Notes under the pieces: model-generated
What the model was told of the DNA's origin: nothing
The model's input: the letters and a program-made list of their open reading frames with translations, nothing else
The model's database searches: none
Shown here: one piece after another, positions 1 to 64,000 of the stretch
How positions within the stretch are numbered: the first letter of the stretch is position 1
Layout of the letters: each line of letters opens with the position of its first letter
Translations under genes and position numbers: made by a program
Origin: Verrucomicrobiota bacterium
Lineage (GTDB): Bacteria; Verrucomicrobiota; Verrucomicrobiia; Limisphaerales; PALSA-1396
Direction: 5' to 3'
NCBI GenBank assembly: GCA_016200005.1
Contig: JACQFP010000020.1
Location: 1 to 64,000, forward strand
Length of the DNA stretch: 64,000 bases

Positions 1-48
1 CGCTCGCCTTCGCTCCGCCTCACCCCGGAGGGGTGGAGGCGGAGAGAA
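1..48. repeat. GC-rich imperfect palindrome at the window edge
   Basis: Bases 15-46 form an imperfect hairpin (CTCCGCCTCACCCC against GGGGTGGAGGCGGAG). Composition and layout resemble the CCCTCACCC-type palindromes near 5330, 55508 and 63026. It may extend past the left edge. Confidence 0.45.
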
Positions 49-87
49 GAAAGACAATTTACAGAAAGACTTTTACACCGACTCGCG

Positions 88-2034
88 ATGAGCACTCGTG
101 CAGCTACATTCACCGTCACTACCACGGCTGCTGGTGGCGCAGGAAGCCTCTCAAACGCCATTATCCAAGCAAACGCCCCAGGTACGCACACAATCGCGTT
201 CAATATTCTTCCCACGGGCGCGACAGTGCATTATCTTGTGCCACCTTTGGACGGCTTTCCGCTGATCACGAATGACAACGTCACGATTGACGGCACCACC
301 CAGACGGGGTGGGTGAAGAACACGGCGGCGATCACCAATTGCAACAATGCAGCTATCAAGATTGCGCTGGATGCCCGCCCTCCTAACGCCAATTTTCGCG
401 ACATGGCCTATGTTTACTACGGCACCGTGGACGTGCCCCCCTCAAATCCGGTGATCGACAATACCGCGATGTATGGTGATGGCGGAGACGCTGGCGGCAC
501 AGGTCGCGAGCGGGGCGGATATGATCCCGCTTCGGGACCTCCCACGTACGCCACTGGGGAGAAGGCGATCCTTGGCATTTATCGTGCGACAAATGTCACG
601 GTCAAGGGCATCGCGTTTCTTTCCGACGCCGGCGACGGTTATGGTCTTGCCATAGCTCAAGATTTCGGGGGCAACACAGCCATTCTCGACCGCCTTGCGT
701 ATGACGATGGCACTTGCCGCGGGTTTCATCTGGCCGGCTGCGTGTTTGGTATTGATCCCGGCACCGGTGCGGATGCGCTGAGTCAGAATGCCGTCGCGAT
801 GTTTCGCCATCGTGACCGCAATGGTCTGTCCGCAGCGGCGCGGCGCCCACTTTCAATTGACGCGACTCCCGACAATGACACTGTTCCCAATGGCGAAAAC
901 TTCGTCATTGGCGTCGCACCGGGATCTGCGGATCCAAGGGCCGAATTCAACGTGTTCAAATGCACCGAACTGGCAATCGCTGCCGAGGGCATTCACACCC
1001 GTCTTTCCGGTAACCAATTCCACAACCCGCCGGAATTCGGCCGGTCCAGCGATGACTCGGATAATCCCAGCATTCTCTACGGCACCGATGGCGACGGCGT
1101 GAATGATGCCGATGAGGGCAACCTTTTCGACAATACCGTGTTGTTGATCTCACAGTATAACACGCGCGACAAGTTGTTTGTCTTTGCCGGTAACACGTTT
1201 GGTGTCACCTGTGCTGGAGTAAGAACTGCTAGTTTAAATAATGCCGTTGACGAATTTGCTTTTAGCCAGCTAACCAGAGTTCGTTTTGGCTCGGACTTCA
1301 ACGGCGTTAGCGATGCCTTGGAGGGGAACAAGGTTTACGACACCCTCATGTTCTCTTTCTCTAGTAGCACCACCGAAAGCAATCGTGCATGGATTTCGAT
1401 GCGCGGCAATACGCTGGTGAACAACAGCGTTAGGCCTCCGCTAGGTGACGGTTCTGTTGCGTTCGAAGGCGAGAACGTCTATACCAACTTCATGAATGTC
1501 CCCGTTATCCCGGTGATCACCGCGCTTACGACCACGTCGTTGAGTGGCAGTTGTGGGACTCCAGTCGGTGCTCCTTACACGGCTTTGATTGTGGATCTTT
1601 ATGAGTCGGATCCGGAGGGTGGTGCAGCCGGGTTTCCGCAGGGGAAGACCTATCGAGGCAGCTTCGTGGATAACGGGCTGCTTGATTCCAACCCGGCGGT
1701 CGGAGCATTCACCTTCAACATAACCGGCGCGGGTATCTTGACGGGCACCACGAATACACTTACGGTCACGTATGCAAAAGGGGTGACAATCACTTCCGTC
1801 AGTCACGATCCCCTTCTCTGTACCACGACGCTCAACTACCCGCTTGGAAATTACACCGTTGAGTCGGCAACCAGTGTGCTTGGTCCGTGGACAACCGCCG
1901 GTGCGGCGACTGGCAGTAGCACGACCATCATTGCACAATGCGGCGACACGGTGTTCTACCGCCTTGTCTCGACTTCTGGTTCGGGTGGTGGGCAAACTTC
2001 ACCGTTCGCAGACTCTGTAGTAGCTGCGCCCTGA
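88..2034 (+). CDS. Secreted beta-helix-type surface protein, 5' end uncertain
   Basis: This 648-residue protein opens with FTVTTTAAGGAGSLSNAI, a motif normally found just after the signal peptide of bacterial parallel beta-helix surface proteins (the GAGSLRQAI type). Here no signal peptide is visible. The frame stays open without a stop to base 1, but bases 1-48 look like a repeat rather than coding sequence, so the original 5' end may have been lost or frameshifted. The middle is rich in Asn/Thr/Gly/Asp with D-x-D-G-x-N segments. The last ~60 residues (YTVESATSVLGPWTT...FYRLVS) match the C-terminal domain of the genes ending at 3653 and 52517. A hairpin terminator follows. The function is unknown; an extracellular or surface role is inferred. 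Confidence 0.7.
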   Translation: MSTRAATFTVTTTAAGGAGSLSNAIIQANAPGTHTIAFNILPTGATVHYLVPPLDGFPLITNDNVTIDGTTQTGWVKNTAAITNCNNAAIKIALDARPPNANFRDMAYVYYGTVDVPPSNPVIDNTAMYGDGGDAGGTGRERGGYDPASGPPTYATGEKAILGIYRATNVTVKGIAFLSDAGDGYGLAIAQDFGGNTAILDRLAYDDGTCRGFHLAGCVFGIDPGTGADALSQNAVAMFRHRDRNGLSAAARRPLSIDATPDNDTVPNGENFVIGVAPGSADPRAEFNVFKCTELAIAAEGIHTRLSGNQFHNPPEFGRSSDDSDNPSILYGTDGDGVNDADEGNLFDNTVLLISQYNTRDKLFVFAGNTFGVTCAGVRTASLNNAVDEFAFSQLTRVRFGSDFNGVSDALEGNKVYDTLMFSFSSSTTESNRAWISMRGNTLVNNSVRPPLGDGSVAFEGENVYTNFMNVPVIPVITALTTTSLSGSCGTPVGAPYTALIVDLYESDPEGGAAGFPQGKTYRGSFVDNGLLDSNPAVGAFTFNITGAGILTGTTNTLTVTYAKGVTITSVSHDPLLCTTTLNYPLGNYTVESATSVLGPWTTAGAATGSSTTIIAQCGDTVFYRLVSTSGSGGGQTSPFADSVVAAP

Positions 2035-2068
2035 GCGGCCTTCAGACTACCAGCTTTCACCATTTCAC

Positions 2069-2094
2069 GGCCCGCCGAAAGGCGGGCCTTCTCT
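2069..2094 (+). terminator. Rho-independent terminator, GGCCCGCC-GAAA type
   Basis: A perfect 8-bp stem GGCCCGCC/GGCGGGCC with a GAAA tetraloop is followed by TTCTCTATTT. It lies 35 bp after the stop of the preceding gene. Nearly the same hairpin recurs at 3673 and 52560. Confidence 0.85.
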
Positions 2095-2363
2095 ATTTGG
2101 TGTAATGATTCTTTGATTTCGCTCGGTTGATGTGCTCCATTATTTGTAATCTTGCTACGGGTGCATTGTCCTCGGTATCATCAGTCGTAAATTGAAAAAA
2201 TGATTTTGTTCAAATGAGTCTTCTTCTTCGTTTTGCCCCCGGCTTGGCTGGCCGTCGCGCTTGTCAGTACTGCTCGTGTGGTGTTGATTAATTGGCCGTA
2301 GGATGTACAAGCATGCGACACTTTTACTTTCCAAACACACATGAAAGAAACCTGCAGACACTT

Positions 2364-3653
2364 ATGAAAAAACATTTGCTCACAAAATCATTCGCTTGCC
2401 TACTAATGTTGTCAGCCCTGTTGCTGGTGCCGGGAGTCACTCTCGCCCAAGATTGGAGGTTGATCGGGATCACGGGGCAGCAGAATGATCCCACCACAAA
2501 TGGATTGGGTGATTTCGTGTATCCGGACCGCACCCTCTTTCAGATCAACCCTGCCAACGCGGCAATTATCAAACTGTTCCAACCGACGTTTGTTGATCAG
2601 GGCCATGTAATTGGCTTTTGCCCGACGAACGGGCTGGTCTATCATGCGGCCGGTGCCGAGGCATTTACAGACAACCCGTCTAACGTGGGCCAGAACCAAG
2701 GGCAACCGGACAGCGTGGGGAGCGGTTATCAGGACAGTCAGTACTTGGAAACCATTGATCTGGCCACCCGCACGTTGAGTGCGGTTTACAACGCTGACCC
2801 GTGTCCGAATCCGGATCCGACGCTGCCTTGTTTTGGATTGTCCGCACCCCGTCCCAGTTGGGTCCTGCCGGTGATCCGCCGCGATTCCACGCAGACCGCT
2901 TCGTCTTACCGACTTCCACCCGCGGGATTGGGAACGAACGAATACCGCGAAGTGCGTGGCATGGCCTGGTCAACCAACGAGAATCTTTTTTACATCGCCG
3001 ATCAGTACGGCATCTTCAAGTTGACGCCGAGCGGTGACTGCACATTTCTTTCGCGCCCTGCATTTCAGGTAGATGGCAGCACCACTGTGAGCAAAGCGAT
3101 CGCTTTCGTCACCGTGACCAATGTGACGAAGTTGTGGGTCGGACATCAAAAGGGGTCTGGAGCAAATGGGTACGTAATGGAAATCGACACGGAGACTGGC
3201 GCATGGATCAGTGAACTCGCTTTGAGTTATCCCCCGGGCGGCGGAGAGCCGGTGGATCAATTTGGCGGCCTCCTCGGCCTTGCCCAGCATCCGGTGACGG
3301 GAGTCATTTACGGAATTCGAAAGACAGACTTTAACAACTTTTACTTTGCGCGCGAGCTTGTAACTATCAATCCCCAGACAGGTGCCACGACGCTGGTTGG
3401 CAACCTGGGCATGCATTTTACGAGCTTGGCGTTTGTCCTATCACAGCCACTCCAGATTCAATCAGTCACTCGTGACGGAAATGACCTATCACTTACTTGG
3501 TCAGGTAGCTTGCCTCCGTACGAGGTGCAGAGTCGTGCCAGCCTGAGCACCGGCTCCTGGTCCACGGTTGTCACCAACCTCGTCCAGACATCCGTGACGA
3601 TCACCAATGGAGCAAGTGGTACGACGGGTTTCTTCCGGGTGTCTGGACAGTAA
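2364..3653 (+). CDS. Secreted hypothetical protein with Verrucomicrobia-type C-terminal domain
   Basis: The start at 2364 gives a classical signal peptide (MKKHLLTKSFACLLMLSALL, cleavage near TLA-QDW); in-frame codons upstream would hide it. The 429-residue protein has segments that read like a low-complexity beta-propeller (LFQINPANAAIIKLF, VMEIDTETGAWISEL, LVTINPQTGATTLVGNLG), in which each blade pairs a time-series or interval phrase with a value. The final ~65 residues form the domain seen at the ends of the neighbouring gene and of the gene ending at 52517 (YEVQSRASLSTGSWSTV ... FFRVSG). The function is not known; extracellular or surface placement is inferred from the signal peptide. 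Confidence 0.8.
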   Translation: MKKHLLTKSFACLLMLSALLLVPGVTLAQDWRLIGITGQQNDPTTNGLGDFVYPDRTLFQINPANAAIIKLFQPTFVDQGHVIGFCPTNGLVYHAAGAEAFTDNPSNVGQNQGQPDSVGSGYQDSQYLETIDLATRTLSAVYNADPCPNPDPTLPCFGLSAPRPSWVLPVIRRDSTQTASSYRLPPAGLGTNEYREVRGMAWSTNENLFYIADQYGIFKLTPSGDCTFLSRPAFQVDGSTTVSKAIAFVTVTNVTKLWVGHQKGSGANGYVMEIDTETGAWISELALSYPPGGGEPVDQFGGLLGLAQHPVTGVIYGIRKTDFNNFYFARELVTINPQTGATTLVGNLGMHFTSLAFVLSQPLQIQSVTRDGNDLSLTWSGSLPPYEVQSRASLSTGSWSTVVTNLVQTSVTITNGASGTTGFFRVSGQ

Positions 3654-3672
3654 ATAATTTGATACACATCTA

Positions 3673-3698
3673 GGCCCGCTGAAAGGCGGGCCTTTCTT
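3673..3698 (+). terminator. Rho-independent terminator, second copy
   Basis: Stem GGCCCGCT/GGCGGGCC with a GAAA loop, followed by TTTCTTGTT, 20 bp after the stop at 3653. It differs from the copy at 2069 by one base, which gives a G-U pair. Confidence 0.85.
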
Positions 3699-3833
3699 GT
3701 TCAACGCAGCAATTCCTTGAGTCGTGAGGTTCCATGAGCCAAAGGTTTGTATACCGGACGACAAACGACCAACAGGTCGAGGCGGCAATTTTTCTTTTCA
3801 CAGTCACCGGATACCTTCATAAACATCGCACAC

Positions 3834-4955
3834 GTGAATGTCATCCGGCAGCCCAGACAGATTTGGATTTGCCTGGCGGCATTTTTGTTGGCGTCGCACT
3901 CCGTGTTGGCGCACGATGCTGGACTGAGTTCGGCAGATTTGCGATTCGAGACGAATCGTTTGAATGCTGTCGTCACTCTCTCCCTCATCGATCTGACACG
4001 CGCGCTTGCCGACTTGGAGACGCGCGCACCGCTTGACGCCAACCACGACGGGAAGATCACCGAGGAGGAAATGGCCGCCGGCTTGGAACGCGTCAGAACC
4101 TGGGCCGCCGAGGTGTTGAAGGTCAAGTTCGATGGGCAACTGGTCACTCCCGACAAACCACAACTCGTGATTGACGGAACGAACAATTGTCATATCCAAC
4201 TGAGCTTTTATGCAACACGGCCGGGCCATTTGGCTGTGGAAGCCCGCTTGTTCAACCATCTGCCGGCCCGCCATCAACAGTTCCTGACGGTCGTGGACCT
4301 GAACGGACAAGCACTGGGAAAAAAAATGCTGACTCCCCAGTCTGCCAGTTGCGAGTTTGACCTCACTGCATCGCAGGATACCGACAAACCACAACTTGCG
4401 TCATTCAGCGGATTTCTTCTGTTGGGGATGGAACATATTTTGACGGGTTACGATCATCTGCTGTTTCTGCTGGCGTTGTTGCTGGTGTGTCGTGGGTTTA
4501 ATTCGGCGATTCAAATCATCACCTGTTTTACCATTGCTCATTCGATTACGCTGGCGGCGGCGACGTTCAATGTGGTGCAGATGTCCAGCCGGGTGGTCGA
4601 GCCGATGATCGCCGCCTCCATCGTTTACGTCGGTGTGGAAAACCTCGCGCGGCCGGAAGGGCCAAAAGGGCGCTGGTTGCTCACGTTTGCTTTTGGACTG
4701 GTTCACGGCCTTGGCTTTGCGAGTGTATTGCGCGACCTGGGCATCGCCGCGGGGAAAACCGGTGTGGCGGCGCCGCTGGTGGCATTCAATGTGGGCGTGG
4801 AGTTGGGGCAAATCGCGGTGGCAGCCGTGCTGTTGCCGCTGATCTGGAAGTTGCGTGACCGGCCCGTGTTTCTCAAGCGTGGTGTGCCGGTGTGTTCGGC
4901 GCTGGTAGCGTTGGCAGGCAGTTACTGGTTCGTCCAACGCATCTGGTTTTTGTAG
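3834..4955 (+). CDS. HupE/UreJ-type membrane protein with EF-hand-like segment
   Basis: The GTG at 3834 is preferred because it puts a signal peptide at the N-terminus (VNVIRQPRQIWICLAAFLLA, then SHSVLA-HDAG); codons from 3747 would bury it. The exported N-terminal half contains a calcium-binding-like loop DANHDGKITEEEM. The C-terminal half (from about residue 195) has about six membrane segments and the HupE/UreJ_2 hallmark GMEHILTGYDHLLFLLALLL, with later conserved HS and FGLVHGLGFA motifs whose histidines are typical of this family. The family is associated with nickel/cobalt handling, but many members stand alone as here and their substrate is unproven. No hydrogenase or urease genes are nearby. 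Confidence 0.8.
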   Translation: MNVIRQPRQIWICLAAFLLASHSVLAHDAGLSSADLRFETNRLNAVVTLSLIDLTRALADLETRAPLDANHDGKITEEEMAAGLERVRTWAAEVLKVKFDGQLVTPDKPQLVIDGTNNCHIQLSFYATRPGHLAVEARLFNHLPARHQQFLTVVDLNGQALGKKMLTPQSASCEFDLTASQDTDKPQLASFSGFLLLGMEHILTGYDHLLFLLALLLVCRGFNSAIQIITCFTIAHSITLAAATFNVVQMSSRVVEPMIAASIVYVGVENLARPEGPKGRWLLTFAFGLVHGLGFASVLRDLGIAAGKTGVAAPLVAFNVGVELGQIAVAAVLLPLIWKLRDRPVFLKRGVPVCSALVALAGSYWFVQRIWFL

Positions 4956-5030
4956 CTTTGAGTTGTAGAATCCTGCCTCAAAGCTGAAGGTCGCTTTGCC
5001 GAATTCAACTCCATTAAGAAGTTCGCAACA

Positions 5031-5571
5031 TTGAAGATGGTTTTCTGCGTGGTGATGGTGGGTTTGTTTGCCATCGCCTGTAAGAAACCAAAGCCCGCAG
5101 TAAAGATTGACCCGCGTTGGCCGGAAGCTGTCAACCATGTCTTGCGGCAACAAACCGGCATTCTTGAGCCAAGCCTTCCAGACCAACGACCTGCTCCTCA
5201 TCCATCACCAGATGTATTGCATCGGCACGTTCGTGCATGGGTCGTCGCGCAAGCTCGAAGGACAAAAGGGAACGAGTGGACCCCGTCTTCGTCGAGTTAT
5301 ACTGTCTGCCAGAATTGACTTCCGAATTGCCCCTCACCCGTTCCCTCTCCCCATCCGATGGGGAGAGGGTGGTCGAAGACCGGGTGAGGGGTCTGTGTAT
5401 TTCTATGCGGAAATGAATTCTGGCAACCGTTCTAAAACAGGTTGTTGAGGAGATTGACAATTCGGCTGTCCGCCGCCATCAGAAAGACGCCACAGATGCC
5501 AACCTTGAGCATTCTGGACTCTGCTGAAACCGTTGGAGGCGGAATGCAAACCCGCCATTGCGAATAAATGA
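5031..5571 (+). pseudogene. Decayed copy of small lipoprotein gene
   Basis: The sequence is a frameshifted paralogue of the intact gene at 47504-47923. Its start (MVFCVVMVGLFAIACKKPKPAVKIDP) aligns with the intact lipoprotein's VVMFGLLASACNKPQPAVKVDP. One extra base near 5155 shifts the frame, so the homology continues in another frame as TNDLLLIHHQMYCIGTFV; a 2-base loss near 5265 shifts it again. A ~120-bp palindromic element (5307-5425) splits the remainder. Similarity resumes at GTTGTTGAGGAGATTGAC and runs past the ancestral stop (5569-5571) for about 40 bp of non-coding sequence, and an upstream stretch also matches. The copy therefore arose by duplicating a whole block. Confidence 0.85.
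5307..5425. mobile_element. MITE-like palindromic insertion in the lipoprotein pseudogene
   Basis: The terminal inverted repeats TGCCAGAATT...AATTCTGGCA are perfect over 10 bp (5307-5316, 5416-5425) and extend to 18 bp with two mismatches. Inside are a nested CCCCTCACCCG/CGGGTGAGGGG pair and a CCCTCTCCCC/GGGGAGAGGG hairpin. Comparison with the intact paralogue at 47504 shows this segment is absent there, so its borders are defined by an empty site. It encodes nothing. Confidence 0.75.
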
Positions 5572-5715
5572 CGGCCCTTCACCAAGCCGGTAAATCTCCG
5601 CTGCGTCAGCTTAAACGATTTCTCGAGGCCCGCAAGCCAATTACTTTTCAGCATGACGCAAAACACCAGCACCCACGCGCGCATCGCGCGCGACGCCACA
5701 ATGGCCCGGGCCGCG

Positions 5716-8700
5716 TCAAAACTGGAAGCGGAATTGCGCGGTAAACGTCGCGTCGCGTGGGGTTTCCTGATGCAGGTTGAGGGGACTGAGGCGGTAGTTC
5801 CGGCCGGTGAGATTCAGCCCGCCGACCACGATTTCAGCCCGCCTTCTGGGAAAGCGGTAGCCGGCGAGCAAATCCCACTGCCAGTAGTCGGCGTCCGCTC
5901 TTGGCGTTGGATAACCGCCGTTCTCCTGCCGGGTCCAGACGCCGCGCAGTTGCGAGAACCAACCACACGGATGCTGGTAGATGACGCCGAGATTGAGCGT
6001 GTGCAGTGTGCCCCGCAAGGCCTGGCGCGCCGGGAAAGAACCCGCCGCGGCGATGGCGTCCGAGACCGACGTGTAGTTGTCATCCAATTCCGCGCGGCTC
6101 AGGCGGTAAATGGCGGCCAGTGCCCACTCCCGCCCTAACAACTGATGCGTCGAAATCGAGACGGACTTCTCGCGGAACTCCAGCCGCTCGGGCAGCGTGC
6201 CGATGAAGGGGCCGTTGAAATCCACCAATTCAAACGCCCCCTGCTTGCGCTTGACGGTTGATTCCAAAATTTCGCCCACAACGGCCACGTAGGTGCGCGT
6301 GGGAAATTTTTGTTCGAGCGAGACGCCGTAACTCGTGAACGTCGCCCCCGCATTGGCTCCGGCAACCGATTCTGGAATCAAACTCCGAAACGCCTGATTG
6401 AACCCGGCCACTTGTGTGGGCTCCAGTTGGAAGCTCTGATCGAAACTCGCCCCGCTCACGGATTGCGAAAACGCCGCCCGGAGGGTCGTGTCTTTGAGCG
6501 GCGTCCAGATTGCGCCCGCCTTGGGCAGCAGGTGATAATGCGTTTCGGTTTTCGTTGAGAGCGGGGCGAAACGGTAGTCCTCCGGAAATACCAGACGGTC
6601 GTAACTCAACCCGCCAATCAACCGCAGTGAATCCACCACCTGCCACTGTTCGTAGGCGTAGATGTTCCAGCGCTGGAACCGCGCGGACCCGTTTTGGTCG
6701 GAAATCACCTGATCTTGAAACAGATAAAGGTAGTTGAGGTCCACCAGTTCCTGTCGGCTGCGGTTGTCGAAACCGCCGTCCTGGAAACGCGTCCCCATCA
6801 CCATCGTCTGCCGCGGCGTCTGCCAGATTTGTTGGGCCTCCATCGAATAAATCTCCAGCTCGCTCCGGTAACGCTGGCTGGCATCCAGCGGCAGGATTTC
6901 GAGCAGCGTCCGGTTGGGATCCTCGACCAGGTAAATCGTGTGCTGCAACGGGTTCGTCACCGCGTAGGTGTCGATCAACCGGCTGCCCAGCACCAGCGTA
7001 TGCACGCCCGGACTCCATTCGTGATGATAACCGGCCACGAGAATCGGCTCCTGCCGCTCGTCGAAACGGAACGGATCCTGGGCCGCGCCTGCCTGGTCGT
7101 AATACTGCGCCGAGTTTCCACCGCTGGAATAGGCAAGGCTGGCTTGAATATACACGCTGTCCTTGGGGGCAAGTTGCTGCTTCAAGCGCACGTCGTAGGT
7201 CGTTTCCTCAAAATCGCTGTTCGGCCGGTAACCGTGTTCGGAGCGGTAAAATTCTTCGACGGCGAAGCTGCTGTTGCCAAACGTTCCGTACTGCGCCGCA
7301 CCCTGCCGCCAGTCGCCGTGGCTGAAATACTCCGTGCTCGAACTCAATCCCAAGCCTTCGCGCTCGAACAGCTTCGAGTACTCCTGCTGCGAGACCTGTT
7401 GCGAAAGAGTGCTGGCGCCGACCGGGGCCAGCAGCGTGGCCAGCAGGTACTCGCTCACGTAGGGCGTTTCGTAGCGCAGATTTACCCGCTGCGGATCGCG
7501 CAGTTCGTTGAAGCTGTTGGCGAGGAACAGGTGCGCGGAATAGTTTGCGTAATCGGAGTTCACGGCCTTGACCGCTTCGCGCGCGCTCACATCGGTCATG
7601 CCGGCGTCGCGGTAAATATTGGCGAGGTTCGCGCTGCGCACCGCGCGGTCCTGGTCGAGCAAAAGCCGCGAGCGATAAACGCTGCGGTGGTCGTTCAACT
7701 CCTGTGATTTTTCCAAATCGCTCACCGCTTCGTTAATCTGGTTGCGCTGCTGGTTGAGGAGCGCGGAGTAGAGCCAGGAGGTCGGGTCGTTCGGGTCGAG
7801 CCGCCGGGCCAGCCCCAGTTCCTTTACAGCGCGCGGATTGTCGCCGGCGTCGCCGAACGCTTTACCGAGGTAACTGCGCAACATCGAGCGTTGCGGTTCG
7901 AGGGCGGCGGCGGTGAGCAGGTCGTCAAGCCCTTCATGGCGCCGGCCCTTGTGGATCTGGCACAAGCCGCGACCGAGCCAGGCATTGCCCAGCGCGGGGT
8001 CAATCCCGATGGCCTGATCGAAAAGCTGGATGGCTTCGGGAATTCTGTTTTGCGCGCTGAGGGTAAAACCTTTCAGGGCGAGGGCTTGGGCATTTCGCGG
8101 CGAGAGGCGCAAGGCGTTTTCCAAAGCCGCTTGTGCCCCGCCGGTATTGCCAAAACCGAACTCCAGTTCCGCGAGCCGCGCCCAGCCCAGCCCAAAAGCC
8201 GGCGACTTCGCCACGGCGGCTTGAGCGGCCTGCCGCGCCTCCGCCAGTTTGGAGCGCGATTGGAGGTGGTACGATTCCGCCATCCATTCGGTGGCGAGGA
8301 CAGGTGGCGCGGCGCGGGTCCAAGTCTGGTATTTCACGGCGGCGATTAATTCGCGGAGCGCGTCGGCCAGCGGCAACCTGGCCGGCAAGCTTTGCAATAT
8401 CACCTCGGCTCCCGGAACATCACCCACGGCCAGCACCACGGCCGCTCGATAAATCTTCTCGGCATCCGATGCGGGCGCACGATTTTCGGGATAGAGACTC
8501 AAGGCTGGCAGCAAGTCACCGCCGCGATAAGCCGCCAGCGAGTCTGCAAGGATTCTTTGTTCATCTGCGCTCAAATTCAATTCATCGACGTCCAGCACAC
8601 CCGGATAATAAAGACACCATTGGATGATGTTGATCGCATTGAGGACGGCCGTCTTGGTCGGCGGCTGGCCTGCTTCGACCACACCTTGTTCGCCGGAAAC

Positions 8701-9216
8701 CAAAGCCAATTCTCCCAGTTCATTGCGCAACGCGATTTCTCCGTCGATGAGCGTCACGACGGAGCGGCCGTCGTCGGCCACGTCGAGCTGAAATTCCGTG
8801 CCCCGAATGGCCCCGGAAGCCAGCGGCGTGCGAAACTCGAGTTCAGTCGGTTTTTCGCGGCTGAACAGGTACGCCGCACCGGATTTGAGATCGAGGACAG
8901 GCTGATTTTCAACGCGGGCCGGGGACTGAATTTGCAGCGTGGTCAACTCATTCACGCGCAGGACCGTGAGATTGGACAGGCGAACGGTGGCGCGACTGCG
9001 GGCTCCCGTGCGCAAACGGTCACCGACGCGCAGCACTTGATTGGTGTGACCCGCCGTCCAGTCGGTGCCGCCGACGCGGGAAACCTCGACCTTGCCTTCC
9101 ACCGTCAACAGGAGCGACTGGATTGGAAGTGGTGTCACCGGAGTTTGAGCGGGCAGGGTGTCAACCAGAAGGAAGGTGAAAAGCCAGACCCCTAAATGTG
9201 CGATTAAGCGATTCAC
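5716..9216 (-). CDS. FecR domain-TPR-outer-membrane beta-barrel protein
   Basis: This 1166-residue protein has a signal peptide (MNRLIAHLGVWLFTFLLVDT, cleavage near LPAQ). Residues ~35-160 form a FecR-like domain (VEGKVEVSR, LRVGDRLRTGARSRATVRLSN, SGAIRGTEFQLDV). Residues ~300-530 are a tetratricopeptide array (ALALKGFTLSAQNRIPEAI, AWLGRGLCQIHKGRRHEGL, SWLYSALLNQQRNQINEAV). The C-terminal ~550 residues are alternating polar/aromatic strands resembling a TonB-dependent-receptor barrel, ending in FRFQF with a terminal Phe as BamA substrates require. No plug domain or TonB box is obvious. It is probably an outer-membrane protein with a periplasmic or surface protein-interaction module; the ligand is unknown. 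Confidence 0.8.
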   Translation of the reverse strand: MNRLIAHLGVWLFTFLLVDTLPAQTPVTPLPIQSLLLTVEGKVEVSRVGGTDWTAGHTNQVLRVGDRLRTGARSRATVRLSNLTVLRVNELTTLQIQSPARVENQPVLDLKSGAAYLFSREKPTELEFRTPLASGAIRGTEFQLDVADDGRSVVTLIDGEIALRNELGELALVSGEQGVVEAGQPPTKTAVLNAINIIQWCLYYPGVLDVDELNLSADEQRILADSLAAYRGGDLLPALSLYPENRAPASDAEKIYRAAVVLAVGDVPGAEVILQSLPARLPLADALRELIAAVKYQTWTRAAPPVLATEWMAESYHLQSRSKLAEARQAAQAAVAKSPAFGLGWARLAELEFGFGNTGGAQAALENALRLSPRNAQALALKGFTLSAQNRIPEAIQLFDQAIGIDPALGNAWLGRGLCQIHKGRRHEGLDDLLTAAALEPQRSMLRSYLGKAFGDAGDNPRAVKELGLARRLDPNDPTSWLYSALLNQQRNQINEAVSDLEKSQELNDHRSVYRSRLLLDQDRAVRSANLANIYRDAGMTDVSAREAVKAVNSDYANYSAHLFLANSFNELRDPQRVNLRYETPYVSEYLLATLLAPVGASTLSQQVSQQEYSKLFEREGLGLSSSTEYFSHGDWRQGAAQYGTFGNSSFAVEEFYRSEHGYRPNSDFEETTYDVRLKQQLAPKDSVYIQASLAYSSGGNSAQYYDQAGAAQDPFRFDERQEPILVAGYHHEWSPGVHTLVLGSRLIDTYAVTNPLQHTIYLVEDPNRTLLEILPLDASQRYRSELEIYSMEAQQIWQTPRQTMVMGTRFQDGGFDNRSRQELVDLNYLYLFQDQVISDQNGSARFQRWNIYAYEQWQVVDSLRLIGGLSYDRLVFPEDYRFAPLSTKTETHYHLLPKAGAIWTPLKDTTLRAAFSQSVSGASFDQSFQLEPTQVAGFNQAFRSLIPESVAGANAGATFTSYGVSLEQKFPTRTYVAVVGEILESTVKRKQGAFELVDFNGPFIGTLPERLEFREKSVSISTHQLLGREWALAAIYRLSRAELDDNYTSVSDAIAAAGSFPARQALRGTLHTLNLGVIYQHPCGWFSQLRGVWTRQENGGYPTPRADADYWQWDLLAGYRFPRRRAEIVVGGLNLTGRNYRLSPLNLHQETPRDATFTAQFRFQF

Positions 9217-9390
9217 ACGTTGTGAGCGTTTAATCTGGTCATGGGTATGCGGTCATTGAGTTGAGGCCTGTATATCAAAACTGGGGGCCCGTGACAAGCG
9301 ATTCATTCGGCGCCGATGCGCGCGCAGAATCTCAATTGCTTGGTCTGTTGGCCAGCAACCGTATCATTCAAGGCTCGACTGCCCTGACGA

Positions 9391-10521
9391 TCAATCCTTC
9401 ATTTTGTCCGCGTCAAGTCCCACGCTTCTGCACCAGGCGCGATAAGCCAACGGCGAAATTTCCGAGGGCTTGATTTCGCTGCGACCGCCCCAGAAAACGT
9501 TGGTGTAGCTGACCGGCAGGCCCACGCTCTTCAAGTGCTCGTCAATCGCCGCCTTGTGCTGGAGCACGACGGCCTTGTCAGTCCCGTGCGCCACGCCCAT
9601 GATGTTGACGTTGCGGAATTCCGGTCCGCCTTCGCGCCAATAGGCGTGCGTCATGATGTGATGGCGCCCCACTTCGCGCCCGGCCTCGATCTCGCGCCCC
9701 GGCGGCACCGCCCAATGAAACAGCGCGTTGAACCGCGTCACCCGCTCGCCGTCGGCCAGCGGCTTCACATGTTCGAGAAACGTGGAGAAACGGCCGATGA
9801 TTTTGCGCCGGTTCATCGCCTCCGCCACTTCCAAAAAAGTATCCAATGGCACTCCGGCTTCGTCGGCGCGCGACTGCCAGAGATTTTCGTTGAGTTCCTC
9901 CGGCTCAAACTCGCGCTTGAGCGCGATGAGGATTATCCATTCCAGTTCATTCAAAGTCACCACCTGCACGTCCATCACTTCCGCCAGCACGTCCGCCTTG
10001 CTGCCCGGGATCATCCCACGCCGCCGGATATGGCCGACGCCCAGCGCGAACAGCCGCTTGGCCGGCAGCAACACAAACCGCTCCGCGCCGGTCTGCCGGC
10101 ACAAGAATTCGCAATGCCTGGTCAGCGAGAATCCTTGCGGCACTTTCAGTGTGGTCCAGAGCTTGTAATTCGAGCCGGGCGTGGCGGCATCAGTCGAGCG
10201 CGTGACCACGTGCCCGGAAAAGGGGTCCTGTTGGAACATGTAATCGAAAGCGGAATCCAGTTTTTCCTGGGGCACCTGCCAGGCCACCAGCGCGCCCTGC
10301 GCCAGATTGGTCGCCAACAACGTCTGCCGCACCCGGCGGATCGTTCCCGCCCGCAACATCGCCTGAATCCGTTCCATGACCACGGGCAGTTCCACGCCGC
10401 ATTGGCGGGAGATTTCCTGGAGCGGCGCGCGCTGAAAACCTTGAATCTTGTCCTCCGAAATCGCAAGGATACGGGCGTTGACCGGGTCACTGATTTCAAC
10501 TGGCACGGTGACTGAATTCAT
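9391..10521 (-). CDS. Siroheme decarboxylase-like / Lrp-AsnC-type tandem fusion
   Basis: The 376-residue protein contains two copies of the winged-helix plus ferredoxin-like unit found in AhbA/AhbB and NirD/L/G/H. Half one: a Lrp-like HTH (PLQEISRQCGVELPVVMERIQAMLRAGTIRRV), then FSGHVVTRST and YKLWTTLKVP. Half two: LNELEWIILIALKREF, a second HTH, then RFNALFHWAVP and THAYWREGGPEFRNVNIMGVAHG. The H-x-Y-x-R and NLY/NIMG-like segments fit siroheme decarboxylase active-site loops, which argues against a plain regulator. AhbA and AhbB are usually separate subunits; here they are one chain. No other heme d1 or alternative-heme genes are adjacent, so the substrate is inferred. Confidence 0.65.
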   Translation of the reverse strand: MNSVTVPVEISDPVNARILAISEDKIQGFQRAPLQEISRQCGVELPVVMERIQAMLRAGTIRRVRQTLLATNLAQGALVAWQVPQEKLDSAFDYMFQQDPFSGHVVTRSTDAATPGSNYKLWTTLKVPQGFSLTRHCEFLCRQTGAERFVLLPAKRLFALGVGHIRRRGMIPGSKADVLAEVMDVQVVTLNELEWIILIALKREFEPEELNENLWQSRADEAGVPLDTFLEVAEAMNRRKIIGRFSTFLEHVKPLADGERVTRFNALFHWAVPPGREIEAGREVGRHHIMTHAYWREGGPEFRNVNIMGVAHGTDKAVVLQHKAAIDEHLKSVGLPVSYTNVFWGGRSEIKPSEISPLAYRAWCRSVGLDADKMKD

Positions 10522-10638
10522 GGCGTTCTTAATTTAACACAAATAACAACGGATCAATTCTGTTGGACAGAAACCCACTTGCCAATCTTTTTCAGGGCGC
10601 TGAAGACATTCTCGCGACGCGCGCTCCATCCGAATGAC

Positions 10639-11361
10639 ATGAACATTTCGATTCACGAGAAAACCGACGAAGCCAATATCGCTGCGGCAGATTGCCTGGC
10701 GGCGTGGCTGACACTTCCGACCACGCGCAACGTGATGGTCGCCGGCGGCAACTCGCCTTTGGAAGTCTATCGCCTGGTCGCTGAACGCAAGATGAAGCTG
10801 TCGCATCTGAATATCTTTCTCCTCGATGAATACGTCGGCGTGCCGTTGGCCGAGCCACGCAACTGCGCCAATCTCCTGCGCCGCTCCGTCGCGGAAGCGT
10901 GGGGGATTCCAGCATCGCAATTCTTCACCATAAGTTCGGCCGCAACCGACGCGCTCGAAAGCGTGCGCCAGCACGAACAACGGATCAAGAAACTCGGCGG
11001 CCTCGATGTGATCGTGCTTGGCCTCGGCCAGAACGGTCATCTCGGCTTCAACGAACCGGGCAGCACGGAAGATTCCACAGCGCGACTTGTCCACTTGGAT
11101 GCGACCTCGATCGCGGCCAACTGCAAATGGTTCGGCGGTGATTACGCGCCGTCCCTTGGGGTCACCGTCGGTTTGAAAACCATTCTTGCGACACGGCATA
11201 TCCTCATCATGGCTTACGGTGCCAACAAAGTGGCTGCCGTCAAAGCCATGATTGAAGAACCTCGAAGCGCCCAATGCCCGGCTTCGTTTCTACAAAATCA
11301 TCTGGATGTGCGCGTGTTGCTGGATCGCGCTGCCGCGGCAAGGTTGTCGGGGAAATCGTAG
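10639..11361 (+). CDS. nagB: Glucosamine-6-phosphate deaminase / 6-phosphogluconolactonase family
   Basis: The 240-residue cytosolic enzyme shows the NagB fold motifs in order: VMVAGGNSPLEVYRLV (phosphate-binding loop), IFLLDEYVGV (catalytic Asp region), and GLDVIVLGLGQNGHLGFNEPG (the GxGxDGHxxFNEP signature that carries the catalytic His and Glu). The family deaminates glucosamine-6-phosphate to fructose-6-phosphate and ammonia. The start at 10639 (MNISIHEKTDEANIAAADCL) matches the family length; an in-frame codon at 10579 adds an unlikely basic tail. It is transcribed divergently from the siroheme-decarboxylase-like gene. No other amino-sugar gene is next to it, so the symbol rests on motifs only. 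Confidence 0.8.
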   Translation: MNISIHEKTDEANIAAADCLAAWLTLPTTRNVMVAGGNSPLEVYRLVAERKMKLSHLNIFLLDEYVGVPLAEPRNCANLLRRSVAEAWGIPASQFFTISSAATDALESVRQHEQRIKKLGGLDVIVLGLGQNGHLGFNEPGSTEDSTARLVHLDATSIAANCKWFGGDYAPSLGVTVGLKTILATRHILIMAYGANKVAAVKAMIEEPRSAQCPASFLQNHLDVRVLLDRAAAARLSGKS

Positions 11362-11523
11362 GCCAGAGTTCTGCCGATGTGGAAATCGGCGATACGACCG
11401 GTTTGGTAACCCTCGCCCTCGGCGCAACTGAGACGATTTACTGGGTTGGTTATCGCAAAGCCGGCTACTCAGGAAGTTACGTTGTGATTTGCACCCGCTT
11501 TTGATTCGCTTAATCTAACGCCC

Positions 11524-12675
11524 GTGACATTGACCGATCTGTTCGCCAATGAAGAACTGCGCCAGCGTGAATTCCCCGTGACGCGCGAGAAAATCTTCCT
11601 CGCGCACGCGGGTGTTTGTCCATTGCCCCGGCGCGTCGCGGAAGCCATCTCCGATTACGCGCGCCGGACGACGACCGGGGATCAGGAGCAACTGGTTTAT
11701 CCGGCGGTGGTCAACAAGAGTCGCGAATTGGCCGCGCGTCTGCTCAACGCCCAGCCTGCAGAAATTGCTTTCGTTGGCCCGACCTCGCTGGCGTTGAGTT
11801 TGATCGCCAGCGGTCTCCCTTTTCGGAAGGGCGATAACATCCTCATCTATTTCGACGACTACCCGTCGAATGTTTATCCGTGGATGGCGCTGGCGGAAAG
11901 AGGAGTGCAAGTGCGCATGCTCAACACGCGCGAGCTGGGCGGCATCCGGCTGGCGGATGTGCGCGAGCAGGTGGATGAACAGACGCGGATGGTCGCCTTG
12001 GCGTCGTGTCATTTCATCAGTGGCTATCGGATCGACTACCAGGCGATTGGTCAGTTTCTGCGCGAACGAAACATTCTTTTTTGTCTGGATGCGATCCAGA
12101 CATTGGGCGCATTTCCGACGACGGTGGAGCACGTTGATTTCCTGGCTGCCGATGCGCACAAGTGGTTGCTGGGACCCTGCGCTGCTGGAATCATGTATGT
12201 GCGGCGATCGCTTCAGGAACGATTGAATCCGCCCATTTATGGTTGGAACAATGTGCGTTGTCCGAATTACGTGGCGCAGGAACAGATTGTTTTCCGAAGC
12301 GGCTCGCAACGGTTCGAAGCCGGCACCTATAATCTGCTCGGTCTCGTGGGTCTGCATGCCGCGCTGGAACTGATTTTGGAAATCGGGTTGGAGAACATCA
12401 GCCGCGAGTTGCTGCGCAAGCGCACCTGGCTCGTACCCGCGTTGCAGGCGAAAGGGTATGAAGTGTTGCACGCCAGCACGGCCAGCGAGACCACGAGCGG
12501 CATTGTCAGTTTCCACCGGGCCGGCGCTGACCTGCCGGCCTTGCACCAAAGGTTGCTGGCTGCCAACATCGTGACTTCGTTGCGCACCGACCGTGCGGGG
12601 CAACGCTACATTCGGCTTTCACCGCATTTCTACAACACCGACGCGGAGCTTCAGCGTGTGTTGGAAATATTGTGA
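11524..12675 (+). CDS. Class V PLP-dependent aminotransferase
   Basis: This 383-residue enzyme starts at a GTG. It carries the aminotransferase class V pattern: LAHAGVCPLP near the N-terminus, EIAFVGPTSLALSLIASGL for the cofactor phosphate, VALASCHFISGYRID, LFCLDAIQTLGAFP (Asp contacting the PLP pyridine nitrogen), and DFLAADAHKWLLGPCAAGIMYV with the Schiff-base lysine in HKWL. The late SGIVSF and RTDRAGQRYIRLSPHFYNT segments are typical of selenocysteine-lyase or isopenicillin-N-epimerase-like members. No active-site Cys loop like that of SufS is evident, so the reaction is not assigned. A DUF971 gene follows on the same strand. Confidence 0.8.
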   Translation: MTLTDLFANEELRQREFPVTREKIFLAHAGVCPLPRRVAEAISDYARRTTTGDQEQLVYPAVVNKSRELAARLLNAQPAEIAFVGPTSLALSLIASGLPFRKGDNILIYFDDYPSNVYPWMALAERGVQVRMLNTRELGGIRLADVREQVDEQTRMVALASCHFISGYRIDYQAIGQFLRERNILFCLDAIQTLGAFPTTVEHVDFLAADAHKWLLGPCAAGIMYVRRSLQERLNPPIYGWNNVRCPNYVAQEQIVFRSGSQRFEAGTYNLLGLVGLHAALELILEIGLENISRELLRKRTWLVPALQAKGYEVLHASTASETTSGIVSFHRAGADLPALHQRLLAANIVTSLRTDRAGQRYIRLSPHFYNTDAELQRVLEIL

Positions 12676-12753
12676 GCCGCAAAGTATTCTTTGAAAGCTT
12701 CATCCTTTGACTCCCCGGATGACAAGTGGGGAGGGGAGTTTGGTCCAATTGCA

Positions 12754-13101
12754 ATGAATGGGTGGACGGGGCGAATCACGGCGGGTTATCTTTTGAACGT
12801 GCGACCGAAGGACATTCAACAAGTTGGCGAAGAGCTGGCGATCAAATGGGAGGATGGCAGCGAAAGTTTTGTGGGGCTGGAAAGACTGCGCCGCCATTGT
12901 CCGTGCGCCGGGTGCAAAGGGGAGGTGGACATCATGGGCAATCTTTACAAGAACCCGGACCAGCCGTTGCCCGCGAGCGCATTTCAATTGAAGCGAATAG
13001 CCAAGGTCGGCAGTTACGCCATCCAACCGTTCTGGGGCGACGGCCACGCCACGGGGATCTATTCCTTCGATTATTTGCGCAAGGTCGCGGACGCCAAATG
13101 A
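12754..13101 (+). CDS. DUF971 (GBBH-like N-terminal domain) protein
   Basis: The 115-residue protein matches the small domain found at the N-terminus of gamma-butyrobetaine hydroxylases and as stand-alone DUF971 proteins, where a zinc-like site and an RxxCPCAxCxGE motif are characteristic (LRRHCPCAGCKGEVD here). The ending YAIQPFWGDGHATGIYSFDYLRKV is also diagnostic. Stand-alone members are often beside Fe-S or Mrp-type genes; here the neighbour is the class V aminotransferase, 78 bp upstream. The start at 12754 follows a purine-rich GGGGAGGGGAG stretch and trims a non-conserved extension from 12691. The role is unknown. Confidence 0.8.
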   Translation: MNGWTGRITAGYLLNVRPKDIQQVGEELAIKWEDGSESFVGLERLRRHCPCAGCKGEVDIMGNLYKNPDQPLPASAFQLKRIAKVGSYAIQPFWGDGHATGIYSFDYLRKVADAK

Positions 13102-13118
13102 TGGGCGCAACTGGCACC

Positions 13119-13147
13119 AAAAAACCACCGCCCATCAAGGGGCGGTG
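13119..13147 (-). terminator. Rho-independent terminator between convergent genes
   Basis: A perfect 9-bp stem CCACCGCCC/GGGCGGTGG with an ATCAA loop. On the minus strand it is followed by six U, placing it 23 bp after the stop of the secreted gene at 13170. It may also slow transcription from the plus-strand gene. Confidence 0.85.
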
Positions 13148-13169
13148 GTTCAGAGATGCTGAATCCTGA

Positions 13170-14078
13170 CTATTCGGGGGATGGCGCGTTGAGCCGAGTG
13201 ATCTTGTAGAGAATTTTGTCCGAGCCGGAAACACCCCTCAAGGTTGTAGTGGCCCTGGGGTCTGGCTTTTTCACGTTGATCGCCCCGGTAAACTCGCGGA
13301 CCACGAAGTTGGTGATGACGATGTTCGTGGTGACGAAGTTCGTTACCAGAATGTTCGTATCCATGACGTTGGTTTCCACAGTATAAATCACAAACGACGA
13401 TTGAATCGAAATCTGGCCGTTGGCGGACAAGAGCGCCTGACCTGTGAAGTTGTGGTTCGTGGGGCCGCCGCCGGCACCCGTGCCAACCACGTCGTAGGCA
13501 TTCGGGACGGGATCGTCCGTCAGCGTCAAACTGAAGAACTCGTTGAAGAGAACTCCGTTAACACCGTTCGTTTTTCCTTTACCAAAGTAAGTGCCGGAGA
13601 TGTCGGGCAGAAAAATCGCCGGGACACCCTTCAGGAAAACAACACTGCCGTCCTTGATCGTGGCGCGCATTGACATCTTGCCAGGATTTACGGTGGCCAC
13701 GAAGCTGACGGGGTCGGCAATATCGGTATTGGTGCCGTTGGAGGTTGCGCGCTCGGTGTAAAAGCCGACAACCTGGCCGGAACGATCGAAACCCCAGGCG
13801 CCGGAAATGGCGGCCGCTCCATAAGAATTCTCTTTGGGAGCAAGCACAAGCGCATTCACGCCATGTGGGACGGGGCCGAAAATCTCGTGGCCTGAAACCG
13901 AGAAATCGTCGCCGAAGGTAATGTACGCCGTGCCTTGTCTGGCATGGCCCATCCTAAAATCCCACATCCCCACCGGGGAATTCTGGGCTTGCGCGGTGAT
14001 CTCAAGACCGCTGAGCAGCAAGGCAAAAACCAAACCCGCGGCGATCCGGTTCTTCCGGCTGAATATATTCGTTTTCAT
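13170..14078 (-). CDS. Secreted hypothetical protein at the end of the pil operon
   Basis: A 302-residue protein with a clear signal peptide (MKTNIFSRKNRIAAGLVFAL, then LLSGLEITAQA-QNS). The mature part begins PVGMWDFRMGHARQGTAYITFGDDFSVSGHEIF and is beta-rich with Gly/Thr/Asn repeats (TNVMDTNILVTNFVTTNIVITNFVV). It starts 37 bp after pilQ on the same strand, so it is probably co-transcribed with the pilus genes and closed by the terminator at 13119. No known domain was recognised. An accessory pilus or outer-membrane role is suggested only by position. Confidence 0.7.
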   Translation of the reverse strand: MKTNIFSRKNRIAAGLVFALLLSGLEITAQAQNSPVGMWDFRMGHARQGTAYITFGDDFSVSGHEIFGPVPHGVNALVLAPKENSYGAAAISGAWGFDRSGQVVGFYTERATSNGTNTDIADPVSFVATVNPGKMSMRATIKDGSVVFLKGVPAIFLPDISGTYFGKGKTNGVNGVLFNEFFSLTLTDDPVPNAYDVVGTGAGGGPTNHNFTGQALLSANGQISIQSSFVIYTVETNVMDTNILVTNFVTTNIVITNFVVREFTGAINVKKPDPRATTTLRGVSGSDKILYKITRLNAPSPE

Positions 14079-14114
14079 GGAAATTAATTCCTATTGGCTT
14101 GAACGTTTGCCGGA

Positions 14115-15677
14115 TTAATTCTTGAGGTTTTGCTCGTGTTCGATGGCCCGGTCGCCGGGAATGGGCTTGCTCCAATCGAGGGGTTTGGCGCTGTCCCAAG
14201 CCGTCGGTTTCAGTTCAGGCTCTTCCACGAACGTGCTCTTGAGGAAATCGGTTCTGGCCGTGACTTGATAATCATCCTCGGTCACAATGGTGGGCGTGAT
14301 GAAGATCATCAGGTTGTTCTTCTCGCGAGTTTTGCTCTCCGAGCGGAAGGCCCAGCCGAGCACCGGAATATCACCAAATACCGGCACCTTGGTGTAGGTC
14401 TTGTTGGAGTTGTTCTTGACCAGTCCGCCCATGACCAGGGTATTGCCGCTGGGGATGAGCACCTGCGTTTCGATCCGGCGAATGTCATATTCATCTGCCT
14501 GGTTGATGGTGCCGGCGACGGTTTTGGTAATGGTGTTGAAAACACTGGAGACTTCCGGAATGACTTTCAGGTTGACGAAGTCGTTGGCCGAAATACGGGG
14601 TGTAACTTTAAGGATCGTGCCCAGGTTGGTGTAGGTGACTTGCGAGCCGCCCGGCGAACCTTGTGTGCCGGCAGTCGTCGCGAAGATCGGCTCAGCGCGC
14701 GTCACGGAAAGAATCGCCTCCTGGTTGTCAAGTGTCACGGCTCGCGGAGTGGACAACACTTGGGCGTCGGCGTCGCTGTTGAGGAACGAGAGCACTGTTT
14801 TAACGCCATCCGCATTCAAGAAGGCCGTGTAAGGTGTCAACCCGCCCGAGGTGCTGACGATGAACTTCGACGGGTCTTGGAGAAGACCGCCAATCGGTGC
14901 CGGGCTAATGGTGCCGGGTCCGCCTGAGCCAGGTGTGGAGGGCTGATTAGGGGCGGCGGATCGCTGCGCATTGTTGCCCAGCGAGAGGTTTTGCGCCTGG
15001 AGTGTGCTGGTCCAATCGATGCCCTTCTTGGTTTTCGGGTTCGAGGAGGTTTCCACCAGCTTGGCTTCGATGAGCACCTGTTTGGTCGGCGTGTCGAGTC
15101 TCTCCACGAGTTCATCCACTCCCAGCATTTCTTTTTCCGTGGCGAGGACGACCAGTTGGCTGGTGCGGACGTCGCCAATCACCTTGCTGCGTTTGTCAAT
15201 CAGGTTGGCTCGCACGACCGACTCGATGTTCGTGGGGCTGGCGAATTTGAGCTGGATGATCTTGGAGATGAGGGGATCGGGCAAGGCCGGGTCTTTGACC
15301 GTGATCCGGGCGATCTGGGTTTTTGGGTCTTCAACGATGATGAGGTTGTAATTGTTGAGGACGGCGGTAAGGGCCTGTTGCGCGGTCAATTTTTCCCAGC
15401 GGATGGAGATGGTGGGCTGGGGGATCACTTTGCCATCCGGCCCCACGGTGCCAAACGAAACCTTGGGATCGAGGATGTAGTTCAAGTTGGCCTGGCGGGC
15501 CAGGTTTTTGATGGCGTCAATCAAACCGACATCATCCATCACGATCAGAGGGATCACCTCGTTGGGATCGTGCGGAGCAGCGTTGGTTGGAGTGGCGGCG
15601 GGTTTGTCTTGGGTCCAGCCGACCGTACTTCCGGCAAGAAGCCCAGCGAGACTCAGGAGGATGAGTTTTGATTTCAT
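14115..15677 (-). CDS. pilQ: Type IV pilus secretin
   Basis: The 520-residue precursor has a signal peptide (MKSKLILLSLAGLLAGSTVG). An STN/N0-like domain follows (IPLIVMDDVGLIDAIKNLARQANLNYILDP), then a secretin N domain with SKVIGDVRTSQLVVLATEKEMLGVDELVERLD, and the C-terminal pore with VPVFGDIPVLGWAFRSES and NNLMIFITPTIV, the canonical secretin signature. PilQ forms the outer-membrane ring through which the pilus leaves the cell. It is shorter than Pseudomonas PilQ because it lacks AMIN domains. A 256-bp gap separates it from pilP, so it could also have its own promoter. Confidence 0.92.
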   Translation of the reverse strand: MKSKLILLSLAGLLAGSTVGWTQDKPAATPTNAAPHDPNEVIPLIVMDDVGLIDAIKNLARQANLNYILDPKVSFGTVGPDGKVIPQPTISIRWEKLTAQQALTAVLNNYNLIIVEDPKTQIARITVKDPALPDPLISKIIQLKFASPTNIESVVRANLIDKRSKVIGDVRTSQLVVLATEKEMLGVDELVERLDTPTKQVLIEAKLVETSSNPKTKKGIDWTSTLQAQNLSLGNNAQRSAAPNQPSTPGSGGPGTISPAPIGGLLQDPSKFIVSTSGGLTPYTAFLNADGVKTVLSFLNSDADAQVLSTPRAVTLDNQEAILSVTRAEPIFATTAGTQGSPGGSQVTYTNLGTILKVTPRISANDFVNLKVIPEVSSVFNTITKTVAGTINQADEYDIRRIETQVLIPSGNTLVMGGLVKNNSNKTYTKVPVFGDIPVLGWAFRSESKTREKNNLMIFITPTIVTEDDYQVTARTDFLKSTFVEEPELKPTAWDSAKPLDWSKPIPGDRAIEHEQNLKN

Positions 15678-15933
15678 TTATTTTTTGGTTTTAGTTACTG
15701 ATGCTTGGTTTTAGTTTATGTGTTCACGATCCGTTCACAGATATACGGCTTCTTCATTACAGTTTTTAGCAACCCAGGTGCCAGTGCTTGTGAAGCTTCC
15801 CGAATGCACCGGCGGTGAATCAAAATGCCCTATTTCCCGACCTTGTTGTCCACCAATGTGACAACATCAGTTGGTCCAACATTTCATTTTGCATCTGTGC
15901 GTCACACGATGTGTGTAATGTTGCCGCGCAGAT
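15678..15933. other. Spacer between pilP-like and pilQ genes
   Basis: Bases 15678-15933 hold no convincing coding sequence on either strand. The first 40 bp upstream of pilQ are AT-rich (TTTTTTGGTTTTAGTTACTG on the plus strand). No terminator hairpin was seen, so read-through from pilP is possible. Confidence 0.4.
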
Positions 15934-16422
15934 TTACAACCCTTTTCGCAGTTCTCTGTGCTCGCCTGTACTCACGATTTCGACTGCGACTGATACCGGA
16001 GGACGGATTTCCAGACACCGAATCTTGACTTTTCCGGCAGGCGTCGGGACATCTCCTTCTTCACCGATTCCGAAGGTGCGTCCGTTGATGATGGCAAGTG
16101 GTTGGCTGACCGTGCCCGAGAATCCTTGCAGGACCAGATATCCGGCGCCGGCTGCCGCACCGGGTTTCGGCTTTTCGACCGGAGTGATGGAGCGCAATGG
16201 GAAAAAAGGATCCTTGCCGCCTCGTTCGTCAAATTCAGATTTGGGGAAGGCGGTTTCATGTTCGGGAGGTGGGTTGGTGACAACGGCCGTTGCGGGCGCT
16301 TTGGGAGGCGCGGCTAACGAACCGAACGCACAGCCCAGGAGGCAGACCAGACTTGCGCAGCCACGCAGCCAACGGCCATTGATCCGAAGCGGGTAAGGGT
16401 TCATTGGTTGGCAGTTTATCAT
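15934..16422 (-). CDS. pilP: PilP-like pilotin/alignment protein
   Basis: The 162-residue protein starts by an ATGA overlap with pilO; an internal ATG at 16404 is an alternative. A hydrophobic N-terminal segment (RGCASLVCLLGCAFGSLA) acts as a signal or lipoprotein-like anchor. After a Pro-rich linker comes ERGGKDPFFPL, equivalent to the RDPF motif of PilP, then the small beta domain LVLQGFSGTVSQPLAIINGRTFGIGEEGDV. PilP connects the PilNO inner-membrane ring to the PilQ secretin in the periplasm. Sequence similarity is weak; the assignment rests on the motif plus position in pilMNO-P-Q order. Confidence 0.75.
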   Translation of the reverse strand: MINCQPMNPYPLRINGRWLRGCASLVCLLGCAFGSLAAPPKAPATAVVTNPPPEHETAFPKSEFDERGGKDPFFPLRSITPVEKPKPGAAAGAGYLVLQGFSGTVSQPLAIINGRTFGIGEEGDVPTPAGKVKIRCLEIRPPVSVAVEIVSTGEHRELRKGL

Positions 16423-16997
16423 GAGCCAGTAGGTTTGACCAGCGATACGATTTCCATCTTGAAAGCGAGTTGCTCGCTTTCTCCCGGAGTGGAAGAAAGG
16501 TTCGGCTGCAATTCCAAGTTCTGAACGCGCATGTAGGGGAATTGGTTTTCGAAGTCAGCCACAAACTTGCCAAGGTCATTGTAGTACGCGATGCCCCGGA
16601 CGATGTACGTGACTTGTTTGTACGGGAAGTTGGCCAGCACGTTGACCTCGCTGGGCGGCTCGGGGCTGATTTGCGGGATATCCACCTTGTAGCGCAACTG
16701 GAACTCCCGGAGCATGAGCACGAACCAGGAGAACAGATCACCCGTGGCCATGCCGCTCTCGATGGCGCCAAGTTTTTGGGTCGCTTCTTTCAGATCGCTT
16801 TCGATTTTGTCCGCCGCATCGACGGCTTGCTGGACTTTGCTCAGCCGCTGTTGGGCCTTGCCCAGGTTTTGCGAAAGGTCCTTAAGTTTGGCTTTTTGCA
16901 AATTGATGATGCCATACCATACGCCGGCGATGGTCAGCAAGGTGGCCAATACCACCAGGATGAGTTGCTGCCGCTTTTCTTTGGAGAGTTTATTCAT
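16419..16997 (-). CDS. pilO: Type IV pilus inner-membrane protein PilO
   Basis: The 192-residue bitopic protein has a basic N-terminus, a single membrane helix (LILVVLATLLTIAGVWYGII), a coiled coil (about residues 35-75: LQKAKLKDLSQNLGKAQQRL), and a periplasmic ferredoxin-like domain (VTYIVRGIAYYNDLGKFVADFENQFPYMRVQNLEL). This is the architecture of PilO/GspM-type proteins, which form a ring with PilN. The start at 16997 lies 1 bp after the pilN stop; the open frame further upstream overlaps pilN and is not used. Confidence 0.85.
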   Translation of the reverse strand: MNKLSKEKRQQLILVVLATLLTIAGVWYGIINLQKAKLKDLSQNLGKAQQRLSKVQQAVDAADKIESDLKEATQKLGAIESGMATGDLFSWFVLMLREFQLRYKVDIPQISPEPPSEVNVLANFPYKQVTYIVRGIAYYNDLGKFVADFENQFPYMRVQNLELQPNLSSTPGESEQLAFKMEIVSLVKPTGS

Positions 16998-16998
16998 G

Positions 16999-17676
16999 TC
17001 AACGGGTCTTGTCCGGGTAACGGCATTCGAGGGTAAACAGCACGTGGAGTTTGCCCGACACGCTGTCAATTTGCGGCGACGACAAACTTGTCAATTTGAT
17101 ATTGGTGTCGTTGGTTTTCCCAAGCGCCTCCTGAAAATAGGACGAATTGGCCAGCGTTTCCTTGAATTTGTTCAACTGTTCGGCTCGTGGACTGAAGTCC
17201 TTGCCATCGAGCACGAGCGTGATCTTCTCCGTGACGCTGGCCGGCTTGCCTTTGATGACCCGGGTATCATTAGTCTTGTCCTTGACTTCAGCGTTTAAGA
17301 TATATTGCTGCATCACTTTAAGGTGGACGAGTTGAACCTCATCGACGGTGGTTCGTTGCAGTGCGTTCAAGGGATTGCCGATGAGAAAACGGTTGCTGGC
17401 CAACTGCCGCAATTTGGCGACCTTCTCCTCGGTTTCTTCGAGTTTCTTCTTATTATTGATGACCTGTTGGTACTGGCTTTCCTGTGATTTTGATTTGGTT
17501 TCAAGACCGCTTAGTTTTTCGTTGTCTCGCATGATCTCGATCTGGAGCAAAACGCACCAAATCACCACGCCGGCAACCAGCACCCCCGCACCCCACATGG
17601 CGCGCTTGACCGGGTCACGGCGGCGCAATTCTTCGAGCGCTTGCGCTTCCGAGAGCAGATTGAGACGTATGGGCAT
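16999..17676 (-). CDS. pilN: Type IV pilus assembly protein PilN
   Basis: The 225-residue protein opens with MPIRLNLLSEAQALEE, which matches the cytoplasmic PilN N-terminal motif INLLP that docks into PilM. A membrane helix (AMWGAGVLVAGVVIWCVLLQ) and a long coiled coil (residues ~50-95: LSGLETKSKSQESQYQQVIN) follow, then a periplasmic domain with VDEVQLVHLKVMQQY. It is 9 bp downstream of pilM and directly abuts pilO, so translation is probably coupled. Confidence 0.88.
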   Translation of the reverse strand: MPIRLNLLSEAQALEELRRRDPVKRAMWGAGVLVAGVVIWCVLLQIEIMRDNEKLSGLETKSKSQESQYQQVINNKKKLEETEEKVAKLRQLASNRFLIGNPLNALQRTTVDEVQLVHLKVMQQYILNAEVKDKTNDTRVIKGKPASVTEKITLVLDGKDFSPRAEQLNKFKETLANSSYFQEALGKTNDTNIKLTSLSSPQIDSVSGKLHVLFTLECRYPDKTR

Positions 17677-17685
17677 AATCTGATG

Positions 17686-18759
17686 CTAATATGCGCCGAC
17701 TGCGGCACCCAGGGCAACGGCCAGTTGCGGCGCCACTTGTTCAGTCTCCGCCATCTGTTGCGGCGGCAGTGAGAGTTTCAAAAAGCTGGTTGGATTCCAG
17801 CCTCTACAGGGAGCCGTCAATTCGGCTTGGAGCGCCCGCACGATGAATTCCGAACGGGCGGAGCCGCCGGAAATAAAAACCTGGCTCACCATTTTGTCCT
17901 GCTGATGTTCAAAAAAGTCAATCGAAGCGCGCAATTCACGTCCGAGCGGCGTCAGCAAGGATTCCAAATTAGATTGGACTTCAGAGGGCATGCCGACCTT
18001 GATGCCCTCGGCTTCGGCATAGCTGATGTTCAGGGACTCTGCCAGGCCACTGGTGAGTTTGTCTCCGCCAATCGCCACGACCCGGCTCAACACGAGGCTG
18101 CCTTCCTGCAGCAGGCAGATGGTGGAGTTCTTGAAGCCGAGGTCCACCAAGGCCACTACTTCGCGCGCGAAAACTTCCGGCATCGCCATTTCAAATGCAT
18201 TCACCGGCCCGATCAATCCGGGGACGATCTGATCAGCCACCAGATTGGCGCCTTTGATGGCAGCTTGCAGGTCTTCAATGAGTTGTTTTTTTGCGCCGCC
18301 CACCAGCACTTTCAGCTTCGCCGGGCCGGGCGCCGTTTTGCCGCCCTCCGGCGGCTTGGATTCTTCGCGGGTCGGCAAGATATGGCAGTCGAATACATGA
18401 CCGGGCAATTCCTGTTGCAAATAGTTCTTGGTATTGATTTTGAGGATCTGACGCATGTCATCCACCGGCAGGTGGGGCATTTCCGCGTGGCGCACGATGG
18501 ATTCGTTCACGCCGATGGCCAGCACGACGAGTTTGGTGTTGGTTTCCAAGGCCTGGCTGACACTCTTCAAGTGTTCGGTCAACAATTCGGCGGAAAGATT
18601 TTTTTCGTAAATGGGAGCGTCCAGCAGGGCGTAGCGCAGTAGCGTAAAAGAGTCTCCTTTGCGCTGAATGTGGACGGCTTTGGTGGTGCGCCCGCCCAAG
18701 TCAATCGCCACTATCTGTTCTCGATTTTTTGCACGGCTGCTGAAAAACGGCAACGCCAT
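17686..18759 (-). CDS. pilM: Type IV pilus actin-like ATPase PilM
   Basis: The 357-residue cytosolic protein has the FtsA/actin-like fold: IVAIDLGGRTTKAVHIQR (phosphate 1), VVALVDLGFKNSTICLLQEG (phosphate 2), and VSQVFISGGSARSEFIVRAL (adenosine motif). PilM recruits PilN at the inner face of the pilus machine. The start at 18759 (MALPFFSSRAKNREQIVAI) gives the family's short leader; the frame could open 12 codons earlier. It is the first gene of pilMNOPQ; the pilB, pilT, pilC and pilin genes are not in this window. Confidence 0.9.
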   Translation of the reverse strand: MALPFFSSRAKNREQIVAIDLGGRTTKAVHIQRKGDSFTLLRYALLDAPIYEKNLSAELLTEHLKSVSQALETNTKLVVLAIGVNESIVRHAEMPHLPVDDMRQILKINTKNYLQQELPGHVFDCHILPTREESKPPEGGKTAPGPAKLKVLVGGAKKQLIEDLQAAIKGANLVADQIVPGLIGPVNAFEMAMPEVFAREVVALVDLGFKNSTICLLQEGSLVLSRVVAIGGDKLTSGLAESLNISYAEAEGIKVGMPSEVQSNLESLLTPLGRELRASIDFFEHQQDKMVSQVFISGGSARSEFIVRALQAELTAPCRGWNPTSFLKLSLPPQQMAETEQVAPQLAVALGAAVGAY

Positions 18760-18913
18760 AAGCGAGTTCGTATACAATTCAAATCTGCTTGGCAAGTAAC
18801 ATTACACGTTTTTTTCAAAACGTTTTTGTCGTAGAAAATGTTCCGGCACCCGGAAATTCGGGCGCGATCGAAAACTGGTGGAGCGACGAACGTGGCTTCG
18901 CCCGCGCCACATT

Positions 18914-19822
18914 TTATTTTCGCGCGTCACTCGCTTCGTTCGCTTCTGCGCCCGCCAGACTGTTCGCCCGTTTTTGCAACTCATCAAGAAAGGCTTGGAT
19001 GACCGGCGTCGCTTTGCCCTGCCACAGAGCGCCCATGACGACCGGCGGAAAGCCTTCCAATGGAAGCGCGCGCACTTGCGGCGAAAGTTTGGCATGCGGC
19101 ACAGCGATCGAAAGCCCAATGCCATAACCGTTGGCTACGTAAGGCTCCACCAGGATCAATGAACCCACTTCAATCCGGGAAAACCAATCAACTTCGAGCC
19201 GGTTCAGGCCCTCCTGAAAGTTTTTCAAGATAGCTTCATTGGCTTGGAGGCAGATGAGCGTTTCCTCGATTCTATCTTGTTGCCACAGTTCTTCAGCGGA
19301 GCGCAGCCGGCTGCTCTTTTGGACCAGCAGCACCAGCGGCAATTTGAGCATTGGCAAAGCGTGGACGCCTGCGGGCGGCTTGCCTTCGATCACCGTCACG
19401 GCCAGATCCAGCTCGCGTTTTTGCACCCAGGCTTCCAGTTGCGGCTGGTAACCGGTGCGCAGCGTCACTTTCAGATTCGGAAATTTCCTTCGCACATTTT
19501 CCAGAGGCGTGGGCAAATGGTCACGCAACACGATCTCCGACGCGCCAATGCGCACGTGTTGCGTCGCGTCGCCGCGCAGTTTGCTGGTCATGCTTTCCAA
19601 ATTGTCGAAAAACGGCTGGATGAATTTGTAGAGTTCGTCGCCGGACGGCGTCAGGGCGAAAGGACGCCGCTGAAACAGGGTGACGCCGAGGAATTCCTCC
19701 AACTGCAAAATTTGTCCGCTGACGGCCGGCTGCTGGATGCCGTAGGGAATTTTGCGCACCGCTTCGCTGATGCCGCCGTGCCGTGCCACATAGTAGAACA
19801 GCTCCAGATGATGGATGTTCAT
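18914..19822 (-). CDS. LysR-family transcriptional regulator
   Basis: The 302-residue protein has the LysR winged helix at residues 1-60 (MNIHHLELFYYVARHGGISE, QQPAVSGQILQLEEFLGVTLFQRRPFALTPSG) and a two-lobed effector domain (VRIGASEIVLRDHLP, GYGIGLSIAVPHAKL). The start at 19822 is set by that HTH. A palindrome at 19840-19864 in the spacer to the divergent glycosidase gene is a likely autoregulatory site. The pilM gene lies 154 bp downstream on the same strand, so co-transcription is possible but not shown. The effector is unknown. Confidence 0.88.
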   Translation of the reverse strand: MNIHHLELFYYVARHGGISEAVRKIPYGIQQPAVSGQILQLEEFLGVTLFQRRPFALTPSGDELYKFIQPFFDNLESMTSKLRGDATQHVRIGASEIVLRDHLPTPLENVRRKFPNLKVTLRTGYQPQLEAWVQKRELDLAVTVIEGKPPAGVHALPMLKLPLVLLVQKSSRLRSAEELWQQDRIEETLICLQANEAILKNFQEGLNRLEVDWFSRIEVGSLILVEPYVANGYGIGLSIAVPHAKLSPQVRALPLEGFPPVVMGALWQGKATPVIQAFLDELQKRANSLAGAEANEASDARK

Positions 19823-19839
19823 TGGTTCAAGTGATGACG

Positions 19840-19864
19840 CGCATGTTTTATCACTTAACATGCG
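19840..19864. promoter_or_regulatory. Candidate LysR-type operator
   Basis: A perfect 8-bp inverted repeat CGCATGTT-N9-AACATGCG lies 17 bp upstream of the lysR start and 150 bp upstream of the divergent glycosidase start. It contains the T-N11-A core expected for LysR-type binding. Confidence 0.55.
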
Positions 19865-20014
19865 TAAGGCAAGCTGAGTTACTGGGCACATCTGGAGCGA
19901 GAACTAATCAAATCCCAGTCGCCAAACTTGTTGCATGCCTTTGATCGTTGCCGGGCAGTTGTTGGATCACGGGCAGGGTTGACAGGTGGATGGTGCATTG
20001 GTTGGATACATCCC

Positions 20015-22492
20015 ATGTCAACTCGAGGCTGTGTGGTCCTGGCGGCAAATGCTGCCCTGCTGGGTCTGCTTTCAATATCTGGGCGCTCCACCGCGGCAGG
20101 ATTTTCCACGGAGTCAGGGAGTCAAACCTCCGCGTCGAAGATTGACATTGTTCTTGACGAAAAAACCGGTGACGCCGAGGAGCGCGTCGCCACGGTTCTT
20201 CACGATCGTATCCTCAAACGGAGCCGGGTTGGCGTGCAAGTAGTGCGCGCGCCGAAGGAGGACGCTGACCTCCGTATTTACCTGGGCCGGGCGGGCGCGG
20301 GTGGATCGTTGGACCAATTGTGCTCAACGCACGGCGTCAGTGTACCGGGGAAGAAGCGTCCGGCACCGGAAGGTATTGCGGTGAAAACCATAATCGTGGG
20401 TCGGGTGCACAGCATCATTGCCGTCGGTGCCGACCAGCGTGGGGTGCTGTATGCGGCGGGTGAAATCCTCCGCCAAATGACTTACGAACCCGCTGCGGTG
20501 AGAGTCGGTGAGATCAACGTCGCTACGCCACCGGCCTATCGATTTCGCGGGTCTTCCGCCAACCAGGGCGGCACCATGATGCAGATCACCGGCGCGCGTT
20601 CCTGGACTCCACAAGAATGGCAGGATTACGTACTGGATCTGGCGCTGTCAGGCGCCAATTGCTTTTATGCGGGCGGTGCGCAGTTCGACTTTGTCAAATC
20701 GTTTGGGATGATGACCGTGACAGGTTGTCGTCCCAACGAGCTTACCGGTTTTCCGAAAGAGTGGCAGGCCACCGAACGTGGCAACTGGGTGTGCCCTTCG
20801 ATACCGGCGGCGCGCAAAGCGTTGCTGGAAAAGTGGGACAAGGATTTTGCGCGGCGACCGGACGACGACGTCTTGCGGTTCTATGCCGGTGATCCCGGAG
20901 GATGCCGTTGTCCTCGTTGTGAGCCGTGGGGGAAGACGTTTGTACTATTATGTGAGGAGGTGGCGAACCTTTGGCTGAAGTACCACCCGAATGGCGTCGT
21001 TCAAATCGCCAATCAGGATCTCAGTAACGCCGGGGATCAGGCGATCTTTGATTATCTAAATGAAAAGCCGAGAAAGTGGCTCGAAGGCATTGCGTACGGA
21101 CCTGGCAGCAGCGCCATGTCCAAATATTTCCGCAATGAGCTGCGGGAAGATCTTTTTGAGTATCCCGGTTCAGGTCCGGTGAATCGGTATTTGGCTGAGA
21201 TACTGAATCAACTTCCCCGCTACCAGCACATCACCCATTATACCGACATCACGCACTGGATCAGCGCGCAATACCAGGTCGCGCATCCGGAACCAAACGT
21301 GGTGAAGATTTATGGCCGCCGCACCTTTCATGCGCGGCCCAGGGCCTTCTACGCAATTTTCCAGGCCATCATGCCCTTTTCCGAGGGCGATATTATTTAT
21401 TCGGAGGGTTACCACGATGAGTTCCATCAGTACCTGTGGAATCGTCTGCTGTGGAATCCCAACCGCACCCTTGAGGATGTAATGGATGAATACTGCCGGC
21501 TGCACTTTGGTCCCGCTGCCGTCGCCGACATGCGCGGGGCGCTTTTCCAACTCGAACAAAACCTCGAATTGCCGCTGGAGGCCAACGAGGGAATTGATCG
21601 GTACTATTCTTTGGTCAAACAGGCCGGATCGAAGATCCCCGGGAATCTGATGCAGATCGATCATCGCTGGCGTTTGCACATGCAGAAAGCCGCGTTGGAC
21701 AAGTATTTTCAGTTGAAGCTGCGCGCCGAGCAAAATCAGAAGGAGAAGCTGACCCGTGCGCTGGCTTCTTCCCAGGAGACTGACGCCAGGATTGCAGCCG
21801 CCAAGGCAGTATTGGGTCAACCGCTCGAAACGCCGGCCATGGTCGCCCTCCGCGAGGAAGCTGGTAAGCTCGGCGAAGAAAGCAACCAGAACTTCGGTGT
21901 CCGGAACGTTGGTTACTTCTCGATGCAGAAACCTTTGACCGACCTTGCGTGGAGCGCGAAACAGGTGGAGCGCGCCGCGGCCGCGCCGGAGGCCCAACGC
22001 GCCGCCATTCTGGAAAGTCTGATCGGCTACGAGTCGGTTGGGGCGGGCAGCTTTTATGATGACGCCGGTAATCCGGCGCGGCAGCCGCATTTGACCAAGG
22101 GCGCATCGTTTGATGGGAGCGCCATGTTGGATCCGAACAATCGTCCCAGCCAAAACACCCTGGCCTACAACCTGGAGGAACCCATCGGCGTGGTGTTCCG
22201 CTATACCGGTCTGGATTCCGCAGCTTCGTACAAGGTGCGGGTGACACTTGTGACGCTGCGTGTCCCCAGAGGGCTGACGAATATTCCGACCTCCCCGCGC
22301 CGGGTTGAAAACATCCTCGCCAACGGTCAATACATCGCCAAAGACATCGAGTTGCCCGAATATACGGCCAAACAATTCGAATACGATATTCCCAGGAAGT
22401 TGATCGAAGGCGGCATTCTGGAACTGGCCTTCGAGCGCGGACAAGGCTCGATGGGCACTGCCGTGTCAGAAGTGTGGTTGCTCAAGCAGTAG
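20015..22492 (+). CDS. Secreted DUF4838-like glycosidase
   Basis: The 825-residue protein begins with a signal-like segment (MSTRGCVVLAANAALLGLLS). Residues ~40-160 look like the non-catalytic alpha/beta domain that precedes GH20/GH67-type catalytic domains (IVLDEKTGDAEERVATVL, ADQRGVLYAAGEILRQM). The central barrel contains FYAGDPGGCRCPRCEPWGKT, a Cys-rich loop of the DUF4838 family, and IIYSEGYHDEFHQYLWNRLLWNPNRT. The C-terminal ~200 residues resemble a carbohydrate-binding jelly roll (PIGVVFRYTGLDSAASYKVRV). A polysaccharide hydrolase is likely, but the linkage is unknown. It is divergent from the LysR gene, which may control it. Confidence 0.65.
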   Translation: MSTRGCVVLAANAALLGLLSISGRSTAAGFSTESGSQTSASKIDIVLDEKTGDAEERVATVLHDRILKRSRVGVQVVRAPKEDADLRIYLGRAGAGGSLDQLCSTHGVSVPGKKRPAPEGIAVKTIIVGRVHSIIAVGADQRGVLYAAGEILRQMTYEPAAVRVGEINVATPPAYRFRGSSANQGGTMMQITGARSWTPQEWQDYVLDLALSGANCFYAGGAQFDFVKSFGMMTVTGCRPNELTGFPKEWQATERGNWVCPSIPAARKALLEKWDKDFARRPDDDVLRFYAGDPGGCRCPRCEPWGKTFVLLCEEVANLWLKYHPNGVVQIANQDLSNAGDQAIFDYLNEKPRKWLEGIAYGPGSSAMSKYFRNELREDLFEYPGSGPVNRYLAEILNQLPRYQHITHYTDITHWISAQYQVAHPEPNVVKIYGRRTFHARPRAFYAIFQAIMPFSEGDIIYSEGYHDEFHQYLWNRLLWNPNRTLEDVMDEYCRLHFGPAAVADMRGALFQLEQNLELPLEANEGIDRYYSLVKQAGSKIPGNLMQIDHRWRLHMQKAALDKYFQLKLRAEQNQKEKLTRALASSQETDARIAAAKAVLGQPLETPAMVALREEAGKLGEESNQNFGVRNVGYFSMQKPLTDLAWSAKQVERAAAAPEAQRAAILESLIGYESVGAGSFYDDAGNPARQPHLTKGASFDGSAMLDPNNRPSQNTLAYNLEEPIGVVFRYTGLDSAASYKVRVTLVTLRVPRGLTNIPTSPRRVENILANGQYIAKDIELPEYTAKQFEYDIPRKLIEGGILELAFERGQGSMGTAVSEVWLLKQ

Positions 22493-22501
22493 GCGTGACC
22501 C

Positions 22502-22535
22502 GGTAGTGGCACAGTTTGAAGTCTTACGACTCGCC
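22502..22535 (+). repeat. Dispersed ~34-bp repeat, copy 1
   Basis: This is one of three copies, same orientation, of a segment around CAGTTTGAAGTYTTACGRCT. The others are at 24094-24131 and 25822-25854. It begins 10 bp after the stop of the DUF4838-like gene. Confidence 0.75.
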
Positions 22536-22548
22536 ATGCGCCCCGGTC

Positions 22549-24003
22549 TCAGGTCACCGTCTTGCCCAGCGGAGTCCGACTGATCTTGCCGGGTGTAAGG
22601 TCGTTGCTGATGCGGAACACGGCGGCGTCCACCATCCGTTTCATTTCGATGTCCACCATCAACGTCTCGTTTGGCCGCAACGCGCGTTCGAGGGCATCGA
22701 GGTCTGACTTGAAATTCAGCGTGCGGTAGAAAGCCAGGGCATCCGGGGATTCCTTCGGACGCGCCTCGATGCGGAAACCGAACTTACCTTGAAGTTTGGG
22801 CTGGCGCAGTTCGCGATCTATCACGTCCCAGTTCAAATAATATGTCAGTTTGCCGGGATCGCGCCGGTTGCGCTGGCGGTCCACGAAGAACCCTTTCGGC
22901 AATTCCTGTTCGCTGTAGCGCGGGCCGGCGGTCAGGTATAAATCGTAATCGGACAGCGTCTGGCCGCGATCATCCCGCAACCGGACGATCACCTGGGCGC
23001 AGTGGTCGTTTGGAAATTCGCGCGTCCAGAACAACGTCTTGTGTTCCTCGACGCGTTCGGCCTGCTGGGTTTGTTCCGTCAATTGCGCCAGATTACTCGC
23101 GACCTTGGCGTAGTTTGCCGGCGTCGTCACCCGCAGGCATTGGACAACCCACTGCGCCGTTGGATGGTCGCGGGAAATGCCGCGTTCCTTTGCCACTTTC
23201 GCCGGGCGCAAGCCGTCCGACGACACGCTGCGGATGATGCCGATGTCGTCGCCCGAATGGGCCAGTTTCGGCAGGATGCCGAAGGCCGTGGGCTTGGAGC
23301 GCCAGACGCGCTTGGGCTTGAGGTCGCCGGCCTCATCCTGGACGAGTTCGAGCAGGCTGTAATTGAGATTCGCGGCGGCAACGCGCACCACTCCGTCCGA
23401 ACCCATTTCATCTGTGTAGCTGTTCAATACGTCGTAGAAGCTGCGGTCAATAGTCTGTCCGACGAGCACGAAGGGGAAAAGCCCGTTCCCGACGCAGTCA
23501 TAATCGAGCCAGGTTTCGTTCAACGTCCAGGCCGCTCCGCTGCCCAATTCAAGCCAGTCGAGCACGCGCTCGCCCGGCTCGGCGCCCTCGACGAAGAACT
23601 TCATGCGCGACAGCCGGCTCTTGCCGAGTTGCGCCAACGCCGAGCCGTGATTGGCCGGGGCCAGCATGACAAGGTGGCTGAGCGGACAGTCGCCAAGCGA
23701 CTTGCGGTAATACAAATCAATCCAGTTGCGGATGACCGGTCCGCCGGTCGAGTGGGTGATGCAAGCCAGGCGTTCGCCGGATTTGAGTTTCTTGCCGAGT
23801 TGGTCGCGGATGGCCTGCTCGAACGCCCGCGAAATGTCGTCCAGCGTGACCGTGTCGTCGAAGCTGATGTAGCGGCCGAGGTACACGTTGGACACCGTGA
23901 AAGGTTTTCCGTCCGGGCCGGTTTGCGAGGCGAGGTAGCGGGGCAGGCCGCCGTAGGTGCCGGTGTCGCGCACGCTCCAGCCGTGAACAAATATGACAAT
24001 CAT
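22549..24003 (-). CDS. Alpha/beta-hydrolase, phospholipase/lipase-like
   Basis: The 484-residue protein begins MIVIFVHGWSV, the oxyanion HG motif at the start of the fold, so the start at 24003 is preferred over the frame that stays open further upstream. The nucleophile elbow is ITHSTGGPVI (Ser in THSTGG). LVMLAPANHGSALAQLGKS and a later GSDGVVRVAAANLNY (an Asp region typical of phosphatidylcholine-sterol acyltransferase-like hydrolases) follow. The C-terminal ~150 residues have a beta-sandwich look (AQVIVRLRDDRGQTLSDYDL). No signal peptide is visible, so a cytosolic or non-classically located enzyme is likely. The substrate is not known. Confidence 0.75.
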   Translation of the reverse strand: MIVIFVHGWSVRDTGTYGGLPRYLASQTGPDGKPFTVSNVYLGRYISFDDTVTLDDISRAFEQAIRDQLGKKLKSGERLACITHSTGGPVIRNWIDLYYRKSLGDCPLSHLVMLAPANHGSALAQLGKSRLSRMKFFVEGAEPGERVLDWLELGSGAAWTLNETWLDYDCVGNGLFPFVLVGQTIDRSFYDVLNSYTDEMGSDGVVRVAAANLNYSLLELVQDEAGDLKPKRVWRSKPTAFGILPKLAHSGDDIGIIRSVSSDGLRPAKVAKERGISRDHPTAQWVVQCLRVTTPANYAKVASNLAQLTEQTQQAERVEEHKTLFWTREFPNDHCAQVIVRLRDDRGQTLSDYDLYLTAGPRYSEQELPKGFFVDRQRNRRDPGKLTYYLNWDVIDRELRQPKLQGKFGFRIEARPKESPDALAFYRTLNFKSDLDALERALRPNETLMVDIEMKRMVDAAVFRISNDLTPGKISRTPLGKTVT

Positions 24004-24093
24004 AATGCGGAAAGGATTAGTTTCTACCGCTTGGAACTTCGACGGAAGAAAACTCTTCCGACGAACTTTGTAAAGGTGTTTGTTCCTGGGGAT

Positions 24094-24131
24094 AATTGGT
24101 AGCGGTGCAGTTTGAAGTTTTACGACTCGCC
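24094..24131 (+). repeat. Dispersed ~34-bp repeat, copy 2
   Basis: Second copy, sharing CAGTTTGAAGTTTTACGACT and the following CGCC with copy 1. It lies upstream of the minus-strand hydrolase. Confidence 0.75.
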
Positions 24132-24270
24132 CGATGGCCGTGTGCAAGCACCAGCCGGGAAGACCGGATTCACTTTCAATCAATCGCCAGCCGTAGTCGG
24201 GAAATCGCCGCTAACATCCGGCAACCTGACCAGTCTGGTCATCGAGCTCAAGCCGCAAACCCGAAGGTGA
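24118..24270 (+). pseudogene. Possible coding remnant between hydrolase and glycosidase genes
   Basis: A short open frame reads FYDSPDGRVQAPAGKTGFTF, then NQSPAVVGKSPL, then LTSLVIELKPQTRR and a stop. It has protein-like composition but no start, and its upstream frame is closed by a TGA inside the 34-bp repeat. It may be the 3' end of a lost secreted protein. The rest of the 458-bp gap (to 24461) shows nothing else recognisable. Confidence 0.3.
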
Positions 24271-24461
24271 ACCGCGCGAGCGGGAAAGTCCCGTTGGGTC
24301 AATAGAGTTGAGGGGCAACGACGCCGCATCCTGATCCGCGCCGCGGATAAACCATGAGCAATCTGTTCAATGCCCAGGACCCATTCATAAGTCCACGCAC
24401 CGCCGCAGGAAGCGGCGACGGCTGAGTGAGGTGTCGTTGAGTTTCATGTTTCGATGTGGAT

Positions 24462-25745
24462 TCATTCGGAGACCCTGAAGAGCCGGCCATCACCTGGCGC
24501 GAGCTTGACCTCGACGACGCGCTTTCGGTTGAGCGTCCTGCCCCGAGTCCACTGGCCGGTCTGGCGATCAAGCTCCTGCAATTTCCGTCCCGGAATCATC
24601 ACCGTGACCGTGGCCGTCTGCGCCTGCCGATAATCGCGGTTGACGATCATGAATGACGAGGGCCGCCCGTTCTTGCCAAACACGCCGACTACGAACTCAC
24701 CTTTGCCCGCGATCTGCACCGAGCCGGGCTTGGGCAGCGCCTCGGCACCGTAGGGCAGCGGGGCGGTGTGGTATGCGCCCAACGACTCCAGTTCCATCAG
24801 CGCTGGTCCGAACTTGGCGATCTCTTTGTTCAGGGCGACCACGGGTTGCAGCAACGGCGCAGGCTGGCCATCTTGATAAAGCCCGTTGTAAGCCTTCGGC
24901 CCCCAGTAGGTGAAATAGCTGATGCCCCGTCCGCCGTAGGCCATCGTCGTAAACACCAGCCAGCGCATTGCATCGGCGTTTGGCAACCGCCACGATTTCT
25001 CGATGGTGTCCGCCTGAATGATGTTTAGAAACGGCTTGCCGGCTTCGAGTGCGGCGAGACGGATCAAGCCGAGGTTGAGAAAATACTCCTTGCCGTCCGA
25101 TGCTTTGAAGAAGTGATAGTGGTCATAGCTGATCAAATCCGGTTTGACGATTTCCACGAACTGCTTGAGATGCTCGCGATAACGCAACACGATCTTGTCG
25201 CTCGCGTTCACGCCGGTGAAACCGGTCGGATACCCAACACGCGCCCGCTCGGCCTTCTCGGCGCTGACGCCGAGTTGCTGCTCGTTGGCGTAAGTGGGAA
25301 ACAGGTTGATGTAAGCGAGATGCTGCGGATCGCGTTCGCGCAAGTACGCGACCAGCCTGCCCAACCCGGCAAACGCGCCAGCGCCGGGTTCGTCGGTGAG
25401 GAAATACGCTTCGAGCGCCGGATGATTTTTCACGCGCTCAATGAGCGCATCGAGTTCTGTGCGCTTGGCGGCGTCATTCAGTACGTCGGGTTGCAACAGG
25501 CCGCTCTGAAGCATCGCGCGCAAGTGGTGTCGTGCGGCGATGTCCAGGCCCTCGGGCGGAGTCCAGGTCAGATTGAAACCCTCAGCCGCCACTCGCGCCA
25601 GCGCCTCATCCGTGGCGGGCGGCGGACACCAGAAGGTGATGATGAACTGCTTCTGCGTCCAGCGCGTGCCCGTGGCCGGTGGTTCACCACGAACGGCTGG
25701 ACCTGCGATTGTCAGCAGGAGCGCCATGAGTATCAAATGCTTCAT
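24462..25745 (-). CDS. Secreted TIM-barrel glycosidase-like protein
   Basis: A 427-residue protein with a signal peptide (MKHLILMALLLTIAGPAVRG). The body has TIM-barrel glycosidase features: FIITFWCPPPATDEALARVA, ALEAYFLTDEPGAGAFAGLG with a DEP motif on a strand end, PDLISYDHYHFF, and MAYGGRGISYFTYWGP. The DEP and later Glu/Tyr positions are typical of GH42/GH5-like enzymes. The C-terminal ~90 residues are a small beta-sandwich (SSFMIVNRDYRQAQTATVTV). Its substrate is unknown. It belongs to the same degradation block as the neighbouring glycosidase and ceramidase-like genes. Confidence 0.7.
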   Translation of the reverse strand: MKHLILMALLLTIAGPAVRGEPPATGTRWTQKQFIITFWCPPPATDEALARVAAEGFNLTWTPPEGLDIAARHHLRAMLQSGLLQPDVLNDAAKRTELDALIERVKNHPALEAYFLTDEPGAGAFAGLGRLVAYLRERDPQHLAYINLFPTYANEQQLGVSAEKAERARVGYPTGFTGVNASDKIVLRYREHLKQFVEIVKPDLISYDHYHFFKASDGKEYFLNLGLIRLAALEAGKPFLNIIQADTIEKSWRLPNADAMRWLVFTTMAYGGRGISYFTYWGPKAYNGLYQDGQPAPLLQPVVALNKEIAKFGPALMELESLGAYHTAPLPYGAEALPKPGSVQIAGKGEFVVGVFGKNGRPSSFMIVNRDYRQAQTATVTVMIPGRKLQELDRQTGQWTRGRTLNRKRVVEVKLAPGDGRLFRVSE

Positions 25746-26087
25746 AAGCAGAATGGGTTGACTGCCTCCCGGACTCTACAAGGATCCGACCGCGTGGCAT
25801 AGGAAGAACCTCTCAAAAAATGGGCAGTGGTGCAGTTTGAAGTTTTACGGCTCCGCCGTCTCCTTGCCCTCCATGATCGCTTTGCAACTTGTCGTGATGG
25901 TATCACCGTGGTCACCAACCTGAGTGCCAAGCTCCGTCCGCTCCCAAGTCAGCGTCTGGGCGATGCGTCGCCGAGGCTGTGGAGATTTTGTCGGGGCCTT
26001 CCTTGTGACTTGCTCTTCGCACTTTTGGGGGTTAGAAGTTTCTTTGTATCACTAGAAACCAGACATCATAGCGAAAGGACCAACGCC
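25746..26087. other. Intergenic region with repeat copy 3
   Basis: This 342-bp region separates divergent genes and holds the third 34-bp repeat at 25822. A plus-strand reading frame is open through it into the ceramidase-like gene but has no conserved content. AGCGAAAGGA at 26070-26079 is a plausible ribosome-binding site for the start at 26088. Confidence 0.5.
25822..25854 (+). repeat. Dispersed ~34-bp repeat, copy 3
   Basis: Third copy, with GGTGCAGTTTGAAGTTTTAC identical to copy 2 apart from its 5' edge. Spacing between copies is ~1.6 and ~1.7 kb. Confidence 0.75.
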
Positions 26088-27389
26088 ATGACTCATCCCT
26101 GCTCCATTACCGCCGCCCTCTGTCTCGCGTTCCTTTTGTCCGCCGTCCCGGCTAAAGCGCTAGAGGTCGGCGTGGCCAGTTGCGACATTACGCCGGACGT
26201 GAAGGGACACACGGTGCCCATGGCCGGTTACGGCGCGCGCAAGGGTCAACCCTCCACAGGTGTGCACGACCCATTGCACGCGAAAATTCTTTTGCTGCGC
26301 GATGGCAGGCAGTCGATGGCGTTGGTTACGTGCGATCTCCGGTCCGTTACGCCTCAGCTCAAGCACCAAACTCTCCGGAAAATATCCGATCTCGGCCTCA
26401 CACCGGACACTCTTTTCCTGTGTGGTTCACATACCCATGACGGCCCATCGATTTTTCCTGAGAAGTTTTGGGAACTGCAATTCGGCAAGTGCGACCCCGC
26501 GGTCGTTGACGCCATGAGCGGCGCCATTGCGGGCGGACTGCACGCCGCCGCCAAGAACCTGGCGCCGGCACGCGTGGGTTTTGGTTCTGAACGACTGGAA
26601 GGGTTTACGCATAACCGACGTTGGGGGTACGACAACGAAGCCCGTAAGGCCGCCGGCGAAACGCCCGCGATAAACCCAATTCTGTCCGTGCTGCGTGTGG
26701 ACGGCAACGATGGCAAGTGCCGTGCATTGCTGGTCCACTTCGCCACGCACCCGACAATTCTGGGCGCGTCGAACATGCTGATGTCCGCCGAATGGCCCGG
26801 CGTCTTGCAGCAGTCACTTGAGAGCGCGTTCCCCGGCGCGGTGGCGCTTTACTGCAACGGTGCCGAAGGTGACCAATCGCCCGCCGGCGCCCAGGGCGCG
26901 GACGAGTTTGCGCGGGTCAAGGATTTTGGGACGCGTCTCGCCCAGCGCGCGCAAACGGTCGCGCAGAGGGTCAAAACCAAACCGAACCAACCCATCGGCA
27001 TCGTGCGGATCACGCCGGACCTGCCGCCCATCGAGTTCAGTCCCGGCGCCCGGAACGGAGCTTACAAATCTTACGAGCCGCTCGCGCTGGAGGCGCTTCC
27101 CAAGCAGGCCGAAATTCAGGTGCTTCGAATTGGCGATACGGCATTGGCCGGCCTGCCCGGCGAACCGATCTGCGAAGTCGGCATGGCCACGCAGAAACAG
27201 GTCGCGGCCGCCGGATTCAAAAATGTTCTGGCCATCGGACTGGCAAATGATTACCTCGGTTACATCGTCAACGAGAAGGAATATCCCCATGCCGGCTACG
27301 AAGTGGACACCCGCTCCTACTACGGCCCTGGACTGGGCAGCTTGCTCGCCTCCAAAGCCGGCGAAGCCGCGGCGAAACTGTCTCGTTAG
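26088..27389 (+). CDS. Neutral/alkaline ceramidase-like hydrolase
   Basis: The 433-residue exported protein has a signal peptide (MTHPCSITAALCLAFLLSAV, cleavage near AKA-LEV). The start is chosen because of this peptide and the AAAGGA upstream. The mature N-terminus, VGVASCDITPDVKGHTVPMAGYG, and the GSHTHDGPSIFPEKFW motif are hallmarks of the neutral ceramidase N-terminal domain, in which the histidines bind zinc. LVHFATHPTILGASNMLMSAEWPG and LYCNGAEGDQSP extend the match. The eukaryote-type C-terminal domain is absent. Family members hydrolyse N-acyl sphingosines, but many Verrucomicrobia/Planctomycetes paralogues have unknown substrates, so only family membership is claimed. Confidence 0.8.
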   Translation: MTHPCSITAALCLAFLLSAVPAKALEVGVASCDITPDVKGHTVPMAGYGARKGQPSTGVHDPLHAKILLLRDGRQSMALVTCDLRSVTPQLKHQTLRKISDLGLTPDTLFLCGSHTHDGPSIFPEKFWELQFGKCDPAVVDAMSGAIAGGLHAAAKNLAPARVGFGSERLEGFTHNRRWGYDNEARKAAGETPAINPILSVLRVDGNDGKCRALLVHFATHPTILGASNMLMSAEWPGVLQQSLESAFPGAVALYCNGAEGDQSPAGAQGADEFARVKDFGTRLAQRAQTVAQRVKTKPNQPIGIVRITPDLPPIEFSPGARNGAYKSYEPLALEALPKQAEIQVLRIGDTALAGLPGEPICEVGMATQKQVAAAGFKNVLAIGLANDYLGYIVNEKEYPHAGYEVDTRSYYGPGLGSLLASKAGEAAAKLSR

Positions 27390-27555
27390 TTGGTTGGTTG
27401 AAATGATCTGCGCTGTTAGCCAGGTTGCTTCCAGCTTGTCTCTGCGCTGACTCGGTGGCAGAGGACCCGCCGGGCTTATGTTTGGCATTCCACGGCCCTG
27501 CAGACTTGAGCTGCTTGCTTTGAACAGTCCGGGGGCGGTAGGCGTCGTGCAATCA

Positions 27556-27577
27556 TAAGTAACTTGACAGTTACTTA
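27556..27577. promoter_or_regulatory. Candidate TetR operator
   Basis: A perfect 9-bp inverted repeat TAAGTAACT-TGAC-AGTTACTTA sits 27 bp upstream of tetR. A further TAGTTAC half-site at 27589 suggests overlap with the promoter. This is consistent with autorepression of the regulator and the efflux operon. Confidence 0.7.
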
Positions 27578-27603
27578 AGGTATCCATTTAGTTACGTGCA
27601 ACA

Positions 27604-28266
27604 ATGCGCGGCGCACTCCCAACCAAGACCCGGAAGCTCAAGGGAACGGCGCGCGATCCCGCGCGCACGCAGGAGCGAATCCTGGTCGCGGCCTTGCACG
27701 AATTCGCGGCCCGCGGTTTTGCCGGAGCGCGGGTGGATTGCATTGCCCGCCGGGCCAGGATCAACAAGCGGATGCTCTACCATTACTTCGGCGACAAGGA
27801 TGGTTTGTTTCGCGAGGTGTTGCGACGGAAAATCGCGCAACGGGCTGCCTGGGTGTCCTCGTCGCCGGACGACCCCGGCGAGAGTCTTCCCTACTGGTTT
27901 GATTTGGCGCGGCAGGACATCGACTGGATCCGGCTGCTCGAATGGGAGGCATTGCAGGTTGGCAATGGCAGGGTGATGGATGAAGAGGCGCGCCGCAAGG
28001 CGAGTGCTGTGGCCGTGGACAACATTTCCCGTCGCCAGGGAAGCGGTCATCTCTCGGGCGAACTGGATCCGCGTCATTTGTTGCTGGCGATGATTTCGCT
28101 GACGACTTACGCGCTTGCGTTTCCTCAAGTGGCGCGATTGATCACCGGCCTGTCGCCGGACAGTCCGAAGTTTTGCAAAGAGCGGACGGAATTCCTTCGC
28201 CGGCTCGGCGCGACTCTTCGTCCGGTGAATTGTTCCGCTCATCGGAACAGCAATCCAGGCAACTAG
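27604..28266 (+). CDS. TetR-family repressor of the RND operon
   Basis: The 220-residue protein has a TetR helix-turn-helix at residues ~22-70 (RILVAALHEFAARGFAGARV, INKRMLYHYFGDKDGLFREV). The C-terminal helical domain resembles the TetR C-terminal domain that often follows efflux regulators (WIRLLEWEALQVGNGRVMDE). It begins just after the palindrome at 27556 and lies 21 bp upstream of the adaptor gene, so tetR, adaptor and pump are probably one transcription unit. The inducer is unknown. Confidence 0.87.
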   Translation: MRGALPTKTRKLKGTARDPARTQERILVAALHEFAARGFAGARVDCIARRARINKRMLYHYFGDKDGLFREVLRRKIAQRAAWVSSSPDDPGESLPYWFDLARQDIDWIRLLEWEALQVGNGRVMDEEARRKASAVAVDNISRRQGSGHLSGELDPRHLLLAMISLTTYALAFPQVARLITGLSPDSPKFCKERTEFLRRLGATLRPVNCSAHRNSNPGN

Positions 28267-28287
28267 ACTCTCAGAGGGCGCAAACAC

Positions 28288-29511
28288 ATGAAACCAAACA
28301 AGTTTTCCAATGTTCAAAAGGGCCGGTTCTCCGCTCGTTTAGGTATGCGGCGGCAGTTCTTCTTTCGTGGCCTTACGCTGTTGTTGGTGAGTGTTGTCGC
28401 GTTCCTCAGTGGCTGTTCACCCAAGCTATCGCCGGACGCGAAGCAGGGGGGCGGACAAACGCGACCGCCCGTGCCGGTGTTGGTCGCTCAGGCGATCGAG
28501 ACCAACGTGCCGGTGCAGCTTCGCGCCATTGGCAATGTGCTGCCCTATTCCAAAGTGACCATCCGATCACAAATTACCGGCCAGTTGAAGCAAGTGCATT
28601 TTCGCGAAGGACAGGAAGTGAAGCTGGGCGACCCCCTGTTCACGATTGATCCGCGCCCGCCGCAGGGGGCGCTCGAACAGGCCAGGGCCAATCTGGCGCG
28701 TGACCAGGCAATGTTGGAAAACGCGCGCATTGAATTCGAGCGGCAGAGGAAATTGTTCGATTCGGCTTTGATCTCGCGAGACGAATTCGACAAGGCGCGC
28801 GCCAATCGCGACGCATTGGAGGGGACCGTGCTGGCCGACCAGGCGGCTATTACCGGCGCCGCATTGAATGTCGAGTTTACCTCCATTCGTGCACCGGTCG
28901 ATGGCGTCACCGGCAATCTCCTTGTCAGTCCCGGCAACATCGTCAAAGCGCCGGATGACGCCATGCTGACGGTCAACCAGATTCATCCAATCTATGTGTC
29001 GTTTACCGTGCCGGAGCACTTCCTGCCGCAGATCAAAAAAGAGATGCTCGAGAAAACGCTCAAAGTGGAAGCGACGTTTCAAAAGATGAGTGTCCCGCCG
29101 CAGCGCGGAGACTTGACGTTTATCGACAACGCGGTTGATCCAACGACGGGCATGATTCAACTCAAGGCGACGTTTCCAAACGAGAACAGCGCGCTTTGGC
29201 CCGGTCAGTTTGTGCAAGTGTCGCTGACTTTGTCCGAGCAGCCGCATGTGATTGTTGTTCCCTCGCAGGCCATCCAGAATTCACAAAAGGGTGAGTTTGT
29301 TTTCGTGGTGAAGCTGGATCAGACGGTGGAAATGCGCACGGTCGTCACTGGCATCACCCGTGACGGTGCCACTGTGGTGGAAAAAGAATTGAAGGCCGGC
29401 GAAACCGTGGTGACGGACGGTCAATTGCGATTGGTGCCGGGCGCAAAGGTGAACGTCAAAGCGCCCGACGCGCCAGTCAAGACCGCTACTGCGCAAACCA
29501 ACTCACCATGA
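28288..29511 (+). CDS. RND efflux periplasmic adaptor (MdtA/AcrA family)
   Basis: The 407-residue membrane fusion protein has a long basic N-terminus and a lipobox LSGCSP at Cys46, indicating lipid anchoring at the inner membrane. A biotinyl-lipoyl-like half-motif (SQITGQLKQVHFREGQEVKLGDPLFTIDPRP) is followed by a helical hairpin (ARDQAMLENARIEFERQRKLFD-type residues) and the second half FTSIRAPVDGVTGNLLVSPG, then a beta-barrel and a membrane-proximal domain. The stop overlaps the pump start by ATGA. No outer-membrane TolC-like gene is in the operon, so a channel encoded elsewhere is expected. Confidence 0.9.
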   Translation: MKPNKFSNVQKGRFSARLGMRRQFFFRGLTLLLVSVVAFLSGCSPKLSPDAKQGGGQTRPPVPVLVAQAIETNVPVQLRAIGNVLPYSKVTIRSQITGQLKQVHFREGQEVKLGDPLFTIDPRPPQGALEQARANLARDQAMLENARIEFERQRKLFDSALISRDEFDKARANRDALEGTVLADQAAITGAALNVEFTSIRAPVDGVTGNLLVSPGNIVKAPDDAMLTVNQIHPIYVSFTVPEHFLPQIKKEMLEKTLKVEATFQKMSVPPQRGDLTFIDNAVDPTTGMIQLKATFPNENSALWPGQFVQVSLTLSEQPHVIVVPSQAIQNSQKGEFVFVVKLDQTVEMRTVVTGITRDGATVVEKELKAGETVVTDGQLRLVPGAKVNVKAPDAPVKTATAQTNSP

Positions 29512-32500
29512 ACGTGCCCGAACTATTCATTCGTCGGCCGGTCATGACGACGCTCGTCATGTCAGGCATTTTGTTGTTCGGCATCATCAGCTATCGTTAC
29601 CTTCCGGTCAGCGATTTGCCCAGCGTGGATTACCCAACCATCCTGGTAAGCGCCAGCCTGCCCGGTGCCAGCCCGGAAACGATGGCTTCGGCCGTGGCCA
29701 CGCCGCTGGAAAAACAGTTCTCGACGATTGCCGGCATCGATTCGATGACTTCCGTCAGTGCGCTCGGCCTCGCGCAGATTACGATTCAGTTTACGCTGGA
29801 GCGAAGCATCGATGCCGCGGCCCAGGACGTGCAGGCAGCCATCTCCAAGGCAACGCGGCAGTTGCCACCCGAGATGCCCACACCGCCGACTTACAACAAG
29901 GTCAACCCGGCGGATCAGCCGATTCTTTATCTCGCTCTGACTTCGCCGACACTCCCCTTGTCCACCGTGGACGAATACGGGGAGACGATGATGGCGCAAC
30001 GCATTTCAATGGTGGACGGCGTTGCGCAGGTTTCTGTCTTCGGTTCACAACAATACGCCGTGCGCGTGCAACTCGATCCCAGCGCCCTGGCCTCGCGCGG
30101 CATCGGCATCGACGAAGTGCACAACGCCATCGCGTCTGGCAACGTGAATTTGCCGACCGGCACGCTCTATGGAAAACATAAAGCGTTCACCGTTCAGGCG
30201 ACCGGCCAGCTTACCAAAGCCGCCGACTATCGCCCGCTCATTGTGGCCTATCGCAATGGTCGCCCCGTGCGTTTGGAGGAACTGGGGCGAGTGGTGGACA
30301 GCGTGCAAAACGACAAAGTGGCCAGTTGGTATAACGACACGCGGGGAATCATCCTATCCATCCAGCGCCAGCCCGGCGTCAACACGGTGAAAGTGGTGGA
30401 TTCCATTCGCAAGTTGCTGCCGCAATTTCACGCTCAGCTTCCCGCCTCGGTGGACATCAACATTCTCTATGATCGCTCGCAATCGATCCGCGAATCGGTC
30501 GCTGACGTCGAATTCACCTTGCTGCTAACAGCTTGCCTGGTCGTGATGGTGATTTTCCTCTTCCTGCGGAATCTCTCCGCCACGGTGATTCCCAGTCTGG
30601 CAGTGCCGATGTCGATCATCGGCACGTTCGCGGTGATGTATCTGCTCAATTACAGCCTCGACAACCTCTCACTCATGGCGTTGACGTTGTGCGTCGGCTT
30701 CGTGGTGGACGACGCCATCGTCATGCTGGAAAATATCGTCCGTCACATGGAAGCAGGCGAGCCGCCGATGACCGCCGCCCTCAACGGTTCGCGCGAAGTC
30801 GGTTTCACAATCATCTCGATGACCTTGTCTCTCGCAGCGGTATTCATCCCCGTGCTTTTCATGAGCGGGATCCTGGGACGGTTATTGCATGAGTTTGCCG
30901 TGACCATTGCCGTGGCGGTACTGGTTTCTGGTTTCGTTTCATTGACGCTGACGCCGATGCTGTGCAGCCGGTTCGTGCGGCCGCCCAACAAGCAGAAGCA
31001 CGGGCGCGTGTACGCGGCATCGGAGCGGTTTTTCGAGGGGATGCATCGGACTTACGACCACAGCCTCCAGGCGGTCATGCGCCACAGAAGGGCGACCTTG
31101 TTTGTCTCAGCCGTGGTGCTGGTGGCGACCGCATATTTATTTGTGGTGATTCCCAAAGGGTTTTTCCCGAATGAAGATACTGGACAAATCTTTGGGATAA
31201 CGGAAGGCTCTCAAGGCATTTCCTTCGAGTCCATGCGCGACCATCAACTGGCAATTGCCAGAATTGTGGGCGCGAACACGAATGTAGCGAACTATACTTC
31301 ATCCATCGGCGCGGGTGGCCCGACGGTTTCGGCAAATAGCGGTCGCATTTTTCTCCGTTTGAAGCCGCGTTCGGAACGTCATCAAAGCGCGGACCAGATC
31401 ATTCAGGAATTGCGGCCCAAGCTGGCCAGCGTGCCTGGCATCCAGGTGTTTCTCCAAAACCCGCCGCTGATCCGGATCGGCGGCACATTTACCAAGGCGC
31501 TTTACCAATTCAGCCTTCAGGGGACTGACTCAAAGGAGCTTTATCATTGGACACCGCTGTTGATGGAGAAGATGGCCGAGTTGCCAGGCTTTCAAGATGT
31601 GACCAGCGATTTACTGATCGCCAATCCGCAGGTCATGGTGGAGATCGACCGCGACAAGGCATATTCACTGGGTGTGGCTGCGGATCAGATTGAAAATGCC
31701 TTGTATGATGCTTACGGCCAGCGTCAGGTCTCGACGATTTATACCGACATCAACGAATACTGGGTCGTGATGGAAGTGGAGCCAAAGTACCAATCTGATC
31801 CGGATGCGCTTTCGCAACTCTACATCCGCTCTTCCACGGGTAAACTCATCCAGCTCAGCGCGGTGGCCAAGCTTGCTCGCACCGTCGGTCCGATGACCGT
31901 GTCGCACCAAGGACAACTTCCGGCCGTTACTATTTCATTCAATCTGGCGCCGGGCGTCTCCCTCGGGACTGCCGTGGAGCAAATGCAAAAGCTGCAAAGC
32001 GAGATGCATCTGCCGGCGACGGTGAGCGCCAGTTTCCAGGGTTCCGCTCAAGTTTTTCAATCGTCGCTCAAAGGGCTTGGCGTGCTGCTGTTGATGTCAA
32101 TTCTGGTCATCTACATCATTCTCGGAATTCTCTACGAAAGTTTCGTCCATCCGATCACGATTCTGTCCGGCCTGCCTTCCGCCGGCTTCGGCGCCTTGCT
32201 CACGCTGATGATCTTCGGAATCGATTTGAACATCTACGCGTTTGTTGGGCTGATCATGCTCGTCGGCATTGTGAAGAAAAACGCCATCATGATGATCGAC
32301 TTCGCCATCGACGCGCAGCGTAAAGGCAAACCTGCGTATGACGCGATTTACCAGGGCTGCCTGCTGCGTTTCCGCCCGATCATGATGACGACCATGGCGG
32401 CGTTGATGGCCACACTCCCGATTGCACTCGGCTTTGGCGCCGGCGGAGAATCGCGCCGGCCGCTCGGACTTACGGTGGTGGGTGGACTGGTGGTTTCTCA

Positions 32501-32630
32501 ACTGCTGACGCTTTATATCACCCCGGTGGTTTATCTTTACCTAGAAGGAGTTCGCGAATGGATGGCGCGGCACACCCATCGTCGTCGCGTTGCGTCCAGC
32601 GGAGCTGCCACGCCGGCGCCAGCGGGTTAA
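29508..32630 (+). CDS. RND efflux pump inner-membrane permease (MdtB/MdtC-like)
   Basis: The 1040-residue protein has the HAE1-type RND architecture: TM1 at residues ~12-30 (FIRRPVMTTLVMSGILLFGI), a porter domain with LPGASPETMASAVATPLEKQ, TM2-6 with the conserved GFVVDDAIVMLENIVRH (the Asp pair that carries protons), a second porter loop, and TM8-12 with GLIMLVGIVKKNAIMMIDFA. It exports drugs, detergents or lipids with the adaptor. MdtB/C-like proteins may work as heterotrimers, but a second copy is not adjacent. The C-terminus is Arg/Ala-rich. Confidence 0.93.
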   Translation: MNVPELFIRRPVMTTLVMSGILLFGIISYRYLPVSDLPSVDYPTILVSASLPGASPETMASAVATPLEKQFSTIAGIDSMTSVSALGLAQITIQFTLERSIDAAAQDVQAAISKATRQLPPEMPTPPTYNKVNPADQPILYLALTSPTLPLSTVDEYGETMMAQRISMVDGVAQVSVFGSQQYAVRVQLDPSALASRGIGIDEVHNAIASGNVNLPTGTLYGKHKAFTVQATGQLTKAADYRPLIVAYRNGRPVRLEELGRVVDSVQNDKVASWYNDTRGIILSIQRQPGVNTVKVVDSIRKLLPQFHAQLPASVDINILYDRSQSIRESVADVEFTLLLTACLVVMVIFLFLRNLSATVIPSLAVPMSIIGTFAVMYLLNYSLDNLSLMALTLCVGFVVDDAIVMLENIVRHMEAGEPPMTAALNGSREVGFTIISMTLSLAAVFIPVLFMSGILGRLLHEFAVTIAVAVLVSGFVSLTLTPMLCSRFVRPPNKQKHGRVYAASERFFEGMHRTYDHSLQAVMRHRRATLFVSAVVLVATAYLFVVIPKGFFPNEDTGQIFGITEGSQGISFESMRDHQLAIARIVGANTNVANYTSSIGAGGPTVSANSGRIFLRLKPRSERHQSADQIIQELRPKLASVPGIQVFLQNPPLIRIGGTFTKALYQFSLQGTDSKELYHWTPLLMEKMAELPGFQDVTSDLLIANPQVMVEIDRDKAYSLGVAADQIENALYDAYGQRQVSTIYTDINEYWVVMEVEPKYQSDPDALSQLYIRSSTGKLIQLSAVAKLARTVGPMTVSHQGQLPAVTISFNLAPGVSLGTAVEQMQKLQSEMHLPATVSASFQGSAQVFQSSLKGLGVLLLMSILVIYIILGILYESFVHPITILSGLPSAGFGALLTLMIFGIDLNIYAFVGLIMLVGIVKKNAIMMIDFAIDAQRKGKPAYDAIYQGCLLRFRPIMMTTMAALMATLPIALGFGAGGESRRPLGLTVVGGLVVSQLLTLYITPVVYLYLEGVREWMARHTHRRRVASSGAATPAPAG

Positions 32631-32715
32631 CCTGAGCATTCAGATTGCAGCTACTCGGTCGCTTGATTACTTTCGCAGAGATTAAAAGTCCGCAACACGA
32701 TCCTTGATTCGCCAG

Positions 32716-34596
32716 ATGGAAAATGCACCTGTCAAAAAGAAACGTGGTTGCTTGTTCCGCATGTTCAGAGCGACTTTCGTTTTGCTCTTCCTGCTGGCAG
32801 GTTTTGTTTATTTCATTTACGTCCTGCCGTTCTGGGGCATTCCGTTCAACGGCTCGCGCCATGGTCGCGTGCCGCTGACACCGCCGTGGGCCTTGGAATG
32901 CTGGCTGTGGGAGGACGACGTGAACAACGAGGCTTACGTGAAGGAGTTGCTGGAAGGTTACGCGAAGTACGACTTTCCAGTGCGCACCATCCTCATCGAC
33001 AGCCCGTGGAGTTGGCGTTACAACGACTTCAAGGTGGATGAAGACCGTTACCCTGAACCGGAGAAGTTCTTCCGCGGCTTGCAGGACCAGGGATATCGCG
33101 TCGTCCTCTGGATGACTTGCATGGTGGACAGTCATAGCAAGGATACCAAGGTCACCGACTCTCAGGCTTTTTATGACGAGGCGCGGTCAAAGGGTTACCT
33201 GGCAGCGCGAGGCGAGCAGTGGCGCTGGTGGAAAGGCAAGGGCGGGTTCATCGACTACACCAACCCCGATGCCATGAAGTGGTGGCATGGAATGCAGAAG
33301 CAGGTGTTGGACTGGGGCGTGGACGGCTGGAAGCTGGATGGCTGCGACACTTTCTTCTCCGGCAAACTCGGGAAGCTCCCCGTGCCGTTCAACCGCGTGC
33401 ACTCCGGCTGGATGACCACGCGCCAATACATGGACCACTACGCCCGCGATGAGTACCAGTACGGACTCACCCAGAATCCCGAGTTCGTGATCATGGTCCG
33501 CGCGATGGATCGCCCTTGGAGCCATCCCGAAGGCTTTTCGCCATTGGACGCGGCGACCGTGACGTGGATGGGCGACAATCAACACACTTGGAAATACAAG
33601 GACCGCGGGATTGAAGAAGCCATCACCGACATCCTGCTCAGCGCCAAGCTCGGCTATTGCGTCACCGGCAGTGACATCGCCGGCTACAATGGCCGCAGCA
33701 ATCCGGACGACATCGGCCCGGCGACGGCCGCGCTCTTGTCCTCCTGGAAGCCGAAGACGAATAGCGGAGGCCCGACCAGCGCTGAGTTTGGCACGGCTGC
33801 CGGCAAGGATGAAATTGCGCCCAACATTTATATTCGCTGGGCGGAGTTCTCGACGTTCTGTGGATTCTTTCTCAACGGCGGGCACGGTGAGCGCCGCTTG
33901 TGGAAGCGCACGCAGCCAGAGCTTGAGATCGTCCGTAAATTTTCCTGGCTCCATACCGAGATTGTTCCCTACATGTATTCGCATGTTGTGCGATGCCACC
34001 GCGGCGACAAGCCGCTCATCCGGCCGCTCACTGAAGGGAAGTTCCAATACTTGTTTGGCGAGGACTTGCTCGTGGCGCCGATTCACGAAGACAAGCTCAT
34101 GCGCACGGTTTCATTGCCCTCGGGCGGTTGGCGTTATTTCTTTGACGACCACGCTGTCCTCCAAGGCCCCTTGCAAATAACACGCGACTTTCCGCTCGAC
34201 GAGTTCCCGGTGTTTGTCCGCGATGGCGCCGTCGTGCCGCTGAAGGTCAAGCGCCCCTACACGCGATTTGGGGACCAGGACTCCGCGGAGTTTATGACTT
34301 GGATCATCTACCCCAAAGGCCGGAGCGAATTCACGCTGTTCCATCCCGAGACGCATCCCAACCCGGAAAAGACCACCGTGAAGGTGGACTCCGGCAAATC
34401 GTTGAAGATCGAATTCACCGGGAAGCGCGAGCCTCACATCCTTCGTATTATTTCAAAGCTGAAACCCGTCAGCGTCAACCTGGACGACAAAGACCTGCCC
34501 GAAGGAAGCGCCTGGAAGTTTGATGCAGCAGACCAGCGGATCATCATCAAGACGCGTGACTACGGCGAGGGCAGGTACGCGATTTCGTGGGAGTGA
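32716..34596 (+). CDS. Membrane-anchored GH31 family glycosidase
   Basis: This 626-residue protein has an N-terminal membrane anchor (FRATFVLLFLLAGFVYFIYV at residues ~17-36) and then a GH31 (beta/alpha)8 barrel: WLWEDDVNNEAYVKELLEGY, ILIDSPWSWRYNDF, GYRVVLWMTCMVD, and VDGWKLDGCDTFF, which carries the catalytic nucleophile Asp (KLDG). The C-terminal beta domains contain FGEDLLVAPIHEDK and FVRDGAVVPL, typical of the family. GH31 enzymes include alpha-glucosidases, alpha-xylosidases and sulfoquinovosidases; specificity cannot be read. The start at 32716 is an ATG; a TTG at 32704 is in frame. Confidence 0.88.
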   Translation: MENAPVKKKRGCLFRMFRATFVLLFLLAGFVYFIYVLPFWGIPFNGSRHGRVPLTPPWALECWLWEDDVNNEAYVKELLEGYAKYDFPVRTILIDSPWSWRYNDFKVDEDRYPEPEKFFRGLQDQGYRVVLWMTCMVDSHSKDTKVTDSQAFYDEARSKGYLAARGEQWRWWKGKGGFIDYTNPDAMKWWHGMQKQVLDWGVDGWKLDGCDTFFSGKLGKLPVPFNRVHSGWMTTRQYMDHYARDEYQYGLTQNPEFVIMVRAMDRPWSHPEGFSPLDAATVTWMGDNQHTWKYKDRGIEEAITDILLSAKLGYCVTGSDIAGYNGRSNPDDIGPATAALLSSWKPKTNSGGPTSAEFGTAAGKDEIAPNIYIRWAEFSTFCGFFLNGGHGERRLWKRTQPELEIVRKFSWLHTEIVPYMYSHVVRCHRGDKPLIRPLTEGKFQYLFGEDLLVAPIHEDKLMRTVSLPSGGWRYFFDDHAVLQGPLQITRDFPLDEFPVFVRDGAVVPLKVKRPYTRFGDQDSAEFMTWIIYPKGRSEFTLFHPETHPNPEKTTVKVDSGKSLKIEFTGKREPHILRIISKLKPVSVNLDDKDLPEGSAWKFDAADQRIIIKTRDYGEGRYAISWE

Positions 34597-34663
34597 TCCG
34601 TTTGTTTGTCATGGGATCTCAGCGGGAGATTCTGAAATCACGTTTCCCAACCAAGAATTACTA

Positions 34664-34703
34664 ATGACAACCTTTTGTCTCATATGAGACAAAAGGTTGT
34701 CAT
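34664..34703. repeat. Perfect 40-bp palindrome
   Basis: Arm ATGACAACCTTTTGTCTCAT (34664-34683) is followed directly by its exact reverse complement (34684-34703), giving zero loop and no mismatch. It lies 68 bp after the GH31 stop and 54 bp from the tRNA-Tyr 3' end. No run of T follows, so it is not a standard terminator. Confidence 0.95.
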
Positions 34704-34756
34704 GCGTGGTCGGGGCGGTCGAGGCTGAGAAAGAAACCCAGCAGCAGGAAATTGGA

Positions 34757-34842
34757 TGGTGGTAGGTGATGGATTCGAACCATCGAAGGCGTAAGCCAGC
34801 AGATTTACAGTCTGCCCCCGTTGGCCACTTGGGTAACCTACC
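34757..34842 (-). tRNA. tRNA-Tyr (anticodon GUA)
   Basis: On the minus strand the acceptor stem GGTAGGT pairs with ACCTACC, and the 3' CCA is encoded (complement of TGG at 34757-34759). The anticodon stem-loop GCAGA-CTGTAAA-TCTGC gives GTA (complement of 34806-34808). The extended variable arm is that of a class II tRNA, and the TTCGAATCC T-loop is present. The length (86 nt with CCA) fits tRNA-Tyr. Confidence 0.95.
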
Positions 34843-35017
34843 GCCGCAAATCCGTTTGAAGCGGACGGGGATTTAGCCAAACTCACCTGCCACCCTCAAG
34901 TTCAAAGTTTTGAATTTCCGCCGCAAATCGTTGCCGGCGCTCCTCTCAAATTAAGATTGTCATCGGGCGACGGAATGGTTACGTTCCTGTGTCGAAAGCG
35001 ACCGTGTGTTCTTGACT

Positions 35018-35242
35018 ATGGCCAACGAAACGAAAGAGCTGCCTGTGGGCGATGACTTGCTGAAAAATTCCTCGCTCTATCGCGAGTTCCAAGCCGAGCG
35101 CGAGGAGATTTTGAAGCATAAATGGATCGAATCGGAAAAAGCCGGACGTGACATCGGATTCGAACGCGCTTTGATCGATTGGATCGTGAAACATCGCGCC
35201 AAGTGGCGGAAAAGCCGGCAGACGAGCGGCCACCAAAACTGA
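35018..35242 (+). CDS. Small conserved hypothetical protein
   Basis: A 74-residue, highly charged, helical protein (ANETKELPVG, SSLYREFQAEREEILKHKW, IESEKAGRDIGFERALIDWI, KHRAKWRKSR). There is no signal peptide or membrane segment. The ExEKAGxDIGFxxALxDW phrase is reminiscent of a widespread small family often seen beside tRNA or DNA-binding genes, but no function was recognised. The start at 35018 follows GACT rather than a clear ribosome-binding site; a codon at 35006 is in frame. It lies 115 bp ahead of the PyrR leader. Confidence 0.65.
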   Translation: MANETKELPVGDDLLKNSSLYREFQAEREEILKHKWIESEKAGRDIGFERALIDWIVKHRAKWRKSRQTSGHQN

Positions 35243-35257
35243 TCGGCTGGCGTCGTC

Positions 35258-35290
35258 TCCTTTAAGGCAGCCCGGTGAGGTTGCGAAGGA
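35258..35290 (+). promoter_or_regulatory. PyrR-binding RNA hairpin
   Basis: The RNA folds as lower stem UCCUU/AAGGA (35258-35262, 35286-35290), a purine-rich internal bulge, upper stem GCAGCC/GGUUGC (35267-35272, 35279-35284) and hexaloop CGGUGA, which fits the PyrR consensus CNGNGA exactly. The overall AGCCCGGUGAGGUU matches ARUCCNGNGAGGYU at 13 of 14 positions. AAGGA, the apparent ribosome-binding site of the leader ORF at 35296, is one strand of the lower stem. Confidence 0.8.
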
Positions 35291-35295
35291 AAGCC

Positions 35296-35364
35296 ATGAA
35301 CGAACTCATTCTCAGTGGGCGAACTGGTTCGCAGGGCGGGCCGGATCGCTTTTTTTATGTCTGA
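35296..35364 (+). CDS. 22-codon pyrR leader ORF
   Basis: ATG at 35296 has AAGGA 5 bp upstream. The frame encodes MNELILSGRTGSQGGPDRFF then YV and ends with TGA at 35362-35364, overlapping the pyrR start ATG (35357) by 8 bases. It reads through the terminator hairpin below. Codons over the T-run are TTT TTT TAT, similar in logic to the enteric pyrBI leader. Confidence 0.55.
   Translation: MNELILSGRTGSQGGPDRFFYV
35319..35356 (+). terminator. pyrR attenuator terminator
   Basis: GCGAACTGG (35319-35327) pairs with CCGGATCGC (35341-35349) with one mismatch and one G-U, followed by seven T. It lies directly upstream of the pyrR ATG, so pyrR has no Shine-Dalgarno sequence of its own. Confidence 0.65.
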
Positions 35365-35890
35365 ATCCACGCTCATCCTGAATGCTTCCGCCGTTGAGCG
35401 CGCCCTGACCCGCATCGCCCATGAAATTGCCGAGCGCAACGACCTCAGTGCGGAAGTGGCGCTCGTCGGCATCCAGCGTGGCGGGGTTTATCTCGCTCAA
35501 CGGCTCGGCACAATTTTGAGCGGTATCTGGGGGCACGCGGTGCCCACCGGCAGTCTCGACGTGAGTATGCACCGGGATGACCTCGATCAGCGGATGACCC
35601 CTGACGTTCATCCAACCCAAATGCCATTCGACCTCAACGCCAAAACCGTGGTGCTCGTGGACGACGTGCTTTTCCGCGGCCGCACCGTCCGTGCGGCGAT
35701 GGATGCCCTCAACGATTTTGGCCGCCCGCAAAAAATTCAACTGGCCGTGCTCATCGACCGCGGCCATCGCGAACTGCCGATCAAGGCCGACTTTGTGGGC
35801 AAAAATGTGCCGACGGCGCTCACTGAGAATGTCCGTGTGCAACTTCAAGAAACCGACGGCAAGGACGAAGTGTGTCTCGAAAAGAAATGA
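35357..35890 (+). CDS. pyrR: PyrR bifunctional regulator / uracil phosphoribosyltransferase
   Basis: The 177-residue protein has the PRTase fold: [18 protein letters not shown], the basic RNA-binding surface, DVSMHRDDL, the PRPP-binding loop [20 protein letters not shown], and [15 protein letters not shown] at the end. PyrR senses UMP and binds the pyr leader; it may also have uracil phosphoribosyltransferase activity. The start at 35357 ([17 protein letters not shown]) fits the family; a GTG at 35315 would place the terminator inside the gene. It overlaps pyrB by ATGA. Confidence 0.92.
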
Positions 35891-36828
35891 GCTGGAACCG
35901 CAAACATCTGCTCGACATCGAATCGCTCACCGCGGAGGAGATCATCACCGTGCTCGACACGGCCCGCGCCTTCAAAGCCGTCGGCGAGCGCGCCATCAAG
36001 AAGGTCCCGGCGCTCCGCGGAAAGACCGTCGTCAACCTGTTCGTTGAACCGTCCACCCGCACCCGAATAAGTTTCGAGCTGGCGGCGCAACGTTTGACGG
36101 CGGACGTCATCAATTTCTCGGCGGAAGCCTCCTCGTTCAAAAAGGGCGAGACGCTCAAGGACACCGCCCGCAATCTGGAAGCGCTCAACGCCGATATCAT
36201 CATCATTCGCCACAGCGCCACGGGTGCGCCGCATTTTCTCTCGCGCTTTCTGAACGCCAGTGTGATCAACGCCGGCGATGGCGCGCATGAACATCCCACA
36301 CAGGCGTTGCTCGACACCTTCACCATCCGCGAAAGGAAGGGAAGCATCGCCGGGTTGAATGTCACCATCCTGGGCGACGTGCTTTACAGTCGGGTGGCTC
36401 GCTCGAACATCTGGGCGTTGTTAAAACTTGGCGCCAAAGTAACACTTTGCGGCCCGGCCACGCTCGTGCCGCGCGTCTTTGAACAAATGGGTTGCCGCGT
36501 CACTTACGATGTGGATGAAGCCATCGCCCAAGCCGACATCATCAATCTGTTGCGCATCCAGCATGAACGGCAGCGCAAAACAATGTTTCCCAGCCTCGGC
36601 GAATACACCAGTCTGTTTGGATTGAACCGGGCGCGGCTTTCGCGCGCCAAGCCGGATGCCTTGATCATGCACCCCGGCCCGATCAATCGCGGTGTGGAAA
36701 TTGACAGCGATGTCGCCGATTGTGTCCGTTCGGTGATTCTGGAACAGGTAACCAACGGTCTGGCCGTGCGCATGGCGGTGTTGTTTCTGGTCAACGGCGG
36801 CAAAGGCCCGCAGGAAGTTTCCGCCTAA
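35887..36828 (+). CDS. pyrB: Aspartate carbamoyltransferase
   Basis: The 313-residue catalytic chain catalyses aspartate plus carbamoyl phosphate to N-carbamoyl aspartate, the committed step of pyrimidine synthesis. The signature [19 protein letters not shown], with the STRT loop binding carbamoyl phosphate, is present, as are [15 protein letters not shown] and [11 protein letters not shown]. It starts within the pyrR stop codon (ATGA). In many bacteria pyrC follows; here it does not, and no pyrI regulatory subunit is nearby, so regulation is likely through the PyrR leader. Confidence 0.95.
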
Positions 36829-36944
36829 ACTTTTCTCTGGCGCAGGGACCGCAGATTGGATTAGTGTGTGTCCGTTCACGATGCCGGTTGCCGAGGACGA
36901 GCGGCAAGGGATTGTCACCTCAGGGCAGGACTGAGGGGCAAGTC

Positions 36945-37571
36945 ATGGAGTTGGCGGTTAACTATGAAATCGATTTCAATCCAATGGAAACACCGTTGCT
37001 TGCCAGACTGAGCGCCACGACTCTGTTCCTCCAAGAATGGGTCAACGATCCACGTCAAATCGGGGCGATTGCGCCTAGTTCCAAGAATCTTGCCGCCGCC
37101 ATGGCGCGCTGGTTGCCGCCCGAACCGGATTCCTACGTGCTGGAGCTTGGCCCCGGCACTGGCGTCGTCACCCGGGCAATTCTGGAACGCGGTCACGCGC
37201 CGGATCGATTGGTCGCCATTGAAAAATCTCCGAAGATGGCGGAACACCTTCGCGAGCAGTTTCCCGAAACCCACGTCGTTACCGGCGACGCGCTCGACCT
37301 GGACGACGTATTGAAAATGCAGGTCAATCAATCCAGAAACGTCGCCGTGGTCTTTTCCAGTTTGCCATTGATGAACTTCGAGCCGGAAACCGCTGATCGC
37401 CTCGCCAGAAAAATCCGCGCCGTTCTGCGTCCGCGCGGTCGCTACGTTCAATACAGCTATCACATCGGCAAACGACAGCCGAACGCCGCCGCCGCCCATT
37501 TCCGTCTCATTGCGTCCGAGTGGGTGTTGCTGAACCTTCCGCCCGCGCGTGTGTGCGTTTACGAGAAGTAG
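36945..37571 (+). CDS. SAM-dependent methyltransferase, PmtA-like
   Basis: A 208-residue class I methyltransferase: residues ~35-75 contain AIAPSSKNLAAAMARWLPPE and the SAM loop VLELGPGTGVVTRAILERG, then LVAIEKSPKMAEHLREQFPE and HVVTGDALDLDDVL. This pattern is close to phospholipid N-methyltransferases of the PmtA/rRNA dimethylase-like group (IGAIAPSS is typical). The start at 36945 follows GAGGGG. It is downstream of pyrB with a 116-bp gap, so it may be a separate unit. Confidence 0.75.
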   Translation: MELAVNYEIDFNPMETPLLARLSATTLFLQEWVNDPRQIGAIAPSSKNLAAAMARWLPPEPDSYVLELGPGTGVVTRAILERGHAPDRLVAIEKSPKMAEHLREQFPETHVVTGDALDLDDVLKMQVNQSRNVAVVFSSLPLMNFEPETADRLARKIRAVLRPRGRYVQYSYHIGKRQPNAAAAHFRLIASEWVLLNLPPARVCVYEK

Positions 37572-37782
37572 ATGACTGCCAGCGCAACCCTGCTCGGGTC
37601 GGTCGACCAGAACGCCCAGTCAATCAATTGTCGAGCATTCAGTTCCGTGTGTGAATGCCGGCAGATCCGCGATACAGCTTGCGATTCATCAAGACTCCCA
37701 TGACGCTCCAGGTTCAGTCGGTATTGGTTTCGGTCATGGCTTTGGTCTTGCCATTTGGCATGCCATAAACTATTTTAGCCTC

Positions 37783-38034
37783 ATGATTGAGACAGTTACC
37801 ATGGACCCGGCGGGCCGGATTGTGTTAAACAAGCGGCTGCGTGGAAAATTGAACCTGAACGGCCCCGCCGTTTTTCGCGTCGATGCATTGGGAAACCGGA
37901 TCGAACTGGAATTGATCCCTTCAAAATCTGTGTCCCGCCTGAGGAAGAAAGGTCGGCTGTTGGTGCTCGCCGGCACCGGTAAAAAGTTCAATGCCGTCGA
38001 AGCCATCGAACAGGCGCGGGCGGATCGGGAATGA
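37783..38034 (+). CDS. AbrB/VapB-type antitoxin
   Basis: An 83-residue protein with a swapped-hairpin AbrB-like N-terminus (MIETVTMDPAGRIVLNKRLR, then GKLNLNGPAVFRVDALGNRIELELI) and a basic C-terminal tail that normally wraps the toxin. It overlaps the PIN gene by ATGA, the usual order in vapBC operons. Starts further upstream from 37651 lack conserved sequence. It is likely to bind its own promoter with VapC. Confidence 0.85.
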   Translation: MIETVTMDPAGRIVLNKRLRGKLNLNGPAVFRVDALGNRIELELIPSKSVSRLRKKGRLLVLAGTGKKFNAVEAIEQARADRE

Positions 38035-38444
38035 AGGATTTTTTTGATTCGTCGATTTTGGTCGCGGCACTGTGCGAGGACGAATCGCATCACGCGGCCT
38101 GTAGCGCCGCACTCAATCGTGCGCGAGGCGGATGTTATTCACTCCATAGTCTGGCGGAGATTTACAACACCTTGACCGGCAAGCTCGGCATTCCTCCTGC
38201 CGACGCCCGGCAAGCCATTGACAAAAGCATCGTCGAACTTCTCGACCCCGTTACGTTGTCGCTTTCAGATTATCTGAAGGCGATTCAATCCGCCGTTCCG
38301 ATCGGCAGCCGGGGCGCCGCCATTTACGATTTGCTGCTGCTCGCGTCCGCACGGAAGGCGGGCGCGGAAAGAATCTACACCCTCAATTTGCGCCATTTTC
38401 ATTTTTTGGCTCCCGATTTGAAGCCTATTATTGTTTCTCCTTGA
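38031..38444 (+). CDS. PIN-domain RNase toxin (VapC family)
   Basis: A 137-residue PIN protein with acidic residues in the usual places: FFDSSILVAAL (first Asp), SLAEIYNTLTG (Glu), IYDLLLLASARKAG (Asp) and the closing YTLNLRHFHFL (TxNxRHF). PIN toxins cut tRNA or rRNA and are neutralised by the upstream antitoxin. The four acids appear intact, so the pair may be functional. Confidence 0.87.
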   Translation: MKDFFDSSILVAALCEDESHHAACSAALNRARGGCYSLHSLAEIYNTLTGKLGIPPADARQAIDKSIVELLDPVTLSLSDYLKAIQSAVPIGSRGAAIYDLLLLASARKAGAERIYTLNLRHFHFLAPDLKPIIVSP

Positions 38445-38552
38445 ACGCCCGCTGGCCCACGAACAGCCGCCGTCCGCCTTGAAAGCCATTGTAACCGATC
38501 GACCGTCGGAAACGGGATTCCAACGCTGAAAGCCGCCTTCCCACGTCGGCGG

Positions 38553-39953
38553 CTACGCCGGAAAAACCAATCGGCAAATAATGACCGAAGCAATGATTCC
38601 CACCAAGTCTGCCGTCAATCCCGCCAGCACCGCGTATCGTGTGCGCCGCACGCTCACCGCGCCGAAATAAACTGCCAGCACATAAAATGTCGTTTCCGTG
38701 CTTCCGTAAATCGTCCCCGCCATGCGCGCAATCAAGCTGTCTGGCCCGAATTGCTTCACCAGTTCTGTGAAAATTCCAAGCGACCCGCTGCCGCTCAATG
38801 GCCGCATCAAGGCCAGCGGCAGCAAGTCGGATGGGAAGTGCAAAACATCCATCAGCGGCTTGAGCCACGCTGTGATCAACTCAATGCCGCCGGCCGCGCG
38901 GAACATGCCGATGGCCACCAGGATCGCCACCAAATACGGCACGATGCGAATCGCCACCTCGAACCCTTCCTTCGCTCCGTCCACGAATTCTTCATAGACC
39001 TTTACCCGCCGCAGTGCTGCGTAAAGCGGAAATGCCGAAAGCAGAAACGGAATCGAGAGTTTGGAAATCGAATCTACCACCCGGACAAAAGTTGTTTGCG
39101 CCGCGGATTCGGCGGACAACTCCAAACCCAACACACTCGGAAACGCCAACCGCAGAAACAACACAAGGAAGAAAAACGCGTACGAGGCGAGAATGACGCC
39201 GCCCCACCATCGCAGCGGTTGCAACGTGGCTGCCTCCTTGACGGCAGCTCTGTCAGTCTCTTGATTGGTAGCAGCCGACGTCAGTCGGCTCTGACTGTTT
39301 CGGATTTCAGAGTGAGCCTCGTTACCTCGGCTGCTACCCGATTCATCAGCGCGGGGTGCTTCCGCCAACCGGAATATCGGCAACCGGCTGAGAAACTTCG
39401 CCATCGTCACGCCGCAAAAGCACGCGCAGGCCGTGGCAATGATCGCCGTGCCCACGATCGCCGTTGGGTTGGGGGATTTGTTCGCGGCCAGAATCGCGAT
39501 GGCTGTGACCGGAATGAGCTGCACGGAACTGGTATTGATCGCGAGAAAGGTGCACATCGCATTCGTCGCCGTGCCGGGACGCGGGTTGAGCGATTCCAGG
39601 TCCTTCATTGCGCGCAGGCCGAGCGGCGTGGCGGCGTTGCCCAGACCGAGCATGTTCGCGGCGATGTTCATCAACATCGAACCCATCGCCGGATGATCGG
39701 ACGGGACATCCGCGAAAATTCGGCGCATGACGGGCCGCAGCGCGCGTGCGAGCAACGTCACCAGCCCCGCGCGTTCGGCCACGCGCATGATGCCGAGCCA
39801 CAGCGCCATGATGCCGATCAGCGGAAACGCCGTCTTGACCACCGCGAACTCGGCCATCTCGAAACTTTTGTCGGCGACCTCCTTGAGCCGGCCGTCCCAA
39901 CCGCCGATGAGCACGGCGCCCACGACCAGTCCAAGCCAGATGTAGTTGAGCAT
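38553..39953 (-). CDS. SpmA-SpmB-like nucleoside-recognition (Gate) membrane protein fusion
   Basis: The 466-residue polytopic protein fuses two Gate domains. The first (residues ~1-190) has EVADKSFEMAEFAVVKTAFP, NMLGLGNAATPLGLRAMKDL and INTSSVQLIPVTAIAI. The second (residues ~250-466) has FVDGAKEGFEVAIRIVPYLV, LMRPLSGSGSLGIFTELV and GSTETTFYVLAVYFG. These match SpmA and SpmB, normally separate neighbouring proteins of unknown transport role. The start is at 39953, ahead of the first membrane segment. The linker (residues ~200-235, hydrophilic) is encoded by a 70-bp palindromic repeat. Confidence 0.85.
   Translation of the reverse strand: MLNYIWLGLVVGAVLIGGWDGRLKEVADKSFEMAEFAVVKTAFPLIGIMALWLGIMRVAERAGLVTLLARALRPVMRRIFADVPSDHPAMGSMLMNIAANMLGLGNAATPLGLRAMKDLESLNPRPGTATNAMCTFLAINTSSVQLIPVTAIAILAANKSPNPTAIVGTAIIATACACFCGVTMAKFLSRLPIFRLAEAPRADESGSSRGNEAHSEIRNSQSRLTSAATNQETDRAAVKEAATLQPLRWWGGVILASYAFFFLVLFLRLAFPSVLGLELSAESAAQTTFVRVVDSISKLSIPFLLSAFPLYAALRRVKVYEEFVDGAKEGFEVAIRIVPYLVAILVAIGMFRAAGGIELITAWLKPLMDVLHFPSDLLPLALMRPLSGSGSLGIFTELVKQFGPDSLIARMAGTIYGSTETTFYVLAVYFGAVSVRRTRYAVLAGLTADLVGIIASVIICRLVFPA
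39268..39337. repeat. 70-bp palindromic repeat inside the SpmAB fusion, family A
   Basis: Begins GTAGCAGCCGACGTCAGTCG and ends CGGCTGCTAC; the outermost 12 bp (39267-39278, 39327-39338) pair perfectly. A second 70-bp copy is at 59530-59599. It keeps the gene's frame open. Confidence 0.8.
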
Positions 39954-39975
39954 CGCGACGAGGCTACAATCGAAA

Positions 39976-40141
39976 GGGAAAGTGGGAAAGTGGGAAAGTG
40001 GCGCGCGAGAAAACTTCAATTACCCAATCACTCAAGCACCCAAACAACCAAATACCCAACTGTTTCCAGGCCCAATACTTTGCGCCGCTCGCGGTTTGGG
40101 CGTTTGTGTTTTGGGTGCTTGGATTTTGGGTGTTTGGGTAT
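39976..40141. repeat. Word-repeat palindrome with GGGAAAGT tandem
   Basis: GGGAAAGT is repeated three times (39976-40001). It is followed by an imperfect inverted pair built from short words: ACCCAATCACTCAAGCACCC-type on the left (40021-40059) and TTTGGGTGCTTGGATTTTGG-type on the right (40095-40141). It fills the gap between the divergent starts and ends of the SpmAB and ankyrin genes. Confidence 0.65.
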
Positions 40142-40144
40142 TTT

Positions 40145-42898
40145 TCAGGGTTTGTCTGGCACTTCGATTACGTCGCCGTCGCGCAGCCAGAGGTCGTCTT
40201 GACGCGGCTTTTTGCCATCCAGGAACTCCTGCGCATTCACAACGAATTCCTTCGTCTCGTTCGTCGCAGGGTTGGTTCGTTTGACCTTGATGCGAGACAG
40301 GTCAGAGGAAGAGCGGAGAATTCTTCGCACTGTGTCTTGCTGAAGCGCGGACGAGAGATACGCTGCTTCTGAACGGCCTTGAATCGCGACTTCGTTCGGC
40401 TGGCCTTTGATAACGAAGATTACCTGCCGTGACAGACACTCTAGGAGTTGTTGATCCTGATTGTGAGTCAAACCAACCGCCGTTTCCGACAAGGCGTGCT
40501 CCCGTTCCCGGATTTCAACCAAATCGCCAAATTCAAGACTTACATCCTTTGTTCGATCAAAACCGTTTGTCCCTCCAAGTACATTCACTTGAATTTCCTT
40601 TTGCTCGCCCGCTTTGGTTCCAGTCCGCCGCACGATAGTAATCCTTGAAAAGTCCGGGAAAGACAGTGCGGTGGGGTTCTGCTGGTAGGAAACCAAGGAA
40701 CCGCCAACGAACTTCTGCGAGTTGACGGGTTGAGGATAAAAGTTGCGAACCGCCTCCAGCACGGTGAAACCGTTGATTCCATTTGCATCTTTTCTGAACA
40801 CGATCTGCTGGGGAACACCTGCCCGCGTCACGCGAACGCTGGAAAAGTCCGGCAACTCATCCAGCGCGCCGTGCTGGCGGAGTAATTCAGCCAACTCACC
40901 GCTTTTCGGCTTCAGGATATCCAGCGGGGTTTGACCCTGGTTGTTCCGGATGTTGGGATCAGCGCCTCTTGCCAATAGCAGTTCAACAAATTCCTTCCGA
41001 CCGATCTGAACCGCATGATGCAGCGGAGTCATGCCGCTCTTGTCCTTGGCGTTTGGATCTGCCTTAGCATCCAGAAGCGCGGCCACGATGGCTTTGTCCT
41101 GAAGGTTGCCAATGGCGATGACCAGAGGCGCATAGCCGTCGGCACGGAGTTGGTCGGGATTTGCTCCGTTCGCCAGCAGCAATCTTATCACGTCCACTTT
41201 TCGGCTGTTGATGGCGTTCCAAAGCGCTGTGTTGCCTTGCGCGTCCAGCAGATTTGGATTGGCCTTGTGCATCAGCAGCAACGAAACGATCTCGGCGTCT
41301 CCGTTGCCGGCGGCGATCATCAATGGCGTGACCTCAGCCTGGCCGCGAACAGCAGTTGCGTTCGGATTGGCGCCGTGTTCGAGCAGGAGCTTTGCAACAT
41401 CGCGGTGCCCACCGCTTGCGGCGTGGTGCAACGGGGTTGATGCACCTGTGGCAGGCTCGCTGCCGTTCGCTTCCGCGCCCGCGGCAAGCAGTTGAGCCGC
41501 AATGGCCGTCTTGCCCAGAATCGCCGCGAGGTCGAGCGGCGATTCACCGAAGGAATTGCGCAAGGTCAGGTCCGCACGATTGGTCAGCAGCAGGGAGACC
41601 ATCGCCGCGTCTCCGCGCACGACGGCGAAATGAAGCGGCGCACCTTCGGTCGTCCGATCGCGCCCCCAATTCTTGCGCGTTCGGCTGACAATGTTCGGAT
41701 CCACTCCGTGCGCGAGCAGCGCCGCTGCCACGGGCCGAGAGCCGTTCTCCACTGCAAGGGTAAGCGAAGTGCGCGCCGTTTCGTCGCGGAGGTTCGGGTC
41801 GGCCTTGGCGGCCAACAGAGCTTCAGCGACCGACAGGAATCCGCGTTCTGCCGCCCGGTGCAGAGCCGTCTGACCCGCGCCGTCGACGGCATTGACCGCC
41901 GCTCCGCGTCGCAGGAGCAATTCGACCATCGCTTTATGCCCGTCACCTGCGGCGTAGGAGAGGGGCCGATTCAAGTTCACGTCCGCGCCATTGGACAACA
42001 GGAACTCCGCGACTCGCGACTGCGCCATGCGGGCAGCGCGGCACAGCGGCGTGAGGTTGGGATCACCCGACGGTGCGTTGATGAGGTCGGGGCTGTTCTG
42101 GATCATCGCCTGGATGCGGCGGATTTCTTTTTCCTCGTCGTCGGTCGTGGCAAGGGCGTCACTGCCGCCGCCGGAAGCATTTTTCTCAGATGATGCTTGC
42201 TCCGTTTTTGCCGCTTGAAGTGCAGCTTTCATTTTCAGCTCCAGTCCTTGCATCACGCCTTCCAACTGGGCATTGATCTGATTATTGATCGTGTCCAAAA
42301 CCGCACGGGCCTTCTGCACTTCTGAACTCTCCGGGCCATAATCCTTTTGGAGACCGGCCAAGTTTTGTTCCGCCCGGCTCAAGTCCTGCATCAACGTGGT
42401 CAAATACGGATTGGGATAATTTTGCTGGATGGCGATCCGCCGCTTTTCGGGGGTCAGCCTTTTCAGTTCCTCAATTTGTGCTTGCATGGAAGCCGCTTCA
42501 GTTTGCGCAGCGTTTTGTTGCACATTTCTGCGCAGTGCCTCTGTGAAAGCCTCGGGACCGGATTGTGGACGTTGCACATTGTTCCGACTCAATTTCACCA
42601 AGTCGGTTTGATCGGAGAAATCCCGCAGTATGCGTTCGTATTGGACATTTGCTTCGTTGGTCTTGCCGAGTTTGCGATAACATTCGCCCAAACGGAAGAT
42701 GGCCGTGGCCGCCAGTTGCCGGTCTTTGTCGAATCGCGCGGCGACCGATTGATACGCCTGAATGGCCGCGTCCAGATTGCGATTGGCTTCTTCTTCAAAC
42801 AATCCTTTCTGGAGCGCGCTGCTGAGGTCGTTGGTGGCCGCGCGAACGAGAGTTGCGGCGATCAGAAGAATTCCGCCGAGCAAAAGTTTTGTCTTCAT
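40145..42898 (-). CDS. Secreted TPR-ankyrin-SLBB-like protein
   Basis: The 917-residue protein has a signal peptide (MKTKLLLGGILLIAATLVRA). Residues ~25-85 form a TPR-like module (AAIQAYQSVAARFDKDRQLA), followed by a coiled coil with a RRIAIQQNYPNPYLTTLMQD stretch. Residues ~275-665 hold about 11 ankyrin repeats (consensus G.TPLHHAA..G....AKLLLEHGANPN). The last ~240 residues contain three segments ending in .V.L..GDVIEV, similar to SLBB domains of polysaccharide-export proteins (DLWLRDGDVIEVP at the end). A periplasmic or outer-membrane scaffold is inferred. The start at 42898 is chosen for the signal peptide. Confidence 0.75.
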   Translation of the reverse strand: MKTKLLLGGILLIAATLVRAATNDLSSALQKGLFEEEANRNLDAAIQAYQSVAARFDKDRQLAATAIFRLGECYRKLGKTNEANVQYERILRDFSDQTDLVKLSRNNVQRPQSGPEAFTEALRRNVQQNAAQTEAASMQAQIEELKRLTPEKRRIAIQQNYPNPYLTTLMQDLSRAEQNLAGLQKDYGPESSEVQKARAVLDTINNQINAQLEGVMQGLELKMKAALQAAKTEQASSEKNASGGGSDALATTDDEEKEIRRIQAMIQNSPDLINAPSGDPNLTPLCRAARMAQSRVAEFLLSNGADVNLNRPLSYAAGDGHKAMVELLLRRGAAVNAVDGAGQTALHRAAERGFLSVAEALLAAKADPNLRDETARTSLTLAVENGSRPVAAALLAHGVDPNIVSRTRKNWGRDRTTEGAPLHFAVVRGDAAMVSLLLTNRADLTLRNSFGESPLDLAAILGKTAIAAQLLAAGAEANGSEPATGASTPLHHAASGGHRDVAKLLLEHGANPNATAVRGQAEVTPLMIAAGNGDAEIVSLLLMHKANPNLLDAQGNTALWNAINSRKVDVIRLLLANGANPDQLRADGYAPLVIAIGNLQDKAIVAALLDAKADPNAKDKSGMTPLHHAVQIGRKEFVELLLARGADPNIRNNQGQTPLDILKPKSGELAELLRQHGALDELPDFSSVRVTRAGVPQQIVFRKDANGINGFTVLEAVRNFYPQPVNSQKFVGGSLVSYQQNPTALSFPDFSRITIVRRTGTKAGEQKEIQVNVLGGTNGFDRTKDVSLEFGDLVEIREREHALSETAVGLTHNQDQQLLECLSRQVIFVIKGQPNEVAIQGRSEAAYLSSALQQDTVRRILRSSSDLSRIKVKRTNPATNETKEFVVNAQEFLDGKKPRQDDLWLRDGDVIEVPDKP

Positions 42899-42985
42899 AG
42901 TTGTCTGATTTCTTTCAAGTTTGACGCAACCGGCCTCAACCAATTGTCACACTTTTGTAAAATCGGCTGGCCGCAAAAAAGCAAA

Positions 42986-43084
42986 AACATCCAATAACCA
43001 ACGCCCAACATCGAACATCCAATTGCCGCTGGTTGCTCGCCGTTCAATTGAGTGTTGGTTGTTCGATGTTGGATGTTGGATGTT
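42986..43084. repeat. AACATCCAACATCGAAC word-repeat palindrome
   Basis: Two 40-bp arms (42986-43025 and 43045-43084) match at 31 of 40 positions after reverse complementing, around a 19-bp centre. Each arm is built from words such as AACATCCAA, CCAACATCGAACATCC. It abuts the response-regulator relic. Confidence 0.75.
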
Positions 43085-43318
43085 CATCTTGTTTCGAGCC
43101 GGTATCCCACCCCAGGCACGGTCTTGATCCAGCGCGGTTCGTCGGGATTGTTCGATGTTGGCGCGCAAATTTGCAATGTGATTGTCCACCGTGCGCGTGG
43201 GCGGGAATCCAGCGAGGCCCCAGACCGCGTCGAGAAACCGTTCGCGCGACACCAGCTCCCCGGTCGTTTCGTTCCCCGCGAACGGCCGGTGGTAGCTTGC
43301 GGGGAGTTTGCGGCGCAC
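43084..43318 (-). pseudogene. Truncated OmpR-type response-regulator winged-helix relic
   Basis: On the minus strand one frame reads ELVSRERFLDAVWGLAGFPP then RTVDNHIANLRANIE, the DNA-binding domain of OmpR-family regulators. The homology then switches frame to EPRWIKTVPGVGYRLETR, the family's C-terminal ending, and a stop. The receiver domain is missing and a frameshift splits the rest, so it is a relic. The remaining sequence between 43319 and 43530 shows no recognisable gene. Confidence 0.75.
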
Positions 43319-43530
43319 CCGGAGGAGTCTCTGTCGCCTTGGCGGCTTTCAGCGGATTTGGGACGGTCGGCGGCAGAAGGATCGCCCCGCGTCGAGGAAT
43401 GCATCTGCAAACGATCGAAGCTCGGTTCGACCGCCAAGACGGCCGGCCTCGCCCGCCACGCCGAATTGAAACTAGCCACACGAGCAAAGCTCGTGACGCG
43501 TTCAACTTTCCACAGTAGGCAATGTCGTTG

Positions 43531-45366
<1,836 letters not shown>

Positions 45367-45417
45367 AATTTTTCAGACCGAGCCGCGTAGTATGCCTTGT
45401 GGAATGGAAAGGTCAAG

Positions 45418-45443
45418 TGTTGGTTAAGCCCGACAGGGATACT
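45418..45443 (+). repeat. Direct repeat flanking the glycine-rich gene (left)
   Basis: TGTTGGTTAAGCCCGACAGG plus GATACT matches 47311-47336 at 22 of 26 positions in the same orientation. Both copies sit outside the 45547-47250 gene. Confidence 0.6.
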
Positions 45444-45546
45444 GGGATGCTTTTCGATCGTTCGGAAGAAAGTATTTGCCCCGTTCCGGTGACGATGATG
45501 ACCGCTTTGGTGGTGACCAGAGACTTATATTATCTATCGCCGGTTG

Positions 45547-47250
45547 CTAGGGGTAAGTCGTTGACACAACTCCGGGCGGTCCAGCGTTGCCCGGTGATCT
45601 GCCGCCGTCCCCGCCGTTGCCGAGGGTGAAACTCAGCGAATTCGTTTGTGGATTCGAACTGCCGGCACGCACAAGCCCGATCGAAGGCCCGCCGGCCCCA
45701 CCGCCACCATGTCCGCCGTTGCCGCCGTTGCCACCGTCACCCCCGCGACCTCCATTTGAGCCATCGTCTTGTTCACCGCCGCCGCCGTAATTGTTCCCTG
45801 CGCCGAGAAGTGTTGCGGCATGAGCGCCGAGGCCGCCAGCACCACCGCCGCCGCCAGCGCCGCCGCCGCCGCCGCCGCCGCCATTGCCGGTAGCGAGTGT
45901 GCTGTTCTCAATTCCCGCGTCCGAGTTCCAGAGATAAATGGCGAACGAACCACCGCCGGATTGGCCACCAGTGCCGGCAGTTCCGGCGCAACCCCCGCCA
46001 CCACCCCCGCCACCACCCCCGCCATAGGAATCGCAGTTAACAGTACCACCACCTCCCCCCCCGCCGCCGCCGCCGCCGTTACCGGGGGTACCGCCAGTGC
46101 CCGAGCTGCCACTCGTTGAGGCGTATCCCAGTTGCGTGTAGCCGCCCTGCAATCCGGCACTACCATTCAGGCCATTGGTGCCATTCGCGCCGTTGCTGCC
46201 CCAATAGTTGGTGGGCGTATCCCAATTTCCATTACAGCAAGGAGTGCCTTGGCCGCCAAGGGTGCCGCCAGCACCGATGAGACCGGACGAGCCTGATGAA
46301 CCGCCGTTACCGGGACCGCCACCTTGACCTCCGGTTCGCCCGCAAGGCGAAGTTCCACCTGGGCCGCCACCCGGCCGGTTGCAAGAACTGCAAAAGCCGG
46401 AACTATCTTCGCAGCCAGGCTGACCGAGCTGGCCGTCTACAGCGTTTGCTCCGTTAACGCCGCTGAAACCCGCAATTCCGTTCCCACCATTGCCTGCCTG
46501 AATCGAACAGCGCCGGATAACCAGGCCGGAACCGTTAAGGGCATAAATGCCATAGGCGCTTGCCCCTGCACCTGACGCGTTCCCACCGGTGATCGTCAAA
46601 TGATCCAGCGTCGTCCTGTTCGTGAGATTGCCAGCGTTTACCGCCGTTGCGTTGGTGACCGTGACATTGACAGTGAACGCATCGTTGCGCGACCAATCGG
46701 CAGAACTGTAGCCACCATAAATGGAAACTCCATTGGAAAGATTCAGCGTGCCTGAAGTATAAACGCCAGCCGCTACGTAAACGTCCTTGTTTGCCGCTGC
46801 CGCGCGCTGAATGCCTTCCGCCAAGGTGCGCACGGGCTGCGCCATCGTTCCAGGAAAGCCGTCATTACCGGACGTCGCGACGAAGATCGCCCGCGTCACA
46901 TCGCCATCAATGCCATCGCCATTCGAATCGATGAAAGCGTCGTCCGGTTCATCAACGATGTTGCTGGCGGCGAGAAAGAGGCGGAAGAACAAAGCGTTGT
47001 TCGTCGGTGGGAGCAATACGTAGAACGTGCCGGTACCCGGGGCGGGCAGTTGCGGTACGGCGGTCCAGTCGTTGGATGACGGCAGCGTGGTGGTTTGTTG
47101 CAGAATGATATTCGTGGAATTGGTGGCCGACCAGGAGAGCAAGACGTTCGTGCCCTGCCAGGCGATGTCAAGTTTGGGTTGCGCCAGCCCGATCATGAAG
47201 AGCAAACTTGAGCCCAGAAGAATTCCGATGGATACACGGAACAGTTTCAT
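45547..47250 (-). CDS. Secreted glycine-rich beta-helix protein
   Basis: The 567-residue protein has a signal peptide (MKLFRVSIGILLGSSLLFMI, cleavage near GLA-QPK). The N-terminal ~80 residues are the VQSATS-like domain here moved to the N-terminus (LDIAWQGTNVLLSWSATNST ... FFRLFL). Residues ~110-240 have a pectate-lyase-like/DUF1565 pattern (IFVATSGNDGFPGTMAQPVRTL, VYVAAGVYTSGTLNLSNGVSI). The C-terminal ~300 residues are over half Gly/Asn/Ser, with homopolymeric Gly runs reminiscent of PE-PGRS or collagen-like tails. Surface adhesion or matrix function is plausible but unproven. Confidence 0.75.
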   Translation of the reverse strand: MKLFRVSIGILLGSSLLFMIGLAQPKLDIAWQGTNVLLSWSATNSTNIILQQTTTLPSSNDWTAVPQLPAPGTGTFYVLLPPTNNALFFRLFLAASNIVDEPDDAFIDSNGDGIDGDVTRAIFVATSGNDGFPGTMAQPVRTLAEGIQRAAAANKDVYVAAGVYTSGTLNLSNGVSIYGGYSSADWSRNDAFTVNVTVTNATAVNAGNLTNRTTLDHLTITGGNASGAGASAYGIYALNGSGLVIRRCSIQAGNGGNGIAGFSGVNGANAVDGQLGQPGCEDSSGFCSSCNRPGGGPGGTSPCGRTGGQGGGPGNGGSSGSSGLIGAGGTLGGQGTPCCNGNWDTPTNYWGSNGANGTNGLNGSAGLQGGYTQLGYASTSGSSGTGGTPGNGGGGGGGGGGGTVNCDSYGGGGGGGGGGGCAGTAGTGGQSGGGSFAIYLWNSDAGIENSTLATGNGGGGGGGGAGGGGGAGGLGAHAATLLGAGNNYGGGGEQDDGSNGGRGGDGGNGGNGGHGGGGAGGPSIGLVRAGSSNPQTNSLSFTLGNGGDGGRSPGNAGPPGVVSTTYP

Positions 47251-47310
47251 AACGATTGTGTTTCGAAGCACGCTTACAAAAGTAGGAAGCATTTTCAAGC
47301 TTTACGTCAG

Positions 47311-47336
47311 CGTTGGTCAAGCCCGGCAGGGATTCT
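47311..47336 (+). repeat. Direct repeat flanking the glycine-rich gene (right)
   Basis: CGTTGGTCAAGCCCGGCAGG plus GATTCT; second member of the direct repeat described at 45418. Confidence 0.6.
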
Positions 47337-47503
47337 TTGCGGGGGGGGCGCACCCGGCACGTATCAATGTTACGCGACGAACCAGGGTTGATCTCAATGT
47401 CCGAGGGCGCCACTGGTGCGTCCAACGCAACGGTTTCACGTAGTTTTGAGTTGAAGATTCCTGCAACAATCGCGAAATTCACCTTGGCGCTTTCAGAACA
47501 ATT

Positions 47504-47923
47504 ATGAAGACAATAACATCGATGACGGGTTTGTGCGTAGTGATGTTTGGTTTGCTTGCCAGCGCCTGTAACAAGCCCCAGCCCGCAGTGAAGGTTGACC
47601 CGCATTCGCCGGAAGCCGTGAACAATGTTTTGCAACAGCAACCAGCATTGCTGAGCACAGCATTCAAGACCAACGACCTTCTGTTCATCCATAACCAGAT
47701 GTATTACATCGGCACTTTCGTGGATGCGTTATCTCGTAAGCTGGAGGGTGACAAGAAGGAGCGAGTGGACCCCATATTGGTGGAGCTTAAACAGATTATT
47801 GAGGAAATTGATAATTCGGCAGGCCGCCGCCACAAAGATGCCACGGAAGCCAACCTCGAGAACTTCTACGCGGTGCTGAAGCGGTTGGATGCGGAATTCA
47901 AGCCCGCCATTACGAATAGGTGA
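47504..47923 (+). CDS. Small lipoprotein, intact paralogue
   Basis: The 139-residue protein has an N-terminal signal and lipobox-like GLLASACNK (Cys22). The mature part is helical: SPEAVNNVLQQQPALLSTAF, TNDLLFIHNQMYYIGTFVDA, LSRKLEGDKKERVDPILVEL, KQIIEEIDNSAGRRHKDATE. No family was recognised. A decayed duplicate lies at 5031. An upstream segment (GTAGTTTTGAGTTGAAGATT at 47443) is also conserved between copies, suggesting a retained promoter or structural element. Confidence 0.75.
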   Translation: MKTITSMTGLCVVMFGLLASACNKPQPAVKVDPHSPEAVNNVLQQQPALLSTAFKTNDLLFIHNQMYYIGTFVDALSRKLEGDKKERVDPILVELKQIIEEIDNSAGRRHKDATEANLENFYAVLKRLDAEFKPAITNR

Positions 47924-48056
47924 CGGCCCTTCACCAAACACGGTCAATCCCGGCTTCATCAACTCAAACGATTATCGCTGGGCAAGAACCCCAAATGATT
48001 CTTGACACCACAGGTGTAACAATTATTTTTGTATCACTTAAAATCCCAAAAGGTTC

Positions 48057-48962
48057 ATGAAAACTACCGACGTTTCGTCGGTGACCAGAATGGTCGCCGA
48101 GAAAGAGACGCATAGCGTCCTGAGTTTCACCCGACGGTTTCGAATTACCCGCCACTCCGCGCGGTCATCAGGGCGGGCATTCACGTTGATTGAGTTGTTG
48201 GTCGTCATTGCCATCATCGCCATTCTCGCGGGCCTTCTTTTGCCCGCCTTGTCAAAAGCGAAGGCGAAAGGCCAGCATGTCAGTTGCATCAACAATCTAA
48301 AACAAATCGGGCTGGCGTTTATGCTTTACGTGGGCGACTACCGGGACACTTTTCCCGGATGCGCCGCCCGACAACCTACCCCGCCGGTGGACGAAGACTG
48401 GATTTATTGGAATTGCGATGATGCTAGGATTACCGCCAACTCTCGGAGGGCAGATATCAACAATGGGGCCATCGTTCCATTTATCGGCCGCTTCGTCACC
48501 AATCTGTTTCAATGCCCGTCCGACCGAGACATTAAGGTGCGCGCAGCTACTCCGAACGGACAACCAGTGGGAAACTACCTTTACAGTTACACAGCCAACA
48601 GTTGGTTCGAGGGTACTGGCCTGACGATGAACGGGATCAACCACGGTATTACTTCGCTTATTCCTGGTGATCCGGGTTACGGTGACCCGCTGCTCTTCAA
48701 ATCAACCACGGTTCGCCGCCCAGGGGCCAAGCTCATGCTCGTTGAAGAACACGCCTACAGGAATTTGCCCGACGATGGGCGGTGGACCCCGACCACGGTC
48801 AGACTCATTGGCCTGGCACATCCCCCGCCGTTCACTTCCTTGCCCAGCTACATCAGCAACCGCCACTCCGGTAAGGGGACCGTTACTTTTGCCGATGGGC
48901 ACGTTGAAACGGTGAAACCCAGTTTTGGCAATCTGCCGGAACATTTTGATACCATCTACTGA
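48057..48962 (+). CDS. Type II secretion-like prepilin (H-x-DG family)
   Basis: The 301-residue protein has the type IV prepilin cleavage motif [20 protein letters not shown] (G-A/F site), a hydrophobic helix, and the motif [19 protein letters not shown]. It ends with [20 protein letters not shown], the H-x-DG feature of the large Planctomycetes/Verrucomicrobia pseudopilin family. The start codon is 47 residues ahead of the motif; a shorter start cannot be excluded. The role is probably in an exported filament or secretion complex. No prepilin peptidase is nearby. Confidence 0.88.
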
Positions 48963-49340
48963 TGGAACCCAACTTCCGAATAAAGAGGATGCTCCCGCGT
49001 AAGTTCACCACGAATTCATTTGTGCGCGCAATCAAATGCAACATTTCCTTACCTGGTTCGGTCGATCGAACTGTGACACCCGTGTAAGAAAATCAACGGG
49101 CATCCTTTCATGGTTTCAGGATTTGATTACTGCGAGACGTGGTAAATAATACAAACAACGGCCGTTCAGAAAATCTAAAGTGGAAGCCGGCTGTGAAAGC
49201 GAAATTCATAACTCTCAAGTGGAAAAAAAAGTAAAAAAAACACTTGCATGGAAACTTGATCGTTTGTAGAAATAGGCATAACCCAATGGCTGTCATTGAA
49301 CAGACGTTCTGAAAATCTCAACTCAACCCCCATGAGAACC
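48963..49340. other. Non-coding region upstream of the 1058-residue secreted protein
   Basis: This 378-bp stretch has no plausible gene. It is AT-rich near 49200-49260 (A-rich runs around CTTGCATGGAAACTTGATCG). A possible -35-like TTGCAT occurs, but a matching -10 is weak, so no promoter is claimed. Confidence 0.35.
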
Positions 49341-52300
49341 ATGAAAACAAAAATCATAACACTCCTCGCATTGGTCATAACTTCGTCGCTCTCGCTGGCC
49401 CAAGTGGGCTCGCCGGAAGACGCCGGGCTGACCCCACGAACGTCGACAATCGACGTCAACACCAACTACAACAACAACAGTCTCGAGACTGGTGACATTA
49501 CCATCACGTCTAATACCAATGTGGTCTTGGCATATGAGGATGACGACGGCGGGATCTTGGATTTTGAAGCTAATTGGACGGTGTATAGCGCGCTGGGCGC
49601 TTTGCTCACGCCGGCGGTAACGATCACAAATATTGTGGGTAGCGCATGCTTTGCGACCGCGGAAGCGATCACGAACTGCACGACTCGGTCCTTCTTCCGT
49701 TCGAATGGCAGTCCGACTCCGCATTACACTGGAGATTACGGAGGGAAGGCCAAGGGCAACTGGTTTGGCCCGGGGTTTGGGTTTATGGCCGGGTGCGACG
49801 GTATCGCTTGTGAAATTCCAGAGTTGACCGCCATCAACGTAGATGGCGGCGGTGCTACGGCGAATGGTTCTCCGTTCGTGCAGTTGCTTAACAACGATGG
49901 TAGCCGGAACACATCTGCGGGAGGTCCGGACGTGGCAGGGATTGTGTCATTTTCCGACGCAGATACAGAACCGAACGGCGGTAACGGTGATATCCGGCCA
50001 ACTGATCTTGAATTCTTGTCCAACGGGAACATCGTGATCGCGGGCTTTAGCCGTCAGACAGAAGACCGTGCGCTAACCGGCCAGACCAACGGCAACGTTG
50101 TGGTTTATAAAGTCTTGAATTCGTCGGGCGGGGTGGTGAAGGCTTATTCAGTGGCGACTTCAGAACTGGCTGGCGATCAGACGGCGGGGCAGGACGCGTG
50201 GCACGGTGTGGCGGCGACAGCCAATGGTTTTGCGATCCGCTTTAGTCAGGCTGGGGACAAGATGCGCTTGTTTGACAATAATGGCAACCCGCTGGGGACG
50301 AACATCAATGTTGCAGCAGTGACGGGCCATCCAGAAGCGGCCACTGCTGGTCGCGGGGACGGCATGGGTTTCAAAGGCAATGGCAACGACGCTTATGTGT
50401 ATGCCGTTAACAGCGGCGCAGGAGGACCCTGGGTAACGGTGTTTAACGCCAATGGCACTGTGCGTTACTCGCGCGCGGTTACGGAAACGAACGACTCGGG
50501 CCTATACGCCAATTCCGACCGTCTGGATGCGGCCATTGACGAAGCCGGGAGGGTCATTGTAGCGTTTGACGCCTCAAATAATGACACTAATAACGGCAAC
50601 GTGTTCCGCTTGACTCAAGCGCGCGTGTTCGATCCTTGTGGTAATCCCATTGGGCCCGTGTTCTATGTGAGCGAGCGCGAGAATGCGACTAATGCCATCG
50701 CGGGCAACACTGCTGGACGGCCGCGCGTTGCTTGGCGAGGCAATACCATCGCCGTGATGTGGGGCAGTCTGAACAGCCCGGTCCTTGCAGATAATGTTCT
50801 TGCCCTCAGAATATTTGACGCCCCGCCCTGCAATCTAACTCCCTGCAGCGCCAGCGCGGCTGGCATGACGACCATTGTGCCGGATAAAGCCCTCTGGTAC
50901 AATTCCGCCAACTTCTACACAAATGGTCCGCTCAACCCGGCGGTACAAGTTCCGAACTTGGGGAACTGGGAACCTTTCTGCAGCGTGCTGGGCAATAGCA
51001 CGTTCCTGATTGAAGCCAACACTTTTGCCGACGATGGAGCTCAAGTGAATCAGCGCTACGCAGTCACTTTACAGCCCGTCGGTGGCGGCACGGCCAAGAT
51101 CGGTGAGGCGTTCTACACCGACGCGGGTGCGGCTTACCGGGGGCAAATTAACGGTTCCCGCCAAAACGGAAACCCTGGCCGCGTGGCCGGTGATAAGCGT
51201 CCGGGCGCCACGAGCTTTATTGCTGGCGGTGAATCTTCGCCTGATGGATTTGCGCCATTCCTGTCCGACACCCGTTGGGCTGCCGGGACCACGAGCGGCA
51301 TGTACAACGGAGGGAACCGTTACGGTGCCGTTCAAACCTATTCGTTGAATACTTCAACCTTGGTGCAAAGTCCACTCCACAAGGCCTTCGATGCTGTCAA
51401 TGGTCAGCAGACGGCTGCGTATGCGGGAAATGCACCGGAAGTCTCCCGTTTTGGCGGCGGACTGACGGTCTTGGACAATGGGAACAGCGTGGTAGTGATT
51501 CATGACAAGACGACCTACACCGATCCCGCTGCCAACGTCACTACTTTTGCGATCATAACACCGAGTGGTGGAATCGTGAAAAGCAACACACTGGTTGATC
51601 CGCGGGACATTTGGGACAATGTGAGCGCGTTCAAGGGTGGGTTTGCTGTGCGTTGCCATGACACGATTTACTTCTACAACAACGCCGGGAATCTCCAAGG
51701 CTCGACTCTGCAAAGCGCGTCGGGGGTCAGCTTTGACACAGGTCGTGGGGACGGGACGCGCATTGCCTCTCATATCTTCAGCCCGTACGTTTATCTGGCT
51801 GGTGAGATCAACGAAGGCACGAATGGTATTGTCCGGTTGGCGGTTTGGGATTCACGGACACGAGCGTTTGTCGCCCAGACAGCGATTACGACCTGTTACC
51901 AGCCAGGTGATGGAGGTGGAAATCATGGCCCGGACCGCGTGAATCTGGCAGTGGATGCCTGTGATCGCGTGTGTGTCACATACGCAGTCAATCCAGATAA
52001 TTCCGATGCGGCCAATTTCTCGTTTCGCCAAATCGCGGCGCGGGTGGTGCAGTTCAATCCGCGTAGGAGTAACTTCAGCTTCCTGAGCCCCGAGTTCTTC
52101 CCGTTTGTGAATCAGGACCGGGTTGGTGCTGGAGTACAAACGATTCAGACCATCGGTTCCAGCGTTGCCATGACGACGAAGGAAATCTGCATCGCCGCGA
52201 AAGGCTCGATCAACAGCACGAACAACCCGTCCGCGGGTGCTGATTCGGCGACTGAGACGACTGTCTATACGGTCATCAGCCATCCGGCGCCCGAGGCTGA

Positions 52301-52517
52301 TCCGACACTGCCGATCCTGGGCATTGCCCAGTCAGGAAGTAATGTCATCGTTTCGTGGGCGACGAACACGTGCGATTACGTTGTCCAGAGCGCGACGAGC
52401 GTCACGGGTCCCTACGCCGACCTGAGTCCGCAGCCACCGATCGTCGTTGTTGGCGGCTCGAAGACGGTGACCATACCGATCGGAAGCGGCAACTTGTTCG
52501 TCCGGTTGGTGCGATAA
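49341..52517 (+). CDS. Large secreted protein with Verrucomicrobia-type C-terminal domain
   Basis: The 1058-residue protein has a signal peptide (MKTKIITLLALVITSSLSLA). The body is Asn/Thr/Gly-rich beta sequence with repeated blade-like segments (NGNIVIAGFSRQTEDRALTG, YAVTLQPVGGGTAKIGEAFY, GGLTVLDNGNSVVVIHDKTT), so a propeller-like fold is suspected. The last ~60 residues (CDYVVQSATSVTGPYADL ... NLFVRLVR) are the shared C-terminal domain. The start at 49341 is set by the signal peptide; an in-frame ATG 9 bp upstream is an alternative. A terminator follows at 52560. The function is unknown. Confidence 0.75.
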   Translation: MKTKIITLLALVITSSLSLAQVGSPEDAGLTPRTSTIDVNTNYNNNSLETGDITITSNTNVVLAYEDDDGGILDFEANWTVYSALGALLTPAVTITNIVGSACFATAEAITNCTTRSFFRSNGSPTPHYTGDYGGKAKGNWFGPGFGFMAGCDGIACEIPELTAINVDGGGATANGSPFVQLLNNDGSRNTSAGGPDVAGIVSFSDADTEPNGGNGDIRPTDLEFLSNGNIVIAGFSRQTEDRALTGQTNGNVVVYKVLNSSGGVVKAYSVATSELAGDQTAGQDAWHGVAATANGFAIRFSQAGDKMRLFDNNGNPLGTNINVAAVTGHPEAATAGRGDGMGFKGNGNDAYVYAVNSGAGGPWVTVFNANGTVRYSRAVTETNDSGLYANSDRLDAAIDEAGRVIVAFDASNNDTNNGNVFRLTQARVFDPCGNPIGPVFYVSERENATNAIAGNTAGRPRVAWRGNTIAVMWGSLNSPVLADNVLALRIFDAPPCNLTPCSASAAGMTTIVPDKALWYNSANFYTNGPLNPAVQVPNLGNWEPFCSVLGNSTFLIEANTFADDGAQVNQRYAVTLQPVGGGTAKIGEAFYTDAGAAYRGQINGSRQNGNPGRVAGDKRPGATSFIAGGESSPDGFAPFLSDTRWAAGTTSGMYNGGNRYGAVQTYSLNTSTLVQSPLHKAFDAVNGQQTAAYAGNAPEVSRFGGGLTVLDNGNSVVVIHDKTTYTDPAANVTTFAIITPSGGIVKSNTLVDPRDIWDNVSAFKGGFAVRCHDTIYFYNNAGNLQGSTLQSASGVSFDTGRGDGTRIASHIFSPYVYLAGEINEGTNGIVRLAVWDSRTRAFVAQTAITTCYQPGDGGGNHGPDRVNLAVDACDRVCVTYAVNPDNSDAANFSFRQIAARVVQFNPRRSNFSFLSPEFFPFVNQDRVGAGVQTIQTIGSSVAMTTKEICIAAKGSINSTNNPSAGADSATETTVYTVISHPAPEADPTLPILGIAQSGSNVIVSWATNTCDYVVQSATSVTGPYADLSPQPPIVVVGGSKTVTIPIGSGNLFVRLVR

Positions 52518-52559
52518 TAGAACTCCAAACACGGCCGACCGGATTTAGCGTCGGTTCAA

Positions 52560-52586
52560 GGCCCGCCGAAAGGCGGGCCTTTTTTG
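52560..52586 (+). terminator. Rho-independent terminator, third copy
   Basis: GGCCCGCC-GAAA-GGCGGGCC followed by seven T, 42 bp after the stop at 52517. It is the strongest of the three copies. Confidence 0.92.
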
Positions 52587-52934
52587 TCACGCAATGCCCC
52601 GCAAGACGTACGGAAATGTGAATGTCACGCTGGCCCAGCTTCATGTATAAATGTCGATCTGGCCGAGCAACCACCCTGGCTCTGACAAGGGAGCGTTTCG
52701 AACCTCCGGGTTGGGAGCATGGTTTCTCCGCCTGACCAAAATCTGTCCGAGAATCAAAGCCGGGCGCAGACCGAGTACGTAACTGACTTGTCTGGCGTGT
52801 GGACTGACAGTTGGTTGGCTTGGAGTCGATTCGCGTCTCATCGACAGGCTTGCCACTTTCTCTCGCGTCTCGCTACCCTTGTCCTGGTGACGATGAAATT
52901 CTTTATCTTGGAAACGTAACATCCGGAATACCGC
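52587..52934. other. Non-coding region before gltX
   Basis: No gene or RNA structure was recognised here. A plus-strand reading frame runs through part of it but carries no conserved phrase. gltX begins at 52935 after CATCCGGAATACCGC. Confidence 0.4.
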
Positions 52935-54275
52935 ATGAGCATTCGCGTACGATTTGCACCCAGCCCGACGGGTTTTCTCCACATCGGCGGCGCGCGCACC
53001 GCGCTGTTCAACTGGCTTTACGCCCGGCACACCGGCGGCACGTTTGTCCTGCGCATCGAAGACACCGACGCCGCGCGCAACACGCAGGAAGCTGTGGACG
53101 TGATCCTCAACGGCCTGCGCTGGCTTGGCCTGCATTGGGACGAAGGTCCGCTCACGAGCGATGCCACCGGCGCCTGCAAGGGTGACCGCGGCCCGTATTT
53201 CCAAAGTCAGCGCAGTGAGAACTACCAACGCCGCGTCGAAGCGTTGCTCTCGCACGGGCTCGCCTACGAACACGAGGGCGCGATCAAATTCAAGATGCAA
53301 CGCGAGCCGATTGTCATCCCCGACCTCGTCGTCGGCGACGTGCTCCGTAAACTCACCGACCGCGAGGAAGCCGACCCCGACTTCGTCATCGTTCGCTCGG
53401 ACGGCCAGCCGGTGTTCCACTTCGTCAACGTCGTGGACGATCTGGAGATGGGCATCACGCACGTCATTCGCGGCGAGGATCACCTGAGCAACACCGCCAA
53501 GCACATCGCGCTTTTCCGCGCGTTTGGCGTCGAGCCGCCGCGCTACGCGCACATCCCGCTCATCCTGAACGCCGACGGCAGCAAGATGAGCAAGCGCGAC
53601 CGCGGCGCGTCCCTCACGACTTATCTCGACGAAGGTTTTCTACCCGAAGCCGTGAACAACTATCTGTGCCTCCTCGGCTGGTCACCCAAGGAGAACACGG
53701 AAAAAATTTCGCTCGCCGAAGTCGTCGAGCGCTTCGACCTGCCGCAAATTCTCCGCCACAACGCCAGGTTCGACTTCGACAAACTCCTCTGGCTGCAAGG
53801 CGAATACTGTCGCGAACTGCCTAACGACCGCTTCTACGAACTCGCCGTCCACGCGCTCGCCAAGGCCGGCATTGACACCAACAAGCACGACGTGAACTAC
53901 GTCAAAGCCGCGCTCGACACCTGCAAAGGCAAAATCAAAACCTTCAGCGAACTGCCGGCGTATGGCGGCTTTTATTTCCGCGACGAAATCATCTACGACC
54001 TCGAAGCCGCGAAGAAGAGTTTCTTGCCCGAAAACAAACCGCGCCTGGAAAAACTGCGCGACGCCTTCGGTAAACTCGCTACCTTCGACGCCGCGTCATT
54101 GGAAGCCGCGCTCAAAGCCGTTGCAGGCGAACTGGGAGTAAAAGCTGGCGCACTGGTGCATCCGACCCGGATGGCCTGCACCGGAAGCGCCGCCGGGCCG
54201 AGTCTCTACCATCTATTGGAAGTGTTGGGTAAGGAGCGGGTCTTGAACCGGATTGATCGCATGCTCAGGATTTGA
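52935..54275 (+). CDS. gltX: Glutamyl-tRNA synthetase
   Basis: The 446-residue class I synthetase has the HIGH-type motif ([20 protein letters not shown]) near the N-terminus and the KMSKR motif ([20 protein letters not shown]) near residue 220. The EDTD segment ([18 protein letters not shown]) belongs to the Rossmann domain. The C-terminal helical anticodon domain is shorter than usual but complete to LNRIDRML. It charges tRNA-Glu. The last 11 bases overlap the convergent purE gene. Confidence 0.95.
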
Positions 54276-54774
54276 TGTTCAACGTGTGGTTCTTTGCTCG
54301 CGATTCCTCGGCCAGCTTTTCCTTGAACTTCACCATCGCCTGCTGGAGTTTCGCATCCGAGGAGGCGAGAATCTGCACCGCGAGCAAACCGGCATTCCTC
54401 CCCGAGCCAATTCCCACCGTGGCGACCGGCACTCCCGGCGGCATCTGCACGATGGACAGCAGCGAGTCCAGTCCCTTCAGCGACTTGCTATCGATCGGTA
54501 CGCCGATGACGGGCAGCGTCGTGAACGCCGCCGTGACGCCCGGCAGATGCGCCGCGCCGCCCGCTCCCGCAATGATGACGCGCAGACCACGCTTGATCGC
54601 GCTGCTGGCGTAAGCTTCCAAATCTTTCGGCGTGCGATGTGCGGAAATGACTTTGGATTCGCAGGGAACACCGAACTCCGCGCAGGTATCGGCCGCGGCT
54701 TTCATTGTCGGCCAGTCCGAGTCACTGCCCATCAATATTCCCACTACTGGATTCCTATTATTCGTTGTGTTCAT
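54265..54774 (-). CDS. purE: N5-carboxyaminoimidazole ribonucleotide mutase
   Basis: The 169-residue cytosolic class I PurE catalyses N5-CAIR to CAIR in purine synthesis. Motifs: [36 protein letters not shown] (catalytic His region), [20 protein letters not shown] and [20 protein letters not shown]. The last bases overlap the gltX 3' end. No purK is adjacent in this window, although class I PurE usually needs it. Confidence 0.95.
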
Positions 54775-54917
54775 GTTTCCCCGACAGATTGAGCTTTAGC
54801 GTATTGGGATTGGCAAGACGGAAAGCAATATGCCAGCGACAATAAGCTTCCGAAGGGGTTCTGAAATCTGCTGCACTTAAGATCTCCAGACCTTAGACTC
54901 TCCGAAAATAACGATAG

Positions 54918-56180
54918 ATGAACGGCTGGAAACAAATCGCTGATTTTCTGGCGCTGCGACGGAACACCTCGTTGCTGCTGGTTGCGCTGGTGCTGGCGCT
55001 GACGGGCGAGCGATTGTGGCTCAACTTCGCCCCGAAATATCTCGAAACGCTGGGCGCAAGCATCCTGATTATCGGTTTGTTCGACGCCCTGCAAACATTG
55101 CTCGGCGCGCTTTACGCCTATCCCGGCGGCTGGTTGACGGATCGCTGGGGTCAGCGCCGCTCCTTGCTCTTCTTCAACGCGCTTTCGTTGGCCGGCTATG
55201 TGTTGGTTATCTTCTGGCAACACTGGCTGGCGCTCGTTATCGGCGCGTTTCTGTTTCTGGCCTGGAGCGCGCTGTCGTTGCCGACGACCTTCTCTGTGGT
55301 CGCCACGTCACTGGAATCAAGCCGGCACACGATGGGTATTGGCGTGCAATCGATGGTGCGCCGCGTGCCGATGATGCTCGGTCCGCTGATCGGCGGCTGG
55401 CTGGTGAATCATTACGGTTGGGGCAGGGGAGTGCAGCTCGCGTTGCTCATCTGCATCGCACTGAGCTCGCTCACCGCGGTCTTCCAATGGTTCATGCTTG
55501 AGACAAAACCCACTCCTGACCCCTCCCAGGAGGGGCATAATTCTGGGGGCACGCGTTCTTCCTTGCTCCCCTCCACCGAAGGGGTTGGGGGTGGGTCGCA
55601 ACAGATTGGGTTCTTCACCGTCGTCAACTCCTTCACGCCCGCGCTGCGTGAATTGCTGGTCAGCGACATCCTCATCCGCTATTGTGAACGCATTCCCTTC
55701 GCGTGGGTGATCTTGTGGGCGATGAATCACGGCGGGTTGAACGCTGAACAATTCGGCTGGCTGGTGGCCATCGAAATGGTGACCGCGATGCTTTGCTACA
55801 TTCCAGTCGCTCATCTGGCAGACAAATACGGTCGTCGCCCTTTCGTGCTGGTGACGTTCTGCTTCTTTACACTGTTTCCGATCACGTTGCTCTGGGCGGA
55901 TAACTTCACGTGGCTGGCATTGGCTTTTATGGTGCGGGGGCTGAAGGAATTCGGCGAGCCGGCGCGCAAGGCATTGATCATCGCCGAGGCCAGACCGGAA
56001 CTCCGGGCGCGTTCGTACGGGGCGTATTATTTGATTCGCGATTGCATGGTGACGAGCGGCTCGTTCCTCGGAGCGTGGTTGTGGAGTTTCAGTCCGCACG
56101 CGAATTTTATTGGCGCAGCGATTTGCGGCGGGCTGGGCACGCTCTGGTTTTGGTGGTTTATTTATCGGCGGCGCCCTTAA
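54918..56180 (+). CDS. MFS transporter
   Basis: A 420-residue membrane protein with about twelve segments. The TM2-3 loop has YPGGWLTDRWGQRRSLLFFN (the MFS GxxxDRxGRR motif), repeated in weaker form as VAHLADKYGRRPFVLVTFCF after TM8. The substrate is unknown; neighbours suggest none. The central cytoplasmic loop (residues ~195-228, TPDPSQEGHNSGGTRSSLLP) is encoded by a palindromic repeat at 55508-55596, kept in frame. Confidence 0.85.
   Translation: MNGWKQIADFLALRRNTSLLLVALVLALTGERLWLNFAPKYLETLGASILIIGLFDALQTLLGALYAYPGGWLTDRWGQRRSLLFFNALSLAGYVLVIFWQHWLALVIGAFLFLAWSALSLPTTFSVVATSLESSRHTMGIGVQSMVRRVPMMLGPLIGGWLVNHYGWGRGVQLALLICIALSSLTAVFQWFMLETKPTPDPSQEGHNSGGTRSSLLPSTEGVGGGSQQIGFFTVVNSFTPALRELLVSDILIRYCERIPFAWVILWAMNHGGLNAEQFGWLVAIEMVTAMLCYIPVAHLADKYGRRPFVLVTFCFFTLFPITLLWADNFTWLALAFMVRGLKEFGEPARKALIIAEARPELRARSYGAYYLIRDCMVTSGSFLGAWLWSFSPHANFIGAAICGGLGTLWFWWFIYRRRP
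55508..55596. repeat. Palindromic repeat inserted in the MFS gene, family B
   Basis: Imperfect palindrome with ACCCAC at the left end and GTGGGT at the right end; ACCCACTCCTGACCCCTCCC faces GGGGTTGGGGGTGGGT. It is kept in frame and encodes the MFS central linker. Confidence 0.7.
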
Positions 56181-56185
56181 ACCGC

Positions 56186-56277
56186 GTTGGAGTTCAAGCT
56201 TCAGCTTGTCGGCGGTTAGGACTGGAGGGCGATAAACCAGATCATTCCACCGACAAGCTAAAGCTTGAACTCCAACT
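56186..56277. repeat. Long inverted repeat between MFS and pgsA genes
   Basis: Two 30-bp arms (GTTGGAGTTCAAGCTTCAGC-type, 56186-56215; 56248-56277) match at 28 of 30 positions around a 32-bp loop. No T-run follows. It could end the MFS transcript or act as a dispersed palindrome. Confidence 0.85.
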
Positions 56278-56312
56278 CTGGCCGCGCATGATGGCGCGTG
56301 CAGTCCATGACC

Positions 56313-56894
56313 ATGGCCAACAAAATCACGATTCTGCGGATTTTGCTGGTACCATTCTTTATCGCGCAGGTCCTCTACTATGTCGGCAGCGGTAACGAAC
56401 TGTATCGGCTGCTCGCCATCGTTTCATTCGCCATCGCCGCCATCAGTGACGGCGTGGATGGCTACCTGGCGCGCCACTACAACCAGCGCAGCGAGTTGGG
56501 CGCGATTCTCGATCCGCTGGCGGATAAACTTCTGCTCGTCTCCGGCATCGTGCTCCTGAGCCTGAACAACGCGCCGTATCTGGAGCAGATTCCATTGTGG
56601 TTGACCATGACCATCATCGGGCGGGACGTAATCATCTTGATCGGCATGGTGGTGATTCATTATACGGTCGGGAAGGTGATTGTTCATCCACGAATGATCG
56701 GCAAGGTGGCGACCGTGGTGCAAATGACCGTCGTGCTCTGGACATTGTTGCGCTGGGACGCGCATTGGCTTCTGGTTTGGAATGTTGGCGCCGCGGTCTG
56801 CACCGGCGCCTCCGGCCTGCTTTACATCTTTGACGGCGTTCGGCAGTTGAGCGCCAGCCCCAAGGCCGAGGCGAGTTCGAAGTTGAAGACCTAA
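56313..56894 (+). CDS. pgsA: CDP-alcohol phosphatidyltransferase (PgsA-like)
   Basis: The 193-residue membrane enzyme has the family signature AAISDGVDGYLARHYNQRSE, then LGAILDPLADKLLL, which supplies the metal and CDP-lipid binding aspartates (D-G-x2-A-R-x8-G-x3-D-x3-D). This class makes phosphatidylglycerophosphate from CDP-diacylglycerol and glycerol-3-phosphate; a cardiolipin-type member cannot be excluded. The start at 56313 (MANKITILRILLVPFF) gives the usual cytosolic leader. It is 53 bp before the peroxiredoxin. Confidence 0.85.
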   Translation: MANKITILRILLVPFFIAQVLYYVGSGNELYRLLAIVSFAIAAISDGVDGYLARHYNQRSELGAILDPLADKLLLVSGIVLLSLNNAPYLEQIPLWLTMTIIGRDVIILIGMVVIHYTVGKVIVHPRMIGKVATVVQMTVVLWTLLRWDAHWLLVWNVGAAVCTGASGLLYIFDGVRQLSASPKAEASSKLKT

Positions 56895-56947
56895 TGCTGC
56901 AAAAGGATGTATTTGATCCAAACCACCGACCGAATCATACGAGTAAC

Positions 56948-57421
56948 ATGGCAAAAGAAATCGAACTCAAATTAAAAGCAGGCGATGAAGCGCCGGAATT
57001 CTCTGCGTTGACCAGCGGCGGCGGCCAAATTTCGCTGGCCGACCTCAAAGGCAAAAACGTCATCCTCTACTTTTATCCCCGGGACGACACGCCCGGTTGC
57101 ACCAAGGAAGCGTGTGCCTTTCGTGATCACTTTGCCGAGTTCAAAAGGAAAGGCGCCGTTGTGCTCGGCGTCAGCATCGACCCGGTGAAGTCGCACGACA
57201 AATTTGTGGAGAAATTCAAGCTGCCGTTCACGCTGCTGGCGGATGAGGACAGGAAGATCGTTTCGGCGTATGGCGTCTGGGGCCAGAAAAGTTTCATGGG
57301 CCGGAAATACATGGGCACGCATCGTGTGACCTTTCTGATCGGCGCGGACGGACGCATCAAAAGAATCTGGCCGAAGGTCAAACCGGCCGAGCACGCAGCG
57401 GAAGTGTTGGCGGCACTGTAA
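56948..57421 (+). CDS. bcp: Thiol peroxidase of the Bcp/PrxQ type
   Basis: A 157-residue thioredoxin-fold peroxidase: LKAGDEAPEFSALTSGGGQI, VILYFYPRDDTPGCTKEACA (peroxidatic Cys in TPGCT, resolving Cys five residues later), and LLADEDRKIVSAYGVWGQKS. It reduces hydroperoxides using thioredoxin. The start at 56948 is at the beginning of the conserved domain. It lies 9 bp before the Tat-exported gene, so they may be an operon. Confidence 0.92.
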   Translation: MAKEIELKLKAGDEAPEFSALTSGGGQISLADLKGKNVILYFYPRDDTPGCTKEACAFRDHFAEFKRKGAVVLGVSIDPVKSHDKFVEKFKLPFTLLADEDRKIVSAYGVWGQKSFMGRKYMGTHRVTFLIGADGRIKRIWPKVKPAEHAAEVLAAL

Positions 57422-57430
57422 GGGGGCCGG

Positions 57431-59419
57431 ATGGAAACCAAAGAAAACTTGAATCTGGAGAACGAGAATCAACCGGATGTTGCACGGGAATCGAGAGGAA
57501 CGATTAAACGCCGGACGTTTCTCGGCTTGAGCCTGTCCGGTTTCGCCGGACTTTCGCTGCCAGCGCTCTCGCAACCGCGCGCCCAGGCTGCGGCTGAAGG
57601 ACCGCCGACGAACGCCATCCAGAAAAGCCCGGGCGTCAAGTCTGCGTATTGGGAGCGCACGGATCGGTTTGAAGAGAAGCTGAAGCTGCTCGAGGCGGCG
57701 TGGCAGAAGAAAGATTTCCGGCTGGCGCGCGCGCTGGCACATTCGCTGCGGAGCACGGCGATTCAGGCGCAAGCCGAGGAGGAGAATCCCGGAACGCCAC
57801 TGATGGCGGCTTCGCGATATGAAATGGTGGAGTCGCTACCGTCACCGTGGAACAACTGGGCGCATGGGTGGAAATACTGCAAGCTCTTGACGCTCGCTGA
57901 ACCCATCGGCCAGCAGCGGTCAGCCGAGCCGGTGGAGGTGTTGCTGGGTTTTCCGGCGGAACAGGTGACGTTCCTCGCGCGGGAGTTGCGCGTCGCGCGA
58001 GTGGCCGACGGCGCGTTGAAGGAAATTCCGTGTCAGGTGTATGGCGAGGTGCGGCGGGGCAATGAACGTTTCTGCAAACTGCTGTTCATGGCTGATTGTC
58101 CGGCGAATCAAGCGCAGACGTGGCTGGTGTTTTATGGAAACCCGGACGCGGAATTTCCAGGATATCCATCGGACCTGGTGACAACGGGCGAAGGCTTCGG
58201 GCTGGACATCGAAAACGAATTTTTCAAGGCATCGCTCTCGCGGCAGATGGGGCAACTCGAACGGCTGACGCTCAAGCGCGAGCACGGGCTGGAATTGTTT
58301 TCCGGCGGCGAGGGCCACGGTGAGCCGCCGGGCATCGATTGGGCGCATGATTACGTGGATTCGGGGAGTTTTCAGAAATTGCGCATTACGTTGTGGGACA
58401 CGTGTTCGGATTATGAAGTCGTGCGCGGGCCGTTGTGCACGATGGTGCGGCGCTGGGGATTTCCGTATTCGCCGGTGCATCCGTTGTTTTCGCCGAGCCG
58501 GCTCAACATCGACGTCGAATACCGCTTCTACGCCGGTCTGCCGTGGTTTCACAAAATTGGCCGCATGGAAGCGGTCAAAAGTTTTGAGGCGGAAGGTTTG
58601 CGGGATGACGAGTGGGTCTTCTCCGGGAACTCATTCACGGACATCGTGTGGATGGGGCCGGACGGAAAACTGCGCATCGGCGAGGTGGACAAGGAGCATC
58701 AGGAAAACCTCTGGGGCGTCGGCTTCTTCAACAAAGAAAGCAAGGACTCGTTCATCGCGCTGTTTCTGGAGCACAAGGCCGAGGGGTTGCCGGAGCTGAA
58801 ACATTCCGGCGCGCCGACGTTGTCCTATCGCTGGCATGGGCAACTTTGGAGCCGGTATCCGCTGCCGGGCAGACACGTGCCCGCTGGTGCCGTGTTGCAT
58901 GAGAAGAACGCCTACGTTGCCTTGCCGTTCACGACGGCGGATGGGCCGCGCATGATTGAAGAATTGCGTCGCCGCCTGATGAATCCGTTGGTCGCGTCGG
59001 CGGGTGAAGTGCCGAAGGGTGTCACCGCGAAGGCATCTCCGGGACGATTGGCGCGCCCGGGAGAAGCCGGCGACAGTCCGATTCCCAAGAAGGTTTTGTG
59101 GGACGCGTTGCGCGATTGCAAAGACGCGCAGCTTTACACGGCGGACATCAACGTGGTGGACCTCGGTCTGGTGTACGATGTGCGCGTGCGGGGCGACGTG
59201 GTGACGGTGATCATGACGATGCCGCATCGCGGGCGGCCGCGTGTCGGTTACTTCGCGCACGGCTCGATCTCGGTGCATCCCACGTATTCACGGCCGGTGG
59301 AGGAGCGGTTGCTGCAAGTGCCCGGCGTGCGCCAGGTGGTGGTGGAGCAGACTTGGGAGCCGGTTTGGAGTTCCAATCAACTGACGGACGAGGGGCGCCG
59401 GAAGCTGGGGTTGTCGTGA
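57431..59419 (+). CDS. Tat-exported protein with C-terminal DUF59 (MIP18-type) domain
   Basis: The 662-residue protein has a twin-Arg signal (TIKRRTFLGLSLSGFAGLSL at residues ~26-45). A helical segment (residues ~70-120) precedes a large beta domain with EVLLGFPAEQVTFLARELRV, VFYGNPDAEFPGYPSDLVTT and RITLWDTCSDYEVVRGPLCT, loosely like polysaccharide-lyase beta sheets. The last ~110 residues are a DUF59/MIP18 fold: VLWDALRDCKDAQLYTADIN, VVDLGLVYDVRVRGDVVTVI, RLLQVPGVRQVVVEQTWEPV. DUF59 is normally cytosolic in Fe-S assembly, so its export here is unusual. The function is unknown. Confidence 0.7.
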   Translation: METKENLNLENENQPDVARESRGTIKRRTFLGLSLSGFAGLSLPALSQPRAQAAAEGPPTNAIQKSPGVKSAYWERTDRFEEKLKLLEAAWQKKDFRLARALAHSLRSTAIQAQAEEENPGTPLMAASRYEMVESLPSPWNNWAHGWKYCKLLTLAEPIGQQRSAEPVEVLLGFPAEQVTFLARELRVARVADGALKEIPCQVYGEVRRGNERFCKLLFMADCPANQAQTWLVFYGNPDAEFPGYPSDLVTTGEGFGLDIENEFFKASLSRQMGQLERLTLKREHGLELFSGGEGHGEPPGIDWAHDYVDSGSFQKLRITLWDTCSDYEVVRGPLCTMVRRWGFPYSPVHPLFSPSRLNIDVEYRFYAGLPWFHKIGRMEAVKSFEAEGLRDDEWVFSGNSFTDIVWMGPDGKLRIGEVDKEHQENLWGVGFFNKESKDSFIALFLEHKAEGLPELKHSGAPTLSYRWHGQLWSRYPLPGRHVPAGAVLHEKNAYVALPFTTADGPRMIEELRRRLMNPLVASAGEVPKGVTAKASPGRLARPGEAGDSPIPKKVLWDALRDCKDAQLYTADINVVDLGLVYDVRVRGDVVTVIMTMPHRGRPRVGYFAHGSISVHPTYSRPVEERLLQVPGVRQVVVEQTWEPVWSSNQLTDEGRRKLGLS

Positions 59420-59529
59420 TCGTGGAGCGCTGCGACCACTGTCGCATCCACCTCCTCCCCGCCGTCCGATGGCGTAGAGAAAGAGGGAGGGGATTCTCTG
59501 AGATGATTTCGCGCACTGAACCCTAATCC
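59420..59529. other. Non-coding region with GC-rich hairpin remnant
   Basis: Bases 59450-59492 hold a weak CCTCCTCCCC/GAGGGAGGGG pairing like family B palindromes. No gene was seen. The 70-bp repeat at 59530 and another 170 bp without a gene follow before the propeller gene. Confidence 0.4.
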
Positions 59530-59599
59530 GTAGCAGCCGACGTAAGTCGGCTCTGACTTTCACCGAATTCAGATGGAGCGCACTCACGTCCGCTGCTAC
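59530..59599. repeat. 70-bp palindromic repeat, family A, intergenic copy
   Basis: GTAGCAGCCGACGTAAGT pairs with ACTCACGTCCGCTGCTAC at 16 of 18 positions. It has the same length and internal CGGCTCTGACT block as the copy at 39268. Confidence 0.85.
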
Positions 59600-59768
59600 G
59601 AGGTTCATGGGAGGGATAAAAACCTCGCAACCTCACAATCCAGTTCGAAAGAGCATGACGGTTCATCATTGCAGTACGAAAAACATTTGTCCGCCGGCGA
59701 GGTTGGAAAAATTAGTTGCGCTTTCCACGCAGTCGGTTTCCTATTGGATCAACAAGAAGAAATTCATT

Positions 59769-61118
59769 ATGAAAAATCAAACCATCCTCCGTTATGTTTT
59801 CACCGGGTTGTCGTCCACTTTGCTGACGACGGCGCTGATCTCCTCACCCGCCACAACGCGCGCCGCGGGCGGCGACGTGTTGTGGACGAATCAATTCAAT
59901 CTCTCCGGCGGCCGGGACCAGGCGCTGGCCGTGGCCGCAAAAGGCCGGGGCGTCTTTGTCGCCGGCCGGGTCCGAAACGCCACCCTCAACGACGACTGGC
60001 GGATCAACGCCTATGACGCCGTGAGTGGCTCGTTGCTCTGGACCAATCAGCTTGACGTCGCCGGAGGCCGCGACGAAGCCCTCTCGGTGGCCGTGGCAGG
60101 GAAGGTCGTGGCAGCCGCCGGACGGGTCCGCAATGGATCGTTAAACGATGACTGGCTCGTGCGCGCTTACGATGCCGGCATCGGCAGCCTCCTGTGGCAG
60201 GACCTGTACGACGCCACCAATGGCAACGACCGCGCGAATGCCATCGTCGCGCTGGGCAAAAGCGTTGTCGCCGTCGGACGCGTCCGCAACAGTGCCGGCA
60301 ACGACGATTGGTTTGTGCGGGCTTACGATGCCACCACCGGCGCGCTCCGCTGGCAGGATCAGCTTGACCTCGTCGGCGACAATGACGAAGCCGTCGCCGT
60401 CACCATTCAAGGCACGAAAGTGTTCGCCGTGGGTCACGTCACCAATGGCGCCGGAGACAGCGATTGGTACGTGCGCGCCTACAACCTCGTCAACGGCGCC
60501 GTCCTCTGGACCAACCAATTCGACAAGGTGGCCGGCGACGATGCCGCGCTGGCGGTGGTCGCCCGGGGCAAATCGGTTTTCGTCGCGGGTTATGTTGTCA
60601 ACGGTGCTGGCGATGAAGATTGGGAGGTGCGCGCGTACGATGCGGGCACCGGCAACCTGCTTTGGGAAGACCAACATGATCTGGCGGCGGATGACGACCG
60701 CGCCGTGAGCCTGGCCGTGCGCGGGCACAGCGTGGTGGTCGCCGGCAGCGTGCGCAACCTTGCGGGCGATTCCGACTTCGCCGTGCGCACCTACGACACC
60801 GGGTCGGGCAACCTGCTCTGGGAGGATCGTTACAACCCCGCGGGCGGCAACGATGCGGCCCTGGCCACAACCGTTTCCGGCAGCACCGCGCTGATCGTTG
60901 GCCGGGTTACCAATGCCCAGGGCGACACCGACTGGTTTGTGCGCGCCTACAGCGTCAAGGCCGGCGCGCAGCTCTGGAGCGATCAAGTCAACCCGAATGG
61001 CGGGGACGACGAAGCGTTCGGGGTGGCGACCGCCGGCAACCGCGCCATCGTGGTTGGCGATGTGGAGAACGCCGCTGGCAACGCGGACTGGTCGGTGCGA
61101 ACGTCCGCGGTGAAGTAA
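59769..61118 (+). CDS. Secreted eight-repeat beta-propeller-like protein
   Basis: The 449-residue protein has a signal peptide (MKNQTILRYVFTGLSSTLLT, cleavage near TRA-AGG). Eight repeats of about 51 residues follow with the frame LLW..Q.D..GG.DEA..VA..G..V.VAGRV.N..GD.DW.VRAYD; blade-like LLW and AYD pairs recur regularly. The count and PQQ-like pattern suggest a closed eight-bladed propeller, but no Trp-docking motif is conclusive. Extracellular or periplasmic scaffold activity is inferred. The start is chosen at 59769 for the signal peptide. Confidence 0.75.
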   Translation: MKNQTILRYVFTGLSSTLLTTALISSPATTRAAGGDVLWTNQFNLSGGRDQALAVAAKGRGVFVAGRVRNATLNDDWRINAYDAVSGSLLWTNQLDVAGGRDEALSVAVAGKVVAAAGRVRNGSLNDDWLVRAYDAGIGSLLWQDLYDATNGNDRANAIVALGKSVVAVGRVRNSAGNDDWFVRAYDATTGALRWQDQLDLVGDNDEAVAVTIQGTKVFAVGHVTNGAGDSDWYVRAYNLVNGAVLWTNQFDKVAGDDAALAVVARGKSVFVAGYVVNGAGDEDWEVRAYDAGTGNLLWEDQHDLAADDDRAVSLAVRGHSVVVAGSVRNLAGDSDFAVRTYDTGSGNLLWEDRYNPAGGNDAALATTVSGSTALIVGRVTNAQGDTDWFVRAYSVKAGAQLWSDQVNPNGGDDEAFGVATAGNRAIVVGDVENAAGNADWSVRTSAVK

Positions 61119-61179
61119 TCTCGCCGGGAGAGATTCCACGGATCAAAGTTCGCCAATCGAGCTACTAATCCCACCCCCT

Positions 61180-61197
61180 GCTCCTCCCAGGAGGAGC
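61180..61197 (+). terminator. Short GC hairpin after the propeller gene
   Basis: GCTCCTCC-CAG-GAGGAGC lies 62 bp after the stop at 61118. No T-run follows, so termination is uncertain; it may be a palindromic repeat. Confidence 0.4.
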
Positions 61198-61204
61198 GGG
61201 CCGC

Positions 61205-61376
61205 ATGGTGAATTGTCATTCGGCTATTGGCCATTCGCTACTGGCTATCAGCTATTGGCTATTTGCAATCGGCTCATTGGTTATTCCGGCGGTGTTTGGC
61301 CTTTGGCTATTGGCTATCGGCTCATTGACCATTCGCGCCGCGTTTCGCGATTGGCAATTGGCTCATGGGCGATCGA
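61205..61376. repeat. GGCTATTGGC word-repeat array, 3' side of the four-helix gene
   Basis: The array is built from GGCTATTGG, GGCTATCGGC, CATTGG and TTTGCAATCGGCT words, including TTGGCTATTTGCAATCGGCT at 61255. It shares GGCTATTTGCAATCGGCT with the array on the other side of the gene. Confidence 0.8.
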
Positions 61377-61913
61377 CTAATCTTCCACCGGTTCACCACG
61401 CGCGGCGCGCGATTCCGGTGAATTGAAAAGCGGATGGTCTGGTCTCAGGTTCCGCAAAAAATTCAGACGAAAATCTTTTGCCTTCTGCGCCGTCTCGCGT
61501 CGCTCCTTCACCTCGCCGGTCAAATGCCGTTTACCTTGCACCGGCGATCTGTCAATGGACGCCGTCCACGCCGTCAGTTGTCGCGCGCACGATTCCGCGA
61601 GGGAGCGGATTTCGTGCAAGCGGCGCACGATGGGTTTGAGTTTCGGCCGGTCCTTGACCACCGCCATCATGGAGCGCACTTCCCCGGCGCTGCCGCGTGC
61701 GATGGCGAGAAACATGTTCAGTTCGTTGGTCGTCACGCGCTCAAAACCTTCCGCGATGTTGTTGGAGACGGAGAGCGCGGCGCGGTCGAGTTGGTTGCGG
61801 AAGCCAGGCGTGAGCGGCACGTCCGGTTCCTCCAGCAGATCCAGCACGCGATTGTAGAGTCGCGCGGCCTCCTGCCACACGGGCAGGTCTTCAAACTTCA
61901 GATACTTGGGCAT
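61377..61913 (-). CDS. Four-helix-bundle protein (S23/IVP type)
   Basis: A 178-residue protein. Its first ~115 residues are the conserved four-helix fold: LKFEDLPVWQEAARLYNRVL, PGFRNQLDRAALSVSNNIAE, GFERVTTNELNMFLAIARGS, AGEVRSMMAVVKDRPKLKPI. The N-I-A-E-G and ARGSAGE signatures are typical of the 23S intervening-sequence family. The C-terminal ~60 residues are basic and not conserved. Function in the family is uncertain (binding near structured RNA or retroelement partners is known for relatives such as Avd). It sits between two TTGGCTATCGGC word arrays. The start at 61913 is set by the fold. Confidence 0.85.
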   Translation of the reverse strand: MPKYLKFEDLPVWQEAARLYNRVLDLLEEPDVPLTPGFRNQLDRAALSVSNNIAEGFERVTTNELNMFLAIARGSAGEVRSMMAVVKDRPKLKPIVRRLHEIRSLAESCARQLTAWTASIDRSPVQGKRHLTGEVKERRETAQKAKDFRLNFLRNLRPDHPLFNSPESRAARGEPVED

Positions 61914-61949
61914 GATGGGATTCCTTTCAGTGGTTGTTGATGCGTGAGG

Positions 61950-62085
61950 TTTCAATAGCCGATAACCGATAGTCAATAGCCAAGATGAAAGTTCGCGCGC
62001 CGTGCCGTTTCGGCGATCGGCTATTTGCAATCGGCTATCATTGATCGGCTATCGGTCATTGTCTATTGGCTATGGCCGAAGGCAG
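61950..62085. repeat. Word-repeat inverted array, 5' side of the four-helix gene
   Basis: CAATAGCCGATAACCGATAG at 61953 is inverted relative to GGCTATCGGTCATTGTCTAT near 62055. The centre is GC-rich (CGCGCGCCGTGCCG). GGCTATTTGCAATCGGCTAT at 62019 matches the 3' array. Confidence 0.8.
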
Positions 62086-62400
62086 GCGTCAACGGGTGGT
62101 AAAACCGTGATCCGCCGCCGCCTCGCCGCGAAAGAGCGCAAAGAACACAGAACCGTTTCAACGCGGATGAACACCGACGGACGCGGATTCTGCTCTCAAC
62201 TCTCAACCTTCAGCCAGTCGCCAACCGGGTCGGAGAATCAACCGCGAAACACGCGCACTACGCGAACAAAACTCCCCGCTTTGCAACCGCCGCTTGCTTC
62301 GCTACTCTCACCACGTCAGTCAAAAACAAAACGACCAGAAAACTTTTTTACAAAATCATTTCGCGCAGTCTCGGCTGCTGTTCGCTACGAAACGTGGAAA
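62086..62400. other. Non-coding region with repeat-like fragments
   Basis: No gene was recognised. Short phrases such as AACGCGGATGAACACCGACG and CGCGAAAGAGCGCAAAGAAC look like further dispersed repeats, but their borders cannot be defined here. Confidence 0.35.
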
Positions 62401-62401
62401 T

Positions 62402-62466
62402 TTCGATCGAAGGACAGCGCTCGACGCGCGCCCCTCGGGGCGCGCTGAAAGCGTTCCTTCGAAGGC
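62402..62466. repeat. GC-rich imperfect palindrome
   Basis: A perfect core GCGCGCCCC-TC-GGGGCGCGC (62426-62445) lies inside outer arms GAAGGACAGCGCT and AGCGTTCCTTC. It is upstream of the truncated helicase fragment. Confidence 0.6.
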
Positions 62467-62579
62467 ATCCACGTGCCTGTAGCGGGGCGCAAGTAAGTGT
62501 CGCCCCCTTCTGTTTCAGGCACGGATTCCTTCCAGGAGCAGTCCCTCAACACGGCTGATTCGCGCGCGAGCGAACAGCC

Positions 62580-62907
62580 ATGCCGCGAATCTTTGACAAT
62601 ATCGAAGCCGCTCTGCTGCCTGCTTTGGAGCAGACGCTTGAGCTTTCCAATCGCGCCGACTTCTGCGTCGGCTATTTCAATCTTCGCGGCTGGAGGGAAC
62701 TGGACTCGCACGTTGAAGCATGGGCTGGCGGAAAAGAGAATTGCTGCCGCCTGCTGGTCGGGATGCAGCGGCTTCCGCAGGAGGAATTGCGCGCGGCGTT
62801 CAGCCTGACTCAAGGCCAGGATCAACTCGACAATCAGACTGCCCTCCGCCTCAAGAAGAAGCTCGCCGAGGAATTTCGCAATCAGTTGACCTTCGGTGTG
62901 CCGACGA
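62580..62907 (+). pseudogene. N-terminal fragment of a PLD-domain helicase-like defence protein
   Basis: The frame begins [20 protein letters not shown] then [20 protein letters not shown] and [20 protein letters not shown], and ends with [20 protein letters not shown]. This is the conserved start of large phospholipase-D-fold SNF2-type helicases found in restriction-like or DISARM-like defence loci. After ~109 codons the frame loses similarity and ends at 62975; the helicase core is gone. It is therefore a broken gene. Confidence 0.65.
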
Positions 62908-62944
62908 ACTCGGATGGAACAGGCCCGCGCCCGGCGAGTTCGCC

Positions 62945-63652
62945 TTGCCGACGGAAATCTGGCGCGAAGTCGTAGCCCGGCGGACGCGATATTTTGAACT
63001 GCGCGCAAGAATGTGTGGTGAAACGCTCGCCCTCACCCCGGCCCTCTCCCCCGGGGAGAGGGGGAATCGTTCTCCGTCTCACGACAAATCGAGCGCGTCA
63101 CCTTTGCCAGGCGCGGCGGATGTTTCTCCCTCTCCTGGGGGAGAGGGCCGGGGTGAGGGCGGAACATTCCCTCCCATCCGCGACATCAACAACCTCATCA
63201 CGCTCAACCTCGACATCCGCCAGTTCGCGCAGGACGTGATTGAGAATTGCGAAGGGCCGGAAATGCTTCGCGCCTTCTGGCAGGCCATCACCACCATCAC
63301 CGTGCTCGACCTGACGTGCGGTTCGGGTGCGTTCCTGTTCGCGGCGCTCAACATCCTTGAACCGCTTTACGAAGCCTGCCTCGACCGCATGGAAGCGTTC
63401 GTCGAAGACCTTGAGCGCTCCGGCGAAAAGCACCGGCCGGAAAAATTATCCGACTTCCGAAAAATCCTGGAGCGCGTGGCCGCGCATCCGAACCGCCGCT
63501 ACTTCATTTTCAAAAGCATCATCCTGAACAACCTCTTCGGCGTGGACATCATGGAAGAGGCGGTGGAAATCTGCAAACTGCGCCTGTTCCTCAAGCTCGC
63601 CGCACAAGTCGAACCGGACGCCGCCAGGGACAACCTCGGCATCGAACCGCTG
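62945..63652 (+). pseudogene. Internal fragment of Eco57I-type adenine methyltransferase/restriction enzyme
   Basis: The frame reads [20 protein letters not shown], then after the inserted palindrome IRDINNLITLNLDIRQFAQD, VIENCEGPEMLRAFWQAITT and VLDLTCGSGAFLFAALNILE. The last is the SAM-binding motif I (D-x-TCGSGAFL) of N6-adenine methyltransferases. LNNLFGVDIMEEAVEICKLR adds motif II. No start or NPPY motif IV remains, and the similarity stops at IEPL (63652), where helicase sequence joins in the same frame. Confidence 0.7.
63026..63159. mobile_element. MITE-like element with 23-bp perfect inverted ends, family B
   Basis: The ends CGCCCTCACCCCGGCCCTCT-CCC (63026-63048, 23 bp) and the exact reverse complement (63137-63159) enclose a 134-bp element. 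Its translation (ALTPALSPGERGNRS, SPSPGGEGRGEGG) interrupts conserved methyltransferase sequence. Confidence 0.85.
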
Positions 63653-63958
63653 ACCGCCCATCATGTGTTCGTCTTGGGGCTTTGCAAGGAGGCCATCCCT
63701 GGGATTCGAACCGCAGAATATCCAGGCACAGATGCCGATTACTACGAGGAACAGCGCAGGCTGTTTTACGTCACGATTACCCGCTCAAGAGAGACGCTGG
63801 TTCTTTCGAGGCCGAAAAAAATCAAACCGGGAGACGCTCAAAAACTGAATCTGCGAGTTGGAGCGCCGGAATTTCATTATTCAAAACTCCAAATGTGCCC
63901 GTTCCTGCGAGACATCATGGATACGCTTCCGGCAGCAGTGGATGGTGAAAACTTGTAG
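63653..63958 (+). pseudogene. UvrD/PcrA-type helicase C-terminal fragment joined in frame
   Basis: Directly after the methyltransferase fragment the frame reads TAHHVFVLGLCKEAIPGIRT, then EEQRRLFYVTITRSRETLVL, which matches motifs V-VI of superfamily 1 helicases (EEERRLFYVAxTRAxE). The remaining ~60 residues run to a stop at 63956-63958. Upstream helicase motifs are missing. Together with the preceding fragments this looks like a recombination product of a lost defence island. Confidence 0.65.
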
Positions 63959-64000
63959 AGGAGAAATGACCCCTGCTGTGCTCAACCTTGCCGACGCCCG

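Follow-up and report, generated by a model that had tools for sequence, protein, structure and literature searches.

The window, by which we mean the whole 64,000-nucleotide stretch of Verrucomicrobiota DNA analysed here, contains an intact open reading frame with an ATG start, whose product consists of a signal region, a helical region, a β-rich body that is predicted to resemble carbohydrate-active enzymes, and a C-terminal tail related to DUF59 (MIP18). The positions of these features, and of the two genes directly upstream, are given in Table 1.

Table 1. Positions in the window of the features of the gene under study and of its upstream neighbours
Feature	Position	Strand	Basis or remark
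CDP-alcohol phosphatidyltransferase (pgsA-like)	56298-56894	+	directly upstream of the window gene
PrxQ/BCP-type peroxiredoxin	56894-57421	+	directly upstream of the window gene
Whole gene	57431..59419	+	twin-Arg signal, helical region, carbohydrate-enzyme-like body and DUF59 tail; 662 aa
Signal peptide region, residues 1-53	57431..57589	+	sequence
Twin-Arg motif R27-R28-T-F-L	57509-57523	+	also in the own-genome copy and the nearest relative
N-terminal helical hairpin, residues 80-117	57668..57781	+	predicted structure
First β domain, residues 149-235	57875..58135	+	predicted structure; placed with the N-terminal β domain of PL26
Large β domain, galactose-mutarotase-like, residues 246-524	58166..59002	+	predicted structure
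DUF59 tail without DPE/T/C signature, residues 548-661	59072..59413	+	profiles, alignment, predicted fold
Codon of R602, position of the DUF59 hyper-reactive cysteine	59234..59236	+	R in 73/73 family rows, C in 23/23 controls

The N-terminus of the protein (...TIKRRTFLGLSLSGFAGLSLPALSQPRAQAAAE) contains a twin-arginine motif of the form R27-R28-x-F-L, followed by a hydrophobic segment and then an AxA-like end, and the same genome encodes TatC (PF00902, scoring 183.3 bits where the cut-off is 25.1). The motif, the hydrophobic stretch and a Tat system in the genome, which are features of a Tat substrate, are all present, and the protein is putatively exported through this Tat-type signal, in agreement with the original prediction. 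A second copy of the gene, 82% identical in sequence to the window protein, is found in the same genome. The dN/dS ratio between the two copies is about 0.13 in the body and 0.19 in the tail, which suggests that both parts are under purifying selection. A chance reading frame or a pseudogene is ruled out by the existence of two such copies with ratios well below 1 in both parts.

Elsewhere in the window, the MFS protein encoded at 54918-56180 has a central loop containing PDPSQEGHNSGG...LLPSTEGVGGGS, which gives the impression of a translated dispersed repeat. The reading frame at 62720-63958 joins a PglX-like methyltransferase stretch, a stretch reading TPALSPGERG...PSPGGEGRGEGG and a C-terminal fragment of UvrD, and resembles a chimera assembled from fragments more than an intact gene. 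The window also encodes a secreted-looking protein of 1073 residues that has no Pfam match at E < 1 (49296-52517), a very Gly-rich reading frame of 583 residues (45547-47298, minus strand), and a four-helix protein of the 23S rRNA-intervening-sequence type (TIGR02436; 61377-62030, minus strand).

Full-length relatives were found in eight of 96 other genomes (G001, G029, G037, G048, G062, G076, G080 and G082). A profile of the body alone found matches in 32 of the 320 genomes examined from the order, the own genome included, with only distant matches in G125 and G129; in a sample of the phylum it matched three of 387 genomes, of which one was the own genome and two gave distant matches. On these counts the family is patchy in its distribution. 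The genomes of named species were scanned with two body motifs, which gave 163 stretches and 140 relatives, and the best 80 of the 140, at 78 loci, were kept. Members of the family are spread over Verrucomicrobiota, Planctomycetota, Acidobacteriota and Bacteroidota (Arenibacter algicola, Daejeonella), together with one record titled Latescibacterota; several other records, which are metagenome bins, bear titles that are doubtful as names (Akkermansia, Klebsiella). Members in records not marked as metagenome-assembled include those of Arenibacter algicola E3M18, Daejeonella sp. H1SJ63 and JGW-45. A search of plasmids gave one weak match, annotated as a metal-sulfur cluster assembly factor, and a search of viral contigs for the family gave none.

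An alignment of 73 sequences was made from the 100 family genes that 82 stretches yielded. It comprises the window gene and a selection of the other 99, of which four were left out because their coverage was incomplete and 23 because they were near-copies (at least 92% identity). A quick tree, which has several long branches and is rooted for drawing only, places the Bacteroidota rows on one side of a branch and the Planctomycetota rows likewise, and requires five changes for the Verrucomicrobiota rows and three for the Acidobacteriota rows. Incomplete copies were also encountered. At about 3069-3308 of one stretch (L044/L164, G054:C74), only the last ~45 residues of the family survive (hmm 543-592) beside a gene that, as judged from sequence, is sialidase-like, and this fragment is the remnant of a lost family copy. 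At 2261-4235 of another (L158, G191), a family copy is split over two reading frames, probably by a frameshift or an assembly error.

The structure of residues 70-662 was predicted from the 73 sequences (model numbering is window residue minus 69), giving a pLDDT of 93.6 and a pTM of 0.93; this model supersedes an earlier one from 10 sequences, which had a pLDDT of 63.8. The tail of the model takes the DUF59 fold and not a different one, and Foldseek matches it to DUF59 structures (3cq2, TM-score 0.79-0.80 by target length). At the level of sequence, four NCBIfam models (SUF_assoc, SufT and two PaaD) match residues 548-661 with E-values from 3.6e-6 to 3.4e-11, all far under their curated cut-offs, and Pfam FeS_assembly_P scores 22.5 or 22.9 bits against the window protein, just short of its cut-off of 23.5. 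Pfam DUF59 is matched at E ≤ 1 by all 73 family members. When the profile of the 73 rows was compared with the PDB, it matched the DUF59 structures 1uwd (E 7.8e-12) and 2cu6 (E 8.2e-11) as well as 3lno and 5ird, the four matches spanning 7.8e-12 to 6.9e-6. Profile and fold agree, and the C-terminal ~114 residues are, on this combined evidence, a true DUF59 domain whose resemblance to the family is well beyond chance, much as had been proposed for the last ~110 residues.

The tail thus shares its fold with SufT, PaaD and MIP18/CIA2 (Pfam FeS_assembly_P), with clear sequence homology over residues 548-661, and like them it keeps the VVDLGLVYD core, the PGV turn and the W-x-P-x-W end. Unlike them, it is the tail of a protein of ~600 residues. 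Within the family it is about as conserved as the large β domain (mean pairwise identity of 0.616, compared to 0.628). Fe-S assembly factors of the SufT-MIP18 type are cytosolic and are often encoded next to suf genes; no suf genes were found among the ten reading frames scanned in 49296-63955 of the window.

One published DUF59 signature is DPE-X26-31-T-X2/3-C (PMC9045647), and the available part of a survey of 761 SufT homologues reports the Cys to be kept in each of them (PMC4982691). As controls, DUF59 domains were taken from 23 further proteins, encoded in the own genome and in related ones, and aligned with the family tails; these are all the tail-only loci fetched, except for L016, which is a remnant of the window family. 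At the signature positions, every one of the 23 controls has D, P, E, T, G and C. In the 73 family rows the corresponding residues are D565 (73/73), Q567 (72/73), P598 (73/73), G601 (73/73) and R602 (73/73), so that the DPE, T and hyper-reactive C of SufT, PaaD and MIP18 have become D-x-Q, P and R. Across the 73 rows taken together, a single Cys occurs at positions 594-612. A Cys is common at position 563 (59 of 73 rows, with V in 12), which lies outside the signature.

The suggestion that the tail might carry a metal site was accompanied by a proposal to check it for conserved Cys, His and Asp. The original prediction was right about the resemblance to DUF59, but overlooked that the signature residues are gone. 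Because the signature is lost in all 73 rows, the idea that the tail holds a metal or Fe-S site is unsupported and we reject a metal-bearing tail. SufT from Mtb, which does keep the Cys, is reported as not binding Fe or Fe-S, and the Cys of the SufT DUF59 domain is reported to serve protein contacts (PMC9045647, in the part available). Since the family tail has lost the cysteine and other defining residues, it has probably been repurposed, and is probably used for something other than Fe-S assembly.

Tail and body go together throughout the relatives that were kept. These are the best 80 of 140, and selection by rank may have favoured full-length sequences. At 76 of the 78 loci the match reaches at least residue 657, and the remaining two (L151 and L153) run off contig ends. 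Every kept relative that is not truncated by the end of its contig therefore has the DUF59 tail, and the search for the same two-domain architecture bears out the original description. We base this statement on the body-motif scan and not on the 73-row alignment, because the alignment required coverage of most of the tail. Four very distant relatives of the body (two in L156, and one each in L160 and L159) have no tail and no DUF59 match, which suggests that the tail was added to an older body. The two in L156 stand in tandem (1-2984); they keep R-x-x-E-x-V motifs and have no Pfam match above cut-off.

Other fusions of this domain have been described: the survey of SufT homologues distinguishes modular forms S1-S9, with fusions to a U-type scaffold, Rieske ferredoxin, CysE, PaaJ/acetyltransferase, a P-loop NTPase, DUF1858, PqqD and an unassigned N-terminal motif, and in the available part of that paper none of the forms has a body like that of the window family (PMC4982691). 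In the DUF59 literature, no title among the matches listed points to such an architecture of body and tail. We regard the protein as a new combination of known folds, with a derived DUF59 domain.

We then turn to the signal. On a rule of our own with four manual changes, the 73 rows comprise 24 with a Tat-type signal, 17 with a Sec-like signal, 29 with none and three unassigned; the rule alone gave 23, 15, 33 and 2, respectively, and the labels altered by eye were those of L116 (to Tat), L111 and L115 (to Sec) and L087 (to unassigned). On the tree, four changes of state are needed for signal type. In several signal-less rows, among them L095, L098, L132, L145, L148, L150 and L155, the open frame extends no further than about ten codons 5′ of the conserved start, so that no signal could be encoded. 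Homologues without a signal peptide, which the original prediction had itself named as evidence against it, therefore exist in some number, and with the Sec-like rows they lead us to reject Tat export as a defining feature or point of design of the family. The invariant residues are the same in the signal-less and the exported forms, which argues against the assembly of a cofactor dictating Tat export. A tail whose metal or Fe-S site folds before the protein leaves the cytosol, with Tat export serving the cofactor, would fit its homology to DUF59 and the Tat-type motif of the window protein and the other rows that have one, but it is hard to reconcile with the missing signature, the near absence of Cys from positions 594-612, the location of C563, the behaviour reported for Mtb SufT, and the 29 signal-less and 17 Sec-type rows, and we consider it very improbable.

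No Pfam model matches residues 70-540, in the body of the window protein, at E < 1, so that the term enzyme depends on the predicted fold and on conservation. The first β domain, which we take to be a RIFT barrel, precedes the large domain of galactose-mutarotase-like fold. Foldseek places the best GH38 and PL26 chains first, with E-values of 4.9e-10 to ~1e-8. With VIA-align, the highest rows are PL26 (5xqg_A, Z 18.9, 4.2 Å, 338 residues aligned), GH174 (8jd7_A, Z 18.4, 3.5 Å, 256 aligned; 9k1g_A, Z 18.3, 3.7 Å, 261 aligned) and GH38 (7ufs_A, Z 18.0, 3.6 Å, 234 aligned), followed by the aldose-epimerase-like 3ty1_A (Z 17.0, 3.7 Å, 238 aligned) and the aldose-1-epimerase-like 3mwx_A (Z 15.8). 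Rows within 1 Z of each other were counted as tied, and as the top rows are tied no single structural family stands out. The description of the body as lyase-like is thus upheld by the fold, as seen for PL26, and not by the sequence. The fold class also holds non-catalytic domains.

One close comparison is with the PL26 exo-rhamnogalacturonan lyase (5xqg), which has the same plan of two β domains. Identity to the window body is only 10%, the 5xqg chain is longer at 896 residues, and the window protein differs in having the N-terminal hairpin and the DUF59 tail. The PL26-type Pfam model PcRGLX_1st (PF19501) has no match in the window gene and one match in the own genome, in a separate gene with an open frame of 979 residues (L166, G000:C48:11816-11962). 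The GH174 endo-1,3-fucanases (8jd7 and 9k1g) have a similar body fold at 9-10% identity; for one GH174 enzyme, Fun174A, the residues D119, E120 and E218 are listed in the available part of the paper (PMC11943901). The GH38 α-mannosidases (2wyi and 7ufs) give the best Foldseek E-value, and the similarity is to their C-terminal half: in 2wyi_B only residues 397-819 are aligned. The catalytic domain of GH38 lies N-terminal to this half, and a GH38 domain is absent from the window protein by Pfam at E < 1. We therefore reject an assignment to PL26, GH174 or GH38, as the likeness is in fold only.

Within the large β domain, H296, E298, D303, D307, K316, R318, R340, R357, R391, D392, D393, E394, H448 and R475 are invariant in all 73 rows, forming a dense set of acidic, basic and His residues that is kept in exported and signal-less rows alike. 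In an alignment of 12 rows that includes the very distant tail-less sequences, W304, D307, W322, Y364, R391, E394 and R475 are common to three of the tail-less relatives, and the fourth, L159, retains few of them. Because D307 and E394 are also found in those three relatives, we suggest them as the first candidates for catalytic carboxylates.

Gene neighbourhoods were compared over 89 stretches (the window included, with a few contigs fetched twice), in 82 of which the family gene was kept; the neighbours came from a simple longest-ORF caller, which found no family reading frame in the other seven stretches and listed some antisense frames. The neighbours of the window gene (gltX and the genes for the MFS, pgsA-like and peroxiredoxin proteins) are uninformative on sugars, and the last three recur among the 89 stretches only in a contig of the same genus that was fetched twice (L036 and L078). 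The own-genome copy has a quinoprotein gene beside it: clusters of these (21 and 33) occur in six of the 89 stretches, with one member matching a PQQ-dehydrogenase under cut-off and two matching GSDH and cytochrome c over cut-off, and both the own-genome copy and L094 adjoin a GSDH-type glucose/sorbosone dehydrogenase with cytochrome c. In the Pirellula stretch L117, the neighbours are a galactonate dehydratase (over cut-off), a DapA-family protein and the same type of transporter as is described below. Neighbours differ widely outside the Bacteroidota, where scans of 75 and 72 of them gave no shared sugar pathway, and the commonest neighbour family was DUF1501 (6/75 and 6/72).

The Bacteroidota loci are more uniform. 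The family gene is often found in tandem arrays of two to five copies, as in L105, L112, L114, L129 and L141 (Daejeonella and kin), and is single in L102 and L113. Many of the Bacteroidota loci have SusC/SusD-like genes upstream and, downstream, genes for a transporter of the MFS type, for an SDR and for a protein of the creatininase family. SusD-like genes occur in 10 and SusC-like genes in eight of the 89 stretches, all in Bacteroidota and named by reading the sequence, with no model. One MFS cluster is present in 15 stretches; the two members scanned have as best NCBIfam match the D-galactonate-transporter subfamily, under cut-off. The SDR cluster is present in 12 stretches, 11 of them from Bacteroidota, with a different SDR in L037. 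The creatininase-family cluster is present in 10, and its NCBIfam matches (MftE, creatininase and the 3-dehydro-scyllo-inosose hydrolase IolN) are all under cut-off. The Arenibacter locus encodes in addition a protein resembling PQQ-dehydrogenases and an amidohydrolase whose relatives include L-fuconolactonase; both matches are likewise under the NCBIfam cut-off. In the tree, separate paralogue clades of the tandem copies recur across genomes, which suggests that the copies have divided substrate roles.

The arrays and the SusC/SusD-like genes would suit a non-catalytic sugar-binding protein, that is a surface or periplasmic lectin, whose tail docks a partner protein, a role that would be in keeping with the protein contacts reported for the SufT cysteine in the available part of that work (PMC9045647). 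A surface lectin that so commonly lacks a signal (29/73) would however be odd, and the carboxylates, His and Arg that stay invariant in exported and signal-less rows also speak against it; we regard this as unlikely. It is distinctly unlikely, in our view, that the body is a mutarotase- or epimerase-type enzyme acting on small sugars, as opposed to a polysaccharide lyase or hydrolase. In its favour, aldose-1-epimerase-like chains rank among the best matches in structure, copies that lack a signal would suit substrates of low molecular weight, and the neighbouring SDR, creatininase-family and transporter genes would suit the catabolism of small molecules; on the other hand, two β domains are matched in PL26 and GH38 (338 and 324 residues aligned), compared to a lone mutarotase domain (231-238).

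The reading that we favour, with somewhat better than even confidence, is that the proteins form a new CAZyme-like family that probably acts on an acidic or oxidised sugar, in which a Cys-less DUF59 domain has been reused as a structural or substrate-site element. To our knowledge, no activity is known for any family member, and the enzymatic activity, the class of substrate and the role of the tail are suggested by the predicted fold, the conservation and the neighbours. On this proposal, the β-rich body would bind, and probably cleave or rearrange, an acidic or oxidised saccharide, with β-elimination, hydrolysis or epimerisation as candidate reactions. This would take place in the periplasm for the window protein, and in the cytosol in species where the signal is missing. 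The DUF59-fold tail would pack as a constant structural part of the enzyme and may border the substrate site, and would not be a carrier of Fe-S or metal. A more specific version, that a DUF59 domain from Fe-S assembly supplies R602 to the acidic or oxidised sugar site while the family moved between cytosol, Sec and Tat export, is tentative and on balance doubtful.

DUF59 is treated as a marker of Fe-S assembly, and automatic annotation would tend to label the members of this family as Fe-S cluster assembly proteins. The presence of a DUF59 domain without its signature, within proteins that resemble sugar enzymes in at least four phyla, points to reuse of the fold and is a warning against such an annotation. 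A DUF59 family that lacks the cysteine also provides a natural test of the purpose of that cysteine. The body is a candidate for a new CAZyme family, and the members from records not marked as metagenome-assembled could be worked with.
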